This document shows positions 1-64,000 of a stretch of 64,000 nucleotides of DNA, piece by piece. Numbering within the stretch: the first letter of the stretch is position 1; each line of letters opens with the position of its first letter. Origin of the DNA: Bacteroidales bacterium (GTDB lineage: Bacteria; Bacteroidota; Bacteroidia; Bacteroidales; UBA932); the NCBI GenBank assembly GCA_012522855.1, contig JAAYJQ010000005.1, forward strand, positions 1-64,000. Direction: 5' to 3'. Position numbers and translations under genes: made by a program. The notes under the pieces are model-generated. The model was given only the letters and a program-made list of their open reading frames with translations. It did no database searches and was not told the DNA's origin.

Positions 1-99
1 GACCGATCGACCGGGCAAGACCACAGTTTGCATAGCGGAAAACTACGTCTCCGGCCGGAGGGACGGAGGCGGAAGATAAGGGGAAAACGTAAGCAGGGA
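1..99. other. Leading 99 bases, nothing assigned
   Basis: No open frame, hairpin or promoter box of note; probably the spacer downstream of the aminotransferase gene or the tail of a gene beyond the window. Confidence 0.3.
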
Positions 100-1377
100 T
101 TATCGCGCGTTGTAGGCTTCCAACGCTTTTTCCAGAACCAGCAACGCGCGTGCCAAGTCCTCCTTATTGAGGACATAGGCCAACCTGACCTGGTTCTTCC
201 CCAGGCCGGGAGTACTGTAGAATCCTCCTGCCGGTGCCATCATCAGGGTTTCACCGGTCCAGCCGTCACTCTTTTTCCGAGGTTTTGCAATGAAATTGTC
301 CGGGGAACTCTTCTCCGTCGGTTCTGTCTCATCCGGATCGACATAACAGAAATCCGTCAGGCACCACTTGCAGAAATCTTCCGCGTCTTCGACCGGGAGA
401 GACGCGACCGTGTAGAATGCCCCATTCGGCATCGGTGAATAGACACCGGGAATCTTGTTCAATCCTGCGATGAAAAAGTTGCGACGCGAAAGATACTCTT
501 CATAACAGGCTTTCGAATACTCCTCCGTTCCATCGATCGAGGCTTCCGCGACAATCTGCCCCAGGAGGGGAGGACTGAGCCTTGCCTGACAGAATTTTAG
601 GATTGTATTCATCACTTCGGCATTGTGGCTCACGATCATTCCGATGCGGATTCCACACTCCGAGTAACGTTTTGAGACCGAGTCAATCATGATGACGTTG
701 CTGTCAATCCCGAAGAGACTCAGAACAGACATATGCGGCTCATCGGTGTATTGGAACTCCCGGTAGGCTTCGTCAGAAAATAAATAGAGATCGTGATCCC
801 GGACGATCTCCCGCAGTTTGTACAACTCTTCAGCGGAATACAGATAGCCTGTCGGGTTGTTGGGATTGCAGATCAGAATCGCTTTTGTGCGCTCCGTGAT
901 CGCCTTTTCAAAGTCCTCGATAGGGGGCAGCGCAAAGCCGTCCTCGATCCATGAAGTCACCGTTTTTACCTTGACTCCCGCGGCAGCGGCAAAGCAAAGA
1001 TAGTTGGCATAGCCAGGCTCGGTCGTGATCAGCTCGTCCCCGGGGTCCAGGCATGCCAAGAAGGTCATCAAGAGCGCCTCCGAGGCGCCGGACGTAATGA
1101 TGATTTCATCACTGCGGAGGGAAATCCCGAATCTCCGGTAATATCCGACCAATCTGTCCCGAAGTGATTGGTAACCTTGACTGGGGCTGTACTCGAGGGT
1201 CTTCCGCTCAATGGCTTTTAAAGCCTCGATGGCTTTCGGTGGAGTGGGTAGGTCCGGCTGGCCGATGTTCAGATGATAGACTTTGATGCCTCGTGCTTTT
1301 GCAGATTCTGCAAAGGCACTTAATTTTCTGATGGGTGAAGCGGGAGCCTCCCGGCCCCGCTTGGAAATGTCCGGCAT
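100..1377 (-). CDS. PLP-dependent aminotransferase, class I/II (aspartate aminotransferase-like)
   Basis: A fold-type I PLP enzyme of 425 residues, predicted to be cytosolic and to transfer amino groups between an amino acid (probably aspartate or another acidic or aromatic one) and 2-oxoglutarate. The N-terminal motif HLNIGQPDLPTP, the CNPNNPTG block, SDEAYREF and the Schiff-base lysine at about residue 236 in SVSKRYSECG are all visible. Length is slightly above the usual 390-400 because of an insertion near residues 345-375, rich in Asp, Glu and Lys. The ATG at 1377 lies 20 bases downstream of a minus-strand TATATTTG box. It is transcribed divergently from the response regulator gene. Substrate specificity cannot be read from the sequence. 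Confidence 0.9.
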   Translation of the reverse strand: MPDISKRGREAPASPIRKLSAFAESAKARGIKVYHLNIGQPDLPTPPKAIEALKAIERKTLEYSPSQGYQSLRDRLVGYYRRFGISLRSDEIIITSGASEALLMTFLACLDPGDELITTEPGYANYLCFAAAAGVKVKTVTSWIEDGFALPPIEDFEKAITERTKAILICNPNNPTGYLYSAEELYKLREIVRDHDLYLFSDEAYREFQYTDEPHMSVLSLFGIDSNVIMIDSVSKRYSECGIRIGMIVSHNAEVMNTILKFCQARLSPPLLGQIVAEASIDGTEEYSKACYEEYLSRRNFFIAGLNKIPGVYSPMPNGAFYTVASLPVEDAEDFCKWCLTDFCYVDPDETEPTEKSSPDNFIAKPRKKSDGWTGETLMMAPAGGFYSTPGLGKNQVRLAYVLNKEDLARALLVLEKALEAYNAR

Positions 1378-1397
1378 ATAGTTCGTTTTATATTCGT

Positions 1398-1405
1398 CAA
1401 ATATA
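1398..1405 (-). promoter_or_regulatory. Predicted -7 box (TATATTTG) of the aminotransferase gene
   Basis: Matches the Bacteroidota TAnnTTTG -7 consensus on the minus strand. A TTG lies about 15 bases further upstream as a possible -33 element. The start codon is 20 bases downstream, giving a leader of roughly 14 bases. Confidence 0.55.
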
Positions 1406-1437
1406 ATAATTTTGTTGCATCAAGTCCAAAACTTCCT

Positions 1438-1445
1438 TAAATTTG
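1438..1445 (+). promoter_or_regulatory. Predicted -7 box (TAAATTTG) of the response-regulator operon
   Basis: TAAATTTG ends only 6 bases before the ATG at 1452, so the transcript would begin at or next to the start codon (leaderless or nearly so). TTTG at 1411-1414 is a candidate -33 element. It is divergent from the aminotransferase promoter, with 32 bases between the two boxes. Confidence 0.5.
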
Positions 1446-1451
1446 TATGAT

Positions 1452-2126
1452 ATGGACAGAAAACGCATACTGGTCGTTGATGACGAAGAGGACATCTGCG
1501 CCATCTTGAAGTTCAATCTGGAAAAGGTCGGGTATGATGTGGTAACGGCTTTCTCTGCCGAGGAAGCGTTGGAGATGGACATCCCGGCATTCGACTGCTT
1601 GCTGCTCGATATCATGATGGGCAGGATGTCCGGATTTGAAATGGCCGCCAAGATCAAGTCGGATCCTCAAACCGAGCGGATCCCCATCATCTTTTTGACT
1701 GCAAGAGGCACAGAAGAGGATACGGTGCGAGGTCTCGAGCTGGGGGCGGACGACTACATTTCCAAACCCTTTTCACTGAAGGAGGTCCTCGCGCGCGTCA
1801 AGGCGGTTCTGCGTCGGGCGAAAGAGACGGAGCCCCGTGTGGAAAGCAATGGAATCGTCATTCAGGACGGAAAGAAGAAAGTGCTGGTTGACGGGCGCGA
1901 AGTTTCTTTAACCAGAACGGAATACGATGTTCTCAAATTGCTGAAGGGCAGCCCTGGAATGGTCTTCTCCCGTCAGGATATTCTTGAAAAAGTATGGCCG
2001 GACGAGGTCATCGTGACGGAACGGTCCGTGGATGTGGCCATCGCAAGACTTCGGAAAAAGATCGGAGCTTACGGGCCCAGGATTTCATCCCGTCACGGTT
2101 TCGGGTACTGTTATGATGAAGAATAA
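1452..2126 (+). CDS. OmpR/PhoB-family response regulator
   Basis: DNA-binding response regulator of 224 residues. The receiver domain spans about 1-120, with the acidic pair D10/D11, phospho-acceptor D53 in DCLLLDIMMG, and the conserved lysine in GADDYISKPF. A winged-helix effector domain follows at about 130-224 (LTRTEYDVLKLL, RSVDVAIARLRKKIG). The ATG at 1452 is chosen over the in-frame TTG at 1443 because the TTG lies inside the predicted -7 box. It overlaps the histidine kinase gene by 14 bases, so the two are co-translated. The sequence resembles PhoB/PhoP-type phosphate regulators, and a phosphate transporter lies just beyond the kinase, but the regulon is inferred from context only. 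Confidence 0.9.
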   Translation: MDRKRILVVDDEEDICAILKFNLEKVGYDVVTAFSAEEALEMDIPAFDCLLLDIMMGRMSGFEMAAKIKSDPQTERIPIIFLTARGTEEDTVRGLELGADDYISKPFSLKEVLARVKAVLRRAKETEPRVESNGIVIQDGKKKVLVDGREVSLTRTEYDVLKLLKGSPGMVFSRQDILEKVWPDEVIVTERSVDVAIARLRKKIGAYGPRISSRHGFGYCYDEE

Positions 2127-3531
2127 GATCGGCATCAGTTTCAGCGGGAGGCTGTTCTTGAGTGTCACAACTCTGTTTCTCGCCTTTGTCATCTGCTTCG
2201 TCGCATTCCAGTTCCATCGTGAGCGGATCTATAAAGCCAGTTTGCTGAACGAACGCCTTCAGAGCTACAACAGGGAAGTTGCGGAAAAGGTGCTTCGCAA
2301 CCCGGAACATCCGCCTTTTTCTGAATATGTTTCCGACTACTCAATTCCGCATCTTCGCTTGACCGTCATCGATAGTCTCGGCAAAGTCTTGTACGACAGC
2401 GCCGCGGACCCTGACAGCATGCCGAATCATCTCGGAAGAAAGGAAGTAACGGAAGCGATGACTTCAGAATCCCTGAGCGGATACGACATCATGCGGTCGT
2501 CCATGACGCTGGGCGGCCAACGCTTGTTTTATTCCGCCACCTATTTCCCCGATGACGGAGTGGTCATCCGCTCTGCCTTGCCTTATGATGTGTCTTTGAC
2601 ACGGATGCTGTCTGCCGACCACACCTTTCTGTGGCTTGCCGGAATCCTGTCTGTCCTGCTTCTGTTCATCTACTTTCGTTTCACCCGCAGGCTGGGTAAG
2701 TATATCAGGCAACTTCGCACGTTTGCCGAGTATTCGGGCGCGAAGCCGGAGCATGCCCTTGTTTTTCCGAAAGATGAATTGGGTGATGTCTCCCGCGAAC
2801 TGGTCGAACTCTACGGACGGTTGAAAGAAAGCGAAGACGATAAAACCCGCCTCAAGCGGCAGCTGACCGAAAATATCGCCCACGAACTGAAAACGCCGGT
2901 CAGCAGCATCCAAGGATACCTGGAAACGATCGTCAATGAACCGGAGTTGGATTCCGAAACCAAAAATCGCTTCATCAAGCGGGTTTACGCCCAGAGCCAA
3001 CGACTGGCCAGTCTGCTCGAAGACATCTCGATTCTGAACAAACTCGACGACGCGCCTCATACTTATGAATCTACTGAAGTGAACATCGCTGCTCTGCTGC
3101 AGTTGATTCAAGCCGACACAGCGCCGCAACTGTCGAGCAAGAACATCACCTACCGAGCCCTCGTTGACAACGACGTGATCGTGCGGGGGAACCGTTCGCT
3201 GCTCTATTCGGCTTTCCGTAATTTGACGGACAATTCCATCGCCTATGCCGGAGAAGGCGTGACGATCACGATCCGGATGACAGAGGAGACGGAGGATGCG
3301 TATGCTTTCAGTTTCTCCGACAACGGAGTAGGCGTCCCTTCAGAGCATCTGCCCCGGCTTTTCGAACGCTTCTATCGCGTTGACAAAGGACGTTCGCGGA
3401 AATTGGGCGGTACCGGACTGGGACTAGCCATCGTGAAGAACGCAGTGTTTCTGCACCATGGAACCATCTCCGCGAGCATCGCCCAGACCGGAGGATTGGA
3501 GTTTGATTTTACGATCGCAAAAAATCTGTAA
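2113..3531 (+). CDS. Sensor histidine kinase (PhoR-like)
   Basis: Membrane histidine kinase of 472 residues. A transmembrane helix at about residues 12-32 is followed by an extracytoplasmic domain (about 33-170), a second helix near 172-192, a short linker, a HisKA domain with phospho-acceptor H257 in ENIAHELKTPVSS, and a HATPase_c domain with NLTDNSIAYA, DNGVGVP and GGTGLGLAIVKNAV. The ATG at 2113 overlaps the end of the regulator gene; an upstream in-frame ATG at 2032 would lie deep inside the regulator and is unlikely. The gene converges on the phosphate transporter with 2 bases between stops. The stimulus is inferred to be phosphate limitation from gene context and resemblance to PhoR. 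Confidence 0.88.
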   Translation: MMKNKIGISFSGRLFLSVTTLFLAFVICFVAFQFHRERIYKASLLNERLQSYNREVAEKVLRNPEHPPFSEYVSDYSIPHLRLTVIDSLGKVLYDSAADPDSMPNHLGRKEVTEAMTSESLSGYDIMRSSMTLGGQRLFYSATYFPDDGVVIRSALPYDVSLTRMLSADHTFLWLAGILSVLLLFIYFRFTRRLGKYIRQLRTFAEYSGAKPEHALVFPKDELGDVSRELVELYGRLKESEDDKTRLKRQLTENIAHELKTPVSSIQGYLETIVNEPELDSETKNRFIKRVYAQSQRLASLLEDISILNKLDDAPHTYESTEVNIAALLQLIQADTAPQLSSKNITYRALVDNDVIVRGNRSLLYSAFRNLTDNSIAYAGEGVTITIRMTEETEDAYAFSFSDNGVGVPSEHLPRLFERFYRVDKGRSRKLGGTGLGLAIVKNAVFLHHGTISASIAQTGGLEFDFTIAKNL

Positions 3532-3533
3532 AC

Positions 3534-5774
3534 TCAGGCCTCTCTGAAATTCTTGGAGGCACGGAGGAGCCGGCCGATCGAGGCCGTTATTTCCCGGGTT
3601 TCCTGCAATAAGCTCAGATAGACATAGGCTGCGGAGATGTTGTCCTTCCCGGACTGCATCCGTTGCATCTGCTTGTCGCGTGTCTCCTCCAGACAACGTC
3701 TCAACTCGGCTTCTTCGCGGCGGACTTCCTCCACCTCTTCATAGGCATCCCGCTCGAGAATTTTTTCGGCACGGCGGGTGAGGAAAAGGACGGTGTCGCG
3801 GAGCGGAATGAACTCCTTGATTTGCTCCTGGGAGAGGGTCGAGAAATTGTTGTCGACCTGTTCCTCGCAGGCGTCCTCGATTCTTCGCATGCAGTACAGA
3901 ATATCTTCGCAGGAATTTCGTCCCAGGTGGAACCAGGTGTTCTTTTCCATGGCTACGGAGGGGTCCAACTTCCGTAAGCCGATCAATTCCTTCCGTCTCA
4001 AATTTTTCAGTTCTCCCCGCTTGCGGATCATCGATTCCTTCGCGCGGTGCAGCATGCCCAGATTTTCCTTGATGAATCCGTCCGTGATTTGAATGAAGGT
4101 CGTATTGACGTAGTTCATGAAATCCGCCTGGCTTTTCGTGACATGCTCCTGCAACAGTTTCAGGATCTCGTCCTTGTCGGTGGACAGCATCATCTCGTTG
4201 AAGATCTTGTCCTTCTGCTCGTCTTCCTTGCGCCTGCGGTACCGGATGTTGGTCCGGATGAGGATGTAGGTTGCCAGTGCGACCATAAGTCCGACCCCGA
4301 CGAAGCCGCCGTAGTAGTGGATGAGGGTTAGTACGAAGCAGATGGAGAATGCGGCGGCGGCCGTAACGAACCAGCCGCCGATCACGGAAACCACGCCGGT
4401 GACACGGTAGACCGCGCTTTCCCGTCCCCAGGCCTTGTCGGCCAGGGACGTACCCATCGCTACCATGAAAGTGACGTAGGTCGTGGAGAGGGGGAGCGTC
4501 AGGGAGGTACCCAAAGCAATCAAGAGGCTGGCAATGACCAAACTGACGGTAGCGCGGACTTCATCGAAAGCGGCCCCGTGTTCAAGGTGGATTTCTCTTG
4601 TATCAAATCGCTTGGCCACCCAAGCCTTGACTTTGTCCGGAATCGCGTCCGAGAAGAAACGGCCGGCGTTGTTTGAGGCTCTCACCAGCACCCGTGCGAT
4701 CTTCGAATTGCCGAACATCTCGTCACCTTCGTTCTGGCGGGAAAGATCGACGGAAGTCTTGATCACGTTGTGCGCCTTTTTCGAGGTTGCGAGGGCAATT
4801 GCCATTATCAGTCCGGCTCCGGCTAGATAGAGGAACGGAGTTTTGGCAGGTCCGTTCAATGCCGTCATCATATGGGAAGCGGCATCCCCTGAGCCGTTCG
4901 CGATGAAATCCTTGTAGGAGGAAAGCCCTGCCAAGGGAACTCCGATAAAGTTCACGAGATCATTACCTGCGAAGGCCATCGCCAGGGCGAAAGTCCCCAT
5001 CAGGACCAGTACCTTGAAGACATTGACTTTCAAGAAGTAGAGAATCTGCATCAGAATGGTGGAGCCGATGAAGCAGTACAGCAGGAGCAGACCGATGTTG
5101 GTATTGATATATTCCATGACTTCCGGGCGAATGAAGCTGAAATTCTTCATGCTCTTGAACACCATAAAGTACAGGATCGTCGTGGTTGCAAGTCCCCCGA
5201 AGATACCGATCTTCCACTTGAGCCCGTTTTTGTAGGCAAAGGTAAAAACCAAACGTGCCAGCCACTGCAGAATGACGCCGAACACGAAGGCGATCCCCAC
5301 GGAGATGAAGATGGCGCCGATGATTTCGAAGGCTTTGTCGGTGTTCATGAGGTCCGAGATCCTGAGGGCTCCGTTGCTGGCAGCGATTTTCAACATGGCG
5401 ATGGCGGCTGTACCGCCCAGCAATTCGAAGACCATCGAGACGGTCGTGGAGGTGGGGAGCCCGAGACTGTTGAAGATGTTCAACAGCACGACGTCCGAAA
5501 TCATCACCGCGACGAAGATGAAAATGACTTCCCGGAACGAGAACATCGAGGGATGCATGATTCCGTTTCTCGCGATCTCCATCATGCCGCTGCTGGTAGT
5601 GGCGCCCAGGAAGATGCCGATTCCCGCCACGATCATGATGGTTCTCAAGGTGGCCACCTTGGCCCCGACCGCTGAATTCAGAAAATTGACCGCATCGTTG
5701 CTTACGCCGACGACCAAGTCGAAGACAGCCAGTAAAAGCAGAAAAATAACAAGCCCCAGATAAAGACTCTCCAT
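3534..5774 (-). CDS. pit: Pit-family inorganic phosphate transporter with C-terminal PhoU-like region
   Basis: Predicted inner-membrane low-affinity phosphate permease of 746 residues. The PiT signature appears twice: GVSNDAVNFLNSAVG near the N-terminus and AGNDLVNFIGVPLAGL around residue 285. About ten hydrophobic helices fill residues 1-510. The remaining 230 residues are charged and helical (EEVEEVRREEAELRR, TFIQITDGFIKENLGM) and resemble the PhoU/DUF47 extension found on long Bacteroidota Pit proteins. Start is the ATG at 5774, whose product begins MESLYLGL; the in-frame TTG at 5798 is less likely. It converges on a PhoBR-like pair, and phosphate control by that pair is plausible but not shown. 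Confidence 0.9.
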   Translation of the reverse strand: MESLYLGLVIFLLLLAVFDLVVGVSNDAVNFLNSAVGAKVATLRTIMIVAGIGIFLGATTSSGMMEIARNGIMHPSMFSFREVIFIFVAVMISDVVLLNIFNSLGLPTSTTVSMVFELLGGTAAIAMLKIAASNGALRISDLMNTDKAFEIIGAIFISVGIAFVFGVILQWLARLVFTFAYKNGLKWKIGIFGGLATTTILYFMVFKSMKNFSFIRPEVMEYINTNIGLLLLYCFIGSTILMQILYFLKVNVFKVLVLMGTFALAMAFAGNDLVNFIGVPLAGLSSYKDFIANGSGDAASHMMTALNGPAKTPFLYLAGAGLIMAIALATSKKAHNVIKTSVDLSRQNEGDEMFGNSKIARVLVRASNNAGRFFSDAIPDKVKAWVAKRFDTREIHLEHGAAFDEVRATVSLVIASLLIALGTSLTLPLSTTYVTFMVAMGTSLADKAWGRESAVYRVTGVVSVIGGWFVTAAAAFSICFVLTLIHYYGGFVGVGLMVALATYILIRTNIRYRRRKEDEQKDKIFNEMMLSTDKDEILKLLQEHVTKSQADFMNYVNTTFIQITDGFIKENLGMLHRAKESMIRKRGELKNLRRKELIGLRKLDPSVAMEKNTWFHLGRNSCEDILYCMRRIEDACEEQVDNNFSTLSQEQIKEFIPLRDTVLFLTRRAEKILERDAYEEVEEVRREEAELRRCLEETRDKQMQRMQSGKDNISAAYVYLSLLQETREITASIGRLLRASKNFREA

Positions 5775-5800
5775 GCCTTTTGAGTTTATATTGGGCAAAG

Positions 5801-5833
5801 TTCCGCAGCGGATATTAAAAATCCGTTGCGGAA
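5801..5833. terminator. Strong inverted repeat between gpmA and pit
   Basis: Two 13-base arms (TTCCGCAGCGGAT and ATCCGTTGCGGAA) pair with one G-T mismatch around a 7-base A/T-rich loop. It lies 14 bases past the gpmA stop and upstream of the pit start on the minus strand. There is no long T tract, so it could be a terminator, an attenuator in the pit leader, or an operator. Confidence 0.5.
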
Positions 5834-5847
5834 TTGTTACAATTTGA

Positions 5848-6597
5848 TTACTTCTTGGCGGCTCCCTGATTGGCGACGGCCTGCTGCTTCCGTTTGAGTT
5901 CTTCGGGGTCAGCGAGATAGTAGTCTCGGATAAAGTTCAGATTGTCATCGAATTCGAACACATAGGGTACGCCCGTGGGAATGTTCAAGCCGGCGATGTC
6001 CGTGTCGGAAATGTTCTTGAGGTGTTTCACGATGCCGCGGAGACTGTTCCCGTGGGCGACGACGGTGATGCAGTCATGCGTTTTAAGCGCAGGGAAAATC
6101 TCGCATTCCCAGTACGGCATGACCCGGTCAATACAGTGCTTGAGAGCTTCTGTGCGAGGGATGTACTGGTCCGGAACAAGGGCGTAGCGAGGATCCTGTG
6201 TGGCGCTGTTCGGGTCTTCATCAGGTAGATTGTGCGGGGCGACGTCGTAACTGCGCCTCCAGATATGCACCTGTTCTTCCCCGTATTTAGCGGCGGTCTC
6301 GCTCTTGTTGAGTCCCTGCAACATGCCGTAGTGCTTTTCGTTCAGCCTCCAAGTCTTCTTAACAGGGATCCAATCCAGATCCATGGCATCGAGTACGTTG
6401 TTGAGGGTCTTGATGGCTCGTTTGAGGTAGGACGTGTAGGCCACCTCGAAAGTGAAGCCGGCTTCTTTCAAGGCTTTTCCGGCCTCCAGCGCTTCTTGCA
6501 GCCCCTTTTCGCTGAGGTCAACATTGGTCCAGCCGGTAAACCGGTTTTTCTTGTTCCATTGGCTTTCGCCGTGACGGATGAGTACGATTCTTTTCAT
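5848..6597 (-). CDS. gpmA: 2,3-bisphosphoglycerate-dependent phosphoglycerate mutase
   Basis: Glycolytic and gluconeogenic enzyme interconverting 3- and 2-phosphoglycerate in the cytosol. At 249 residues it has the normal length. The histidine-phosphatase signature [17 protein letters not shown] carries the phospho-acceptor H9, and the second catalytic histidine is in [27 protein letters not shown] and [16 protein letters not shown] are family-typical. Its own promoter (TATCTTTG at 6634-6627) lies in the gap after the antiporter gene, so it is probably an independent unit. Confidence 0.96.
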
Positions 6598-6626
6598 ATT
6601 TCTTGGGATTAGATTCTTTTGCGGTG

Positions 6627-6634
6627 CAAAGATA
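6627..6634 (-). promoter_or_regulatory. Predicted -7 box (TATCTTTG) of gpmA
   Basis: A TAnnTTTG match on the minus strand, 29 bases upstream of the gpmA ATG and immediately beyond the stop codon of the antiporter gene. Confidence 0.55.
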
Positions 6635-6636
6635 CA

Positions 6637-8133
6637 TTATTCTTCGTCTTCGTCCAACTGGTTTTTCCGGATCATCAGAAGGTCATCGCCGGGTCGGAGT
6701 TCGACGGAACCGTCGGGCACGATCAGTTCCTTGCCGCGCTGGATCATCACGACGCGGCTTCCCTCCGGCAGCAAAATTTCCTTGAGGGTGTTCCCTGCCT
6801 CCAAGTCCGCTTCCGTAAGACGGGCGTTCAACAACTTGCCTGCTTCTTCCGGGATCTCGATCCCGAAGGTCTCGGTTTGCTCCTCTTCGGGCAGGTCGAG
6901 CCGTAGCCAACGTGCTACGGTCGGTATACTCATCCCCTGTACCAGCATGGAAAGTATGGTGATGAAGAATACGATGTTGAAGATCTGTTCGGAACCCGGC
7001 ACGTCCGCGATTACCGGGTAAGTCGCGAAGAGGATGGGCGCCGCGCCCTTCAGTCCCACCCAAGAGATGAAAATCCTGGCTTTCAAGGAAAACTGGCGGA
7101 AGGGGAGTAGGGTGATGAAGACGGTCAATGGCCTGGCTACGAGTATGAGGAATACTCCGACCAGCAAGGCGAGGGGAGCGATGGACAGCATGTCCCGCGG
7201 GTTGACCAGCAGCCCAAGGGTCAAGAACATGCCGATCTGCATGATCCAGGTCATGCTGTCCATGAATTTGAAGATTTCACGCTTGTTGGCGAGGGGCTTG
7301 TTACCGATGAAGATTCCGGCCAGGTAGACCGCGAGAAAGCCGTTCCCCTTCAAAAGAGTGGTTACCGACAACGTGAAGAAACCGATGCTCAGGAGCAGGA
7401 TGGCATAGAGCGAGGTGCTGTGGAGATGGATGCGGTTGAGGAACCAGACCGCGAAGTAACCGAACGCCAATCCGAGTACCGTACCGATCCCGAGTTGCAG
7501 AAAAAATGAAAGCATCGCGTTTCCGGCGATTCTCCAGACATGGATCCCCTCATGCGCGGCACCCGGATCCGAGAGCGTTTGCACACACTGGATGAGCACG
7601 ACCGTGAGCACGTAGGCCATCGGGTCGTTGGAGCCGGACTCCAGTTCCAGCGCCGGCTGCAGATGCTCCTTGAGCCCCATCCGGTTGCTGCGAAGAATGC
7701 TGAACACGGTCGCCGAGTCGGTCGAGGACATCACTGCCGCCAGCAGCAAGCACGTCAGAAGGGTTGTCGGGGTGGAAAGCGGGAGAAACAGCGTCAATAG
7801 ATAAATGAAGAGTCCCGTGAAGACTGCCGTGAGTATAACTCCGATGGTGGAAAGCATGATGCCCTCCCGGAGAACCGGCTTGACAGCGGAGAACTGGGTC
7901 TCCATGCCGCCGCTGAACAAGATGACGCAGAGGGCGGCCGCACCGACGAACTGGGCTTGATGGTAGTTGTTGAACACGAGTCCTAGCCCATCGCTTCCGA
8001 ATATCATCCCGACGATCAGGAAAAGCAGCAAGGCGGGGACGCCGTACCTGTAGCCCGCTTTGCTGATCATGATGGAAGCGAAGATCAGAACCGAACCGAT
8101 GAATAGAAGATTTTCTGTGTTGAAAGAGAGCAT
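6637..8133 (-). CDS. Potassium/proton antiporter, CPA1 family with TrkA-C domain (CvrA/NhaP2 type)
   Basis: Inner-membrane cation/proton antiporter of 498 residues from the ATG at 8133 (product MLSFNTENLL); an upstream in-frame ATG at 8160 would add nine polar residues before the first helix. About twelve hydrophobic segments occupy residues 1-390. The acidic transport-site region STDSATVFSILR and LELESGSNDPMAYVLT match NhaP2/CvrA. A C-terminal RCK_C-like regulatory domain (about 410-498, GSRVVMIQRGKELIVPDGS) suggests control by nucleotide or ion binding. Likely role is ejection of potassium or sodium in exchange for protons and volume or pH control. Confidence 0.9.
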   Translation of the reverse strand: MLSFNTENLLFIGSVLIFASIMISKAGYRYGVPALLLFLIVGMIFGSDGLGLVFNNYHQAQFVGAAALCVILFSGGMETQFSAVKPVLREGIMLSTIGVILTAVFTGLFIYLLTLFLPLSTPTTLLTCLLLAAVMSSTDSATVFSILRSNRMGLKEHLQPALELESGSNDPMAYVLTVVLIQCVQTLSDPGAAHEGIHVWRIAGNAMLSFFLQLGIGTVLGLAFGYFAVWFLNRIHLHSTSLYAILLLSIGFFTLSVTTLLKGNGFLAVYLAGIFIGNKPLANKREIFKFMDSMTWIMQIGMFLTLGLLVNPRDMLSIAPLALLVGVFLILVARPLTVFITLLPFRQFSLKARIFISWVGLKGAAPILFATYPVIADVPGSEQIFNIVFFITILSMLVQGMSIPTVARWLRLDLPEEEQTETFGIEIPEEAGKLLNARLTEADLEAGNTLKEILLPEGSRVVMIQRGKELIVPDGSVELRPGDDLLMIRKNQLDEDEE

Positions 8134-8205
8134 GATAAAAAGGAATCGACAAGACCTCATGGTGCTTTGTCAACCATACGGGCGGCTATGATGTAATCTA
8201 ATGAA

Positions 8206-10077
8206 TCAGAATGGGAATAGCAACGGGAGGGCGAAAATCATGACGATACCCATCAGAATTTGAAGTGGCAAGCCGACTTTTACATAGTCCATGAATGTGT
8301 ATTGACCTGCCGACATCACAAGAACGTTTGGCGGAGTCGAGAACGGAGAAGCGAAAGACATACTTGCCGCTACCGTCACTGCAAATAAACACGGGATCGG
8401 GCTTACGCCGATACCTGTTGCCGCTGCGAGGGCGATTGGCGCCATGAGGACAGCCGTTACGGTGTTGCTGATGAAGATCGTCATCAGTGACGTCGCATAA
8501 TAAATCGCTCCAAGAACAACGTATGGCCCACTGCTGCCGAAGTTATTGATGATATAATCAGCAATCATCGTAGAGACTCCTGTTTTTTCCAGGGCTGTAG
8601 ACATCGGAAGCATCGCTGCGAAAAGCACGATTGTTTGCCAATTGATTGTTTTGTAAGCGGCTTCAACACTGCGAATACATCCTGTTATAACCATAAGAAC
8701 AGCTGCTAATAAAACTGCTGTAACCGGAGCGATCGGAATGCTTTCAATAGCCATTACCGCCACCATTGCCACCATGATGAGAGCCGCGATCGGAGCTTTG
8801 TAATCCAGCGTTACCTTTGCCGCTTCTTCAAGCGGCTCCCCTAGAACTACCCAGTTGTCCGACTCATTTCGAAGTCTTGCGATATCTTTCCACCTTCCTT
8901 GGACGAGAAGGACATCACCACCAAGAACTTTCTCTCCGCCTAAATTGTGAAGTATGTAGTCTTGCTTTCTTCTTATACCTAGAACATTAACATTAAATTT
9001 ACTTCTAAATCCAAGTTCTGTTATTGTTCTGTTTATCATCGATGAAGATGACATGATCAGAATTTCCGCAACTCCGATATCATAGAAATCCAACGAAGTT
9101 TTCGAGCTTGTTTGAGCACCTTTGTGTACGATTTCATCAGTGTGACTATCAAGTAGTTTTAGTGAGAAATCAGCTGCCAGTTTCTGTATCTTTTCTATAT
9201 CTCCCGATAAATAGAGCACATCATCTTTTTGAAGAGTTAAAGTTGGAGAAGCAAGTTGCTGATTGATGGTACGTACAAAACGATTATTCCCATGGCTTCT
9301 TCTAAGTTCCAGCACATTGACACCATACTCCCTGTATATATTCATGTCAACAATGGTTTTTCCGATGGCTGAAGAGCCGGATACGACATGAGCCCGGAAT
9401 AGATTATTGGAAATGCCGTATTCACGAACCAATTCCTTGAGAGACTTGCCTTGAATGGTTTTGTTTTTTTCGTTGTCTTTTGGAGAAAGGAAGATTTTGG
9501 TTGCCGGGATCAGGTAAAGCGTACCTACTATGACTGTAATGATGCCAACCGGCAAGAAAGAGAAGAATGCAAGTTCACCATAACCGGCCTTCGCTAAAGT
9601 ATCACTGATAATCAGGTTCGGAGGCGTACCGATCAGGGTCATCATTCCTCCCATGCTGCTGGCGAAAGCAAGCGGCATGAGCAGTCTCCTTGGAGATGTA
9701 CCGGCAGCTGCAGCCATACTGACAATGATGGGCAACATCAAAGCCACCGTGCCCGTATTGCTTACGAAAGCTCCGATACCGCTTGTCGCCAACATGACCA
9801 AAAGAAAAAGTTTGATTTCACTTGTGCCTGCGAGTTTCAAAATTCTACTGCTGATCATCTTGGCAAGACCTGTTTTGAAGATAGCGCCTCCCACGATGAA
9901 CAGACCTACCATCATAATGACGGTATTATTTGAAAAGCCAGCCAACCCCTCTGCCGGAGTAAGGACATTGCTTAACAATAATCCCAGCAGGGCACACATA
10001 GCCACAAGGTCCGAGCGAACTTTACCATTGATAAAGAACGCCGCCGCGACCAAAAGAATAATTAACGTTATCCACAT
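8206..10077 (-). CDS. DASS/SLC13-family anion transporter with two RCK_C domains
   Basis: Inner-membrane permease of 623 residues. Two blocks of hydrophobic helices (about 1-190 and 410-623) surround a soluble middle region with two TrkA-C-like repeats (about 205-300 and 315-400; VVSGSSAIGKTI, LTLQKDDVLYLSGD and GGDVLLVQG). The family motifs SNTGTVALMLPI and ISNTVTAVLMAPIALA, one in each half, match the divalent anion:sodium symporter superfamily, which carries sulfate, dicarboxylates or tellurite-like anions. Substrate is unknown. It starts 3 bases after the nth stop and is presumably read from ftsE-nth. The gene is visibly more AT-rich than both neighbours, especially 8850-9500, which suggests later acquisition. 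Confidence 0.85.
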   Translation of the reverse strand: MWITLIILLVAAAFFINGKVRSDLVAMCALLGLLLSNVLTPAEGLAGFSNNTVIMMVGLFIVGGAIFKTGLAKMISSRILKLAGTSEIKLFLLVMLATSGIGAFVSNTGTVALMLPIIVSMAAAAGTSPRRLLMPLAFASSMGGMMTLIGTPPNLIISDTLAKAGYGELAFFSFLPVGIITVIVGTLYLIPATKIFLSPKDNEKNKTIQGKSLKELVREYGISNNLFRAHVVSGSSAIGKTIVDMNIYREYGVNVLELRRSHGNNRFVRTINQQLASPTLTLQKDDVLYLSGDIEKIQKLAADFSLKLLDSHTDEIVHKGAQTSSKTSLDFYDIGVAEILIMSSSSMINRTITELGFRSKFNVNVLGIRRKQDYILHNLGGEKVLGGDVLLVQGRWKDIARLRNESDNWVVLGEPLEEAAKVTLDYKAPIAALIMVAMVAVMAIESIPIAPVTAVLLAAVLMVITGCIRSVEAAYKTINWQTIVLFAAMLPMSTALEKTGVSTMIADYIINNFGSSGPYVVLGAIYYATSLMTIFISNTVTAVLMAPIALAAATGIGVSPIPCLFAVTVAASMSFASPFSTPPNVLVMSAGQYTFMDYVKVGLPLQILMGIVMIFALPLLFPF

Positions 10078-10080
10078 ATG

Positions 10081-10737
10081 CTAAGTAAGATTTTCTGTAG
10101 TTGGGTTTCGCTGCGCGTAATCCCTGCACCAGTTTCGCAGTCCGCATTCCCCGCACCGGGGCGCCCTTGCCGTACAGGTGTAGCGGCCATGCAGGATCAG
10201 CCAGTGATGGGCCTTCGCCCGGATTTCGACGGGGATATTCCTTTCCAGTTCCTTTTCGACCGCCTTGACCGTCCTCCCGTCGGAAAGTCCCAGCCGGCGA
10301 GAGACCCGGAACACATGGGTGTCGACCGCGATCACGGGCTTGTCGTACAGAACGGAGGCAATCACGTTCGCGGTTTTGCGGCCGACTCCGGGCAAACTCA
10401 TCAGCGCCTTGGTGTCGGAGGGAACTTCCCCGTCGAAATCCGCCATCAGCTTTTGCGCCATACCGATCAAGTACTTCGTTTTGCTGTTGGGGTAGGTAAT
10501 GGATTTGACGTAGGGAAAGACCTCGTCGAAGGTGGTTGCCGCAAGGTCGGCAGGGGAGGGGAATCGCTTGAACAATTCCGGGGCGGCCATATTCACCCTG
10601 CGATCCGTACACTGGGCGGACAGGATGACGGCGACCAGCAGCTGGTAGGGAGAGGTGTAATGCAATTCCGTTTCCGCAACGGGAGCGTTCTTCAAGAACC
10701 AATTCAGGATTTGTACGTATCTCTGTTTTTTTTGCAT
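10081..10737 (-). CDS. nth: Endonuclease III (DNA glycosylase/AP lyase)
   Basis: Base-excision repair enzyme removing oxidised pyrimidines and cleaving the abasic site. 218 residues from the ATG at 10737, which fits family length (E. coli Nth is 211); longer upstream extensions would run into ftsE. Visible: LSAQCTDRRVN, the helix-hairpin-helix LPGVGRKTANVIA with its catalytic lysine, the catalytic Asp in VDTHVFRVSRRLGL, and the C-terminal 4Fe-4S ligands spaced C-x6-C-x2-C-x5-C (CTARAPRCGECGLRNWC). It sits 8 bases after ftsE in an apparent ftsE-nth-transporter operon. Confidence 0.96.
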   Translation of the reverse strand: MQKKQRYVQILNWFLKNAPVAETELHYTSPYQLLVAVILSAQCTDRRVNMAAPELFKRFPSPADLAATTFDEVFPYVKSITYPNSKTKYLIGMAQKLMADFDGEVPSDTKALMSLPGVGRKTANVIASVLYDKPVIAVDTHVFRVSRRLGLSDGRTVKAVEKELERNIPVEIRAKAHHWLILHGRYTCTARAPRCGECGLRNWCRDYAQRNPTTENLT

Positions 10738-10745
10738 GCCGTAAA

Positions 10746-11480
10746 TCAAATGGTCAAGGCAAGGTCGATCACCTCGTTGTTGACATTTTCCGTACAAGTC
10801 TCATTTTTGCAGACAAAAATCCTGCCCGGATATTTTTCGAAGATATTCCGGTTGTGCGTGACCATGATGACGGCCGTTCCGTTCTCGCGATTGATCCGTG
10901 TCAAGAGTTTCAGGATGCCGTCGGCTGTTTCGTTGTCAAGATTGCCGGTCGGTTCGTCCGCGAGGATAACCTCGGGTTTGTTCAGGAGGGAACGGGCGAT
11001 CGCGATCCGTTGCTGTTCCCCGCCGGAAAGTTGGTGGGGCATTTTGTGGGCCTTGTGAACCACCCCTACATCCTCCAGCACTTCCAGAATCCGTTTGTCG
11101 ATCGCGGTCCGATCTTTCCATCCGGTTGCCTTCAGCACGAATTCAAGGTTTTTTTCCACTGTCCGGTCCATCAGCAACTGGAAATCCTGGAAAACAACCC
11201 CGAGTTTGCGCCTCAAATAGGGGACGTCGCGATCCTTGATTCCTTTGAGCTGGAAGCCGCAGACCTGTCCGGATCCCTTTCCAAGAGGATTCTCCCCGGT
11301 GATCGTGCGGATGATGGAGGTCTTGCCGGTGCCGACCTTGCCTACGATGTAGACGAAATCCCCCGGGAAGATCTCCATGTCAAGGTCGTAGATGACCGCG
11401 GTCTCTCCGTTGAAAATGTCCGCGCCGCGAAAAAAGACAATCGGCTCGTTTTTTGATGCAGTGTGGATGTTATCTTGCAT
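10746..11480 (-). CDS. ftsE: Cell-division ABC transporter ATP-binding protein FtsE
   Basis: ATPase of the FtsEX complex, which controls peptidoglycan hydrolases at the division site. 244 residues. Walker A is GKVGTGKTS, the signature is LSGGEQQRIAIARSLL, Walker B is VILADEPTGNLD, and the H-loop is VTHNR. The ATG at 11480 is preferred because the long upstream open frame would run through the divergent promoter region; a minus-strand TATATTTG box ends 11 bases before it. No ftsX lies adjacent. The truncated FtsX/LolE-like permease at the far end of the window is about 52 kb away and not obviously its partner. Confidence 0.9.
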   Translation of the reverse strand: MQDNIHTASKNEPIVFFRGADIFNGETAVIYDLDMEIFPGDFVYIVGKVGTGKTSIIRTITGENPLGKGSGQVCGFQLKGIKDRDVPYLRRKLGVVFQDFQLLMDRTVEKNLEFVLKATGWKDRTAIDKRILEVLEDVGVVHKAHKMPHQLSGGEQQRIAIARSLLNKPEVILADEPTGNLDNETADGILKLLTRINRENGTAVIMVTHNRNIFEKYPGRIFVCKNETCTENVNNEVIDLALTI

Positions 11481-11491
11481 ATTCACATTAA

Positions 11492-11499
11492 CAAATATA
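11492..11499 (-). promoter_or_regulatory. Predicted -7 box (TATATTTG) of the ftsE-nth operon
   Basis: TAnnTTTG match on the minus strand ending 11 bases before the ftsE ATG, giving a leader of only a few bases. It lies 12 bases from an oppositely oriented TATATTTG, forming a compact divergent promoter. Confidence 0.5.
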
Positions 11500-11511
11500 C
11501 CTTTTTTCAGG

Positions 11512-11529
11512 TATATTTGAGTAAATTTG
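11512..11529 (+). promoter_or_regulatory. Two overlapping predicted -7 boxes of the TPR-protein operon
   Basis: TATATTTG at 11512-11519 and TAAATTTG at 11522-11529 both match TAnnTTTG. The start codon of the TPR gene is at 11568, 38 bases past the second box. Either or both may be used. Confidence 0.5.
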
Positions 11530-11567
11530 CAAAATATTTTATTAGGAAACAAAACTTCGGAATCGAT

Positions 11568-14561
11568 ATGAAACGCAAACACATCGTGGCAGTGGTCGCT
11601 GCAATGGTATTCTGCCCGGGAATCAGCCTGATTGCTCAGGACTCCGCTCCCGAAACTTTCCGCCGCGCGATGGATCTCTACGAACGGGGCATGTTCGAGC
11701 GAGCCGCTACCTTGTTCGGCGCTTTGTATGCTGAAACGGGAGATTTTGTCGCGAAGGGCTATGAAACGCTCTGCTCCGTCCGGCTCCAGGAGCCCGGAAA
11801 CGAGCTTCTCGCCGCGGCGTATGCCTTCGAGTATCCGTACTCGTCCCTGATTCCGCAACTTCACTTTTACAACGCTCTCAACCTCTTTGACAAAGAAGAC
11901 TATGCCGAGGCTGCGAGTACCTTTTACAAGATCGAACGGAAGGATTTGTATGCCGACCAGCTCCCTGAATATTCTTTCAAGAAGTCCTACGCGCTCTTCG
12001 AAACGGGGGACATCCCGGCGGCCAAGTCCGGCTTCGAACTGGCTGAAAAAATGCCGCAATCGGACTATACGGCCCCGTCCCGGTACTCGCTGGGTTACAT
12101 CAACTACTCCGAAAAGCGGTTCCAGGAGGCTTATGACTGGTTTGAAAAAGCGGCGCGCGATCCCCGGTTCACCGACATGTCCAACTACTACATGCTGGAA
12201 TGCCGATTCATGCGGAAGGACTATGGGTATGTGACGGGCAACGGTCCGGAACTATACGAGCGTATTCCCAAGGAACGGCAGCCGCATCTGGCGCGGATCA
12301 TTTCCGAATCATTCCTGGCCACCGGAAATACGGCGAAGGCCCGGGAATATTACGACCGGATCGAGCGGAGCCGCAGGGACATGGATCGAAACGATTTCTT
12401 TTATGCCGGCTCTCTTTTCTACGCGGTCGATGATTTCTCCGGGGCGATCGACAACTATTCCCTTATGAAGGAACGGACCGATTCGATCGGACAGATCGCC
12501 AACTACCAGCTGGGCTACAGCTACATCCAGACCGGAAACAAGGTGGCTGCGATGCAAGCCTTCAAGGAGGCTTCCGAGCAGACCTACGATTTGGCAATCC
12601 AGGAAGATGCCCACTTCAACTACGCCAAGCTCTCTTTTGATCTGAATCACAATCCGACGGTCTTCGACGACTACATCGCGAAATATTCCGACAAGCAGAA
12701 AGGGGACCGGATCTACAGCTACATGGCGTTGTCTTCGCTCTACAATCACGATTATGCCGGAGCGGTGGAGGCCTACAGCCACATCGACCTGCTGGACGAC
12801 AATCAGAAAGCCAATTACATGCGGGCCAATTACCTGCGTGCCCACCAGTTGATCGAGAACGGATCCTGGAGGGATGCGATTCCCTGCCTGAGGGCGGCGG
12901 CGTATTACTCGGACCGTCGAGAGACGTTCAACCAACTCGCGCGTTACTGGCTGGGAGAAGCCTATTACCGGAGCGAACAGTTTGAACAGGCGGTAGAGAC
13001 GTTCAAAGACTTGTACAATATCTCTGCCCTGGACGGGAAGGAGGAAGGGAATTTAATTCCCTATGATCTTGCCTACAGCTATTTCCGTCTGGAGGACTAC
13101 GACAACGCCTCCAAATGGTTCGATCAGTATCTGGCCGCGAAGAATCCGCTGCAGGGAAAAGACGCAGCCGTGCGCCGCGCCGACTGCGACTTCATCCGGA
13201 AGGACTATGCGATCGCCATCCAGAAATACGAAGCAGCCACTGAGCGCTTCAATTATTCGGACAATCTGTATCCGTTCTACCGGGCCGGAATCGCGTACGG
13301 CCTCCTCGGGGACCGGGACAAAAAGGTTCAGGCCCTTTCTGGAGCGGAACATGCGGATCCGTCCGCCGCTTATTATGCCGAGGCCTTGTACGAATTGGGC
13401 CGGGCCTATGTGGCCGTGGACCGGAACGACGAAGCCATGGACTGTTTCCGGAAACTCAGCGCTTCGACCCAGGACAAGTCCATGATCGCCCGCTCGCTGA
13501 TCGAGTTGGGAATGATTTTCCGCAACCTGTCTGAATTCAACCAGGCCCTTGAATATTACAAGCAGGTCGTCCAGGAGATGCCTGAGACGGAGTATGCGGA
13601 AAACGCTTTGCTCGCCATCGAGTCCATCTATCAGTCTCAGGGAAGGACCGACGAGTATCTGGACTATGCCGAGGCGATCGGCGGGGTCAAGGGAAAGACG
13701 GACAGTGAAAAAGAGGAAATGTACTTCAATGCGGCCGAGCAATTGTACCTGACTGATCACTACAGCAAGTCGCTCACCGCGCTGCAGAATTATCTGGAGC
13801 GCTATCCGCAGGGGAGCAAGGTGGGACAGGCGAGCTTCTACATCGCGGAATGTTACCGCAACTTGGGGAACAAGGAACAGGCTTGCGACTGGTACCGGCA
13901 GGCTATCGACCGGGGGAGCGCCGACTCATTCACCGAAATCGCCATGCTGAATTTTTCCCGCCTTTCTTATGAACTGGAGCGCTTCCGGGATGCTTACGGC
14001 GGGTATTCCTCCCTGCTTCAGGCAGCCCGCCTTGAAAACAACCGGCATGCTGCCCGCATCGGTATGATGCGATCCGCCTACCGAGGGCAGGAATATGCCG
14101 CCGCGATTTCCGGCGCCGGGAAGGTGAAAGCGGATTCGAAGAGTTCCGCGGACGAACTTCGGGAAGCGGATTTCGTGATCGCGAAATCCAATCTCTCAAC
14201 GGGCGAGCGTGATAAGGCTTTCGAACTCTTCACGCGGCTCAGTGTCGATCCCGCTACGCAAGAAGGGGCCGAGGCCGCCTTCATGCTCATCCAAGATGCC
14301 TATGATCAGGGGCGGTACGAAGAGGTGGAAAAGAAAGTCTACAGTTTCGCCGACGCTGCCGGAAACCAGTCCTACTGGCTGGCCAAGGCCTTTATCGTTC
14401 TGGGAGACTCCTTCGCCGAACGGGATAATTACGATCAGGCTAAGGCGACCTTTGAAAGCATACTGAACGGCTATCAGCCGGTCGCGGGTACGGCGGATGA
14501 TGTGCTTGACAATGTCCGTATGCGTTTGGGTAAACTTCAGAACTTGATGAACGAAAAATGA
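11568..14561 (+). CDS. Large exported tetratricopeptide-repeat protein
   Basis: 997 residues from the ATG at 11568, which opens a Sec signal peptide (KRKHIVAVVAAMVFCPGISLIAQ region, cleavage likely after residue 24). The open frame continues upstream to 11463, but that part contains the promoters. The mature protein is almost wholly helical repeats with TPR-type spacing, for example YELGRAYVAVDRNDEAMDCF, LIELGMIFRNLSEFNQALEY and SFYIAECYRNLGNKEQACDW. It overlaps the following outer-membrane protein gene by 4 bases (ATGA), so the two are translationally coupled and probably act together at the outer membrane. TPR arrays bind partner proteins; the partner is unknown. Confidence 0.8.
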   Translation: MKRKHIVAVVAAMVFCPGISLIAQDSAPETFRRAMDLYERGMFERAATLFGALYAETGDFVAKGYETLCSVRLQEPGNELLAAAYAFEYPYSSLIPQLHFYNALNLFDKEDYAEAASTFYKIERKDLYADQLPEYSFKKSYALFETGDIPAAKSGFELAEKMPQSDYTAPSRYSLGYINYSEKRFQEAYDWFEKAARDPRFTDMSNYYMLECRFMRKDYGYVTGNGPELYERIPKERQPHLARIISESFLATGNTAKAREYYDRIERSRRDMDRNDFFYAGSLFYAVDDFSGAIDNYSLMKERTDSIGQIANYQLGYSYIQTGNKVAAMQAFKEASEQTYDLAIQEDAHFNYAKLSFDLNHNPTVFDDYIAKYSDKQKGDRIYSYMALSSLYNHDYAGAVEAYSHIDLLDDNQKANYMRANYLRAHQLIENGSWRDAIPCLRAAAYYSDRRETFNQLARYWLGEAYYRSEQFEQAVETFKDLYNISALDGKEEGNLIPYDLAYSYFRLEDYDNASKWFDQYLAAKNPLQGKDAAVRRADCDFIRKDYAIAIQKYEAATERFNYSDNLYPFYRAGIAYGLLGDRDKKVQALSGAEHADPSAAYYAEALYELGRAYVAVDRNDEAMDCFRKLSASTQDKSMIARSLIELGMIFRNLSEFNQALEYYKQVVQEMPETEYAENALLAIESIYQSQGRTDEYLDYAEAIGGVKGKTDSEKEEMYFNAAEQLYLTDHYSKSLTALQNYLERYPQGSKVGQASFYIAECYRNLGNKEQACDWYRQAIDRGSADSFTEIAMLNFSRLSYELERFRDAYGGYSSLLQAARLENNRHAARIGMMRSAYRGQEYAAAISGAGKVKADSKSSADELREADFVIAKSNLSTGERDKAFELFTRLSVDPATQEGAEAAFMLIQDAYDQGRYEEVEKKVYSFADAAGNQSYWLAKAFIVLGDSFAERDNYDQAKATFESILNGYQPVAGTADDVLDNVRMRLGKLQNLMNEK

Positions 14562-16375
14562 AAACGAACAGCCTATTTCTGAGCGCTCTGGCTTGCTTGC
14601 TGACGGCTCCTTTCTCTTTAGGGCAGAATCTCAATCCCACGGTCGAAGTGACCAATGTCTATCAGGGAAAGCCTTCCGACGTGCGCAAGCCCCGGATCGG
14701 GATGAACATTCCGGATTCCCTGATGCGGTTCGACTTGGATTTCAACTATGAAGTTTTCGACCCTCCGTACGGCGGTTCCTACAGCTTCAAGCCCTACATG
14801 CTGGACATGCGTCCCGAGAAGGATGCGTATCGGGGGAAATCGCTCTATTTCAAAGCAGGGGCGGGCTATCCGCTGCATCCCGAACTTGAATTTGTGTACA
14901 GCCCGGAGCTGGACGGACGGTTCCAGTTCAGCGTCTATGCCACGCACCGCTCTTTCATCGGGAATTATCACCGGCTTGCTCCGCAGCAGGAGGGCGATAC
15001 GGCGGGGGTGTGGGCTTTCCGGAAAAGCGGAGATCACTTCAAGGGCTATGACCTGCTGACAACCGCCGGCTTCGATGGACGGGTAAGTTGGGACAAGACC
15101 CTTTTCTCTTTCGGCGTCGGCTACTACGGCCTGATGACGAAGGACATGATCGCGAAGCGGGGCTACAACGCAGCCGACTTCAATCTCCGGGTTAGCGGCA
15201 AGGGTAACCGTGGCACTTACTTCTTGTACGACGCCGGGCTTTCCGGACGGTTCGCGAGCGACAACTTGGAGACCGAAGCCCTGCTTTTCGGGCCTCCGTT
15301 GATGACTTCCGGGAAGCACCGGCTTGATGAAAGCTATTTTGTGCTGGACGGAGTAATCGGTCAGGTGCTCGATGATACGCACCGGTTCCTGGTCGGTTTC
15401 GAAGGTTCCACCTATTCCTACGGAAACGTATTCGAGGGAAGTTTCGGCCGACTTGCCCTGATGCCGCGCTATCAGTTCCGCAAAGGGTCCTTGAACTTGA
15501 GTTTGGGCCTCCGGATCGAAGGTCTTGTCAGAGGGGATCAGAAAGACTCCGCCGGCTTCCTAGCCATCAGCCAAAAAAAGGGGAAGACGGTTTATCCCGA
15601 CGTGCATGCCTCGCTGGAGGTCGTCCCGGATCATCTTCTGCTCTATGGCGACGTCAGCGGGGGCAGCCTGCTGAATCCCTATGCCTCGCTTATCGGGGCG
15701 AATCACCAGGTGACGCCTTATTATGCATGGGGCGCCTGCCCGCTCATTGACAACGGGATCGAGCGAGTTAACGCCAGAGTCGGAATCAAGGGCAGCATCG
15801 CCTCGCGTCTCCAATACGACCTTCGCGCAGGGGGCGCCGTCTATGAAAACGGTCTGACAGATGGCATACGGGCTTTATTAGAGGGCTATATCTCGCCTAT
15901 GAATATGAATAGGCCTGCTCTATTGTATGCGGATTACGGCCTGTACTATGCCGATCTCCTCCTTTCCTGGAAGTCCGCCAAGGTGGTCATCGATGCGGGC
16001 GTGCATTACCGCCGCAACGAATTCGAGTCGCTTCGAAACGTGCAGACAGAGACTGAAGGCAACCTGTACCAGCACCTGTACCTGCAACTTCCCTCCTTCT
16101 CCGGGAATCTGCGGGCGGTGTACGACATCAATCCTCGGATCTACCTCGGTATCGATCTGGAGGCTGCGACTTCCCGGTCGACGCAGAGCAGTCTGGAAGA
16201 GACTTGGAAGATTCCCGGCTACGTGGATCTGGGGGCACTGACCGGTTATTGGATCACCCGGAAGTTCGGGATCTACGCGAAAGCCGGAAATCTGTTGAAC
16301 ATGACCGTCCAGCGAAATCCGTTGTATGCGGAGAGCGGACCTTGGTTTACCACCGGGATTACCCTGAGTTTGTAG
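14558..16375 (+). CDS. Outer-membrane beta-barrel protein (TonB-receptor-like barrel without plug)
   Basis: 605 residues with a signal peptide (LFLSALACLLTAPFSLG, cleaved near residue 22). After about 60 residues the sequence becomes alternating amphipathic strands rich in Tyr, Gly and Phe (GKSLYFKAGAGYPLHPELEF, YALLYADYGLYYADLLLS-type stretches), and it ends with WFTTGITLSL as expected for a barrel. There is no CarboxypepD_reg or plug domain, so it is not a standard TonB receptor; length and style match the Bacteroidota TonB-dependent-receptor-like barrel group. It is translationally coupled to the TPR gene. Function unknown. Confidence 0.7.
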   Translation: MKTNSLFLSALACLLTAPFSLGQNLNPTVEVTNVYQGKPSDVRKPRIGMNIPDSLMRFDLDFNYEVFDPPYGGSYSFKPYMLDMRPEKDAYRGKSLYFKAGAGYPLHPELEFVYSPELDGRFQFSVYATHRSFIGNYHRLAPQQEGDTAGVWAFRKSGDHFKGYDLLTTAGFDGRVSWDKTLFSFGVGYYGLMTKDMIAKRGYNAADFNLRVSGKGNRGTYFLYDAGLSGRFASDNLETEALLFGPPLMTSGKHRLDESYFVLDGVIGQVLDDTHRFLVGFEGSTYSYGNVFEGSFGRLALMPRYQFRKGSLNLSLGLRIEGLVRGDQKDSAGFLAISQKKGKTVYPDVHASLEVVPDHLLLYGDVSGGSLLNPYASLIGANHQVTPYYAWGACPLIDNGIERVNARVGIKGSIASRLQYDLRAGGAVYENGLTDGIRALLEGYISPMNMNRPALLYADYGLYYADLLLSWKSAKVVIDAGVHYRRNEFESLRNVQTETEGNLYQHLYLQLPSFSGNLRAVYDINPRIYLGIDLEAATSRSTQSSLEETWKIPGYVDLGALTGYWITRKFGIYAKAGNLLNMTVQRNPLYAESGPWFTTGITLSL

Positions 16376-16384
16376 AAAATTTCG

Positions 16385-16392
16385 TATATTTG
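16385..16392 (+). promoter_or_regulatory. Predicted -7 box (TATATTTG) of gyrB
   Basis: TAnnTTTG match 10 bases past the stop of the barrel-protein gene, with TTTG at 16370-16373 as an upstream element at short spacing. The gyrB ATG is at 16465, leaving a leader of about 65 bases. That leader contains an imperfect hairpin (AACCCTT, then AAGGGGGTT, 16406-16429) that could end upstream transcription or act as an attenuator. Confidence 0.5.
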
Positions 16393-16455
16393 TCTGTTTT
16401 TGACAACCCTTGTTTTGGAAGGGGGTTTTCTATCGGTAGAACTGAGAAATTTTGA

Positions 16456-18480
<2,025 letters not shown>

Positions 18481-18492
18481 TTTTTTACGAAT

Positions 18493-19761
18493 ATGATACA
18501 GGACATCTTTGATCGGATATCGAGAGATTCCGGCGGACCGATCGGTCAGTACTATGAGCATGGCTACGGCTATTACATGTTTCCGCAGTTGGAAGGAGAA
18601 CTGGGCCCCCATATGAAGTTCAACGGAGTGGAAATGCTCAACTGGAGTCTGAACAACTATCTCGGACTCGCCAACGACCCGGAAGTCCGCAAGGCGGATG
18701 CCGATGCGGCGAAAGAATGGGGACTGGCCTATCCGATGGGAAGCCGCATGCTCACGGGGCAGACCAAGTACCATGTCGAACTTGAAAACCGCTTTGCCGC
18801 TTTCGAGAAGAAGGAAGCCGCCTTCTTGTTCAACTTTGGCTACCAAGGGATCGTGTCCTCCATCGACGCCTTGACGAGCCGTCATGACGTGCTCGTCTAC
18901 GACTCTGAGTCGCATGCCTGCCTGTTGGACGGTGTCCGTCTGCACAGGGGCCAGAGTTTCAAATTCCGTCATAACGACATCGAACACTGCGAGAAGGTAC
19001 TCGCGCGCGCCTGCAAAGTCGCTGACGAGAACGGAGGCGGTGTGATGCTCATTACGGAAGGCGTTTTCGGGATGACGGGCGCGTTGGGCATTTTGGATCA
19101 AATCGCCGCCTTGAAGAAGAAATATCCGTTCCGCATCTTCGTGGACGATGCCCATGGATTCGGCATCATGGGGAAACATGGAAGGGGGACTTCCGAGGAA
19201 CTGAATTGCATAGACGAAGTCGATATCTACATCGCTGCCTTTGCAAAGTCGATGTCCAGTATCGGCGGCTTCGTTGCAGGTCCGAAGGACATCATCAGGT
19301 ACCTGAAGTTCAACATGCGTTCCCAGGTATATGCGAAGGCGCTTCCGATGCCCCTTGTGATCGGCAACTTGAAGCGTCTCGAGATCATTGACAGCCCGAA
19401 GGGAGACGAACTCCGGGAACGGCTGTTCACCATCACCCGCGCCCTGCAGGACGGCTTCCGCAAGGAGGGCTTCGACATCGGACCCGCTCAGGCATGTGTG
19501 TCTCCGGTCCATGTGAAGGGAGGCCTCGCGGAAGCGACCCAGATCGTGAAGGATTTGCGGGAGAACTACAAGATTTTCTGCTCGATAGTTATCTATCCGG
19601 TCATTCCGAAGGGCATGATCATCTTCCGGATCATCGCGACCGCGGCGCATACGATGGAAGATGTGGATTATACGCTCAACGCTTTCAAGGAGATCCGAGC
19701 GAAACTCGACAAGGGTTATTATTCCAGCGGTGAGCTTGCCTCTATGACGGTCATGAAATAG
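18493..19761 (+). CDS. Alpha-oxoamine synthase (serine palmitoyl-/cysteate acyl-transferase-like)
   Basis: PLP enzyme of 422 residues in the family that condenses an amino acid with an acyl thioester (KBL, BioF, serine palmitoyltransferase, cysteate acyltransferase). Motifs: NNYLGLANDP, GSRMLTGQTKYHVELE, DSESHACLLDG, VDDAHGFGIMGKHGRG, and the Schiff-base lysine K252 in AFAKSMSSIGGFVAG. The N-terminus (IQDIFDRISRDSGGPIG) matches a Bacteroidota-wide subgroup distinct from the classical SPT. The neighbouring SDR gene, 9 bases on, is what a 3-keto-sphinganine or 3-keto-capnine reductase would be. The pair therefore probably makes the long-chain base of sphingolipids or sulfonolipids. The amino-acid substrate cannot be told by eye. 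Confidence 0.82.
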   Translation: MIQDIFDRISRDSGGPIGQYYEHGYGYYMFPQLEGELGPHMKFNGVEMLNWSLNNYLGLANDPEVRKADADAAKEWGLAYPMGSRMLTGQTKYHVELENRFAAFEKKEAAFLFNFGYQGIVSSIDALTSRHDVLVYDSESHACLLDGVRLHRGQSFKFRHNDIEHCEKVLARACKVADENGGGVMLITEGVFGMTGALGILDQIAALKKKYPFRIFVDDAHGFGIMGKHGRGTSEELNCIDEVDIYIAAFAKSMSSIGGFVAGPKDIIRYLKFNMRSQVYAKALPMPLVIGNLKRLEIIDSPKGDELRERLFTITRALQDGFRKEGFDIGPAQACVSPVHVKGGLAEATQIVKDLRENYKIFCSIVIYPVIPKGMIIFRIIATAAHTMEDVDYTLNAFKEIRAKLDKGYYSSGELASMTVMK

Positions 19762-19770
19762 CGTCCGCAT

Positions 19771-20592
19771 ATGAATCCGGATCATTTCAAGGATAAGGTC
19801 ATCGTGATCACAGGAGCCAGCTCGGGAATCGGGTTGGCTTCTGCCAGATTATTCGGATCGTTCGGTGCGAACGTTGTGATGGCGGCCCGTTCTTATGACA
19901 AAATGCTGGAGCTGGCGCCATCAGTCAACGGAAATCCGGAGAAAGTCCTTTGTGTGAAGACGGATGTTTCCGTCGAGGAGGACTGCCGGAACCTGATCCG
20001 GCTGGCGGTTGAGAAGTTCGGCGGCATCGACATTCTGGTCAACAACGCCGGCATCTCGATGCGCGCCTTGTTCAAAGACTTGGATCTGAAGGTCATCAAG
20101 TCTTTGATGGATGTGAATTTTTGGGGAACGGTGTACTGTACGAAATTCGCCCTGCCCCACCTTCTGGCTTCCAAAGGTTCCGTGGTCGGGGTGATTTCCA
20201 TCGCCGGCTACAGCGCCCTGCCTGCAAGGACCGGCTATTCCGCTTCCAAGTATGCGATCCGTGGCTTTTTGGACACGATCCGGATCGAGCATCTCCGTGA
20301 CGGACTCCATGTCATGGTATTCGCTCCCGGCTATACCGATTCCAATGTTCGCAAAGTCGCGCTGACTGCGGACGGTTCCCGCCAAGGGGAAACACCCCTG
20401 CAGGAGGATAAGTTGATGTCCGCCGAGGAATGCGCGCAGCATCTTGCCAAGGGATTGTACAAACGCAAGTCGCAGTTGATCCTTACCGGTTTGGGGAAGG
20501 CGACGGTCTGGGCGCATCGGCTTTTCCCGAGACTTACGGATCGGTTGACCTACCGTTACATCGCCCGTGAGACCGGAAGTCCTTTCAAATAG
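19771..20592 (+). CDS. Short-chain dehydrogenase/reductase, likely 3-ketosphinganine-type reductase
   Basis: Classical SDR of 273 residues. The NAD(P)-binding motif TGASSGIGLA is at about 15-24, followed by NNAGISM, and catalytic Y156 and K160 in YSASK. Fatty-chain-binding SDRs often carry a hydrophobic C-terminus, as here (AHRLFPRLTDRLTYRYIA). It lies between the oxoamine synthase and the HD phosphodiesterase with gaps of 9 bases on each side, in one operon. The proposed reaction is reduction of the 3-keto intermediate made by the upstream enzyme; this rests on adjacency and family, not on a specificity motif. Confidence 0.75.
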   Translation: MNPDHFKDKVIVITGASSGIGLASARLFGSFGANVVMAARSYDKMLELAPSVNGNPEKVLCVKTDVSVEEDCRNLIRLAVEKFGGIDILVNNAGISMRALFKDLDLKVIKSLMDVNFWGTVYCTKFALPHLLASKGSVVGVISIAGYSALPARTGYSASKYAIRGFLDTIRIEHLRDGLHVMVFAPGYTDSNVRKVALTADGSRQGETPLQEDKLMSAEECAQHLAKGLYKRKSQLILTGLGKATVWAHRLFPRLTDRLTYRYIARETGSPFK

Positions 20593-20601
20593 CATTCGAT
20601 C

Positions 20602-22638
20602 ATGAAACTTCCCCGCCTGCCCTTCCACATCCTGCGCTTCTTTCCGCTCCTTGTACTTTTCGTTGTGCTTACGGTAATTTTTCCGAGGAGCGCGAAATTC
20701 AGTTATGACTACCGGAAAGGTTCGCCCTGGGACCATGAGACGCTGATCGCCCAGTTTGACTTCCCGCTTCTCAAGACCGATGAACAGCTTCGGGAAGAGC
20801 GGAGTGAAAACAAGTCGATCCGGATTCCTTACTACAGGTATTCGCAGGGCGTTGTGGATCAAGCCAAGAGGTCGGCTGAAGAATTGGACTTGGGGCAGAG
20901 CGCGTCCCTGCGTCCCTTCATCGTTTCCGCGCTCGGAACCATCTATTCCAACGGGGTTGTGTCGGACGACGGAATCAAGCTGGACAACAAAGTCAACGAT
21001 CCGGCGAACGAGGTTGTCTTCATCCATAAGGACAAGCGCGTTTCGAAGAAACCGGTATCGGACATCTACAAGGAATCGGATGCCCGTGGAAAGTTGCTCG
21101 CGCTTGTGTCGGCAAAAGCGCCGAAAGTGAATGTTGATTCGGTGCTCAGACGTTCCGGGGTTTACGATTTGGTACTTCCGAATCTCACTTATGACCGGCA
21201 GACCACCGATTTGGTCAATTCCGAACGCTCGGCAGGCATCTCCCCGACCCAAGGTTTCGTGAGCGCAGGTCAGTTGATCGCATCGGAAGGAGAAATCGTG
21301 ACGGCCGAGATCGCGCAGATGCTGGACTCCTACAAGGTTGAATACGAGAACAGCATAGGGTCCGGCGGTCCCCGTATCCTGTTCTGGCTTGGAAATGCTT
21401 TGATCGCTTTCATCCTGACCCTGCTCTTCTTTCTGGCCGTTTATTTTTCGAACAAACAGATCTTCCAAGAAAGAAACCGGTTCTTCTATTTGGTCTTTAT
21501 CTTTCTGCTCTCGACGGCCAGTACCTTGCTCGTTGAGAAATACGCGCCGCGTTTCCTCTACATGGTTCCCTTCACCTTGACAGCCCTTTACTTGGAAGCC
21601 TTCTTCCGGAACAGGGTGATCATTACGATCTGCTTGGTATCCCTGCTGCCTTTGCTGATCTTTACCGGCAACGGGGCCGTGCTGTTCGTTATGTTCATCG
21701 TGGGGAGCATGGTTGCTATCTTTTCGTTCAAATTTTTCAACCGGGGTTGGATGCAGTTCATTTCCGCCGGCTTGGTATTCCTGTGTCTGACGCTGACCTA
21801 TTTCGGATTTCGTTTCATCGACATGGTGCATGACAATCCCTATCAGGCTGTCGCCTTCTTGTTCGTGGGATCCATGCTTTCCGTCGCCGGCTATCCGCTC
21901 ATCTTTCTGTTTGAACGGATGTTCAATCTGGTTTCGAATTCCCGTCTGCGGGAATTGTGCGACACGAACAACCCGTTGCTGCGGGAACTGGAGCATTTGG
22001 CGCCCGGCACCTTCCAGCACAGCCTCCAAGTCATGAACATGTCCGACGTGGTTGCCCGCTCCATCGACGCTAACGTCCTGCTGGTCCGGGCAGGAGCGCT
22101 GTATCACGATATCGGGAAAATGAAAAAGCCCCAGTGTTTCATTGAAAATGAAAGCGTGGCAGTCGGTTCCGAGCATTTCCACAAGGGGCTGTCGCCCCGG
22201 GAAAGCGCGGTCATGATCATCCGGCATGTGGCTGACGGATTGGAACTGGCCGCGAAACACAATCTGCCCGACATTGTAAAGGATTTTATCCTGACCCATC
22301 ACGGAACATCTTGTACGTCCTATTTTTACAATCAATATCTGAATGCCGGCGGAGATCCCGCGGAAGGGGGAGACTTCTTCTACAAAGGCAGGAAACCCTC
22401 TACGAGGGAGCAGATCATTTTGATGGTCTGTGATTCCGTTGAGGCCGCTTCCCGGACGCTGAAGGACAATTCTCCGGAAACCTTCTCCGATTTCGTGGAG
22501 GAGATCGTCTCGTTGAAGATGAATGCCGGACAGTTTGAGTGCGCGGACATTTCCATCCGTGACCTGAACACGGTCAAGGAGACCTTGAAGTCCTATCTTT
22601 CGCAGTTGTACCACGAAAGAGTCGTCTATCCCAAGTGA
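20602..22638 (+). CDS. 7TM HD-domain phosphodiesterase (PgpH-like)
   Basis: Integral membrane protein of 678 residues. An N-terminal helix (about 12-32) precedes an extracytoplasmic domain of about 220 residues, then six or seven closely packed helices (about 265-450), and a cytosolic HD domain with LAPGTFQHSLQVMNMS, YHDIGKMKKPQCF and LTHHGT. This is the 7TMR-HDED/HD layout of PgpH, which degrades cyclic di-AMP in Firmicutes. Substrate in Bacteroidota is less firmly known. It follows the SDR by 9 bases and precedes tig by 29. Confidence 0.88.
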   Translation: MKLPRLPFHILRFFPLLVLFVVLTVIFPRSAKFSYDYRKGSPWDHETLIAQFDFPLLKTDEQLREERSENKSIRIPYYRYSQGVVDQAKRSAEELDLGQSASLRPFIVSALGTIYSNGVVSDDGIKLDNKVNDPANEVVFIHKDKRVSKKPVSDIYKESDARGKLLALVSAKAPKVNVDSVLRRSGVYDLVLPNLTYDRQTTDLVNSERSAGISPTQGFVSAGQLIASEGEIVTAEIAQMLDSYKVEYENSIGSGGPRILFWLGNALIAFILTLLFFLAVYFSNKQIFQERNRFFYLVFIFLLSTASTLLVEKYAPRFLYMVPFTLTALYLEAFFRNRVIITICLVSLLPLLIFTGNGAVLFVMFIVGSMVAIFSFKFFNRGWMQFISAGLVFLCLTLTYFGFRFIDMVHDNPYQAVAFLFVGSMLSVAGYPLIFLFERMFNLVSNSRLRELCDTNNPLLRELEHLAPGTFQHSLQVMNMSDVVARSIDANVLLVRAGALYHDIGKMKKPQCFIENESVAVGSEHFHKGLSPRESAVMIIRHVADGLELAAKHNLPDIVKDFILTHHGTSCTSYFYNQYLNAGGDPAEGGDFFYKGRKPSTREQIILMVCDSVEAASRTLKDNSPETFSDFVEEIVSLKMNAGQFECADISIRDLNTVKETLKSYLSQLYHERVVYPK

Positions 22639-22667
22639 AGAACAAATAAAAAACAATAGATTCGAGT

Positions 22668-23984
22668 ATGAATATAACGAAGAAACAAATCGATGATTTG
22701 AATATCGAGCTGACCATCGCCTTGCAGGGGGAAGATTACGCGGAACAGGAGAAAAAAAGGCTTTCCGCTTACCGGAGGAATGCGGATTTGAAGGGCTTCC
22801 GAAAGGGCATGGCGCCGATGACACTCATCAGCCGTCTGTACGGTGAACAGATTCTTTACGAGGTCATCAATGCCCTCGTTTCCGAACAGTTGGATAAATT
22901 CATCAAGGACAATGAGCTGAACATTCTGGGCGAGCCCCTCCCGAGCGCATCGCAGCCGGAACAGGAATGGAAAAGCGGAAACGATTTTGAGTTCAAGTTC
23001 GATCTGGGACTTTCTCCCAAGTTGGATTTTGAAGTCACCAAAGAAGACAAAGTCCCTTATTACAAGATTCAGGTGACGGATGCGGCCAAGGCGGAAATGA
23101 AGCGGAATATGTTGAAGCAACTAGGGAAGTTGGAAGAAGGGGAGGCTGCCGGTGAGGAAGACTATGTGATTGCCGATCTTGTCCAGGACGACCGGACGGT
23201 CGAGGGAGCCTACATCGCCATCCGCAATGTGGCCGGTGACGCCAGGAAGAAGTTCCTCGGAGCGAAGGCGGGCGACCGGTTCAAAGTCGATGTGAACGCT
23301 GCCTTTGAGAATGAAAACGACCGGGCCAGTCTGCTCAAGATCAAGAAGGAGGAATTGGCGGCTTTGGAACCCGAATGGAATGTCGCCATCGTCAATGTCA
23401 AGACCTTCGTTCCTGCGCAGGAGAACCAGGAAACCTTTGACGAGCTGTTCGGAAAGGATGTCGTCAAGACTCCGGAAGAATTCGACAAGAAAATCGCCGA
23501 ACGTCTGGAATCCAATTACAAACAGGAATCCGACTACCGCCTCTCCCGCGACCTGCGCGCCTATCTGGTGGATAAGGCTGCGATCTCCGTTCCGGAAGAC
23601 TTTCTCAAGCGCTGGCTCTACGAGAACAACCGGGAAAAATTCACCAAGGAGCAGGTCGAGCAGGAGTTCAACGGCTTCCTGGCCGATTTCCGCTGGCAAC
23701 TGGTCCGGGGCTATCTGATGAAGAAATTCGACCTTAAGATTGAGGACCGTGACATGCAGGAAGCCGCGCTCGGCTACGCAGCCTATCAGTATGCCATGTA
23801 CGGAATGGGAAATGTGCCGGAGGAACTGCTCAAGGAAGCCGCCGGTCAGATTCTCTCCGACGAGCGTCAGGCTCGTAATCTGGAGGAGAATGTCGAGAAC
23901 GAAAAGGTCATCGCGGCTGTCCAGGAGAAGTTGACCTTGCAGAACAAAAAGATTACCCTGGAGAAATTCCAGGCTTTGAAATAG
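22668..23984 (+). CDS. tig: Trigger factor (ribosome-associated chaperone)
   Basis: 438 residues. The N-terminal ribosome-docking domain carries the signature GFRKG at 43-47 and LYGEQILYEVINALV. The central PPIase region (about 150-245) is divergent from the canonical FKBP fold, as is usual in Bacteroidota. The C-terminal helical chaperone arms include FLKRWLYENNREKFTKEQ. It binds nascent chains at the ribosome exit tunnel. Genes for ClpP and ClpX follow immediately, the widespread tig-clpP-clpX order, and were probably inherited as a unit. Confidence 0.92.
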   Translation: MNITKKQIDDLNIELTIALQGEDYAEQEKKRLSAYRRNADLKGFRKGMAPMTLISRLYGEQILYEVINALVSEQLDKFIKDNELNILGEPLPSASQPEQEWKSGNDFEFKFDLGLSPKLDFEVTKEDKVPYYKIQVTDAAKAEMKRNMLKQLGKLEEGEAAGEEDYVIADLVQDDRTVEGAYIAIRNVAGDARKKFLGAKAGDRFKVDVNAAFENENDRASLLKIKKEELAALEPEWNVAIVNVKTFVPAQENQETFDELFGKDVVKTPEEFDKKIAERLESNYKQESDYRLSRDLRAYLVDKAAISVPEDFLKRWLYENNREKFTKEQVEQEFNGFLADFRWQLVRGYLMKKFDLKIEDRDMQEAALGYAAYQYAMYGMGNVPEELLKEAAGQILSDERQARNLEENVENEKVIAAVQEKLTLQNKKITLEKFQALK

Positions 23985-24014
23985 ACGGACGCTAATTGAT
24001 AGAAACAGAATTTT

Positions 24015-24689
24015 ATGGACAACGAAGAATTCAAGAAATATGCTACCCGGGACCGAGGCATCGCCTCGACGACCCTGAGTCGCTTTCAAAGCGCCACGAA
24101 TGCTTACATCAATCCGATGATCATCGAGGAGCGGAAGCTGAACGTGGCAACGATGGACGTTTTCAGCCGTCTGATGATGGACCGGATCATCTTCCTGGGC
24201 GTCCCGATTGATGACGATGTGGCGAACATCATCCAAGCCCAACTGCTCTTCCTGGCATCCACCGATCCGGGGGCTGACATCTCTTTGTACATCAACACCC
24301 CCGGCGGACAAGTCACCTCCGGGCTGGCGATCTACGACACCATGCACTTGATTGAGCCCGATGTGGCGACGATCTGCACGGGCATGGCTGCTTCCATGGG
24401 CTCGGTGCTGCTCTGCGCCGGTACCAAAGGCAAGCGTTCCTGTCTCCCGCATTCCCGGGTGCTGATCCATCAGCCGCTCGGCGGGGCCCGCGGACAGGCT
24501 TCCGACATCATGATTGCTGCCAAGGAGATCGAGAGGACCCGCACCGAACTGTACAACATCATCTCGGAACACTCCGGCCAACCGTATGAGAAGGTTTTCG
24601 CTGATGCCGACCGTGACTTCTGGATGACGGCTCAGGAAGCCCTGGACTACGGAATGGTGGATGAAATCCTGACCCGGAAAACCCGATAA
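24015..24689 (+). CDS. clpP: ATP-dependent Clp protease proteolytic subunit
   Basis: Serine peptidase of 224 residues forming the double heptameric chamber of ClpXP. Catalytic S127 sits in [12 protein letters not shown] and H152 in LIHQPLGG; the third residue is expected near [31 protein letters not shown] is the family block. The first 20 residues may be a propeptide. The stop codon shares one base with the start of clpX, so the two are translationally coupled. ClpXP would be the expected destroyer of proteins tagged by the tmRNA found in this window. Confidence 0.96.
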
Positions 24690-25912
24690 TGGCGGAGAAG
24701 AAGACAGGTCGGCACTGCATGTTCTGCGGCAGGAAGGAGAAGGACGTCCCGTATCTGCTGCAGGGGATAGACGGCCACATCTGTAGCGATTGCGTCCGGT
24801 TGGCGCATGAATACATCCGCGACACCTTTGGTGCCGCAGCGAAAGCCAAGAAGCTCGGCAGGATCGACGATGTCAAGAAACCCAAAGAAATCAAAGCTTA
24901 TCTGGATCAGTACGTCATCGGTCAGGAACGAGCGAAGCGGATGCTTTCCGTAGCGGTGTACAACCACTACAAACGGATCAACCACAATTTGGTGGACCGT
25001 CCGGACGACGGGGTGGAGCTCGAAAAAGCCAACATTCTTCTGGTCGGGCCCACCGGCACCGGAAAGACCCTGCTTGCCCGGACCATCGCAAAACTGCTCA
25101 ATGTCCCTTTTACCATTGTGGACGCGACCGTTTTGACCGAAGCGGGCTATGTGGGAGAGGATGTAGAGAGCATCTTGACCCGCCTTTTGCAGGAAGCGGA
25201 TTACGAGGTCGCCAAGGCGGAGCGGGGGATCGTATTCATTGATGAGATCGACAAGATTGCCCGCAAGAGCGACAATCCGTCCATTACGCGGGATGTGTCC
25301 GGCGAAGGGGTGCAGCAGGCGATGCTGAAACTGCTGGAAGGCAACGTAATCAACGTTCCGCCGCAGGGAGGTCGCAAGCACCCGGAACAGGAATTTATTC
25401 ACATCAACACCGAGAACATCCTCTTCATTTGCGGAGGCGCGTTCGAAGGGATCGAGCGCCGGATCGCCCAACGCCTGAACACCCAGGTGATCGGTTTTGG
25501 CTCTGCCAAGCAGCGTCGGATCGACAAAAACAATCTGTTGAAATATGTCGACGCACAGGACATGCGGGCATATGGACTGATTCCGGAAATCATTGGCCGC
25601 CTGCCCGTCATCACCTACCTGGAAGCCTTGGATCGGGACGCCTTGCTGCGGATTCTTACGGAACCCAAGAACGCCATCCTCAAGCAATACGAGAAGTTGT
25701 TCGAGATGGACGGCATCAAGCTCGGCATTGCCGACGGGGTCAAGGAACTGATCGTGGACACTGCCATCAAGAACAAGCTCGGAGCCCGCGGGCTCCGCTC
25801 GATCTGCGAGCAGATCTTCGACGATGCCATGTATGACGCCCCGACCTCCCGGCGGAAGACCTTCACGGTTACCCTGGATTATGCCCGCGAGAAATTGAAA
25901 AACAGACTTTAG
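24689..25912 (+). CDS. clpX: ATP-dependent Clp protease ATP-binding subunit ClpX
   Basis: AAA+ unfoldase of 407 residues that feeds substrates to ClpP. An N-terminal zinc-binding domain has cysteines at 10, 13, 32 and 35. Walker A is [13 protein letters not shown], Walker B is [12 protein letters not shown], and the pore loop lies in [28 protein letters not shown] and the C-terminal [17 protein letters not shown] are typical. Start overlaps the clpP stop. Confidence 0.96.
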
Positions 25913-25962
25913 CCGGATCGTCCGTATGACCGGCGGACGTTGGATATTATAACTCTAAGCGT

Positions 25963-27330
25963 ATGAAGCGATATATTCAAGAAAATCAGGACCGTTTCTT
26001 CGAGGAACTGTTTTCCTTGCTGCGGATTCCGTCGGTCAGCGCCCAGGAAGCGCGCAAGCCGGACATGCTGCGGTGTGCCGAGCGTTTGAAGGAGTTGCTG
26101 CTCGAAGCCGGCGCCGACGAGGCCGATGTCTATCCCGTCCGGGGACACAACCCCGTCGTCTTCGCGAAGAAAATGGTCAATCCCGAATGGAAAACCGTGC
26201 TGGTCTACGGACACTACGATGTGCAGCCCGCGGAGCCGCTCGAGAAATGGGCTTCCGACCCGTTCGCGCCGGAGATCCGGAAAGACCCGTCCGGCCGCGA
26301 TGCGATCTACGCCCGGGGCGCGAACGACGACAAGGGACAGTTGTTCATGCATCTGAAAGCCTTTGAATACCTGGTTCGCAGCGGAAAACTGCATCACAAC
26401 CTGAAGTTCGTCTTCGAAGGAGAGGAAGAAATCGGAAGCCCGTCGCTGGCGGGCTGGGTGCGCAAACACAAAGACTGGCTGGGCGCGGACGTGATCCTGG
26501 TGTCCGACACCACGATGATCTCCGAGAAAGTACCTTCCATCAACTGCGGCATGCGCGGACTCGCCTATCTGGAAGTGAACCTGATCGGTCCCGACAAGGA
26601 TTTGCACTCCGGCCATTACGGGGGAGCGGTCGCCAATCCGATCCAGACCCTTTGCGATTTGATTTCCGGGCTGATCGATGCGGACGGAAGGGTGACGGTG
26701 CCGGGCTTCTACGACGATGTGGTGGAGCTTTCGATCGAAGACCGGGCGCAACTGGCCCGGGCTCCGTTCGATATGCAAGCATTTCAAGACTCGATCGGCA
26801 TTCGCGCGGTACGCGGCGAAAAAGGCTACTCGACCCTGGAGCGCATCGGCATCCGACCCTGTCTGGATGTATGCGGCATCTGGGGCGGCTATACGGGCGA
26901 GGGCGCCAAGACGGTCCTGCCCTCGTCCGCCCATGCGAAGATTTCCATGCGGCTGGTCCCGGACCAGGAGAGCGCGAAGATCACGAAACTGTTCAAGGAG
27001 TATCTGGAACAGACCGCGCCGGATTATTGCAGCATTGAAGTCAAGCCTTGCGAAGGTGGCGAGGGCTTCCTGATTCCGATTTCCTCGCCTGCATTCCAAG
27101 CAGCGTCACGGGCGATGGAGGAGGTCTACGGCATCGCGCCGGTGCCGAGCCGCGGCGGCGGCAGCATCGCCGTGCTTGCGGACATGCAGAAAATTCTCGG
27201 CATTGATCCGCTTCTGATGGGCTTCGGCCTCGAACGCGACACGATCCATTCCCCGAACGAAAGCTTTCTACTCAGCCAGTTCTTCGCGGGTATGGAATCC
27301 ATCGCCAAGTTTTATGAATATTTCAGGTAG
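25963..27330 (+). CDS. M20-family metallopeptidase (dipeptidase)
   Basis: Cytosolic zinc aminoacyl peptidase of 455 residues in the carnosinase/PepV-like branch of M20. Zinc and catalytic motifs are present: YGHYDVQPAEPLEKW, ARGANDDKGQ, EGEEEIGSPSL with the general-base glutamate, and a late histidine in ERDTIHSPNESF. The lid/dimerisation domain occupies about residues 205-370. The ATG at 25963 follows a 50-base gap after clpX, so it may be a separate unit or read-through. Substrates are probably dipeptides from peptide uptake or Clp turnover. Confidence 0.9.
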   Translation: MKRYIQENQDRFFEELFSLLRIPSVSAQEARKPDMLRCAERLKELLLEAGADEADVYPVRGHNPVVFAKKMVNPEWKTVLVYGHYDVQPAEPLEKWASDPFAPEIRKDPSGRDAIYARGANDDKGQLFMHLKAFEYLVRSGKLHHNLKFVFEGEEEIGSPSLAGWVRKHKDWLGADVILVSDTTMISEKVPSINCGMRGLAYLEVNLIGPDKDLHSGHYGGAVANPIQTLCDLISGLIDADGRVTVPGFYDDVVELSIEDRAQLARAPFDMQAFQDSIGIRAVRGEKGYSTLERIGIRPCLDVCGIWGGYTGEGAKTVLPSSAHAKISMRLVPDQESAKITKLFKEYLEQTAPDYCSIEVKPCEGGEGFLIPISSPAFQAASRAMEEVYGIAPVPSRGGGSIAVLADMQKILGIDPLLMGFGLERDTIHSPNESFLLSQFFAGMESIAKFYEYFR

Positions 27331-27341
27331 CAGAAAATGAT

Positions 27342-28154
27342 ATGACCCGGGAAGAACTGTACAAGAACATCCGAACAAAAGGCACGATGCTGTGCGTCGG
27401 GCTCGACACCGATTATGCGAATCTGCCGGAATGCGTCAAGGCGGGGCGGAGCGAGACAGAGGCGGTGCTTGCATTCAACAGGCGCATCATCGACGCGACC
27501 GCGGCGCACTGTGTCGCATACAAGCCCAATCTGGCGTTCTACGAAAGTCTCGGCGCGGACGGCCTCCGCGCGCTTGCGGCCACTGTGGACTATCTTCGCC
27601 TGCATCATCCGGATCAGTTCCTGATCGCGGATGCCAAGCGCGGTGACATCGGCAACACCGCTCGGCTCTACGCCCGTAGTCTGTTCGAGACCTTCGACTT
27701 CGATGCCGTCACCCTTTCCCCGTATATGGGCAGCGAGGCCGTCACCCCTTTTCTGGAATATTCCGGCCGCTTCGCCATCGTTGTAGCTCTCTCCTCCAAC
27801 CCTTCTTCCGAGGACTTTCAGACAGTCTCGAAGGACGGCAAACCGCTTTACCGGGTTGTGATGGAAAAAATGATGGAAATCTCCAGTCCGGACAACATGA
27901 TGTTCGTCGTTGGGGCGACCAAGGCCGAAAAACTACAGGAAATCAGGAAGTTCTGTCCTGACAACTTCTTCCTCGTGCCCGGGGTCGGCGCCCAGGGCGG
28001 CAGCGCGGAAGCCGTCATCGCCTATGGCGCCAACAGCATCGGCGGCCTGCTGATCAACTCCTCGCGCGCCATTCTGTACGCTTCTTCCGGATCCGACTTC
28101 GCCGAAGCGGCCGCGAAGGTCGCTGCCGCCACCGCAAGTTATTCCCAACCATGA
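27342..28154 (+). CDS. pyrF: Orotidine 5'-phosphate decarboxylase
   Basis: Final step of UMP synthesis: decarboxylation of OMP. 270 residues, in the longer group-2 subfamily. The catalytic block DAKRGDIGNTA includes K99, and the phosphate-binding end is VPGVGAQGGSAEAV. CVGLDTDYANLPE opens the barrel. The gene starts 11 bases after the dipeptidase and overlaps the following phosphoesterase by 4 bases (ATGA). Confidence 0.95.
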   Translation: MTREELYKNIRTKGTMLCVGLDTDYANLPECVKAGRSETEAVLAFNRRIIDATAAHCVAYKPNLAFYESLGADGLRALAATVDYLRLHHPDQFLIADAKRGDIGNTARLYARSLFETFDFDAVTLSPYMGSEAVTPFLEYSGRFAIVVALSSNPSSEDFQTVSKDGKPLYRVVMEKMMEISSPDNMMFVVGATKAEKLQEIRKFCPDNFFLVPGVGAQGGSAEAVIAYGANSIGGLLINSSRAILYASSGSDFAEAAAKVAAATASYSQP

Positions 28155-29140
28155 CAGTTCCCTTTTTCTTCCGCCTACTCTTCTTCATTTTCCTGTTTTT
28201 CCTGGCTCCGGTGACTCTGTATATCTGCTGCTGGCTGCTCGGGAAGATCGCGGGGATATTCATTCCGAAAGCTGTCCGCTTCGGCCGAAAAGTCGGCCTC
28301 GCGCTTGCGCTGGCACTCGTCGCCTGCTTCCTTTTTGGGTTAACCGTCGGCTGGCGGCTCTTGCGGGTACGGAATGTTACCCTTCAGGTTGAGGGACTGC
28401 CTGCCGCCTTCGACGGTTATCGGGTCGCTCACCTTTCCGATTGGCACATCGGATCGTTTGCCGGTCGTGAAGCGTTGGTGAAAAAAACGGTCCGCAAGGT
28501 GCTGGAAGCCGAGCCGGACGTGATTCTGTTTACAGGCGATCTCGAGAACCGCATCCCTTCGGAAGTGGAGCCCTTCGTACCCTTGCTGTCTCGGCTTTCG
28601 GCTCCGGACGGAGTCTGGTCGGTGCTGGGGAACCACGACTACGGCACCTATCAACACGATCAGTCTCCGGAAATCTTAGATAGCTTGGTGACGCGGCTGA
28701 AACAATTGAAGGCGGAGATGGGCTGGAATCTGCTGTTGAATTCGCACACGGTGATCACCCGCGGGACCGACAGTCTGGCGATTCTGGGCGTTGAAAACGA
28801 AGGGGAGCCGCCGTTCCCCGAGCTTGCCGACATTCCGAAAGCGCTGGAGGGATTGCCCGACGGAATGTTCAAGATTCTTCTCACCCATGACCCGGCTCAT
28901 TGGCGGAAGGCCGTTCTTCCGGATACGGACATCCAACTGACGCTTTCCGGGCATACCCATGCTTGGCAGTTCCGTATCGGGCCCTTCTCACCTGCAATGT
29001 TTTTCTATAAGGAATGGGCCGGGGCGTTTGAAGAGGACGGTCAAGTGCTCTTCGTGAATACGGGTTTGGGCGGCTTCCTCAACTTCCGCTTCGGCGCTTG
29101 GCCGGAAGTGGATGTTCTGACCCTCCGCGCGAAGAAGTAA
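28151..29140 (+). CDS. Membrane-anchored metallophosphoesterase
   Basis: 329 residues. Two N-terminal helices (about 5-30 and 45-70) anchor a calcineurin-like phosphoesterase domain, with metal ligands in HLSDWHIGSF, FTGDLEN, LGNHDYG, LTHDPAHW and SGHTHAWQF. This arrangement matches YkuE/YaeI-type enzymes, including UDP-diacylglucosamine or other lipid-linked phosphohydrolases. The substrate is not evident. It is translationally coupled to pyrF and convergent with the Nudix gene (4-base gap). Confidence 0.85.
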   Translation: MTVPFFFRLLFFIFLFFLAPVTLYICCWLLGKIAGIFIPKAVRFGRKVGLALALALVACFLFGLTVGWRLLRVRNVTLQVEGLPAAFDGYRVAHLSDWHIGSFAGREALVKKTVRKVLEAEPDVILFTGDLENRIPSEVEPFVPLLSRLSAPDGVWSVLGNHDYGTYQHDQSPEILDSLVTRLKQLKAEMGWNLLLNSHTVITRGTDSLAILGVENEGEPPFPELADIPKALEGLPDGMFKILLTHDPAHWRKAVLPDTDIQLTLSGHTHAWQFRIGPFSPAMFFYKEWAGAFEEDGQVLFVNTGLGGFLNFRFGAWPEVDVLTLRAKK

Positions 29141-29144
29141 AACG

Positions 29145-29537
29145 CTAAATCTGATCTTTCAACAATTCGATGACGCTTCGGTCGGCGGGAAGCCAGTTCA
29201 CCGAGTCCAGAGCGCCGGCATCCAGCCATTTCGCCGCTTCATGCTCCGTTAGTGTGAGATGACCTTCTTGGACCCTGCAGAGGAAACAGTGGAGGGTGAT
29301 ATGAAAGTCGGGGTAGTCATGGTCTACCGTTGCAAGCAGGCGCTCGATCGTTATTTCGGTTTTGAGTTCCTCCTCGATTTCCCGTTTCAGCGCTGCTTCC
29401 CGCGTCTCGCCCGGCTCCATCTTCCCGCCCGGAAACTCCCAGAAATCCTTGAAATCGCCATACCCGCGCTGGGTGGCGAGAATCCGGTTTCCTTCGCGGA
29501 TCACCGCCGCTACCACTTCAATGCTTTTTCGTTCCAT
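29145..29537 (-). CDS. Nudix hydrolase, MutT-like nucleotide pyrophosphohydrolase
   Basis: 130 residues with a full Nudix box, GGKMEPGETREAALKREIEEEL. The N-terminal EVVAAVIREGNRILATQRGYG and the DFHITLHCF strand match MutT and (deoxy)CTP pyrophosphohydrolases, which clean oxidised nucleotides from the pool. A minus-strand TAACTTTG box (29608-29601) lies 63 bases upstream of the ATG. Confidence 0.88.
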   Translation of the reverse strand: MERKSIEVVAAVIREGNRILATQRGYGDFKDFWEFPGGKMEPGETREAALKREIEEELKTEITIERLLATVDHDYPDFHITLHCFLCRVQEGHLTLTEHEAAKWLDAGALDSVNWLPADRSVIELLKDQI

Positions 29538-29600
29538 TTTTTGTTGTACTCAAGTCTCCCATTCCTCACCGAATGCTCATAAAGCATCCTTCAGGTTGAA

Positions 29601-29608
29601 CAAAGTTA
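29601..29608 (-). promoter_or_regulatory. Predicted -7 box (TAACTTTG) of the Nudix gene
   Basis: TAnnTTTG match on the minus strand, 63 bases before the start codon. Confidence 0.35.
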
Positions 29609-29673
29609 CGCTTTTCCCCTGAATATCGGATGTGAGTTGCGCAACATATTCAAAACCAGCCCCTTTCATTCGT

Positions 29674-29698
29674 GCCCTAGGGCAATTTTGCCCTAGGG
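29674..29698. repeat. REP-like palindrome, copy 1
   Basis: Two abutting copies of the self-complementary core GCCCTAGGGC, separated by AATTTT, form a hairpin with 11-base perfect arms and a two-base centre. It lies between the Nudix gene and the 3' end of the RAYT transposase gene. The same unit recurs at 30780 and 36673. Confidence 0.8.
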
Positions 29699-29761
29699 AC
29701 TTGCAGTAGAGAGCGATCGTTCAGAGACTTGCCTTCGCGGCGCTGTCTGCCCCCGCCGGCT

Positions 29762-30673
29762 CTATGGAATATGCAGAAACTTCTTGACCTGATAGGTGTT
29801 TGCCCCACAGCAGGCGATCAACTTATGTGAATAGGTGATTTTTTCATGAACCGGCAGTCTAAGCAGATCTCCTATATTCCGAAGCCCCCTTTCTTGCGAG
29901 ACGAAATTGGCCATTTTGATGTAGATGCTGTCAAGACGTCGTTCGCGCTCTTCTTTGATCTCGTATTCGCTTCCCGTGTTCGAACGAAAAGCAAGCAGCA
30001 TCCCGTCGAAGGACCCGTACAGGCGGGTGCAGGCCGTGAAATCGATGACTGAATAGATGGACACGATCTGGTCGGTCAGCTGCTTGCTTTCGTCCAGTGT
30101 CAATTCGTCGAAAATCCGGTCCAGATACGCATATGTCAGAGCCCTTTTCTGAAGATGTACACTCGTGACGAATGCGATGGCTTGCCGCAACCTCGGCGAA
30201 GTTTTCCGTAGGACGATTGGATCCGAGAAGGGATTTCGGGATCGGGCGTAGGCAAGAAAATTCCATTGCCACTGTTCAGCCGATTTGCAGAGCCGTGCCT
30301 CGACCGGATTGTTGTAGACGTAGGCCAGTGCGGTTCTTCGAGCCTTGTCACTCGCCTTGGCGGCCATCCCGCACCGCTCGAAAAGTTGACCTTTCAACCC
30401 ATACCGGCGGTTGTACTCCAGCGAGAAGCAGGAAGTGTAGTCGCGGACGAATGCGGAGAGTTCTGCCTGGGAATCCGTCTCGACCAGCACATGGATGTGG
30501 TCAAACATGAGGCATAGTCCGAGAATCCGTACTTTGTGTTTTTCTGCATAAATGCAGAAGAGTGTGTAGAACACGAGGAAATCTTTGACTGAATAGAAGA
30601 TCAGTCCCCTCGAAACTGGGCGTTGGTAGATATGCATCAGCACCACGCCGGAGAATTTTCTTCTGGGTTTCAT
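29762..30673 (-). CDS. REP-associated tyrosine transposase (RAYT, Y1/IS200-like)
   Basis: Single-strand DNA transposase relative of 303 residues from the ATG at 30673; an upstream in-frame start at 30724 would add 17 residues with no similarity. The HUH motif appears in LMFDHIHVLVETD, and the likely catalytic tyrosine lies in AYVYNNPVEARLC. The Y1 domain covers about residues 10-135; the C-terminal half (about 150-303) is unassigned and longer than in minimal RAYTs. No inverted terminal repeats or target duplication are seen; instead REP palindromes with core GCCCTAGGGC lie on both sides, 64 bases past the stop and 106 bases before the start. This is the standard REP/RAYT arrangement, in which the enzyme is domesticated and maintains the REPs. 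Confidence 0.85.
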   Translation of the reverse strand: MKPRRKFSGVVLMHIYQRPVSRGLIFYSVKDFLVFYTLFCIYAEKHKVRILGLCLMFDHIHVLVETDSQAELSAFVRDYTSCFSLEYNRRYGLKGQLFERCGMAAKASDKARRTALAYVYNNPVEARLCKSAEQWQWNFLAYARSRNPFSDPIVLRKTSPRLRQAIAFVTSVHLQKRALTYAYLDRIFDELTLDESKQLTDQIVSIYSVIDFTACTRLYGSFDGMLLAFRSNTGSEYEIKEERERRLDSIYIKMANFVSQERGLRNIGDLLRLPVHEKITYSHKLIACCGANTYQVKKFLHIP

Positions 30674-30779
30674 AGTAATGCATTTAGGTCTTGCGAATGT
30701 AACGATTTTCCCCGACAGTTCCAATGTCTATTCCCAGGTATCTGTCCCGGTTCCCACAGTATCCCTGCTTTCGGAATAT

Positions 30780-30805
30780 GCCCTAGGGCAAAATCGCCCT
30801 AGGGC
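30780..30805. repeat. REP-like palindrome, copy 2
   Basis: Two complete GCCCTAGGGC cores separated by AAAATC. It lies upstream of the RAYT gene and between it and the alkD-like gene. Confidence 0.8.
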
Positions 30806-30881
30806 AGTTGTTTGCGCTGAGACCCTTACAAGTCATGGTAGGCTCTTGTTGGGATTCGGTGGAGGGGAAAGCCGCTGTCGG

Positions 30882-31667
30882 CTACAGCGCGGGAGTGTCG
30901 CGGGTGATGCGGGATTCGCGGGCTTTCCGGACGTAGCGCTTCACGATGTCGCGGGGGAGGGTGCCGGCGGCGATGCCTGTGTTGACAAAGGAGCGGGTCT
31001 TGTCCGGGTCGCGGGCCAGGGCGGTGGCGAGCAGCCAGGCGACGGCCATCTGAATATAGTAGGGTTCTCCTTCTCGAAGTTTCAGTCCGGCCATCGCTGC
31101 AAGCGTCCGGTCCATGTCGTCCGGACCCAGGAAATAAGCCAGCGCCAGCACGATCGGCACCCGCCGTTCGAATTCGTCCCGGGCGGAAAAATGCCCTTCT
31201 ATCCACTTCCAGACCGCTTCTTTCTCATGATTATCCGCTGGACTTTTCTGGGGCGGGTCAGCAAAAGACGCGGATTCTGAACGCCTTTTTCGGGGACGGG
31301 TCAGCTTCGCCAGCCACTTTGCGTTGCAGCAGAAATTGTCGCAGATTGCCCAGTTGTCGATGGCCGGAATAAATGCATCCACATGGCGCAGTCTATCTTC
31401 GAGCGGGCAGATGATATAGTTCAGCATCAGCCCCCAGACCATCCGCTCGTCATGGCTCAGGCGTTTTTCCCTTGCGAAAGCGTCGAGCGTTTCCCGCCAG
31501 TCTTCCCGTCGGGCCAGCGACTTTGCCACCTGTTTCAACTCCGGCGTATGCAGCCCCAGGATAACCGTTCCGGGTTTGGGGGCGATGATCTTCCGGTGCC
31601 CCTCTCGGTACGCCAGATCCGTCCGGTAGCGTTCGCACACCAGCGGAAGCAGCAGATCTTCAATCAT
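30882..31667 (-). CDS. AlkD-like DNA alkylation repair glycosylase
   Basis: 261 residues from the ATG at 31667; the longer frame to 31700 would start inside the predicted promoter. The all-helical HEAT-like layout and motifs LHTPELKQVAKSLAR, DNWAICDNFC and GDDM-type spacing match the AlkD family, which removes bulky or cationic alkyl bases such as 7-methylguanine. The central linker (about 140-165, RPRKRRSESASFADPPQK) looks like an insertion relative to compact family members. Its 3' end lies near REP copy 2. Confidence 0.8.
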   Translation of the reverse strand: MIEDLLLPLVCERYRTDLAYREGHRKIIAPKPGTVILGLHTPELKQVAKSLARREDWRETLDAFAREKRLSHDERMVWGLMLNYIICPLEDRLRHVDAFIPAIDNWAICDNFCCNAKWLAKLTRPRKRRSESASFADPPQKSPADNHEKEAVWKWIEGHFSARDEFERRVPIVLALAYFLGPDDMDRTLAAMAGLKLREGEPYYIQMAVAWLLATALARDPDKTRSFVNTGIAAGTLPRDIVKRYVRKARESRITRDTPAL

Positions 31668-31697
31668 AAAATGTTCATGTTCGCGTATTTGTCCCTT

Positions 31698-31705
31698 CAA
31701 AGATA
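31698..31705 (-). promoter_or_regulatory. Predicted -7 box (TATCTTTG) of the alkD-like gene
   Basis: TAnnTTTG match 30 bases upstream of the ATG at 31667. It supports that start over the longer open frame. Confidence 0.5.
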
Positions 31706-31776
31706 GTCAGGATTGCCCGATTTCCATTTTCTATTCCGCCGATTTTTCCCGATATTTGTATAAATATCCAGAAAAT

Positions 31777-32361
31777 ATGAAACAGATTATCTATTCCCTT
31801 ATCGCCCTCACGGCACTGATCGCTTCCGGATGCCGAAACACCCCGGGCGGACAAAATGCGGAAAGCAGCGAAGAGAATGCAATTACAAAAGTACAACCGA
31901 ACATGATAGACGAATCAATTCCTTTGGGCAACATTGAAGAAGTCCGGCAGTTTCTGCAGGACGCAGGTTATTACTTCCTCGCAACCGTCGACGACACCGA
32001 CCCCTTCGGTGCGGAATATGCGATTCCACAGGCCCGGGTCAGACCGTTCGGAACTGCTGAAATCTTCGAAGGGAAACTGTACATCCAGACGGGCAAGGTG
32101 AAGGACGTGTACAAACAGATCGTCGCGAATCCGAACGTGGAGATCTGCGCGGTCGGCAAGGATGGAACCACTTGGATCCGTATCGCCGGACAGCTTGTCC
32201 CGGATGAGCGCGTCGAGGCGAAGCAGTACATGCTCGATCAGAATCCGGGGCTGAAGCAGATGTATTCCGCCACGGACGACAACACGATCGTGCTCTACTT
32301 CCAGAATGCCGTAGCGACATTCAGTTCCTTCACTGCGGAGCCTCGGACCGTACGCTTCTGA
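31777..32361 (+). CDS. Predicted lipoprotein with pyridoxamine 5'-phosphate oxidase-like split barrel
   Basis: 194 residues. The N-terminus is a lipoprotein signal (IIYSLIALTALIASGC, acylated Cys at about 19) and a linker of about 30 residues rich in Ser, Glu and Asn. The rest (about 50-190) is a FMN-binding split barrel: YYFLATVDD, ARVRPFGTAEIFEGKLYIQT and GKVKDVYKQIVANPNVEICAV. Close relatives are usually cytosolic, begin at the barrel, and reduce or bind flavin or F420-like cofactors. An internal Met near 31903 could start a cytosolic form, but no promoter is seen there. Function is unknown; export is the unusual point. Confidence 0.75.
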   Translation: MKQIIYSLIALTALIASGCRNTPGGQNAESSEENAITKVQPNMIDESIPLGNIEEVRQFLQDAGYYFLATVDDTDPFGAEYAIPQARVRPFGTAEIFEGKLYIQTGKVKDVYKQIVANPNVEICAVGKDGTTWIRIAGQLVPDERVEAKQYMLDQNPGLKQMYSATDDNTIVLYFQNAVATFSSFTAEPRTVRF

Positions 32362-32428
32362 TTCTTTCCTGCTTCCGGTCCTCGTGGAGCGGCTCCCGAG
32401 CCTCTTCATCACTTGTCAGTTTGAAATA

Positions 32429-33085
32429 CTAGGAATATTCAAGCAGCCGGAGGATGTCCGCGAAGTTGTCGATGAGCCGGTCGGGTTCGGCGGCGCGGAG
32501 TTCGTCCAACGAGCCGTTGCCATAGGTGACGGCGCAGGTGCGGCACCCCGCGCTTTTACCCATCAGGATGTCATAGGGGGCATCCCCGACGACGAGGGCG
32601 CGCGCGGCATCCACTCCGAAATGCGCCAACGTCTTTAACACCATGTCGGGTTCCGGTTTCGGATGCTCGACTTCATCCGTCCCGATCAGGAAAGAGACAT
32701 ATTCCCGGATTTCGACCTCGTCCACCATCATTTCCAGAGATTCATGCCTGCGGCTGCTTGCGATGGCGATTTGGATCCCGGATGATTTCAGACGCTTCAA
32801 GGTTTCCTTTACGTGGGGGAAAAGAGTCGTCCGGCTCCGTCGGCGGTTGTTTACGAACAGTCTTCTGTAGGTCTCGGCGCAGCATTCGATGCGGTTGTCC
32901 GGCAACTCCGGGTAGAGCACCCGGAAACATTCCGCCAGCGGAAGCCCGATCGTGGCATTGCAGGCTTCCCGCGAGCGGGGCTCCAATCCCAGTTCGGCCA
33001 TCGTGCCCAGCATCGTTTCGGTGATCACTTCATTGGTGTCCCCGATCGTTCCGTCGAAGTCCAGGATAACGAGTTCGATGTTCAT
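32429..33085 (-). CDS. HAD-family phosphatase (phosphoglycolate phosphatase-like)
   Basis: 218 residues. Nucleophile and acid aspartates are D9 and D11 in VILDFDGTIGDT; motif II is in AIASSRRHESL, the lysine in HPKPEPDMVL, and the acidic motif in VVGDAPYDI. The alpha-helical cap (about 20-85) places it in the beta-phosphoglucomutase/Gph group. Substrate is not certain. It starts 15 bases after ettA ends, in the same orientation, probably on one transcript. Confidence 0.85.
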   Translation of the reverse strand: MNIELVILDFDGTIGDTNEVITETMLGTMAELGLEPRSREACNATIGLPLAECFRVLYPELPDNRIECCAETYRRLFVNNRRRSRTTLFPHVKETLKRLKSSGIQIAIASSRRHESLEMMVDEVEIREYVSFLIGTDEVEHPKPEPDMVLKTLAHFGVDAARALVVGDAPYDILMGKSAGCRTCAVTYGNGSLDELRAAEPDRLIDNFADILRLLEYS

Positions 33086-33100
33086 TGCTTCGCGGCTGGG

Positions 33101-34777
33101 CTACTTCGTCAGTTTCCGGTATTTGAAGCGCTTCGGCTCCATATTGCCGAGCCGCATCTTCTTGTTTTCTTCATATTCGGAATAGGTTCCCTGGAAGAAG
33201 TACACCTGGGAATCGCCTTCGAAGGCGAGGATGTGGGTCGCGATCCGGTCCAGGAACCAGCGGTCGTGGCTGATGACCACGGCGCAGCCCGCGAAGCCCT
33301 CCAGGCCATCCTCGAGGGCGCGGATGGTGTTGACGTCCACATCGTTGGTCGGTTCGTCCAGCAGAAGGACGTTCCCGCCGTCTTTCAGCGTCAAGGCCAG
33401 ATGCAGGCGGTTCCGTTCGCCGCCGGAGAGCACGCCGCAGAGTTTCTCCTGGTCGGCGCCGGTGAAGTTGAAGCGGCTGACCCAGGAGCGGGCGTTGATG
33501 TCCCGGTTGCCGATGCGGATCCATTCCGAGTTCTCGGCGATCGTCTCGAAGACCGTCTTGTCCGGGTCGATGCTTCTGTGCTGCTGGTCCACGTAGGAAA
33601 TCTTGACCGTTTCCCCGATCTCGATGGAACCTGTGTCCGGTTTTTCCATACCCATGATCAGGCGGAAGAGGGTGGTCTTTCCCGCTCCGTTCGGACCGAT
33701 TACGCCGACGATGCCGGCGGGCGGCAGGACGAAATCCAGGTGCTCGAAGAGGAGCTTGTCTCCGTAGCCCTTGCTGACATCGTGGAATTCGATGACCTTG
33801 TTCCCCAGGTGCGGGCCGTTCGGAATATAGATTTCCAAATTTTGCTCCTTCTGCCTGGCATCTTCCGAGGCCAACTTTTCATAGGCTCCCAGACGGGCTT
33901 TTTGCTTGGCCTGCCGGGCCTTGGGGGCCATTCGTACCCATTCCAACTCGCGCTCCAGGGTTCTCCGCCGCCTGCTTTCCTGCTTTTCCTCCATGGCAAG
34001 ACGCTTGGCCTTCTGCTCCAGCCAGCTGGAGTAGTTGCCCTTCCAGGGGATTCCTTCGCCGCGGTCCAGTTCCAGAATCCAGCCGGCCACATTGTCGAGG
34101 AAGTAACGGTCGTGCGTGACAGCGATCACCGTGCCCTTGTACTTGTGCAGGTGGGCTTCCAGCCACTGAATGCTCTCGGTGTCCAGATGGTTGGTCGGCT
34201 CGTCCAGCAGGAGGACATCCGGTTCCTGCAGCAGCAGGCGGCAGAGGGCCACCCTTCTCCGTTCACCTCCCGACAGGTTTTTGATGACCGCATCGGAAGG
34301 AGGGCATTGGAGGGCGTCCATGGCCATTTCCAGTTTGGAGTCGATCTCCCAGCCTCCGCAGTGCTCAATCTTTTCGGTCAATTCTCCCTGCCGTTCGATG
34401 AGTTTGTTCATGGCATCGTCGTCCATGGGTTCCATGAATTTCAGGGAAATAGCATTGTATTCCTGAAGCAGATCCATAACGGGCTGGACACCCTCCTGAA
34501 CCACTTCTATCACCGTCTTGTCAGGAGCCATCCGCGGCTCTTGTTCCAGATAACCGACCGAATAGCCCGGCGCCCAGACGACTTCGCCCCGGTAGGATTT
34601 CTCCACGCCGGCGATGATTTTCAGGAGGGTGGACTTGCCGGAGCCGTTGAGGCCGATGATGCCGATCTTGGCCCCGTAAAAGAAGGAAAGGTAGATGTCC
34701 TTGAGGATGACGCGGTTGTTGTGCGGGAGGATTTTCCCGACCCCGTTCATCGAGAAAATGATTGTCTCGTCTGCCAT
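33101..34777 (-). CDS. ettA: ABC-F protein EttA (energy-dependent translational throttle)
   Basis: Soluble twin-ATPase of 558 residues that binds the ribosomal E site and gates the first elongation step according to ATP level. Two ABC modules: GLNGSGKSTLLKI with LSGGERRRVALCR and LLLDEPTNHLD, then GPNGAGKTTLFRL with LSGGERNRLHLAL and LLLDEPTNDVD, joined by a basic linker (RRRRTLERELEWVRMAPKAR). The ATG at 34777 (product MADETIIF) is chosen because the TATCTTTG promoter at 34806-34799 lies between it and the longer in-frame start at 34801. Confidence 0.93.
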   Translation of the reverse strand: MADETIIFSMNGVGKILPHNNRVILKDIYLSFFYGAKIGIIGLNGSGKSTLLKIIAGVEKSYRGEVVWAPGYSVGYLEQEPRMAPDKTVIEVVQEGVQPVMDLLQEYNAISLKFMEPMDDDAMNKLIERQGELTEKIEHCGGWEIDSKLEMAMDALQCPPSDAVIKNLSGGERRRVALCRLLLQEPDVLLLDEPTNHLDTESIQWLEAHLHKYKGTVIAVTHDRYFLDNVAGWILELDRGEGIPWKGNYSSWLEQKAKRLAMEEKQESRRRRTLERELEWVRMAPKARQAKQKARLGAYEKLASEDARQKEQNLEIYIPNGPHLGNKVIEFHDVSKGYGDKLLFEHLDFVLPPAGIVGVIGPNGAGKTTLFRLIMGMEKPDTGSIEIGETVKISYVDQQHRSIDPDKTVFETIAENSEWIRIGNRDINARSWVSRFNFTGADQEKLCGVLSGGERNRLHLALTLKDGGNVLLLDEPTNDVDVNTIRALEDGLEGFAGCAVVISHDRWFLDRIATHILAFEGDSQVYFFQGTYSEYEENKKMRLGNMEPKRFKYRKLTK

Positions 34778-34798
34778 GGTGTCTGCTTGTTGTTCAGA

Positions 34799-34806
34799 CA
34801 AAGATA
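34799..34806 (-). promoter_or_regulatory. Predicted -7 box (TATCTTTG) of ettA
   Basis: TAnnTTTG match on the minus strand 21 bases upstream of the ATG at 34777. It settles the choice of start codon. Confidence 0.55.
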
Positions 34807-35131
34807 ACGCTTTTCAAGGGATTTGCCTGCTTGCCGGGAAGGGGAGGCCGGCAGTCACGTACCTCACCAGTTCTCGGCCGCCCGAGCCCGAGACTTTTCT
34901 GCAAACCACGGGCACATCGATCTCGTCTCCAGACCGCTGCAGGGCATATTCCTGTGGAAAATCCCCCTTTAAAATGGCCGTCTTGCCACGGCGATCGTGC
35001 CTGCAGCAACATACAGGGCATAATCTCGTGCCCGTGATTCGTAAAATAGGGCGGGGCATTGGCCGTTGGTTTTATCCAAGCAGGCGAGAAGAGCCTGCAG
35101 GCTTCTCAAAGGGCAGAGCTCCCTGAAATTG
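34807..35131. other. 325-base interval between ettA and the tmRNA, no assured gene
   Basis: It contains a minus-strand open frame of 81 codons (35059-34814, Cys-rich start, no recognised domain, no clear promoter), which may be chance in GC-rich DNA. Just beyond the tmRNA 3' end, 35088-35110 holds an imperfect stem (GAGAAG...CTTCTC around CCTGCAGG on the minus strand) that may help end tmRNA transcription, although no T tract follows. Confidence 0.3.
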
Positions 35132-35529
35132 TGGAGATGGGCGGAGTCGAACCGCCGTCCAAACAACGTACCAAACAGCTTTCTACACGTTTATTCTTCC
35201 TTTGGTTGTCGGCCGGGGGCTGCCGGAAGACGGGCCACCCGAGGCGTATCCTTTGAATCTTAGCCGGCTTGAAAGGAGTCCACCGGAGCGTCCTTCCTGA
35301 ATGATACCCCGAACTCGGACAGAGAAGGATTGAAGTCCGCGGGATACTCGTCGGAACCGCAACCTAGGCGGCTCGGATTAAGCTAATTGATCTGAGATCA
35401 GATTAGGCAGCGAGTGCGTAGTTGTTATTGGCAACTAAATTTTCCGTGACCAGGATTAACGGGCCGACCGCGGAAGAGCCCGACGTGCTTACCGTCCAGC
35501 ATCGATGCTGTCAAAACCAGAACATCCCC
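35132..35529 (-). ncRNA. ssrA: tmRNA (transfer-messenger RNA)
   Basis: About 398 bases. The 5' end GGGGATG pairs with CATCTCC at the 3' end (one G-U) to form the acceptor stem, with discriminator A at 35132; CCA is not encoded. The conserved 5' part continues TTCTGGTTTTGACAGC and the T-arm is GGACGGCGGTTCGACTCCGC. The reading frame at 35432-35403 starts at resume codon GCC and encodes ANNNYALAA followed by TAA, so the full tag is A-ANNNYALAA. It rescues stalled ribosomes with SmpB and marks products for ClpXP. Confidence 0.93.
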
Positions 35530-35567
35530 AGACGTGTGCCGGCGGACGGGTGAGGTTCGTCGGCGAA

Positions 35568-35575
35568 CAAATATA
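35568..35575 (-). promoter_or_regulatory. Predicted -7 box (TATATTTG) of the tmRNA gene
   Basis: TAnnTTTG match on the minus strand, 39 bases upstream of the mature 5' end. The primary transcript would carry a short leader removed by RNase P. Confidence 0.55.
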
Positions 35576-35670
35576 CTGAAAAATCCGTAAAAATGTTTCA
35601 AATGGACGCTCGGAAAAGCGCGCGGGAGGGGAAAATGTTCCAAAAAATTTGTAAGGACGCAATTTTGCCG

Positions 35671-35678
35671 TATCTTTG
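35671..35678 (+). promoter_or_regulatory. Predicted promoter of tRNA-Val (TATCTTTG)
   Basis: The -7 box TATCTTTG is preceded by TTTG at 35648-35651 with a 19-base spacer, the best -33/-7 pair in the window. The tRNA starts 39 bases downstream. Confidence 0.6.
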
Positions 35679-35716
35679 CAGTCCCCAAACAGTACCTTGC
35701 GGGCTGGTTTGCACAA

Positions 35717-35791
35717 GGGAGCATAGCTCAGCTGGTTCAGAGCATCTGCCTTACAAGCAGAGGGTCGGCGGTTCGAATCCGTCTGCTCCCA
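35717..35791 (+). tRNA. tRNA-Val (anticodon TAC)
   Basis: 75 bases with complete cloverleaf: acceptor GGGAGCA/TGCTCCC, D-stem GCTC/GAGC, anticodon stem TCTGC/GCAGA with loop CTTACAA (anticodon TAC), and T-arm GGCGG-TTCGAAT-CCGTC. CCA is not encoded (the sequence after the discriminator A is CAAG), so the nearby cca gene product is needed. Confidence 0.96.
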
Positions 35792-35840
35792 CAAGATGAA
35801 AAGAGGTCCGACATGTCCGACCCGCTCATCCGAAATTGAA

Positions 35841-35874
35841 AGCAGTCCGGCGGTTTCTGTCGGGCTGCTTTTGT
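35841..35874 (+). terminator. Rho-independent terminator after tRNA-Val
   Basis: AGCAGTCCG pairs with CGGGCTGCT (one G-U) and is followed by TTTTGTCTT. It lies 50 bases past the tRNA and just before the tcdA start. Confidence 0.65.
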
Positions 35875-35890
35875 CTTGGAATCCGGGAAT

Positions 35891-36679
35891 ATGTCCATGC
35901 TGACGGAAAAAGAAATATTCAACCGTACGGAACTCCTGCTGGGAGCGGACACGATGAAGGCCCTTTCGGAAAAACGGGTCATCCTCTTCGGCGTCGGCGG
36001 GGTCGGCAGCTGGTGCGCAGAGGGACTGGTCCGGTCGGGGATCACCCGTCTCACCCTCGTCGATCCGGACTGCATCGCGCCTTCGAATCTCAACCGCCAG
36101 CTCATGGCGACGGTGCATACGGTCGGCCGCGTCAAGGTGGAAGCCTTGAAGGAACGTCTCTTGGAAATCAATCCGCACGCGCGGATAACTGCCGTTCGGG
36201 AGGTATATTCCAAAGAAACCTCCGGACAATTTCCGTTGGATGCGTACGAATACGTGATCGATGCGGTAGACAGCCTGAAGGACAAAATTCATTTGCTGCT
36301 GCAGGCTTCCGCAAGTCGAGCGACCCTCTTCTCTTCGATGGGAGCCGCCCTCAAGATCGATCCGACACGGGTTCAAGTCGCTGAGTTTTGGAAGGTAAAG
36401 GGCTGTCCGCTGGCAGCCGCCATCCGCAGGCAGATGCGCCACAGCGGCATATTCCCGAAAAAACCCTTCCTGTGTGTGTACGGTACGGAGGTACGGGAGA
36501 ACCGGGGAGCCGCCGGAGGCGTCGAGACGGATACCTTCAAAAAAGCGCGGATCAACGGCGCGGTCGCGCCCGTCACAGCGATTTTCGGGATGACCCTGGC
36601 AGGGCTGCTGCTCAAGGATGTCGCCGATCGTCGTGATACGCAAGCCATTGATAATGATGCTGTTGATCGAAAGCCCTAG
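35891..36679 (+). CDS. tcdA: ThiF/E1-like tRNA threonylcarbamoyladenosine dehydratase
   Basis: 262 residues. The adenylate-binding motif VILFGVGGVGSWCAEGL and DPDCIAPSNLNRQ identify the E1-like superfamily; ATLFSSMGAALKIDPTRV and the AIRRQMRHSGI block are specific to TcdA (CsdL), which cyclises t6A37 of ANN-decoding tRNAs. Start is the ATG at 35891; the frame opens at a TTG (35876) within the preceding terminator. The stop codon TAG at 36677-36679 lies inside REP copy 3. Confidence 0.9.
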   Translation: MSMLTEKEIFNRTELLLGADTMKALSEKRVILFGVGGVGSWCAEGLVRSGITRLTLVDPDCIAPSNLNRQLMATVHTVGRVKVEALKERLLEINPHARITAVREVYSKETSGQFPLDAYEYVIDAVDSLKDKIHLLLQASASRATLFSSMGAALKIDPTRVQVAEFWKVKGCPLAAAIRRQMRHSGIFPKKPFLCVYGTEVRENRGAAGGVETDTFKKARINGAVAPVTAIFGMTLAGLLLKDVADRRDTQAIDNDAVDRKP

Positions 36680-36697
36680 GGCGGATTTGCCCTAGGG
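36673..36697. repeat. REP-like palindrome, copy 3, overlapping the tcdA stop
   Basis: GCCCTAGGGC, then GGATTT, then GCCCTAGGG. The first core supplies the TAG stop of tcdA. It is 5.9 kb from the RAYT gene and so shows the element moves away from its enzyme. Confidence 0.8.
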
Positions 36698-36729
36698 AAA
36701 AGTAGTAAGATGTTGATTATTAGCTGAAT

Positions 36730-37254
36730 ATGAAACACGGGGAACACGGGAAACACGGGAAACACGGGAAACACGGGGAACACGGGGAACACGGGGAACA
36801 CGGGGAACACCAGGAACACCGGGAACACCAGGAACACGGGGAACACCGGGAAGCGTTGATCTGGGATCCACTCCGGAAGAAGCAGGTGGCGCTTACACCG
36901 GAGGAGCGGGTGCGCCAATGGTTCATCGGCGTGCTGCAGCAGCGGATGAAGGTGCCTGCGCACATGATGATGAGCGAGGTGTCGATGAATTTCGGCAGGA
37001 AACTTTTTCGGGCGGACATCCTGGTGTACGGCCGGGACACGGCTCCTTTGATGGTGGTCGAGTGCAAACGGCCGGAGGTGGACATGAGCCGGGAGGTGCT
37101 GGATCAAGTGCTGCGGTACAACCTGGCGCTGGAGGTGAAGTACCTCGCGATCACGAACGGAACCAAGACCTTCGGCTTTGTCCGAAGCGGCGATACCTTC
37201 GTTCAGTTGAACGAATTCCCCGATTGGGAAACGATGCAAAAGTCAGAACCATGA
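36730..37254 (+). CDS. HsdR N-terminal-domain protein with His-rich tandem-repeat N-terminus
   Basis: 174 residues. Residues 2-40 are thirteen KHG/EHG-type triplets. The rest is a PD-(D/E)xK-like type I restriction N-terminal domain: [38 protein letters not shown], then [22 protein letters not shown]. The VVECK block, with an Asp in RADIL about 17 residues earlier, forms the expected nuclease-fold metal site. Stand-alone proteins of this type are common in Bacteroidota without HsdM or HsdS, and no such partners lie here. It overlaps cca by 4 bases (ATGA), so it is co-translated with an RNA-processing enzyme. Its function is not known. Confidence 0.78.
36733..36849 (+). repeat. Thirteen 9-bp tandem repeats inside the HsdR_N-like gene
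   Basis: The 9-base unit resembles GAACACGGG with A/G and G/C variants. The copies are in frame, so gain or loss of units changes protein length without a frameshift. The first units (to about 36780) alternate AAACACGGG and GAACACGGG; the last five are more diverged (GAACACCAG, GAACACCGG). Confidence 0.9.
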
Positions 37255-38780
37255 GCAATTCAACGGCAATCAAAGAAGGATTCCTGGACCGGCCGATCTT
37301 CAGGATCGTGTCGGAGGTCGCAGCGGAGCAGGGAGTACAGGCCTTCGTGATCGGAGGTTATGTGCGGGACTGTTTTCTGGGAAACGCCAAGGACGACATC
37401 GACATCGTGGTCGAGGGCAGCGGCATCGCGCTGGCGAAAGCCGTGGCGCAGCGGCTCGGCCCCCGCTGCCGCGTGAGCATATTCAAAACCTTCGGGACCG
37501 CCATGCTCAAGCACCGAGGCGCTGAGATCGAGTTTGTGGGCGCCCGGAAGGAGTCCTATCGGCACGACTCGCGCAAGCCGATCGTCGAGGACGGAACCCT
37601 GGAAGAAGACCAGCGCCGGCGCGATTTCACGATCAACGCCATGGCCTTCAGTCTGCAGAAGGAAGACTATGGCGCCCTGGTGGATCCTTTCGGCGGTATC
37701 CGGGATCTTGCGGCGGGCATCATCCGCACCCCGCTCGAACCCGAGCAGACCTACAGCGATGATCCGCTCCGGATGCTGCGCGCGATCCGTTTCGTCTGCA
37801 AGCTCAGCACCCCTGAACACCCCTTCACCATCGTGCCCGAATCCCTGCAGGCGATGAAGCGTATGAAGGACCGCATGACCATCCTCTCCAAGGAGCGCAT
37901 CGCCGACGAACTCAGCAAGATGCTCGTAACGCCTCGGCCGTCCCTGGGATTCCGGCTTATGGACGAGACCGGGCTGCTGGAATTCATCCTTCCGGAGATG
38001 TTGCGGCTGAAAGGCGTTGAATCCGTGGACGGGAAGGGACACAAGGACATCTTCTCCCATTCGATCCAGGTGTTGGACAATGTCGCCGCGAAGGAAGCCG
38101 CGGGAATCGCTGCAGGTACCTTGCGCGACTATTCCAAAGAAGCGGACGGAGGGGGCACGGTCGAGACGCGACGGACGCAGCCGAATCTCTGGCTCCGCTG
38201 GGCCGCCTTGCTGCACGACATCGGAAAACCTGCCAGCAAGCGTTTCGAAGAGGGTGTTGGCTGGACCTTTCACGGACACGAGGTGATCGGGGCCCGAATG
38301 GTTCCGAAGATCTTTGAGCGCCTGAAGTTGCCGCTCAACGAAAAGATGAAATATGTCCAGAAACTTGTCGGCCTGCATCACCGTCCGATCGCGCTGGTTG
38401 ATGAAGAGGTCACGGACTCGGCTGTACGCCGGCTTCTGTTCGATGCCGGAGACGACATTGACGATCTGATGCTGCTCTGCAATGCCGACATCACCTCGAA
38501 AAATCCGGTGAAAGTTGCAAGAATCAAAGAGAATTTCGAACTTGTACAGCGGAAACTCGTGGAGGTCGAAGCGAAGGACGCCATCCGCAACTTCAAAAAT
38601 CCGATCTCGGGGGAATATGTGATGCGGCTCTTCGGGATCGAACCTTGCCGGGAAATCGGCATTCTGAAGGAATATGTCAAGAATGCGATCCTGGACGGGG
38701 TCATCGGGAACAATTTCGAAGAAGCGGATGCGCTGATGCGAGAGAAAGCGGCGGAGATGGGATTGTTTCCGGTTGGGTGA
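37251..38780 (+). CDS. cca: CCA tRNA nucleotidyltransferase with HD domain
   Basis: 509 residues. The polymerase head carries FVIGGYVRDCFLG and the metal-binding DDIDIVVEG, then RRRDFTINAMAFSL. A C-terminal HD phosphohydrolase domain follows (LLHDIGKPASKRF, VGLHHRPIAL). It adds or repairs the 3' CCA of tRNAs, needed for the tRNA-Val and tmRNA of this window. The start is the ATG at 37251, overlapping the stop of the HsdR_N-like gene; the long open frame upstream to 36918 is a shadow of that gene. It is followed 1 base later by the recombinase. Confidence 0.93.
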   Translation: MSNSTAIKEGFLDRPIFRIVSEVAAEQGVQAFVIGGYVRDCFLGNAKDDIDIVVEGSGIALAKAVAQRLGPRCRVSIFKTFGTAMLKHRGAEIEFVGARKESYRHDSRKPIVEDGTLEEDQRRRDFTINAMAFSLQKEDYGALVDPFGGIRDLAAGIIRTPLEPEQTYSDDPLRMLRAIRFVCKLSTPEHPFTIVPESLQAMKRMKDRMTILSKERIADELSKMLVTPRPSLGFRLMDETGLLEFILPEMLRLKGVESVDGKGHKDIFSHSIQVLDNVAAKEAAGIAAGTLRDYSKEADGGGTVETRRTQPNLWLRWAALLHDIGKPASKRFEEGVGWTFHGHEVIGARMVPKIFERLKLPLNEKMKYVQKLVGLHHRPIALVDEEVTDSAVRRLLFDAGDDIDDLMLLCNADITSKNPVKVARIKENFELVQRKLVEVEAKDAIRNFKNPISGEYVMRLFGIEPCREIGILKEYVKNAILDGVIGNNFEEADALMREKAAEMGLFPVG

Positions 38781-38781
38781 C

Positions 38782-39759
38782 ATGTCGGACAATATTCAGA
38801 AATACCTTTCCTACATTGCGAACGCGCGTCGGTTCGCTCCGCGCACGCGGCGGATCTATTCTGACGTTCTGCGGGAATTCTCTCTTTTCGCGGAGGCGGC
38901 GACGGAGGAAGCCCTGCTGTCGGCCCTCGTTCCGCAGGTCATCCGCAGTTACGAAGTGTTCCTGATGGACGGGAAGAAGTTGAGCCCGCGCACTGTGCAT
39001 CTGCATCTCAGCGTGCTGAGCGGATTCAGCCGCTTCCTCATGAAGGAAGGCTTGCTGAAAACCAACCCTGTGAAACTGGTCTCCCGTCCGAAGATGGAGC
39101 AGCGGTTGCCCGTGTTTTACCGTGAAGAATCCATGCAGGACTATTTCTCCGCCACGGAAAGCGTTGTCTCCGCGGAGAATCTTGTCCTCATCACCGGTCG
39201 CGACAAGACTTCGGAAGCCATCTATTCGAGCAGGTTGCGCAGGCTGATCGTCTCCCTGCTTTTCGGAACCGGAATCCGCCGTTCGGAATTGTTGGGGCTC
39301 CGGATCGGCAGCGTGGATTTCGGTCGTGAAGTCCTCAAGGTACACGGCAAGGGTGACAAGATGCGAGAAATTCCGCTTCTTCCTTCACTTTGTGAGGAAA
39401 TATCTTTATATTTACAAGCAGTTGAAACGATGGAAGGGCGCGGAAGATCTGCCGATGAACCGCTGCTGGTCACCTTCAAGGGGGCGAAACTCTATCCGGT
39501 GTACATCGACAGGGCCGTCAAGCGCGAGCTGGGACAGGTCGGGAGCATCACCGGGAGAAAGTCTCCCCACGTGTTGAGACACACGCTGGCCACGGAACTT
39601 CTGAATGAAGGAACAGATCTCAACGCCATCAAGGAGCTGCTTGGACACTCCTCATTGGCTGCGACGCAGGTCTATACGCACAACTCCGTCGAGAAACTGA
39701 AAAAGGTTTATAACAATGCCCATCCAAGGGCTAAAAGTGGAGGTAAAAATGGAGATTAG
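38782..39759 (+). CDS. Tyrosine recombinase XerC/XerD-like
   Basis: 325 residues. The N-terminal SAM-like DNA-binding domain (about 1-95) and C-terminal catalytic domain carry Arg in GTGIRRSELLGL, HVLRHTLATE, LLGHSSLAATQ and the nucleophile Tyr in QVYTHN. It resembles housekeeping XerC/D that resolves chromosome dimers at dif. The neighbourhood (cca upstream, hpf overlapping downstream) and normal GC argue for a chromosomal gene, not a phage integrase. XerC and XerD cannot be told apart by eye. Confidence 0.88.
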   Translation: MSDNIQKYLSYIANARRFAPRTRRIYSDVLREFSLFAEAATEEALLSALVPQVIRSYEVFLMDGKKLSPRTVHLHLSVLSGFSRFLMKEGLLKTNPVKLVSRPKMEQRLPVFYREESMQDYFSATESVVSAENLVLITGRDKTSEAIYSSRLRRLIVSLLFGTGIRRSELLGLRIGSVDFGREVLKVHGKGDKMREIPLLPSLCEEISLYLQAVETMEGRGRSADEPLLVTFKGAKLYPVYIDRAVKRELGQVGSITGRKSPHVLRHTLATELLNEGTDLNAIKELLGHSSLAATQVYTHNSVEKLKKVYNNAHPRAKSGGKNGD

Positions 39760-40042
39760 AGTAAAATCGCTGAAATTCGACGCCACTCAAAAGCTGCAGG
39801 ACTACGTAGACAAGAAGGTGTCGAGACTCTCAAAATTCGATGACACTTTGAAGGAAATCGAGGTCACCCTTTCCCTGCTCACGGAACCCGAGAACAAGAA
39901 TGTCAAGCTCCAGACAAGGCTGTATGGACAGGATCTCCTGATTGAGAGGAAAGCGGCATCCTTCGAGGATGCCGTCAGCGCCGCCGTGGACGCGATGAAG
40001 GAAAAGATTGTGCGGACCAAAGAAAAGAAATTCGAAGCCTAG
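39749..40042 (+). CDS. hpf: Ribosome hibernation-promoting factor (HPF/YfiA family)
   Basis: 97 residues, the short form. EIRVKSLKFDATQKLQDYVDKKVSRLSKF and the DAVSAAVDAMKEKI helix are typical. It binds the 30S decoding site in stationary phase. The ATG at 39749 overlaps the recombinase end by 11 bases and has an unusually good Shine-Dalgarno (GGAGG, 5 bases upstream), which favours it over the TTG-like upstream frame. The terminator of the left direct repeat follows. Confidence 0.9.
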   Translation: MEIRVKSLKFDATQKLQDYVDKKVSRLSKFDDTLKEIEVTLSLLTEPENKNVKLQTRLYGQDLLIERKAASFEDAVSAAVDAMKEKIVRTKEKKFEA

Positions 40043-40112
40043 ATTGTAATTATTTTTTCATACATCATTCTCAATAACTGGCTGCCTTTTGGCAGCCTTT
40101 TATTATCTTTGC
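40039..40112 (+). repeat. Left copy of island-flanking direct repeat (terminator plus promoter)
   Basis: 74 bases starting at the hpf stop codon. It is nearly identical to 54282-54353: the last 36 bases match exactly, the first 38 with two single-base gaps and about five substitutions. It contains a GGCTGCC-TTTT-GGCAGCC hairpin with TTTT (terminator of hpf, 40080-40101) and a TATCTTTG -7 box (40104-40111). The promoter now points into the 3' end of the oppositely oriented sensor gene. Confidence 0.88.
40080..40101 (+). terminator. Rho-independent terminator of hpf
   Basis: Seven-base perfect stem GGCTGCC/GGCAGCC with TTTT loop and TTTT tail, 37 bases after the hpf stop. Confidence 0.85.
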
Positions 40113-40117
40113 GCAGA

Positions 40118-43100
40118 TTAATTATTCTTTATTTTCCATCTTCTGATGTATTCCGATGGACTGACGTTAAATACCATCTTGAAGTGTTTGGTGAAAGTCT
40201 TTGGCGAGCTGTATCCAAGTTTATAGGCGACTTCCGATACTTGAAGTTGGCTTTCGGCAAGCAGTTGCTGTGCCCGTTTCATCTTGATCACGCGAATGAA
40301 TTCCAATGGAGATTTACCTGTAATTTTCAGAATTCTACGATAAAGATATCCGCGGGACATACAGAGTTTGTCGGCCAAATATTCTACGGAGAACTCTACG
40401 TTTGTAAGGTTCTCTTCGACAATGGCGATAGCCTTTTCTATGAATTGCTGGTCAAGGCAAGTAATTGCAATCCGTCCCGGCTCGATCTCCATATTTCCTT
40501 TGAACTGCAGGCGCTGATTCAAACTTCCTTCGATGAATTTTTCTATTCTCATCTTTAGAATATCCATATTGAAAGGCTTTGTGATATAGTCATCCGCACC
40601 AGTGTTGAGTCCTTCGAGCTGGAATTCCTCCCCTATCTTTGCTGTAAGAAGAATGACTGGAACGCTTGAAGTCTTTTTATCAGATTTGATTTTCCTGCAT
40701 AGTTCCAGACCATTCATGTTCGGCATCATAACATCGCTGATAACAAGGTCAATCTTCTCTTCTTTCAGGATATCCAATGCCTTTGTTCCCTCTGTAGTTC
40801 GAAAGACCTTATAGCTTGAGGCAAGGCTTTCGCTCAAGAAGTCCAGGAACTCAATGTTGTCGTCAACGAGCAAAAGAGTGTAGTGATATAACTTTGAAGG
40901 CTCGTTAAGTAGCCGGATATCTGAGTTGGAACCGATCTCGACATTGCCCCTTTGCGTTATTGAAATTGAAAGATTTGCTTCGAGAGGAATCTGCACAGTG
41001 AAGACAGTGCCGTGTGGAGAGTTGGGACAAGCATTGACTGTTCCATGGTGCATCCTGACATATTGGTCGACGAGGTACAGGCCAATCCCGATTCCTTCGG
41101 AAAAAAGGTCCTTGTCAGAAACCTGATAGAACATCTTAAATATCTTTTCCCTATCTTCTTCAGGTATCCCGATTCCGTTGTCGCAGACATGAATGATGAC
41201 TTGTTTATGGTCATCTTTCGTGATTCTCACGTCGATCTGGCCTCCATCCTCGGTAAACTTGAATGCGTTTGTTAGCAGATTATGGAGAATCTTGGCTATT
41301 TTTCCACGGTCGAAGTCCATCTCGATGACGGAAGGTTCTGCAAAGAAATTGTAATAGATATTTCGGTTTTCCGCAACGCTCTGGTAGGTGAGGAACACGT
41401 CCTTAAGGACTGTGACAATGTTTAGATGACTGTATTGCATAGTTTCTCCTCCCGCATCAATTCTCTTGAAAGAGAGAAGCTGATCGATCAACTCTTTCAG
41501 ATAGCCTGCATTGCTTATGGCAGTAGTAAGGAATCCGTTTTTATATTGAGGATAACGTTTGATGAATTCTTCTAAAGGATTGATGATGAGTGATAGAGGA
41601 GTTCTTAATTCGTGACTGATGTTGGCGAAGTATGTCAGTTTCATGTCAAGAAGTTTCTTCTGGTCTTCCGCCTCTTTAGTGAGCCTTTCAATCTTGTTCA
41701 GCCTTTCCTTTCTTCGGTGTCTCTGGTAGAACAAGAGCCCGAGTCCGGCAATTATTAATAACGAATAGATTGTCTTAGCAGCTGTGCCTCTGAATAGTGG
41801 CGCGCGGACAATGATCTTGACAGCCTTTATTTTAGGTGAAACTTCACCAATTGCACTTATAGTACGTACCTGTAGTTCGTATTTGCCAGGAGGCAGCACT
41901 GAGAATTCCACCTGATTACCTTTGCCGTCACTCCATTGGTTTGCCGAACTGTTGATACGGTATTGGTAAGTAACTGTGTTCTGCCTGTTGAAGTCAAGTG
42001 AAGAGAAATAGAGTCTCAGTGGAAACTGGTCCTCTCTGAGAATAATCTCCTCAGCATCGAATGACATACTTTTTCGTGCTGAGGCCGTCGTACCTCTCTC
42101 GTATTCCATTCCGGTAAGGTAGACAGGAGAGTCAAGTTTGCCCATAATGCTCTTCTTCGGCAAAATCACAGTCAATCCGCAAGGGGTGCCAGCAACAACC
42201 TCTCCGCTGTTAAGCAGAAGCATTGCACGTTGGTTGAATTCGCTCCATACTAAACCGTCGTTCAACCCATAATTCCTGATAATCGGCTTTCCGTTGTCCA
42301 GAGTTATCTTGCTGATCCCTAGCACGGTGCCTATCCAGATTTGGCCGTTTTCGTCTTCCGCTATCGAAGTGGCTGACTCTGTAGTGAGACCGTCTTCTAC
42401 AGTGATTTTCCCGACATCGTCAGTTAAAATATTCCACCAAAATATTCCTTTTCTTCCGGCGATCCACACATTCCCTTTGCTGTCTTTGAAGAGGATACTG
42501 GCTCTGATGTCATCAAACCGATGGCTATTGCTATTATTTGCATGAATAAAATGAGATCCCTTGTCGGTCAGATTGATTTCAACTAACCCTCTTGTTGTAG
42601 AGACCAGTAGTGTGCTCCCACTGGTCTCGATCATGTCGTTGACGATCACTCCACTTTCCTGAAACAAAGTTTCAAATTCTCCCTTGGAAAGACTGATTCT
42701 TTGAACTGCGCCCTGGTAAAGCGCTAGGTACAGGAATCCATCCTTTTCAATGACTTTCAGCACAGTGTTTGAGAGGAGACCGCTGTTCTGGTCATCATAA
42801 ACAATTTTTCTGTTGCCGGTGCTATCCAATTGTATGAGTCCGCTTCCCCAAGTACCCACCCAAAGATTCTTCTGAGAATCCTGTGTGATGCAGTTGATGA
42901 CATTGGCTCCAGTATATACCGGAATGAATTTCTCATCATAATGATTTGCTTTCAACAGACCTGATCCGTCGGTTCCGATATAAAAGCCATCTGAAGCCTC
43001 ACATACAGAAATGATATCATTCGTTCCCTCTACGTTGTAATGAAGAAAGGTTTGCGCGCAGGGAGCGTAGCTAGAAAGACCGAGTTTAAAGTTTCCGATC

Positions 43101-44056
43101 CACACAATTCCATCGTTATCAATGTGTAGCGATATCAGATTATTTCCCGGCAAAGAATGCGACTTGTCCGGATTATGAGTCAGTTCAATAACTGAACCGT
43201 CGGTTCTGAAAACAATCAGGCCGTGGTGGCTCGTCGTAACCCAGATGTTGCCGGAAGGATCCTCATCCATCTGGGTTATACGGTTGAATTGCTCGAACTT
43301 GCCCAACAGGTTCTCCTTGTTCCATCCTTTATTGCCGCTAAGGTGGTAGATGTCGCTCCCTCGAAATGTATAAACCCAAAGGCCATCATTACTGTCCGTA
43401 AACAGCCTAGGCATTTTGCTTTTGATGTCGTTCCTGACCTCAACGGGCAATTCTATCTCTTCTTTGTTGCCTGTCAAAAGATTGGCTCTGAATATTCGTA
43501 TGTCTGAGGTCAAATAATATAGTTGATGGCCTTGCTGTGAGATGTCTGTTAAGACAGCTTTAGATATTGGGTATTCAGTCGTAAGACTATTAATGGAATC
43601 GAAAACAGAAATCTTGCTGTTGTCGTATGCCCAGAAATATCTGTGATCTCTGCTGCTGCCGAAGTTCAATGGATTTGATATTCCGAAATGGAATTCCTCC
43701 AAAACGTCATTCACTAATAAGAAACGGTTCTGAGAATAGTCGAAACAGGCACTTCCAGATATTGTGGTCACCCAAATGCGTCCTTTCGGATCTTCGGTGA
43801 TGTTGTTAATGGAGTTGTCTGGAACTCCGTCATTTGTCGAGAAGGTCTCGAAACGATATGCGTCGTACCTGTTGAGTCCTTCGGTAGATCCGACCCATAG
43901 GAATCCTCTGGTGTCTCTGTAAATTGACGTTATCCGGTTGCCGGCCATTCCATTCCTGGTCGTGAAATTGTGGAAGGAAATCTTATCTTCAGCAGACACC
44001 GTTGATGCTGATATTAGAATAATGGATATGAGTATCCAGATGAGACGGTTATTCAT
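40118..44056 (-). CDS. Hybrid two-component system sensor-regulator (HTCS)
   Basis: 1312 residues that combine sensor and regulator. After a signal peptide (LIWILISIILISASTVSA), fourteen or so periplasmic propeller repeats (DTRGFLWVGSTEGLNRYD, DSKGNVWIAGRKGIFWWN types) and a Y_Y_Y domain (about 700-755) precede a membrane helix near 770. The cytosol holds HisKA with H815 in NISHELRTPLS, HATPase_c (NLLTNAFKFTEDGG, DNGIGIPEEDREK), a receiver with D1108 in VISDVMMPNMNG, and an AraC-type HTH at about 1210-1312. HTCS proteins bind glycan fragments in the periplasm and activate the adjacent SusCD operon. This one faces away from that operon. Its DNA is clearly more AT-rich than the flanking backbone. 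Confidence 0.93.
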   Translation of the reverse strand: MNNRLIWILISIILISASTVSAEDKISFHNFTTRNGMAGNRITSIYRDTRGFLWVGSTEGLNRYDAYRFETFSTNDGVPDNSINNITEDPKGRIWVTTISGSACFDYSQNRFLLVNDVLEEFHFGISNPLNFGSSRDHRYFWAYDNSKISVFDSINSLTTEYPISKAVLTDISQQGHQLYYLTSDIRIFRANLLTGNKEEIELPVEVRNDIKSKMPRLFTDSNDGLWVYTFRGSDIYHLSGNKGWNKENLLGKFEQFNRITQMDEDPSGNIWVTTSHHGLIVFRTDGSVIELTHNPDKSHSLPGNNLISLHIDNDGIVWIGNFKLGLSSYAPCAQTFLHYNVEGTNDIISVCEASDGFYIGTDGSGLLKANHYDEKFIPVYTGANVINCITQDSQKNLWVGTWGSGLIQLDSTGNRKIVYDDQNSGLLSNTVLKVIEKDGFLYLALYQGAVQRISLSKGEFETLFQESGVIVNDMIETSGSTLLVSTTRGLVEINLTDKGSHFIHANNSNSHRFDDIRASILFKDSKGNVWIAGRKGIFWWNILTDDVGKITVEDGLTTESATSIAEDENGQIWIGTVLGISKITLDNGKPIIRNYGLNDGLVWSEFNQRAMLLLNSGEVVAGTPCGLTVILPKKSIMGKLDSPVYLTGMEYERGTTASARKSMSFDAEEIILREDQFPLRLYFSSLDFNRQNTVTYQYRINSSANQWSDGKGNQVEFSVLPPGKYELQVRTISAIGEVSPKIKAVKIIVRAPLFRGTAAKTIYSLLIIAGLGLLFYQRHRRKERLNKIERLTKEAEDQKKLLDMKLTYFANISHELRTPLSLIINPLEEFIKRYPQYKNGFLTTAISNAGYLKELIDQLLSFKRIDAGGETMQYSHLNIVTVLKDVFLTYQSVAENRNIYYNFFAEPSVIEMDFDRGKIAKILHNLLTNAFKFTEDGGQIDVRITKDDHKQVIIHVCDNGIGIPEEDREKIFKMFYQVSDKDLFSEGIGIGLYLVDQYVRMHHGTVNACPNSPHGTVFTVQIPLEANLSISITQRGNVEIGSNSDIRLLNEPSKLYHYTLLLVDDNIEFLDFLSESLASSYKVFRTTEGTKALDILKEEKIDLVISDVMMPNMNGLELCRKIKSDKKTSSVPVILLTAKIGEEFQLEGLNTGADDYITKPFNMDILKMRIEKFIEGSLNQRLQFKGNMEIEPGRIAITCLDQQFIEKAIAIVEENLTNVEFSVEYLADKLCMSRGYLYRRILKITGKSPLEFIRVIKMKRAQQLLAESQLQVSEVAYKLGYSSPKTFTKHFKMVFNVSPSEYIRRWKIKNN

Positions 44057-44243
44057 GTGTCCGAGTTGTTACACCATACAAATATAAATAATTAAGTGTA
44101 CAATCGGATGGCCATTTCTCAGACAAAGTGCGCGAATGTTGCCGGTGGACGGGTTCAAAAGGGGACGGATATACAATCGGGGTATATAATGGGAACAAAA
44201 TGAAACAATTTGACTTGTTCAATATTTCGTATTAAGTGTTGCG

Positions 44244-44672
44244 ATGGGTAACTTTATTGAAGCAATCTCCATGAAAATCGGTAGATCCGTTATTAACACA
44301 ATTACTAACACATATTCTTATGAAAAATTGGAAATCTTGAAAATTATTCTCCTGTGCAGCACTTTCGCTTTATCGCAAGGCCTTCCTGTACAGGCGGGCA
44401 GAGGCTCTGATTCTCTCCTGGTCAATCAGCAGACGCTGACGGTTTCAGGGACTGTTGTTGACTTGTCCGGAGACCCAATTATCGGTGCTGATGTTATGTA
44501 CAAAGGTACTACCGTCTGCACAAGCACGGATCTTAACGGCCGCTTCAGTCTGGCCGTGCCTGGTCCTGGTACAGTTTCCGTATCTTACGTAAGTTTAAAA
44601 ACTTTTGTACAATTTTACTCTCAAGCTCGACAGTCTTGGCTTTGGTTGGACGGCCTCGATGCTTCGGCGTGA
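44244..44672 (+). pseudogene. Truncated susC-like 5' fragment (signal peptide and CarboxypepD_reg start)
   Basis: The frame encodes SVINTITNT...ILLCSTFALSQGLPVQA, then TLTVSGTVVDLSGDPIIGADV and VSVSYVS, the start of a SusC N-terminal extension domain, and then loses similarity at about 44600. A better start, ATGAAAAATTGG near 44319, is out of frame by one base, which points to a frameshift in addition to truncation. There is no plug or barrel. The intact susC follows 280 bases later, so this is a relic, not its beginning. Confidence 0.7.
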
Positions 44673-44948
44673 CCTTTCTGGACTTGTAGTTCGTACTACA
44701 TCCCTCGGGGATTTGGAAGCCGAAAGCCTCACAGATATCTTTCTGCGCACCGACAAACGGAATGATGAATTTTGCCCTGCCGTTGCGCTCGATACAGCCG
44801 GATGATGATATAAATTTGATAAGTCGAATGCGGCCATTTGAAGGGAACGGTCGCTGCTTCGGTCAAATTGAAAAATTTAAACGACAGTCCCTAAAGTAGT
44901 AAAGTAGTATTAATCATTAAACCAAATTAATCATTAAACCAGACTCTT
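44600..44948. other. Segment between the susC relic and intact susC, with an open frame on the minus strand
   Basis: The minus strand from about 44845 to 44600 encodes an uninterrupted stretch including RNGRAKFIIPFVGAQKD, CEAFGFQIPEG and the basic motif KHRGRPTKAKTVELE. No start codon or family is recognised; the basic RGRP motif suggests a DNA-binding or transposase fragment. At 44909-44941 a 17-base tandem duplication (unit ATTAATCATTAAACCA plus A) lies just before the susC start. Confidence 0.35.
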
Positions 44949-47900
44949 ATGGATTTTTCTATGTTTCGGAGGTTGTGCATTACTCTCATAGTGAGTGCAA
45001 TGCCAATTGTTTCATTTGCCCAGAACATCACTGTTTCAGGTAATGTCAAAGACACATCTGGTGAACCACTCATCGGAGTGAGTGCCGTCCAGGACGGCAC
45101 ACTGAATGGCGTTATTACAGACGAGAATGGCAACTATTCACTGTCTGTCCCTGCGAATGCATCCATTGTATTCTCTATTATTGGTTTTAAGAGCCAAACT
45201 GTTGCTGTTGCAAACCGTAATGTAATCGACATCGTTCTTGAGGAGGACAATGAACTGCTTGAAGAATCCGTGGTTGTCGGTTACGGTATTATCAAGAAAA
45301 GCGACGTGTCCGGATCGGTCGCATCTGTCGACCAGGAGGAGATGTTGAAGCGTACTCCTGTCAACATCGAGTCCGGCCTCCAAGGTATGGCTGCCGGAGT
45401 CATGGTCACAAGGAATTCCGGTGCCCCTGACGGTTCCGCATCTGTACGCATCCGTGGAGTCGCCACAGTAACCGGCTCAGCAGATCCTCTCTATGTAGTG
45501 GATGGAGTCGTCATCGGCACAAACAGCTCATTCCTAAATCCTTCCGACGTCGAGAGCATCGAAATCCTCAAGGATGCATCTGCGACGGCCATTTATGGAT
45601 CCCGCGGAGCAAACGGAGTAATCCTTATCACGACAAAGAAAGGCAGCCGGGACAACCCTTTCCTAGAATTCTCCACCCGCGTGGGTATCCAGGTCCCTGG
45701 TAAGAAGCCTGAGGTGGGCAATGCACAGGACTATGCATACGCCATGAACATAGCCCATGCCAACGATGGAACCACTTTCACGAACCTTGCATATTCCCCT
45801 GAATATGCCTCCAAATTGAACACCATCGACTGGATCGATGCAATGACCCGCAATGCTGTCACGCAGAGCTACACCCTCACTGCCTCGGGCGGTAGCTCAA
45901 AGAGCTCTTCCAGTGCCTCCGTCGGCTATACCAACAATGAGGGTATCGTCATTAGATCCAAATTCACGCGTTTGAATGCACGCGCCAATGTCACCCACAA
46001 AATCAAGGACTTCATTGAGATGGGCGTCAACATCAACTTCTCCCACTCAGAGTCTCTGGGCAATGACCGCAACCTGCGCTCCTGGGCAGTGCTCATCCCT
46101 ACGATGGACTGGTATGACAGAAACACCGGAACATTCTATCAGTTCCCTACATACCTTCAGAATGCGGACGGAACATGGCCGACATATATGCAGACTTCCG
46201 GTGAAGGTGATGTTGCAAAGGGATCCGATAATCCTTATGCAGCCATTATGGAGCAAGATGACACGCCGACAAAGCACAACAGAGTTCTCTCCACTGCCAC
46301 TTTGAACATTAGTTTTTTTGAAGGTTTGGATTTCCATTCCATTGCATCCTATTGTCTTTCAACCATAGATGCTTCTGAGTTCAAAATCAGGAACTACCGT
46401 GTCCTGCATGCCGACGTCAATCCAAGAGACAACTACTTTGAGATGGATCAAAGCCAGACCAATAATCTTGAGCTGGAGAACTACTTGTCCTTCAACAAGA
46501 GATTTGGCATCCACAATCTGCAGCTTATGGCAGGTAATTCCGTCAGCCGTCAGTGGGGCCGTTCTGTCAACGCAAGGGCAATGGACTTTGCAAGCGAGAC
46601 ATACAGGCAGCTCGGAATGTCATCCGACTTAAACCGTACCACCGCAACTGGCGGCTACAACATTGAAAGCAGGTACATCTCCTTCTATGGACGTGCCATC
46701 TACACATTGAAAGACCGTTATGTTTTCACTGGTTCAATCCGCCGCGATGGATCATCCAACTTTGGTAAAGGCAATCGCTGGGGTACTTTCCCTTCTGCCG
46801 CTATCGCCTGGAGACTTTCTGAAGAAGACTTCATCAAAGATCTTGGCATTTTCGACAACTTGAAACTTCGTCTTGGATGGGGCCAGACCGGAAACGCCGG
46901 TAATGCAACGACCAATGCCGTCGAGCAGTTGACCTCCAGCCGAGTTACCTTCACATATGGCAAGCAAGATGGTTCCCTGCTGCTGGGTTCTGACAATGAA
47001 AGATTCACCGGTTACCAAAGAAGCAAGGAGATTGACACAAATCTCAAATGGGAAACAAACGAGCAAACCAACATCGGTCTCGACGTGAGTGTCCTGAAAA
47101 ATTCGCTTAATCTTACTTTGGACTACTTCATCCGTGATTCCAAAGACCTTCTGCTCAACCGTCAGCTCCGTGCATCTTCCGGTTTTACCCAAGTGTATAC
47201 GAACGTCGGTGAAATCCGCAATACCGGTTTTGAATTCAGCCTCAACTTCAAGAAAGAATTCGGCGATTTCTTTGTCAACGCAACCTTGAATGGTTCAACG
47301 CTCAAGAATAGGGTTGTCAATGTCGGTGACCCGATCTACTCTTCTCCTAGCTATGATGCCGGCCGTGACGAGTGGTCTACGGCCTCCATCACGCAGAACG
47401 GTTATGCAGTGGGCTCCTACTATGGTTATGTAGTTGAAGGCATCTTCCAGTCCCAGGCAGAGGTTGCTGCAGCAAACGCAGCGGCAGCTCAAGCCACTAA
47501 CGGACAAGTAAAGGCATATCAATTGGATCGTACGTCTGCCGGTGACTTCAAATACAAGGACATTGACGGCAATGGCTACATCAATGCAGCCGACAGGGCT
47601 GTTCTTGGTAACGGTTTCCCGAAACTGAACTACGGTATCAACCTGGTGCTCGAATACAAAGCCTTCGATGCAACGATCTACGGATACGGCGTGGCTGGAA
47701 TGACGATCTTCTCACACTCATCCATGCGCTTTACATCAATCTTCTTGTCGGCAGGTGGCACACAGAACACTTTGAAAGAGTACCAGTATGGTGCATGGTC
47801 TCCGGAGAATCCGGATGCCATCTATCCTAAGCTGACAATTGTAGATAACAACCAGAACCGCAAGGCCTCTTCCGCCTATCTGCAAAAGGGTGACTTCTTC

Positions 47901-48131
47901 AAGATGGCCAATATTCAATTAGGATACTCGCTCCCTTCAAACACTGCCAAGAAGATTGGCATGACACGTGCAAGAGTATACATGTCACTTGAAAATATCG
48001 CCTGCTTCTCAAGCTACAACAAATGGGGCGACCCAGAAGTTGGCAATGTCAACATTCTGGCTACCGGTTTTGATGGTGGTCGATATCCTTATCCACGCAG
48101 CTGTAGCTTCGGTGTAAATCTTACTTTCTAA
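44949..48131 (+). CDS. SusC/RagA-family TonB-linked outer-membrane transporter
   Basis: 1060 residues. The signal peptide (LCITLIVSAMPIVSFA) is followed by a CarboxypepD_reg-like domain (about 27-105), a TonB-box-like VVVGYG at about 113, a plug (LQGMAAGVMVTRNSGAPDG, IRGVATVTGSADPLYVVDGV, IEILKDASATAIYGSRGANG), and a 22-strand barrel ending FGVNLTF. With SusD it imports glycans at TonB expense. The start ATG at 44949 is preceded by the 17-base duplication, and 47 bases separate it from susD. Confidence 0.93.
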   Translation: MDFSMFRRLCITLIVSAMPIVSFAQNITVSGNVKDTSGEPLIGVSAVQDGTLNGVITDENGNYSLSVPANASIVFSIIGFKSQTVAVANRNVIDIVLEEDNELLEESVVVGYGIIKKSDVSGSVASVDQEEMLKRTPVNIESGLQGMAAGVMVTRNSGAPDGSASVRIRGVATVTGSADPLYVVDGVVIGTNSSFLNPSDVESIEILKDASATAIYGSRGANGVILITTKKGSRDNPFLEFSTRVGIQVPGKKPEVGNAQDYAYAMNIAHANDGTTFTNLAYSPEYASKLNTIDWIDAMTRNAVTQSYTLTASGGSSKSSSSASVGYTNNEGIVIRSKFTRLNARANVTHKIKDFIEMGVNINFSHSESLGNDRNLRSWAVLIPTMDWYDRNTGTFYQFPTYLQNADGTWPTYMQTSGEGDVAKGSDNPYAAIMEQDDTPTKHNRVLSTATLNISFFEGLDFHSIASYCLSTIDASEFKIRNYRVLHADVNPRDNYFEMDQSQTNNLELENYLSFNKRFGIHNLQLMAGNSVSRQWGRSVNARAMDFASETYRQLGMSSDLNRTTATGGYNIESRYISFYGRAIYTLKDRYVFTGSIRRDGSSNFGKGNRWGTFPSAAIAWRLSEEDFIKDLGIFDNLKLRLGWGQTGNAGNATTNAVEQLTSSRVTFTYGKQDGSLLLGSDNERFTGYQRSKEIDTNLKWETNEQTNIGLDVSVLKNSLNLTLDYFIRDSKDLLLNRQLRASSGFTQVYTNVGEIRNTGFEFSLNFKKEFGDFFVNATLNGSTLKNRVVNVGDPIYSSPSYDAGRDEWSTASITQNGYAVGSYYGYVVEGIFQSQAEVAAANAAAAQATNGQVKAYQLDRTSAGDFKYKDIDGNGYINAADRAVLGNGFPKLNYGINLVLEYKAFDATIYGYGVAGMTIFSHSSMRFTSIFLSAGGTQNTLKEYQYGAWSPENPDAIYPKLTIVDNNQNRKASSAYLQKGDFFKMANIQLGYSLPSNTAKKIGMTRARVYMSLENIACFSSYNKWGDPEVGNVNILATGFDGGRYPYPRSCSFGVNLTF

Positions 48132-48178
48132 TTCGAAGACAAGATGACCTTATCATTCGTAAACTAATTGACAATATT

Positions 48179-49882
48179 ATGAAAAAGATTATACGATTTG
48201 CCATAAGCGCATTTTTGATGTTGAGCATCTTCTCATGTAACAGTGATGATTTCTTCGACATCGATTACTACGACATCCTTCCCGGCGATATCATGTTCAA
48301 GGATGCATCCAGCATCGAAGCAGGTCTGACCGGCGTGTATGACACATTCTATGGCAACTGGAAATGGTCTCCGACCTATATGATTCAAAACATCACCACA
48401 ATGGATATTCTTGCTGGCGGTTGGGACGCGGCTTTCAGCACCCATGACTGGAATGCCGGCACCCGTCAGTTCAGGACATTGTGGAATAACTATTACAAAG
48501 GAGTGTCAACTGCCAACTTCTTCCTTGAGGGCGCAGAAGAGACCGATGCATCTCTATTCAACAATGGCGAAAAGGGCAAGAAACAAACTATTGCCCAGGC
48601 AAGAGCAATTCGCGCCATGAATTATCTGCAACTGGTACAAGGCTGGGGCCGCGTCCCAATGGTCATGACTGGCGAGAACGGTTCAAACACGCCTGAGAAA
48701 GCAAGGCCGGAGAATGATGAAGAGTGCTGGAAACTCATCGAGGAGGACTTGACTTACGCCGTTGACAATCTCGATTTTGATCCTATTGGCGGTCAATATG
48801 GCCGTATCACAAAGGGTACCGCCCTTGGCTATAGAGCAGAGGCTTATATGTGCCAGAAGAAATATGATTTGGCGAAAAAGGATTATGAAGCCATCATCGC
48901 AAGTGGAAAATATAAGCTGATGCCTTGCTTCAGTTATCTGTTTGATACTGATAAGGGCTGGTCAAGCGAAGACCTGTGGGCAATTCCTATGTACAGCGAC
49001 TTCGGCAAGAACATGCACACATTCGGCGGTGGCGGAGAAGACACATATTCGCTGTCCCTCAACCAGTCTGCAAGCATCCAGTTCGGTGGTTGGGGTTCCA
49101 CATACGTTAGTTGGGAAACCTATGAGTCATACGAACCGGGAGACAAGCGTCGTGTCGGTTCGATGGTTGGCTGGGGTGACACCAACCCGTTCACCGGCGA
49201 CAGGCTCGGATTCAACGAGGATGGCACGCCAAACGAGGAATATAACCACGCAAAGGTCAGTGGCGAGTATCTGCCAAATGTCTTCAGCATCAAGTACTGG
49301 AGAATGCACGCCATCGGTGATGAAACCGTGAACTGCGCTCCTTATACTGCCCATCATATGCGTTACGCCAACATCCTTCTCAACTATGCAGAAGCTTGTT
49401 TCAGGACCAATGATGCCGTCAAGGGTTGGGATGCCATCCGACAGGTCAGGAACCGCGCTTTCGGCAACCTTGAAGTCTCTCTGAACGATCCTTCTTATCC
49501 TATCCCGATGAACAAGGAAATTGTTGAAGTTCCGGATGCAGAGGCCGTATACACGGAATACAAAGCGAGGAAGGGTTACAAATCTGATGTATGGCTTGTC
49601 GCAATCAGCCAGGAACGTCGCAAGGAGTTCAACCTGGAATTCTGTCTGTTCTTCGACCTCAAGCGCAGTGGAATGATTGAAGAACACATCAATTGCGAGT
49701 ATCCAAAATACGGCACTCCTCTTTGCCAGGCTGTTCCAAACACGGATCCAAACGCACTTGACTCAAAGCCTTGGTATAGAAAGTTTGATTTCAATCCAAA
49801 CAAGATGCTCTTCCCTATTCCTACTACAGAAATGGACACCAATAAGGCTCTCACCCCTGAGGACCAGAACCCTGGATATTAG
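48179..49882 (+). CDS. SusD/RagB-family surface glycan-binding lipoprotein
   Basis: 567 residues. Lipobox C20 follows ISAFLMLSIFSC, and the mature protein starts with acidic residues (NSDDFFDID), as in exported surface lipoproteins. TPR-like helices and the SusD_RagB end (EERRKEFNLEFCLFFDLKR-like block, ALDSKPWYRKFDFNPNKMLFPIP) fit the family. It caps the SusC pore and binds the substrate; specificity cannot be read. Confidence 0.92.
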   Translation: MKKIIRFAISAFLMLSIFSCNSDDFFDIDYYDILPGDIMFKDASSIEAGLTGVYDTFYGNWKWSPTYMIQNITTMDILAGGWDAAFSTHDWNAGTRQFRTLWNNYYKGVSTANFFLEGAEETDASLFNNGEKGKKQTIAQARAIRAMNYLQLVQGWGRVPMVMTGENGSNTPEKARPENDEECWKLIEEDLTYAVDNLDFDPIGGQYGRITKGTALGYRAEAYMCQKKYDLAKKDYEAIIASGKYKLMPCFSYLFDTDKGWSSEDLWAIPMYSDFGKNMHTFGGGGEDTYSLSLNQSASIQFGGWGSTYVSWETYESYEPGDKRRVGSMVGWGDTNPFTGDRLGFNEDGTPNEEYNHAKVSGEYLPNVFSIKYWRMHAIGDETVNCAPYTAHHMRYANILLNYAEACFRTNDAVKGWDAIRQVRNRAFGNLEVSLNDPSYPIPMNKEIVEVPDAEAVYTEYKARKGYKSDVWLVAISQERRKEFNLEFCLFFDLKRSGMIEEHINCEYPKYGTPLCQAVPNTDPNALDSKPWYRKFDFNPNKMLFPIPTTEMDTNKALTPEDQNPGY

Positions 49883-49927
49883 CAGATTGATCACATACAT
49901 TTATTTTCAGCATAAAATCATCCTATT

Positions 49928-51715
49928 ATGAAACGTTTAATTTTAGCGGCCTTGGCAGCTATTCTTATGATGCCAATGCTTTCTGCAGGAAACTACAAAA
50001 GTTTCACTGTAGCAGTCTATGCAAGAGCTTACGAAGTTGACAAAATGAGCGATCCTCATTACCTTGATTCAACTTGGACAATTATCTCCAAGCAAATGAA
50101 GCTTGACAAGATTTATCTTGAGACGCATCGTGACAAGCTAATCGTTCCCCAGAAGACGCTTGATGCAGCAAAGATGTTCTTCCAGAAAAAAGGCTTGGAA
50201 GTAGCCGGCGGAATCACCTACACCATCAACGAAGGCAACTACTTCCAGACCTTCAGCTACGCAACACCAGAAGAAGCCAAGCTGGCCAGAGAGATTGCCG
50301 AATATACGGCAAAGAACTTTGACGAAATCATCCTTGATGACTTCTTCTTTAACAACCAGAAGAACAATTATGAAATCGAGGCCAAGGGAGACATGAGTTG
50401 GACGGAATTCCGCCTCAAGCAAATGGCAGAAGCTGGCAAGAATCTTGTCCTTGACCCTGCCCATGCTGTAAATCCTAAGTGCAAGATTCTAATCAAATAT
50501 CCTAACTGGTACGATGATTTCCAAGGTTGCGGTTTTGACCTTGGCGTTGGACCGTTCCTGTTTGACGGCGTCTGGTCCGGTACTGAAACCAGAAATCCAG
50601 CTGGCGACCAGCACCTGCAGAACTATCTCAGCTACAACATTATTACTTATTTAGAGAATATCAACGGCAACAACGGAGGAGGTTGGGTAGATGCTGGCGG
50701 CATCCAGATGGGCTCATGGCGCTACAATGAGCAGCTTCGCTTGACGATGTTCGCAAAAGCACGCTGCATCTCTTTGTTTGACTATCGTTCCCTGGTCGGT
50801 ACAAAGAATCCAGACAACGCCAACCAGACAATTGCCTCCCTTGCAGGCGAAGAGCTCACCACCATCGACAAGTTCGTCTACAAACTCGGCGAACCTGTAG
50901 GCGTCAAGTCTTATGTATATCCTAACACACGCGGTGATGAATTCCTTCACAACTGGTTTGGAATGATCGGTGTCCCTATGGACATGTACCAGAAGTTCCC
51001 TACCGATGAAAGTGTAGTTTTCCTGACGGCAGCAGCCGCAAAAGATCCAAGCCTTAAGTCAAAGATTGACAAGGCTCTCCATAATGGAGCAGATGTAATC
51101 ATCACAGTCGGACTCCTTGAAAAGGCGAAAGACGTTATTGACCAGTTCGTTGAATTCCAAATCGATGGTTATGCATTGGTGAACGACTTCGGTTCTTATG
51201 GCAAGACCGACAAGGACATCCTCATCAAGAAGCTTCGTTACTACACGAACGACTCCTGGTCAGTGCTTTCCTGCGGCCGGCCTCTTACTGACGGTACCAA
51301 CAACTTCCCGTTTATGCTTCGTGGCCAGTACTCAGACGGCAACATCTATGTAATTGACGTTCCGGAAGATTACTCCGATCTTTATGTCCTTCCAGAAGGC
51401 GCACTTAACCAGATCCGCTCCATCATGTGCAAAGCCCTGCCTGTCCGCATCGAAGGTCCTGCCTACGTAAGCCTGTTCCTCTATGACAACAACACATTCA
51501 TTGTTGAATCGTTCTCCAACGAACCTGTCAACATCAAAGTTGTCACCGGCGAGACAGTCAACACGCTTGAGAATATGGTGACTGGCGCCAAGCTGAGCGC
51601 AGACCCTGAGGAGGCCGCTTCTCCATTCAGATTCCGGGGCAGAGGTGTGATCAAACCGGAAAACAAGTTCTCAATGACACTTGCACCTCATACCTATCAG
51701 GTGTTCAAGTTTTAG
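49928..51715 (+). CDS. Secreted protein of unknown family, possible glycoside hydrolase
   Basis: 595 residues with signal peptide (LILAALAAILMMPMLSA). The first 300 residues look like a TIM barrel: KIYLETHRDKLIVPQ, GLEVAGGITYTINEG, FDEIILDDFFFNNQ and KCKILIKYPNWYDDFQG. The acidic EIILDDFFF strand end resembles catalytic sites of hydrolases of this fold. Residues about 300-490 form an alpha/beta part (DESVVFLTAAAAKDP, ADVIITVGLLEKAKD), and the end (SMTLAPHTYQVFKF) is beta-rich. It follows susD by 45 bases in the same orientation and shares the lower GC of the island. No known CAZy family was recognised; the enzyme role is an inference from context and fold. Confidence 0.6.
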   Translation: MKRLILAALAAILMMPMLSAGNYKSFTVAVYARAYEVDKMSDPHYLDSTWTIISKQMKLDKIYLETHRDKLIVPQKTLDAAKMFFQKKGLEVAGGITYTINEGNYFQTFSYATPEEAKLAREIAEYTAKNFDEIILDDFFFNNQKNNYEIEAKGDMSWTEFRLKQMAEAGKNLVLDPAHAVNPKCKILIKYPNWYDDFQGCGFDLGVGPFLFDGVWSGTETRNPAGDQHLQNYLSYNIITYLENINGNNGGGWVDAGGIQMGSWRYNEQLRLTMFAKARCISLFDYRSLVGTKNPDNANQTIASLAGEELTTIDKFVYKLGEPVGVKSYVYPNTRGDEFLHNWFGMIGVPMDMYQKFPTDESVVFLTAAAAKDPSLKSKIDKALHNGADVIITVGLLEKAKDVIDQFVEFQIDGYALVNDFGSYGKTDKDILIKKLRYYTNDSWSVLSCGRPLTDGTNNFPFMLRGQYSDGNIYVIDVPEDYSDLYVLPEGALNQIRSIMCKALPVRIEGPAYVSLFLYDNNTFIVESFSNEPVNIKVVTGETVNTLENMVTGAKLSADPEEAASPFRFRGRGVIKPENKFSMTLAPHTYQVFKF

Positions 51716-51742
51716 TACGACTTTTCAGTTAATTTGATTTCT

Positions 51743-51791
51743 GTTATTATGTTATTGACCCCTTGATCCAAAGGGTCAATAACATAATAAC
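51743..51791. terminator. Long perfect inverted repeat between two island genes
   Basis: Arms of 19 bases (GTTATTATGTTATTGACCC and its exact complement) flank an 11-base loop that itself can extend the stem by three pairs after one mismatch. It lies 27 bases past the stop of the unknown secreted protein and 41 before the next start. A bidirectional terminator or an mRNA stabiliser that sets unequal expression are both possible. The T tract is absent. Confidence 0.6.
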
Positions 51792-51832
51792 ATTAGAATA
51801 ATATCCGTTCCAAATTCGTGGACATAATTGTA

Positions 51833-54235
51833 ATGAAAGCAAGAAAATTAGTTGTTGGGGCATTAGGGTTTATTTTCATGGCATTCTCATTTGATGCCAA
51901 AGCTCAAGATATGGTAAAAGCAGTCTCCAACGACGGCCTTGAAAAGGTAATAAGCTACAACGTGGCTTCATTCACAGATATCAGAGACAAGAAACTCGAA
52001 GATGTGGTTTCCAAGATGCCGGGAATGTCCATTTCTACAATGTTCACGTATAATGGAATGACAGTCAGCAAGGTGTTTATCAATGGTTTCGACATCTTCA
52101 ACGGAGACTACTCTTCAATCAAGAGCATGAAGCCCGAAGATGTCGAAAGCATCATCATCACTGAAAACTATGTCTACGAGAAAATAATCCGCGGTAGTGA
52201 ATATAGCAGTTCCGTCGCCATCAACATCATTCTGAAAGAAGAGGCAAAGAGCAAATGGAGCGGCTCCATTAAAAGCGGAGCGGGAATCACGGCAAAACCG
52301 GAAACCGAAGGCATCTCTCCATTGCTGTACAATGGACAAGCCCAGGCAATGAATATTGGGCAAAAAGTTCAGACGACAGTCCTGTTCAAAGCAGACAACA
52401 CTGGACTGAGCTTCAGCAATGACATCGGAACCTTATCTTATGGCTATGGATACGGCCGTGTCAGTTCCTTCCTGGTGGTCAATCCTTCACTGGCTCCCCT
52501 CACCACACAAAGGACCAGGCTGAACAACAGTGCCTATGGTCATATCACAAGCACTTTCCAATTGAACGACAACCTTCAGCTGAGCCTCAAGTTTGGACTT
52601 CACAGCGACAAGCTAAAGGCCGCCAACAACGCGGAAACTGAATATTACTACAATGACGGCACCAGCTTCATGGAGTCAACAGGCAAAAACACCTTGAAGA
52701 AACAAAATGATCTCAAAACGGAAATCATCCTCCTGTCCAATTCAGATAAGAGCTTCTTCAAGAATGAATTGGTCCTGAATGTCTCCGACCAGAAGGGATC
52801 CTCCGAGATTACGGGCACATACCCAAGCCTTCAGGACATCAATGTCAAACCCCTTTCCATCGAAAATGATTTTTCTTTGAAGAAGCCTATCGGAAAGGGC
52901 ATCCTCAGCATTGACATCATGGCTGCATACGACAGCAAGCCTCAGTACTTGACTGTTGACAGGGACCCGCTGGATTTAAAGCAGGATATCCTCACAGATG
53001 CTTTCACCGAAGAATTCTGGGCTGCCTGGAAACAGAAGGTGGGCAAGTTCACATTCGCAGTCAAAGTCGGCGCCAATTCAAAGATATGGAACCTTGAGAC
53101 CCAAATCACCCCTGATATCCAGGAAGTAAAGGATGCCACGGGCCTCGACAACATCAACAACGACTCTCAATTCTCCTACTACAACTTGAGTTCAGACGTG
53201 TCGCTGACGTACATCGACGATAGATTCCAATTTGAAGTTTCAACCCCTCTCAACTATTACCGAAACTTCTTCAAGGACAATCTCAACCCCGAAGCCCTCT
53301 GGCCTGACGGCAACAACTACAATGACAGGGTGCATTTCGCCCCGGCCATATCCGCCAAGTATCAGATTACGGACAACCTTTCAGTCCGAGGCTCCGCCAG
53401 CGGCCTTAACAATGGCCTCCTCGGCGCAAGGCTTTACAATGGACTTGTCCTTACAGACTTCAAGTCCTTCACACAGGGTAACGTCAACTCCCAGAATGAC
53501 AAGTCGATCGTAACCTCATTCGGCCTTTCATACCGTCTTCCGAAACAATCTTTCTTTGTCAACGGAACCTTCAACAGAACGAACATGAATCAGGAACTTC
53601 TCTCCCAGAGCAAGTATACCCAGAACTATTACATCTCCGGATATGTGCCTGTCGAGAAAGGTCTTGCATTCCCTAAATCCATTACAGACCGCATCTCCTT
53701 CGACATGAGCAAGGGCATTGCCGCGTTGAAAGGCAAAATCGGGCTGACAGGATCAATCAGAAGCAGCGATGCTGAGATATTCATCAACAATGAGAAAGTC
53801 CCGTACACGTCGAAATCCTACTCCCCAGGTGTCAATATCAACGGCAGGATGTTCTCTTGGTTGAACACGATCTTTAAAGCCACCTACACTCACTCAAGCC
53901 TTACCATGTCAGGCAAGCAGACATCCACGACGGATGGCCTCACTCAAAGTCTCGAATTGATCTTCTCCCCTACCGAGAAGTTCAACTTCAGCTTCCTCGG
54001 AGACCACTTCATGAACCAGATTGCTGAAGACACCTACAAGAATTTCTTCATCGTCGACTTCAAGGCAGAGTACATAATCAACAGCCACTGGGAATTGACA
54101 GCCTCCGTCACCAACCTCATGAACGAAAAGGCATACAGCTATATCCTCGAATCAACCTTCCCACTGTCCAAGGCACTCAATTCATACGTAATCCGTCCAA
54201 GGAACATGATGCTCAGCGCCTTCTTCAAGTTCTAG
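51833..54235 (+). CDS. TonB-receptor-like outer-membrane barrel protein lacking the SusC N-terminal domain
   Basis: 800 residues from the ATG at 51833. After the signal peptide (LVVGALGFIFMAFSFDAKA) comes a plug-like region (KLEDVVSKMPGMSISTMFT, VSKVFINGFDIFNGDYSSI, PEDVESIIITENYVYEKII) and then barrel strands to the final NMMLSAFFKF. There is no CarboxypepD_reg domain, no susD partner follows, and no clear TonB box is seen. It closes the island cluster. It could be a second glycan transporter or an accessory receptor. The plug contains the degenerate SSVAINIILKEEA in place of the usual GVILITTKKG. Confidence 0.72.
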   Translation: MKARKLVVGALGFIFMAFSFDAKAQDMVKAVSNDGLEKVISYNVASFTDIRDKKLEDVVSKMPGMSISTMFTYNGMTVSKVFINGFDIFNGDYSSIKSMKPEDVESIIITENYVYEKIIRGSEYSSSVAINIILKEEAKSKWSGSIKSGAGITAKPETEGISPLLYNGQAQAMNIGQKVQTTVLFKADNTGLSFSNDIGTLSYGYGYGRVSSFLVVNPSLAPLTTQRTRLNNSAYGHITSTFQLNDNLQLSLKFGLHSDKLKAANNAETEYYYNDGTSFMESTGKNTLKKQNDLKTEIILLSNSDKSFFKNELVLNVSDQKGSSEITGTYPSLQDINVKPLSIENDFSLKKPIGKGILSIDIMAAYDSKPQYLTVDRDPLDLKQDILTDAFTEEFWAAWKQKVGKFTFAVKVGANSKIWNLETQITPDIQEVKDATGLDNINNDSQFSYYNLSSDVSLTYIDDRFQFEVSTPLNYYRNFFKDNLNPEALWPDGNNYNDRVHFAPAISAKYQITDNLSVRGSASGLNNGLLGARLYNGLVLTDFKSFTQGNVNSQNDKSIVTSFGLSYRLPKQSFFVNGTFNRTNMNQELLSQSKYTQNYYISGYVPVEKGLAFPKSITDRISFDMSKGIAALKGKIGLTGSIRSSDAEIFINNEKVPYTSKSYSPGVNINGRMFSWLNTIFKATYTHSSLTMSGKQTSTTDGLTQSLELIFSPTEKFNFSFLGDHFMNQIAEDTYKNFFIVDFKAEYIINSHWELTASVTNLMNEKAYSYILESTFPLSKALNSYVIRPRNMMLSAFFKF

Positions 54236-54320
54236 GATTATTGTAAGGACTCGGGCGGAGGTGCCGACGTTTCATTTCAAACTAGATTGTATTATTTGTC
54301 ATACATCATTTTTGAAAACT

Positions 54321-54342
54321 GGCTGCCTTTTGGCAGCCTTTT
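54321..54342 (+). terminator. Rho-independent terminator closing the island
   Basis: GGCTGCC-TTTT-GGCAGCC with TTTT tail, identical to the hpf terminator. It would stop transcripts leaving the island before holA. Confidence 0.8.
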
Positions 54343-54344
54343 AT

Positions 54345-54352
54345 TATCTTTG
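54345..54352 (+). promoter_or_regulatory. Predicted -7 box (TATCTTTG) of holA, leaderless
   Basis: Ends 4 bases before the holA start codon, so the mRNA would begin at the ATG. Confidence 0.55.
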
Positions 54353-54356
54353 CACG

Positions 54357-55397
54357 ATGGCCAGGAAAAACGATGTCGGCGCCCAGTGCCGGGAAATAAT
54401 CGAGCAGGTGAAGGCGGGAGCTTTTTCGCCGGTGTATCTCTTGATGGGGGATGAGCCGTACTACACGGATCTTGTGTGCGACGCGATCGTCGAACATGCC
54501 CTCGACGAGGCTTCCCGGGATTTCAACGAGACCCTCTGCTACGGCGTGGACGTCGATGCGGACGCCGTCATTACGGCTGCCCGTCGATACCCGATGATGG
54601 CGGAGCGCCAGTTGGTGGTCGTCAAGGAGGCACAGGCGATGAAGGATTTGGAATCCCTGTCGGTCTATTGTGAAAAACCGTTGGATTCCACCGTGCTGGT
54701 CCTCCTGATGCGGGGCGCTTCCGCCGACAAGCGGAAATCCCTCTACAAGCAGGTGTCCAAGATCGGAACGGTCGTCGAATCCAACGCCCTGCGTGACTAT
54801 GAACTTCCAACCTGGATCGAGGACTATTACGCCGGACTCGGGCTGTGCATCGACCCTGATGCCGCCGCTCTCCTAGGGGAATATGCCGGGACCGATCTGA
54901 GCAAGATCGTGCTGGAGACCGACAAGCTGCGGAAAAACCTCCCCGAAGGGGAAACGAAAGTCACCGCGCGGGATATCGAAGAAAACATCGGCATCAGCCG
55001 GGAATTCAGCATCTTCGAGCTGACGAAGGAACTGTCCTTCCGTCGGTCCGGCAAAGCCCTCAGGTTCGCGAAGTATCTGGGGATGTCCCCGCGGTTCGCC
55101 ATGCCGATGGCCATGGCTGCCTTGTTCAACCACTTCGACCGGATTCTCCGTTATGGAGCGCTGCTTCGGAAGAACCGGTATCCGAAGAAGGAGGAAATCG
55201 CGGAGGTCCTGCCCGGGGTGCACCCCTATTTTTGGCGGGAATACGACTCCGCGGTCGCGAATTATCCGGTTCCGGCTGCGATGCGGGTGATCTCCCTGCT
55301 CTGCGACTACGACTACAAAGGGAAGGGAGGAGAGGTCGGCGAGGCCACCCCGGCCGATCTGCTCATGGAATTGGTAAACAAAATCCTGAACGTGTGA
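54357..55397 (+). CDS. holA: DNA polymerase III delta subunit
   Basis: Clamp-loader subunit, 346 residues, which opens the sliding clamp. FSPVYLLMGDEPYYTDLVCD is the conserved N-terminal block, then VVVKEAQAMKDLESL, YAGTDLSKIVLETDKL and the C-terminal helical collar (FAMPMAMAALFNHFDRIL). The ATG at 54357 follows the promoter directly; the longer frame to 54261 would run through the terminator. GC and codon use return to the backbone level here. Confidence 0.9.
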   Translation: MARKNDVGAQCREIIEQVKAGAFSPVYLLMGDEPYYTDLVCDAIVEHALDEASRDFNETLCYGVDVDADAVITAARRYPMMAERQLVVVKEAQAMKDLESLSVYCEKPLDSTVLVLLMRGASADKRKSLYKQVSKIGTVVESNALRDYELPTWIEDYYAGLGLCIDPDAAALLGEYAGTDLSKIVLETDKLRKNLPEGETKVTARDIEENIGISREFSIFELTKELSFRRSGKALRFAKYLGMSPRFAMPMAMAALFNHFDRILRYGALLRKNRYPKKEEIAEVLPGVHPYFWREYDSAVANYPVPAAMRVISLLCDYDYKGKGGEVGEATPADLLMELVNKILNV

Positions 55398-55443
55398 CGG
55401 AATCGCGTTCCGTCCTTGAACATATGAACTTAATGGACTGAAA

Positions 55444-56358
55444 ATGAATATTATCGAGTGTAGAAACATTACGAAGCGGTTCGGAGAGAAGGTCGCGCTG
55501 GAAGATGTCAGCGTGGACTTTCCCGAAGGCAAGATATTCGGTCTTCTCGGACCGAACGGGGCCGGGAAGACTACGCTGATCCGGATCATCAACCGGATCA
55601 CCATTCAGAATGACGGCGAAGTTCTCTTCGACGGTCGCCCCATCACCCAGCGGGATGTCGAGAAAATCGGTTACCTGCCCGAGGAGCGCGGGCTGTACCG
55701 GAAAATGGAAGTGGGCGACCAGGCGATGTACCTGGCCCAGCTCAAAGGGATGAGCGCTTCCGCGGCAAAAGTCGCTCTGAGAGAGTGGTTCGAACGTTTC
55801 GGCATCCAGGACTGGTGGAAGAAGAAAGTGGAGGAACTGTCGAAGGGCATGGCCCAGAAAGTCCAGTTCATCACCACCGTCGTGCACAAGCCTTCTCTGA
55901 TGATCCTGGACGAGCCCTTTACCGGATTTGATCCCGTCAACACCGAACTGATCCGGAAGGAAATTCTGCGCTTGAAAGACGAGGGGGCGACCGTTGTGCT
56001 GTCGACCCACAACATGGAGTCGGTCGAAGAACTCTGCGATAACATCGCCCTGATCAACAAGGCGCGTTTGGTGATCACCGGGGGACTCGACGAGATCCGC
56101 CGCGAACACGGCAACAACAACCTCGAGCTTGTGTACACGGGCGAAATCCCTCTGGCGCCGCAGGAAGCCGTATTCCGGATTCTTTCGGACGAGGACAACG
56201 CCGGCCGCCATATCGCGGTGCTCTCGCTGGCCGCCGGAGTCACGCCGAACGATGCGCTGGCCGGGGTTCTTTCCCAAGGGGTTCATGTCAATTCGTTCAA
56301 GGAACTGATCCCGCGCATGAACGACATCTTCATCAAACTTGTAACGGAGGAGGCATAG
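55444..56358 (+). CDS. ABC transporter ATP-binding protein, NatA-like
   Basis: 304 residues. Walker A GPNGAGKTTLIRI, signature ELSKGMAQKVQF, Walker B LMILDEPFTGFDP, and H-loop LSTHNMES. The variant signature SKGMAQK is common in Na+-export and ABC-2 type ATPases. The DUF4162-like C-terminal segment (about 225-300) is present. It is followed 2 bases later by the permease gene. Confidence 0.9.
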   Translation: MNIIECRNITKRFGEKVALEDVSVDFPEGKIFGLLGPNGAGKTTLIRIINRITIQNDGEVLFDGRPITQRDVEKIGYLPEERGLYRKMEVGDQAMYLAQLKGMSASAAKVALREWFERFGIQDWWKKKVEELSKGMAQKVQFITTVVHKPSLMILDEPFTGFDPVNTELIRKEILRLKDEGATVVLSTHNMESVEELCDNIALINKARLVITGGLDEIRREHGNNNLELVYTGEIPLAPQEAVFRILSDEDNAGRHIAVLSLAAGVTPNDALAGVLSQGVHVNSFKELIPRMNDIFIKLVTEEA

Positions 56359-56360
56359 CC

Positions 56361-57764
56361 ATGAATTTCAGAATCATCAAGACCGTCATAGCCCGGGAAT
56401 ATCTTACCCGCGTCAAGAAAAAGTCGTTCCTCATAACCACCTTCCTGGTTCCGATCTTGTTCGCAGGCATCTTCGTGATCATTTTCCTGATCATGGGCAG
56501 CACCAAGGAGCGTTCCCAGAAAGTGGCTGTAGTGGATCAGTCCGGCTTTGTGATGCCCTATCTGGAGAGCACCGACCGGATTACCTACCTGGATTTTTCG
56601 AAGAATGATCCCGATTCGCTCAAGAATCAGCTTGAACAGTTCGGGATGGACGTAATGGTACGGATTTCGCCGCTGGATACCGTGAAGAAGACCGTGTCCG
56701 TGCAGTCCTATTCCAAGGATCCCGTGGGCGTGGATTTTTCCACCGGACTTTCCGACCGCGTCGAGAATGCCGTGGAAGACTACCGTATCCAGCAGTACGG
56801 TATCGAGAACCTGAAGCAGATTATGCAGGATGTGAAATGCGATGTGAAAGTTACGGAATACACAATCGACGAAAAGGGCAACGAATCCATTTCGGAATCC
56901 GGCATCTACATGATGATCTCCCTGTTCCTGGGGATCATCATCTACATGTTCATCGCCATGTTCGGCGGGCAGGTCATGTCGAGCGTGATCGAAGAGAAGA
57001 CCAGCCGGGTGGTGGAGGTGCTGATCTCTTCGGTCAAATCCGTCGACCTGATGTTCGGCAAAATCATCGGTGTCGCATTGGTTGCCCTGACTCAGTTCCT
57101 GATGTGGATCGTGCTGACCGGGTTCTTGCTCGGAGTCGCCGGTTCGGCTTTTGGGAAGGACATGCTCCAGAATTTCACTGCCGGCTCGGAATCCGTGACG
57201 CAGGTGACGGGGATGAGCCCGGAGCAGATGCAGTCCCTCGGGATCCCTTCCGTCCAGGATGCGATGGAGGCCGAGGCGGACACCTCCGCCGCGGCTGCCG
57301 GACAGCCCGACGAACTTACGGTTATCATAAATACCTTGTCGAACGTGCCCTGGGTCAAGCTGATCATCGCATTCTTGATCTACTTCATCCTTGGCTATCT
57401 GCTCTATTCGTCGTTCTTCGCTGCCATCGGATCCACCGTCGAGAACGAGGGGGATGCCCAGCAACTGCTGCTTCCCGTTACGGTCCCGCTGATGATCGCG
57501 TACTTCGTGATCCTCATCGCTTTTCAGAATCCCGACAGCGGACTGGTCGTCTGGTGTTCGATGATCCCGTTCACGTCCCCGATCGTGATGCTGGCGCGGA
57601 TTCCGTACGGGGTGCCCGACTGGCAGCTGATCTTGTCGATCCTTCTGCTCTTCTTGACTTTCCTTGCCTGCGCCTGGCTGTCCGCCAAGATCTACAGGGC
57701 CGGGATCTTGATGTTCGGCAAGAAGACTACGTTCAAGGATCTTTGGAAATGGTTAAAACAGTGA
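56361..57764 (+). CDS. ABC-2 family permease, NatB-like
   Basis: 467 residues. A first helix (about 22-45, SFLITTFLVPILFAGIFVIIF) is followed by a large extracytoplasmic loop (about 50-185) and five or six helices from 190 to 440. Pairs with the upstream ATPase. NatAB exports sodium in Bacillus; the substrate here may differ. A Ser/Glu-rich loop lies near 285-315 (MEAEADTSAAAAGQPDE). One base separates it from the nucleotidase fragment gene. Confidence 0.85.
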   Translation: MNFRIIKTVIAREYLTRVKKKSFLITTFLVPILFAGIFVIIFLIMGSTKERSQKVAVVDQSGFVMPYLESTDRITYLDFSKNDPDSLKNQLEQFGMDVMVRISPLDTVKKTVSVQSYSKDPVGVDFSTGLSDRVENAVEDYRIQQYGIENLKQIMQDVKCDVKVTEYTIDEKGNESISESGIYMMISLFLGIIIYMFIAMFGGQVMSSVIEEKTSRVVEVLISSVKSVDLMFGKIIGVALVALTQFLMWIVLTGFLLGVAGSAFGKDMLQNFTAGSESVTQVTGMSPEQMQSLGIPSVQDAMEAEADTSAAAAGQPDELTVIINTLSNVPWVKLIIAFLIYFILGYLLYSSFFAAIGSTVENEGDAQQLLLPVTVPLMIAYFVILIAFQNPDSGLVVWCSMIPFTSPIVMLARIPYGVPDWQLILSILLLFLTFLACAWLSAKIYRAGILMFGKKTTFKDLWKWLKQ

Positions 57765-57765
57765 T

Positions 57766-58611
57766 ATGAAAAAGATTTTGATTGTATTGCTGCTGTTTGC
57801 GGGAAGCTGGAGAACCTCCGCGCAGACACGGCAGGTTTCTTGGCAACTCGATGCCATCGACGGTTCCCGGACAGGCTGCGTTTCTTCCACCGCTTCCAAC
57901 ATCGCCGAAGCAATGGGAACGATGAAGGGTTGCGCGTATCTTGCCCCGAACGGGAAAGTATTCCGCGGAGGTCTGACGCCGAAGGTGGCGCGGATTCTGC
58001 TCGCCGCTCAGCCGGCGATGGCGCGTGTCAAGGAGGTGATCGGATATTCACCGGTCGAAATGGTTAAGGAATATCCCGAATGCGCCCTATGGAACTGGTT
58101 CGTGGACGAAATCATGCGGGCTACCGCCGACAGCACCGGCAAACAGGTGGATATCGGGATTGTCAATACAGGGGGAGTCCGCGTCGACATGCCTGAAGGA
58201 GACATCCTGCTGGATGACATCATGTCCATGTTCCCGTTCAAGAACAGCCTTTGCTACGTGGCGCTCCGGGGACGGGACGTACGCGCTGTCCTGGAACAAA
58301 TGGCCGCTTCCACCTTCCAGGCGCTGGGAGGCGTGAAGGTGGTCGCGCAGGCCGGCGAACTGGTTTCCGTGACGGTGGGGGAGGAGCCCCTGGACGACGA
58401 CAGACTTTACGGGGTCGCCACGATTTCATTCCTGCTGCATGGCGGCGACGGCTATTCGCTGGCCGAACCTGCCGAAGAAGTGATCCGGTGCAACGGTGTC
58501 ATCTTCGACACCATGGTCGCCCATGTCCGGAACTTGACCGCGGAGGGGAAACCGGTCGAATACCATACGGACGGACGTCTGCGAATCCTCGGGGAGGGGG
58601 AAACGTTATGA
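57766..58611 (+). CDS. Exported 5'-nucleotidase C-terminal-domain protein
   Basis: 281 residues with signal peptide (ILIVLLLFAGSWRTSA). The domain normally sits at the C-terminus of UshA-type enzymes and binds the nucleotide: NTGGVRVDMPEGDI and FLLHGGDGYS are its signatures. Here it is a separate protein encoded before its presumed catalytic partner. The stop overlaps the next start by 4 bases (ATGA). It would need to pair with the next gene product in the periplasm. Confidence 0.88.
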   Translation: MKKILIVLLLFAGSWRTSAQTRQVSWQLDAIDGSRTGCVSSTASNIAEAMGTMKGCAYLAPNGKVFRGGLTPKVARILLAAQPAMARVKEVIGYSPVEMVKEYPECALWNWFVDEIMRATADSTGKQVDIGIVNTGGVRVDMPEGDILLDDIMSMFPFKNSLCYVALRGRDVRAVLEQMAASTFQALGGVKVVAQAGELVSVTVGEEPLDDDRLYGVATISFLLHGGDGYSLAEPAEEVIRCNGVIFDTMVAHVRNLTAEGKPVEYHTDGRLRILGEGETL

Positions 58612-59432
58612 AAAAACTGTTCTTGGGAATCTGTTTGCTGGCGGCAATCGCTTCCTTCGATGCAGCGGCTCAGAAACGGCTGACCATCATCCATACCAAC
58701 GACACCCACAGCCACGTAGAGCCGATTCGAAGCGGGACGGACGCGGGGATGGGAGGCGTGATCGAGCAGGCTGCCTACCTGGACAGCGTGCGCCGCGTCG
58801 ACGGAAAGCGGAATGTTCTCCTGCTGCACGCGGGAGATTTCAGCCAGGGTACTTCCTATTTTACGATTCTCAAAGGGGACCTGGAAATCGATCTGCTCAA
58901 CGCGATGAAGTTCGACTGCGTCTCCTTGGGCAACCACGAATTTGACAACGGACTGGATGAACTGGGGCGGAGGCTTTCCTGGCTGAAATGCCCGGTCGTC
59001 TGCGCCAATTACGATTTCTCCTCTATCGAAGCGGGCAAGTACATCCGGCCGTATGTGATTCTGCGCAAAGCCGGGATGAAGATCGGTATCGTGGGGCTGC
59101 TGACCGACCTCTCCACCTTCGTGGACCGGTCCATCTCCGAGGAAATACCCTCCCTGGACATCGTTCAGACCGCGAACCGCTGGGCGTCCTATTTGAAAAA
59201 CGAAAAACGCTGCGACCTGGTGATCGCGCTTACGCACCTCGGATTTGAGGGTGTGGGTTTCACGGATCCCATGCTGGTTCGCGCGACTCGCGATATCGAT
59301 CTCGTCGTCGGCGGACATTCCCACACCTTTATGGAGGAAATGGAGTACGAGTACAACTTGGACGGGAAGCCGGTTCCCATCTTGCAGGACGGCAACTGGG
59401 GGCTCTTCCTCGGCAACTTCAAGATCCAGTGA
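58608..59432 (+). CDS. Exported metallophosphatase (5'-nucleotidase N-terminal domain)
   Basis: 274 residues with signal peptide (LFLGICLLAAIASFDAAA). The dinuclear-metal domain is complete: HTNDTHSHVEP, HAGDFSQGT, SLGNHEFDNG, ALTHLGFEG and GHSHTFME. It ends where the linker to the nucleotide-binding domain would begin in UshA. The true start is the ATG at 58608; the open frame continues upstream to 58251 only as a shadow of the preceding gene. It converges with the sulfatase-fold gene (1-base gap). Confidence 0.9.
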   Translation: MKKLFLGICLLAAIASFDAAAQKRLTIIHTNDTHSHVEPIRSGTDAGMGGVIEQAAYLDSVRRVDGKRNVLLLHAGDFSQGTSYFTILKGDLEIDLLNAMKFDCVSLGNHEFDNGLDELGRRLSWLKCPVVCANYDFSSIEAGKYIRPYVILRKAGMKIGIVGLLTDLSTFVDRSISEEIPSLDIVQTANRWASYLKNEKRCDLVIALTHLGFEGVGFTDPMLVRATRDIDLVVGGHSHTFMEEMEYEYNLDGKPVPILQDGNWGLFLGNFKIQ

Positions 59433-59433
59433 T

Positions 59434-61521
59434 TCAATAGCCTAGATTGACGCTCTGATAGAACACCTGCGCTTCCCGCACCAACGGGAGCGCGGGTGTT
59501 TCCATTTCCGTTTCCGTGTGGGTCCCGTCCGGATTTTCCGTTACCCGGAACTGCCGGATCCGCTCTACCGGCGAGAGTACGGTCAGCACTCCGTCGGCAT
59601 AGTAGCCGAGATCCTGGTAGGTGGCCATAAAGGCCCGCTCTCGATAGTCCGGATCCAGAATGTTCCGGCCGTAGAAGCGGCTGTCATACGAGAAGTGAAG
59701 CATGGAAAACAAGGTCGGCATCAGATCGATCTGCGAGCAGACTTTATCGATCCTGCCCGGAGCGATGAAGCCCGGCGCGTAGACGATGGCGGGAATATGA
59801 TAGCGTTCCACCGAAATGTCGGTCTCCCCGGCGCTGGAGGCGCAATGGTTCGCCACCACCACGAAAACGGTTTCGCGGAACCAGCTTTTTTGGGAGGCTT
59901 CCGCAAGAAATTTCCCGATGGCATAGTCGGTGTACTTCACAGCAGCTTCCCGGGACATCTTGTCTCCGGAATAGGTGATCCGCCCTTCCGGGTAGGTGTA
60001 CGGCCGGTTGTTGCTGATGGTCAAGATCAAGGCATGGAAGAGTTGCTCGTTCCGTGCTTTCCAGTCGAAAGCGTTCAGGGCGACCCGGTAGGTGTCCTCG
60101 TCGCAGGCGCCCCGGATGTTCGAGAAGATGATGTCCTTCTTCGGATAGGTTCCCTTGTCCAGAACCTCGTAGCCGTTGCCGCTGAAGTAGGTCTTCATGT
60201 TGTCGAAATGACTGTCGCCTCCGTAGAGGATGAGGTTGGAATAGCCGAATTCCCGCAGGATCTTGCCGGTTGAAAACAGATCTGTGTTGTCCGGTCGCTT
60301 GATGATGCTCTCACCGGCGCTCGGAGGCAGACAGAGGGTAAGCGCCTCCAGTCCGCGTGCGCTCCGGTTTCCGGCGGCGTACATCCGGTCAAAGACCAGA
60401 CTCTTCTGCATGAGGGTATCCAGGTTGGGGGTGATGCCCCGGGTGTTGCCGTATTCAGAAAGGAAATCCGCGCTCAGGCTTTCGACGGCGATGAGCACGA
60501 TGTTTTTCTTGACCGGGGGAAGGCTGTCCCGGATCGCCCGGATCCCGTTGCCGTCCTCGCCGCAGAGAAGGCGTTTCCGCGCGCGCGTTTCTTCTTCCGG
60601 CAGCATCGCGTAGAACTGCTCGTAGGGAAGCGTGCTGCTGCTGTAGGCTTCCAGGAAGTTCCAGCAGCCGTTGCACTGGAGTTCCGTGGCGAAGGTGTTC
60701 TCGCTCTGCAGATGACGGTAGCTGAAATGCAACCAGTAGAGGCTGGCGGTGAAGCAGGAGGCATAGATCAGGAAGGTGACCAGGAAGGCGGGCAGTCCCC
60801 GGTTGTCAGCCTGGCTGATGTCGTATGTCCGAAACATCCGCCAACTGACTATGACCGCTATCAACAGCACGCCGGCGAACATAGGCAGGATGGGATGGGA
60901 TTTCAGGATGTTTCCGATTGCCTCATTGGTGTACACCAGATAGTTCACCGCGATAAAGTTGTATCGGGCTCCGAACTCGTACCAGAAGAAACATTCGGAA
61001 AGGGCGTTCAGTATGATCAGGAACACGTACAGAAGCATTACGAAAATCAGTCCCGCCTTTCTCCAGCCACTCCGGATGCCCGGGAAGAGTACCCGCGACA
61101 AAAACCCCGACAGCAGGAGGGAGAAGATAATTTTGGCCGCTGATGAGCCTGCGGATCCATATTGAGCGAAAATATTGCCGGGCACGAAGGAATAGATCGT
61201 CAGCGCCCCAAGCATTCCTAGAATCAGGTAGGAGGGAATCCTGTTGTATTTCGCATCGTTGAGCAGCGCATGCAGCAGAAAGGCGGGAGCCAGCGCAAAT
61301 ACCGCGAATGCCGCGTCGTTGAGGAATCCCAATCCGAAGATCTTCAACCATTCGACGGATGTGAACGCGATGACCGTCGGCGGGATGAAGAGGAGGACGA
61401 TTCTCGTGACGAGCCCTACGACGACCGCCAGCGCGACGAACTTCGTGGAGAAGAAACGGAACCAGTCGTGAACGATGCGGGTCCCGTCTATGCTCCCGGT
61501 AGAGTAACGGCTCATATTCAT
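59434..61521 (-). CDS. LtaS/phosphoethanolamine-transferase-like membrane sulfatase-fold enzyme
   Basis: 695 residues. Five N-terminal helices occupy about 25-265, then an extracytoplasmic alkaline-phosphatase/sulfatase-fold domain: IVLIAVESLSADFLSEYG, GITPNLDTLMQKS, VFDRMYAAGNRSARGLEAL, and VVANHCASS. The site expected to hold the nucleophile threonine in LtaS appears as NRSARG, so a serine may take its place. Bacteroidota have no lipoteichoic acid; such enzymes may transfer phosphoethanolamine or phosphoglycerol to glycans or lipid A. Substrate unknown. Promoter TAACTTTG at 61548-61541. Confidence 0.82.
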   Translation of the reverse strand: MNMSRYSTGSIDGTRIVHDWFRFFSTKFVALAVVVGLVTRIVLLFIPPTVIAFTSVEWLKIFGLGFLNDAAFAVFALAPAFLLHALLNDAKYNRIPSYLILGMLGALTIYSFVPGNIFAQYGSAGSSAAKIIFSLLLSGFLSRVLFPGIRSGWRKAGLIFVMLLYVFLIILNALSECFFWYEFGARYNFIAVNYLVYTNEAIGNILKSHPILPMFAGVLLIAVIVSWRMFRTYDISQADNRGLPAFLVTFLIYASCFTASLYWLHFSYRHLQSENTFATELQCNGCWNFLEAYSSSTLPYEQFYAMLPEEETRARKRLLCGEDGNGIRAIRDSLPPVKKNIVLIAVESLSADFLSEYGNTRGITPNLDTLMQKSLVFDRMYAAGNRSARGLEALTLCLPPSAGESIIKRPDNTDLFSTGKILREFGYSNLILYGGDSHFDNMKTYFSGNGYEVLDKGTYPKKDIIFSNIRGACDEDTYRVALNAFDWKARNEQLFHALILTISNNRPYTYPEGRITYSGDKMSREAAVKYTDYAIGKFLAEASQKSWFRETVFVVVANHCASSAGETDISVERYHIPAIVYAPGFIAPGRIDKVCSQIDLMPTLFSMLHFSYDSRFYGRNILDPDYRERAFMATYQDLGYYADGVLTVLSPVERIRQFRVTENPDGTHTETEMETPALPLVREAQVFYQSVNLGY

Positions 61522-61540
61522 GAAATGATGATACTTGCAT

Positions 61541-61548
61541 CAAAGTTA
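61541..61548 (-). promoter_or_regulatory. Predicted -7 box (TAACTTTG) of the sulfatase-fold gene
   Basis: TAnnTTTG match on the minus strand, 19 bases upstream of the ATG, back to back with the GH2 promoter. Confidence 0.45.
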
Positions 61549-61569
61549 CGGATTTCCCGCGATTATTGC

Positions 61570-61577
61570 TAAATTTG
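61570..61577 (+). promoter_or_regulatory. Predicted -7 box (TAAATTTG) of the GH2 gene
   Basis: TAnnTTTG match 27 bases upstream of the ATG at 61605. Confidence 0.5.
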
Positions 61578-61604
61578 TCAAATTTGACAACGATTCAAGG
61601 CAAG

Positions 61605-63716
61605 ATGAATAAACAGTTTTTCCTCGCCCTCCTTGCGGCGATCCTGGTTCCCGTTTTCCCCGCCGTGGCGCAGATCCGCGGTTACCGTCAGATAGAACTC
61701 AAGCAATGGGAGTTCAGCAAAGACAGTACGGCTTGGCAGGAGGTTACGATCCCGCACTCCTGGAATGCTGTAGACGGACACTCCAGCAAATACTACCGCG
61801 GAAAGGCCTTTTACCGTTGCTACTTCAGAGTCAACGATACCGCGAAGCCGCGCTTCCTCCTGTTCGAAGGAGCCGCCCAGTCCGCTGTCGTCACGGTGAA
61901 CGGGATTCAACTGGGAGCCCACCGGGGCGGCTACACGGCGTTCCCGGTCGCCATCACCGAGGCCTTGAACCGCGGCATAAATGTCGTCGAGGTTACTTGC
62001 GACAACCGGGAGGACGTTGATATGATTCCGGTTACCTCCGATTTCAACAAGAACGGCGGGCTGCACAACCCGGTCTGGCTGCTCGAGATGGAAGACGTCT
62101 ATCTCTCTCCCAAGGCTTACGGGATGTATCGTTTGCGCTGCGAGACGCCCCTCGTGACGCCGAAGAAAGTCCAGACCCTTGTCAAGTTCAAGATTGTGAA
62201 CGATGGCAACCGGGATGACGAAATCAAGGTTCGGGTGCAGCTGCTGACCGCGGACGGAGTACTGGGCTATCAAGCGGATCGGGAAGTGGAGGTGCGTGCT
62301 TTTTCGGACTATGACTTTTCGCATGAATTCCTCCTTTCGGGCGTACATCTGTGGGACGGCGTCAAGGATCCCTACCTGTACACCCTCCGCGTCGAACTGT
62401 TCCGCGGAAAACGTATGGTGGACATCGCCGAAACGAAGATCGGCTACCGGTCCATGGAGATGGATCCCGAGCGCGGCTTTCTCCTCAACGGCCGGCCCTA
62501 TCCGCTCCGCGGGGTCAATATGCACCAGGACATGGACGGAAAGGCCTCCGCGCTGACCTTGTCCGATTACCGCCGCGACTATGCGATCGTCAAGGAATTG
62601 GGGGCCAATTTCTTGCGGCTCGCGCATTATCCCCACAACGACTTCGCCTTCTGCCTCTGCGATTCCCTCGGTCTCATTGTGCAGACCGAGATCCCCTGGG
62701 TGAACGTGTGCGGGGTCGATGCTCGGCAGATTTATTTCAACAACATCCACGAACAGATGCGGGAGATGATCTCCAACCTGTACAACCATCCCTCCATCGG
62801 TTTCTGGGGTATGTGGAATGAACTGGACTCCTGGGGTAATCAGCCCGGCTCCCTGCAAGGCGAACTCGATGCCGCGCGGGTTGTTTCCGAGACGGCAAAA
62901 CTCTACGCTTACGCCAAGCAGCTGGACCCGGGACGCTTCGTCGGGCTGACCGATGATTCCGAATTTCAGCGAGACGGCTACACCGCCTTGAAGGCGGACT
63001 ATTATTCCCAGAACCGGTACCACGGCTGGTATTACGATGTGGACAACTTCGAGAAGTTCACGGAAGCCATGGAACGGATTCACAAGCAGATGGGCGTGAC
63101 CAACGTCGGAGAATACGGAGTCGGCATCAATCCATTCTGCCACTACTGGGACCGTTCCCGGGTCAAGCGGGATCTCGAAGACGATACGATTCATTCCGAG
63201 GAATACGGCAACCTCTTCCACGAGTCCTACGTCCGCCAGATCCAGCGGATGCCCTGGCTCAATTTCACCGCGGTCTGGATACTCTTCGATTTCCCGGTGG
63301 CCAACCGCCAGGAAGGCTGGATGGACTCGGACAACGGGGAGGTGTTCGTGCCGAACGAGGCGCGGAAATATATGAACGACAAAGGATTGGTGACCCGTGA
63401 CCGGCTCACGCGCAAAGACCCGTTCTACTTGTACAAGTCACTTTGGAACACCGGCGAGACCACGGTCTACATCACAGGTAGGCGTCTCCGCTACTATCCC
63501 GTCGGGCAGGATCTGATCATCAAGGTGTACAGCAACGCCAAGAGTCTGACGCTCTATCAGAACGACAAGCAGGTGGCCCGGAAAACCTCCTCCGGGGAAT
63601 CGACCGGCGTTATCTGGGAGTTTCCCGCAGTGCGTCTGAAGACCGATCAGGATACCTTCAAGGTCGTTTCCGACAAGGGTATGACCGACTCGGTTACCCT
63701 TTCGCGCCTGCGCTGA
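61605..63716 (+). CDS. Glycoside hydrolase family 2 (beta-galactosidase-like)
   Basis: 703 residues from the ATG at 61605, starting a signal peptide (QFFLALLAAILVPVFPAVA). Order: jelly-roll sugar-binding domain, immunoglobulin-like domain, then a TIM barrel with LRGVNMHQDMDG, LRLAHYPHNDFAF, acid/base E406 in WGMWNELDSWG and nucleophile E503 in GEYGVG, and a C-terminal beta domain (YSNAKSLTLYQNDKQV). Periplasmic or surface beta-galactosidase, beta-glucuronidase or related activity; specificity unresolved. It lies outside any SusCD cluster. Its last 23 bases overlap the end of the convergent permease gene. Confidence 0.92.
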   Translation: MNKQFFLALLAAILVPVFPAVAQIRGYRQIELKQWEFSKDSTAWQEVTIPHSWNAVDGHSSKYYRGKAFYRCYFRVNDTAKPRFLLFEGAAQSAVVTVNGIQLGAHRGGYTAFPVAITEALNRGINVVEVTCDNREDVDMIPVTSDFNKNGGLHNPVWLLEMEDVYLSPKAYGMYRLRCETPLVTPKKVQTLVKFKIVNDGNRDDEIKVRVQLLTADGVLGYQADREVEVRAFSDYDFSHEFLLSGVHLWDGVKDPYLYTLRVELFRGKRMVDIAETKIGYRSMEMDPERGFLLNGRPYPLRGVNMHQDMDGKASALTLSDYRRDYAIVKELGANFLRLAHYPHNDFAFCLCDSLGLIVQTEIPWVNVCGVDARQIYFNNIHEQMREMISNLYNHPSIGFWGMWNELDSWGNQPGSLQGELDAARVVSETAKLYAYAKQLDPGRFVGLTDDSEFQRDGYTALKADYYSQNRYHGWYYDVDNFEKFTEAMERIHKQMGVTNVGEYGVGINPFCHYWDRSRVKRDLEDDTIHSEEYGNLFHESYVRQIQRMPWLNFTAVWILFDFPVANRQEGWMDSDNGEVFVPNEARKYMNDKGLVTRDRLTRKDPFYLYKSLWNTGETTVYITGRRLRYYPVGQDLIIKVYSNAKSLTLYQNDKQVARKTSSGESTGVIWEFPAVRLKTDQDTFKVVSDKGMTDSVTLSRLR

Positions 63717-64000
63717 GGCTCCGCTGCACCGGAACTCGTGCGATGAGGTAGCCGATGAGGGCAACGCCGAGGATGGTCAGAAGAATGTCTCCGGCCTGCA
63801 GGATGACCGGGTAAGCGGACACCAGGAAGTTGCCGGGCATCTTGATGAAGCCGAACCGCTGTTGCAGCAGGGCGAAACCGATGCCGATGATGAGTCCCGT
63901 CGCGAGTCCGAGCAGCGAAATCAGCCATCCTTCCAACGTGAATATTTTCCGGACGAGGGAATCTGTCGCGCCCAGGCTGCGATACGTTTCGATGTCGTTC
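63694..64000 (-). CDS. FtsX/LolE-like ABC permease, C-terminal part (cut by window edge)
   Basis: Only the last 101 residues are present. The frame continues past the window edge, with the motif ETYRSLGATDSLVRKIF followed by LEGWLISLLGLATGLIIGIG and a final helix near the end (ILLTILGVALIGYLIA). This pattern (RSLGA before the loop, then two terminal helices) is that of MacB/LolE/FtsX permeases. The open frame in the window at 63936-63694 is an internal fragment, not the real start. Substrate cannot be judged. Confidence 0.8.
   Translation of the reverse strand, partial: NDIETYRSLGATDSLVRKIFTLEGWLISLLGLATGLIIGIGFALLQQRFGFIKMPGNFLVSAYPVILQAGDILLTILGVALIGYLIARVPVQRSLSAGAKG

Follow-up and report, generated by a model that had tools for sequence, protein, structure and literature searches.

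How does a gene cluster for glycan use come to lie between two core genes when it appears to bring no integrase of its own? The question is raised by a genome of a Bacteroidales bacterium (assembly GCA_012522855.1), in which positions 1 to 64,000 of contig JAAYJQ010000005.1 were analysed; this whole stretch is called the window. Here, a sugar-sensing and sugar-uptake block of 14.2 kb is present between hpf and holA, and it is bracketed by direct copies of an intergenic spacer (Table 1). The block is best explained as an accessory, incomplete polysaccharide utilization locus (PUL) acquired into the hpf-holA gap, likely by an insertion that duplicated its target, a reading to which we give a probability of about 0.6.

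Table 1. Features of the block and its flanks, in window coordinates
Feature	Position	Strand	Basis
pcnB-like core gene (tRNA nucleotidyltransferase/poly(A) polymerase type)	37257..38780	+	open frame; left flank
xerC-like tyrosine recombinase, core gene outside island	38782..39759	+	PF00589; next to hpf in relatives
hpf, ribosome hibernation factor, left neighbour	39749..40042	+	PF02482
Left spacer copy: hpf stop, terminator-like stem 40080-40097, -7-like box TATCTTTG	40039..40112	+	alignment, terminator scan, fold
HTCS, hybrid two-component system sensor/regulator	40118..44056	-	Reg_prop, Y_Y_Y, HisKA, HATPase_c, Response_reg, HTH_18
susC relic, N-terminal carboxypeptidase-regulatory-like domain	44244..44672	+	PF13715; TIGR04056 positions 2-56 only
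SusC-like TonB-linked outer membrane transporter	44949..48131	+	TIGR04056, 872.7 bits
SusD-like glycan-binding lipoprotein	48179..49882	+	PF07980, PF14322; PDB SusD homologues
P7, secreted candidate glycoside hydrolase, TIM barrel and C-terminal domains	49928..51715	+	structure model, Foldseek, VIA
Inverted repeat, 24 nt, near-perfect, 3-nt loop, between P7 and P8	51742..51792		repeat search
P8, TonB-dependent-receptor-like barrel	51836..54235	+	TIGR01782 weak, below cut-off; no Pfam match
Right spacer copy: terminator-like stem 54321-54338, -7-like box before holA	54282..54353	+	alignment, terminator scan, fold
holA, DNA polymerase III delta subunit, right neighbour	54357..55397	+	PF06144

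Gene content and composition of the block

Judging from protein families, the island is an incomplete PUL. TIGR04056 and SusD_RagB proteins stand in tandem, and beside the susCD pair lies a divergent HTCS gene for a putative glycan-sensing regulator with propeller, kinase, receiver and AraC-type HTH domains. The susC relic matches SusC residues 25-82 only, and no susC reading frame continues beyond its N-terminal domain. The open frame of P8 reaches back to a GTG at 51818. The inverted repeat that precedes P8 has no further copy in the genome at up to three mismatches, and Rfam gave no match over 39.5-55.5 kb at gathering thresholds. These family scans match the preliminary description of this DNA, which had listed a hybrid sensor, a susC relic, susC, susD, a secreted protein and a barrel. 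It had also seen no integrase inside, and the six island proteins scanned with Pfam and NCBIfam indeed contain no integrase-like family or mobile-DNA function. The same scans found no known glycosidase family in these six proteins, and the only candidate for a carbohydrate-active enzyme in the island is P7, on account of its fold.

P7 has no family match in Pfam or NCBIfam, the best hit of a PDB sequence search had an E value no lower than 0.18, and a scan of genome contigs with P7 alone found no relative. A later search with a P7 alignment (A1) found at least 473 relatives among 589 stretches, and the best 80 were kept. The predicted model of P7 (pLDDT 81.3, pTM 0.83) matches GH42 and GH164 structures in Foldseek, with a best E of 9.4e-20 and TM scores (query) of 0.56-0.64 among the 50 matches listed. 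In a second look with VIA, the rows for beta-galactosidases and GH164 had Z scores of 18.7-21.4, with 486-518 residues aligned. According to this model, P7 would have a barrel of clan GH-A type and, along its length, related additional domains, and this overall fold is common to GH42 beta-galactosidases and the GH164 beta-mannosidase, which have just 9-12% identity to P7. The catalytic residues of GH42 and GH164 are Glu on strands 4 and 7. By our own count of strands, Asp-137 and Asp-138 follow strand 4 of the model and Asp-255 follows strand 7. GH164 is described as carrying Glu-160 and Glu-297 (PMC7105311), whereas P7 has Asp at the strand ends that correspond by strand count alone.

The island differs from its surroundings in composition, as the preliminary description had stated for GC and for CGG codons. 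GC content is 0.461 in the island compared to 0.550 in the remaining window, GC3 is 0.50-0.63 compared to 0.59-0.78 in the flanking genes measured, and CGG makes up 0-0.11 of Arg codons compared to 0.10-0.64 in these flanking genes. This step is real, but it is weak evidence and not specific to foreign DNA, because the genome's own related PUL on another contig (C8) is nearly as AT-rich (GC 0.46-0.51, GC3 0.51-0.61) and 20% of 227 sampled 1-kb segments of the genome have a GC content of 0.475 or less. Low GC was on these grounds set aside as proof of foreign origin.

The duplicated spacer and its site

The two spacer copies are 74 and 72 nt long and directly repeated. Their alignment spans 74 columns and contains 5 mismatches and 2 gaps of one base each, and their final 36 nt are identical, as had been noticed at first reading. 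The alignment score is 109 compared to a maximum of 27 in 200 shuffles, and the 59-nt portion free of gaps ranks first among the direct repeats within 38-56.5 kb. A search for further copies, proposed in the preliminary description, found the 35-nt core, with up to three mismatches allowed, nowhere in the whole genome but at these two sites, which rules out a dispersed repeat.

Both copies contain the same terminator-like stem, and the spacer is a terminator plus a putative -7 box. Folding is better than in shuffled sequence for the left copy (z -4.3, 0 of 200 shuffles as good) and for the right copy (z -3.3, 1 of 200). As a class, terminator-like sites show no excess in the region (9 found vs 13.2 in shuffles). 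The repeat runs from within the stop codon of hpf to 3 nt short of the start of holA. All 7 differences between the copies fall in the first 38 columns, a 38/36 split observed post hoc, and terminator and box are identical, as one would expect were both required. A possible decayed hpf tail in front of the right copy was sought by comparison with the 3′ end of hpf, and the score of 19 lies above the shuffle 95th percentile (18) but below the maximum (20).

Several relatives have spacers that also contain a terminator and a TATCTTTG-like box, but of different sequence. When hpf with its spacer was searched as DNA against 400 genomes of the genus (at most two candidates scored per genome), the relatives' matches among those listed all ended at query position 297 or before, which places their ends only a few bases from the stop of hpf; the sole listed match that reached the spacer was this genome's second copy. 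Since the spacer sequence is absent from the relatives' listed matches, the duplication looks lineage-specific and its sequence private to the lineage as far as sampled. These matches lend no support to the earlier proposal of a second, diverged spacer brought in by the island. Such a donor copy would need a close, unsampled relative, while duplication in place needs no donor.

The site itself was compared in 65 genomes of the genus, this one (G000) included, in which hpf and holA lie on one contig among the matches listed. Genomes with the two genes on separate contigs (e.g. G139 and G199) fall outside this sample, as do G021, G024 and G026, in which the genes are adjacent, and G032, in which they are 742 nt apart. 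To the left, pcnB-xerC-hpf is a block common to relatives, including those that do not have the island; the pcnB-like gene, which we take to be pcnB, adjoins xerC-hpf there too. The distance from hpf to holA is less than 300 nt in 49 of the 65 placed genomes, the gap holds other cargo including a GH3 glycosidase gene in 10, and 5 are rearranged (different orientation; gaps of 2.9-8.4 kb). The GH3 gene was confirmed by Pfam in G020, G166, G013, G087 and G025, and read from similar frames in G318 and G172; in G116, G106 and G285 it was read only at either end of the insert. A gap of 14 kb occurs in G000 only, the next largest among the 65 being 8.4 kb, and of the placed genomes with a gap that was read, G000 is also the only one to carry the PUL block at hpf-holA. 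A second strain of the species was not found. The block lies precisely between conserved core genes, at a gap that is a variable site within the genus.

The 49 genomes provide the empty site that the preliminary description had asked to look for. Its natural order of hpf, spacer and holA holds only in part. In 31 of the 49 the hpf and holA matches are at most 42 nt apart, too close for a spacer of this kind. Judged by HolA, the closest relatives are G116, G106 and G020, and these hold a GH3 gene in the gap, so the immediate ancestor of the lineage need not have been empty.

Duplication of the spacer is not a rule of this site, given that 11 other genomes also carry an insert in the hpf-holA gap and not one has a comparable repeat. 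Three of these 11 inserts score 22, which is above the shuffle 95th percentile (20) but not above the shuffle maximum. A P7 gene near hpf in G237 was considered as a second case of the same insertion and rejected: a secA-like gene lies between the two, P7 follows xylA/xylB-like genes (names assigned from the sequences), and G121 has the same P7-secA neighbourhood on a contig other than that of hpf.

Mosaic ancestry of the island

The island genes point to different relatives. In the SusC tree, the island groups with Parabacteroides and Tannerella (support 97/97), and four C8-type sequences of the genus are separate (100/100). The SusD tree agrees with this grouping (93/92), and both island proteins sit on long branches. 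Within the genus, the best SusC has 42% identity (180 genomes), and identity for SusD reaches 42-43% across 515-559 residues (200 genomes), compared to 53-57% and 48-51% in PULs of Tannerellaceae that also hold a P7 homologue. These comparisons support a closest SusC relative outside the genus, and the same for SusD, less firmly. P8, in turn, has its closest relative in the genus, a gene of G214 (82% identity), and so has P7, in G216 (62% over its length). Because P8 and P7 are closest within the genus and SusC outside it, the island is, by protein comparison, a mosaic and not one intact foreign piece.

G214 was considered as donor of the whole block and rejected, since DNA similarity in the stretch compared consists of the gene for P8 (79% over 2355 nt, at about 51880-54232 of the window) and two short matches in the susC gene (73 and 128 columns). 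Moreover, P8 in G214 adjoins another HTCS and another SusCD. No donor locus for the island was found.

Three loci of Parabacteroides and Tannerella (L120, L153 and L136) have SusC (53-57%), SusD (48-51%) and P7 (about 53%) proteins homologous to those of the island, and L136 has in addition a partial HTCS (41% over 398 residues). In contrast to these loci, the island ends in the barrel P8, which was not found at E 1e-20 in the 80 loci fetched (the best 80, with up to 10 kb on each side). L120 also holds GH9-like, GH31 and GH2 enzymes and L153 holds GH31 and GH3. These enzymes of related Parabacteroides PULs are missing from the island, which therefore probably relies on enzymes from other loci, such as the C8 PUL. 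The latter has the same order of HTCS (minus strand), SusC and SusD, with a P7 homologue downstream, and it has GH26 and GH2 enzymes. Its identity to the island is 28% for HTCS, 39-41% for SusC, 37-38% for SusD (38% in one match, and 50% over 243 residues) and 48-49% for P7, and its sequences group with the genus, apart from the island.

Proposed routes of entry into the chromosome

Accessory PULs have been described at core-gene "genomic nodes" in Bacteroides ovatus/xylanisolvens, some precisely between core genes and devoid of mobile-DNA functions, and Hfr-like transfer has been proposed for them (Pudlo et al. 2022, PMC8845570). The island resembles the nodes of that account in lying exactly between two core genes, in having no mobile-DNA genes, and in being variable among relatives with other cargo at the same node. 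It differs in its genus and in the regulatory intergenic spacer at both ends; "direct repeat" as a term is absent from the main text of PMC8845570. An accessory PUL between core genes is thus of a known kind, and the duplicated-spacer scar is what is odd.

In the preferred reading, insertion with target duplication, DNA that had no integrase of its own would have entered the gap, and the event would have duplicated the whole 72-74-nt intergenic spacer. The entry step would most likely be an insertion via a staggered break or a template switch. The left copy would still end hpf, while the right copy would end the island operon and give holA its promoter, and both copies would be retained, since each of the two core genes requires its signal. 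As the protein families suggest, the HTCS may sense a glycan fragment and switch on susCD-P7-P8, SusCD may bind and import the glycan, and P7 may trim it.

Two other routes are each given a much smaller share, about equal. The first, that of the preliminary description, is an incoming circle that carried the PUL and a diverged spacer and entered by a single crossover in the shared spacer. The geometry fits, with full direct spacer copies at both ends and a 36-nt identical stretch for the crossover, and excision across these 36 nt would restore hpf-spacer-holA and a circle. However, a donor would already need the same private spacer beside its PUL, none of the relatives' matches listed from the 400 genomes extends into the spacer, and the first duplication would still have to arise, only in another place. 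In addition, 36 identical nt are short for a RecA-dependent crossover. Recombination of a circle is possible but not needed, as the scar follows equally well from an insertion that duplicated its target. The preliminary interpretation as a whole is partly supported.

The second route is replacement of the recipient's segment by a relative's chromosomal hpf-PUL-holA, through homologous recombination in the flanking core genes. PULs between core genes and free of mobile-DNA functions, as described in PMC8845570, are a precedent, and the gap is variable in the genus, with GH3 cargo in 10 of 65 placed genomes. By itself, such a transfer makes no duplicated spacer, and among the placed genomes no relative with the PUL at this node was found.

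It is improbable that the spacer is the attachment site of a site-specific element whose integrase has since been lost. Integrating elements may restore their target and leave direct repeats at both ends, and the repeats of 74 and 72 nt in a conserved kind of terminator-promoter could be attL and attR, though other origins fit them equally. A tyrosine recombinase gene also ends just 0.3 kb away. But this xerC is a core gene in relatives, the 11 other inserts at the gap have no comparable repeat, and the six island proteins scanned include no integrase-like family and, as a set, lack the integrase and transfer genes of an integrative and conjugative or mobilizable element.

Least likely is a misjoin of metagenome contigs through the 36-nt repeat, as can happen at repeats in a genome of 32 contigs, since the copies differ in their first 38 columns and are each attached to a different core gene, ordinary reads are longer than 36 nt, and the genome is 99.31% complete with 0.07% contamination.

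The entry of PULs that lack mobility genes into Bacteroidales chromosomes is only partly understood. Here, a duplicated regulatory spacer is a readable scar, by which an insertion that duplicates its target could be told apart from a simple replacement between core genes. A more speculative idea, to which we attach little weight, is that the spacer acts as a landing pad: cargo would be deposited at its end by some unrecognised mechanism and the spacer copied in full to the far side of the cargo, independently of any cargo integrase; if this were true, both neighbours would stay regulated after a 14-kb insertion. Finally, P7 represents a widespread family of secreted proteins with a predicted glycosidase fold that has no model in Pfam and NCBIfam.

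The repeated spacer and the island that it brackets

A 14.2-kb incomplete PUL separates the core genes hpf and holA on contig C32 (79,991 bases), which belongs to a 2.64-Mb genome (G000) of 32 contigs and 99.31% completeness. This island contains an HTCS, a susC relic, SusC, SusD, the secreted protein P7 and the TonB-receptor-like barrel P8. The preliminary description of the island, its genes and the spacer copies bracketing them proved right in nearly every detail.

Features in and around the island
Feature	Position in window	Description
Left spacer copy	40039-40112	
susC relic	44244-44672	upstream of intact susC
P7	49928-51715	secreted protein, GH42/GH164-like fold (predicted model), without Pfam or NCBIfam model
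Inverted repeat	51742-51792	between P7 and P8; 24-nt arms, 96% complementary, 3-nt loop
P8	51836-54235	TonB-receptor-like barrel
Right spacer copy	54282-54353	

The repeat starts inside the hpf stop codon (C-TAG) and ends 3 nt upstream of the holA ATG. In both copies, the terminator scan finds a terminator-like stem of 7 pairs followed by TTTTATTATCTTTGC; TATCTTTG, a putative -7 box, matches the Bacteroidales consensus TAnnTTTG. The 74-column alignment of the two copies has 5 mismatches and 2 gaps and scores 109, compared to a shuffle maximum of 27. All 7 differences fall in columns 1–38, for which our own post hoc arithmetic gives a probability of about 0.01 under random placement. No third copy of the spacer core exists genome-wide at up to 3 mismatches.

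The hpf-holA gap among relatives

Of 300 genus genomes searched for each protein, 273 gave a match to HolA and 261 to Hpf. Among the matches listed, 65 genomes, including G000, have both genes on one contig. The genes are codirectional and less than 300 nt apart in 49 of these, 11 (G000 and 10 others) carry an insert, and in the remaining 5 the genes are oriented differently and lie 2.9–8.4 kb apart. Within the 49 empty gaps, the match distance is 61–271 nt in 18 and at most 42 nt in 31, so that a spacer like that of G000 would not fit in the latter. The 10 other inserts contain a GH3 gene, in some cases accompanied by genes for DUF5686 or peptidase S49, making this glycosidase gene the recurrent occupant of the gap (G013, G318, G087, G172, G025, G020, G116, G106, G166 and G285). 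These differing inserts mark the gap as a variable site in the genus. The nearest HolA relatives of G000 among the matches listed (75%; G116, G106 and G020) all have the GH3 gene in the gap, and the G000 genome contains no close copy of it (best 44%). The immediate ancestor of the G000 gap may have been either empty or GH3-bearing. In another genome, G032, a small frame pair on the opposite strand lies between hpf and holA (locus L037, 7102-7639), and presumably resembles HicB/HicA.

A DNA search with hpf plus the spacer covered 400 genus genomes, with up to two candidates scored per genome, and gave matches in 254. Among the matches listed, similarity stops a few bases from the hpf end, and the sole match inside the spacer is the second copy in the same genome, at 91% identity. 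The spacers of relatives, where present, have different terminators and often similar boxes. As far as sampled, the spacer thus appears private to the G000 lineage. The two copies are much more alike than spacers are between species, which makes duplication within the lineage the simplest reading.

A mosaic island and a candidate hydrolase

Island SusC and SusD are 53–57% and 48–51% identical, respectively, to proteins of Parabacteroides/Tannerella PULs (loci L120, L153 and L136). A P7 homologue is also present in all three PULs, and in L120 and L153 GH9-like, GH31, GH2 or GH3 genes stand beside SusCD-P7. Within the genus, the best matches are 42% for SusC (180 genomes searched) and 42–43% for SusD (200 genomes), with pairwise BLAST giving 37–41% for both; SusD of the related PUL on contig C8 of G000 itself also reaches 50%, over 243 residues. 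In trees rooted for drawing only, in which the island branches are long, the grouping of the island proteins with Parabacteroides/Tannerella has support of 97/97 for SusC and 93/92 for SusD, and four C8-type genus sequences, including that of G000, form a separate group (100/100).

P8 and P7 have their nearest relatives within the genus. P8 shares 82% identity with a protein from another PUL in G214, compared to at most 41% in other long-stretch matches. The best full-length P7 relative, in G216, is 62% identical, versus about 53% in Parabacteroides (best 80 of at least 473), and a 71% match in G140 is limited to residues 5–295. From these sequence affinities the island is judged a mosaic, assembled before or during its residence in the G000 lineage. 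The susC relic suggests that a transporter gene once stood here in tandem or has been replaced. Immediately downstream of the G216 homologue lies a transposase-like fragment (L095, 1346-1729), which we take to resemble IS1182-type transposases. The inverted repeat marks the border of the susCD-P7 portion with P8, two portions that have different relatives. The surrounding 120 nt have a fold z of -5.6, no T-run directly follows the repeat by eye, and a genome search that allowed up to 3 mismatches found no further copy.

P7 occurs in 29 of 250 genus genomes (G000 included) and in at least 473 stretches of other genomes. The family is found in many Bacteroidales, at some loci beside GH9-like, GH31, GH2 or GH26 genes, and in G237 and G121 beside what we take to be xylose isomerase-like genes. 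The predicted structure (14 sequences, pLDDT 81.3, pTM 0.83) fits GH42 and GH164 enzymes along its full length (Foldseek, VIA), and the barrel by itself matches Cwp19 (VIA Z 22.6) and PgaB (VIA Z 19.7). Invariant residues include Asp-137, Asp-138, Glu-220 and Asp-255. Although fold similarity does not establish function, P7 can be taken as a probable glycoside hydrolase whose family has no entry in Pfam or NCBIfam.

Route of entry

The island begins 5 nt past the HTCS stop and ends 46 nt past that of P8, where the spacer follows. Insertion with target duplication would leave one spacer at each end, and is favored as the probable route, since it can do without a donor copy of the private spacer and agrees with ends cut at gene borders. 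Selection would then retain solely inserts that leave a terminator for hpf and a promoter for holA. A circle bearing a spacer would, by crossing over, also place a spacer at both ends, at the cost of such a donor copy. The stretch upstream of the right copy is a borderline candidate for a decayed hpf tail (score 19; shuffle 95th percentile 18, maximum 20). Integration of the att type would give the same arrangement; a comparable repeat is found in none of 11 other genomes with an insert in this gap (G032 included), which counts against spacer duplication as a rule of the site. The closest published setting found is the one proposed by Pudlo et al. (2022, PMC8845570), replacement of DNA between core-gene nodes, which does not on its own duplicate the spacer.

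The initial interpretation is about half right. It holds for a PUL acquired between core genes, at what proves to be a variable site, while the diverged spacer brought by the donor is not needed if the duplication arose within the lineage. Provided that the copies were identical at the start, their divergence of ~10% speaks against a very recent event. Acquisition of a PUL into a variable core-gene gap is a known kind of event; the duplicated regulatory spacer is unusual, and the P7 family represents a candidate uncharacterized glycosidase family.
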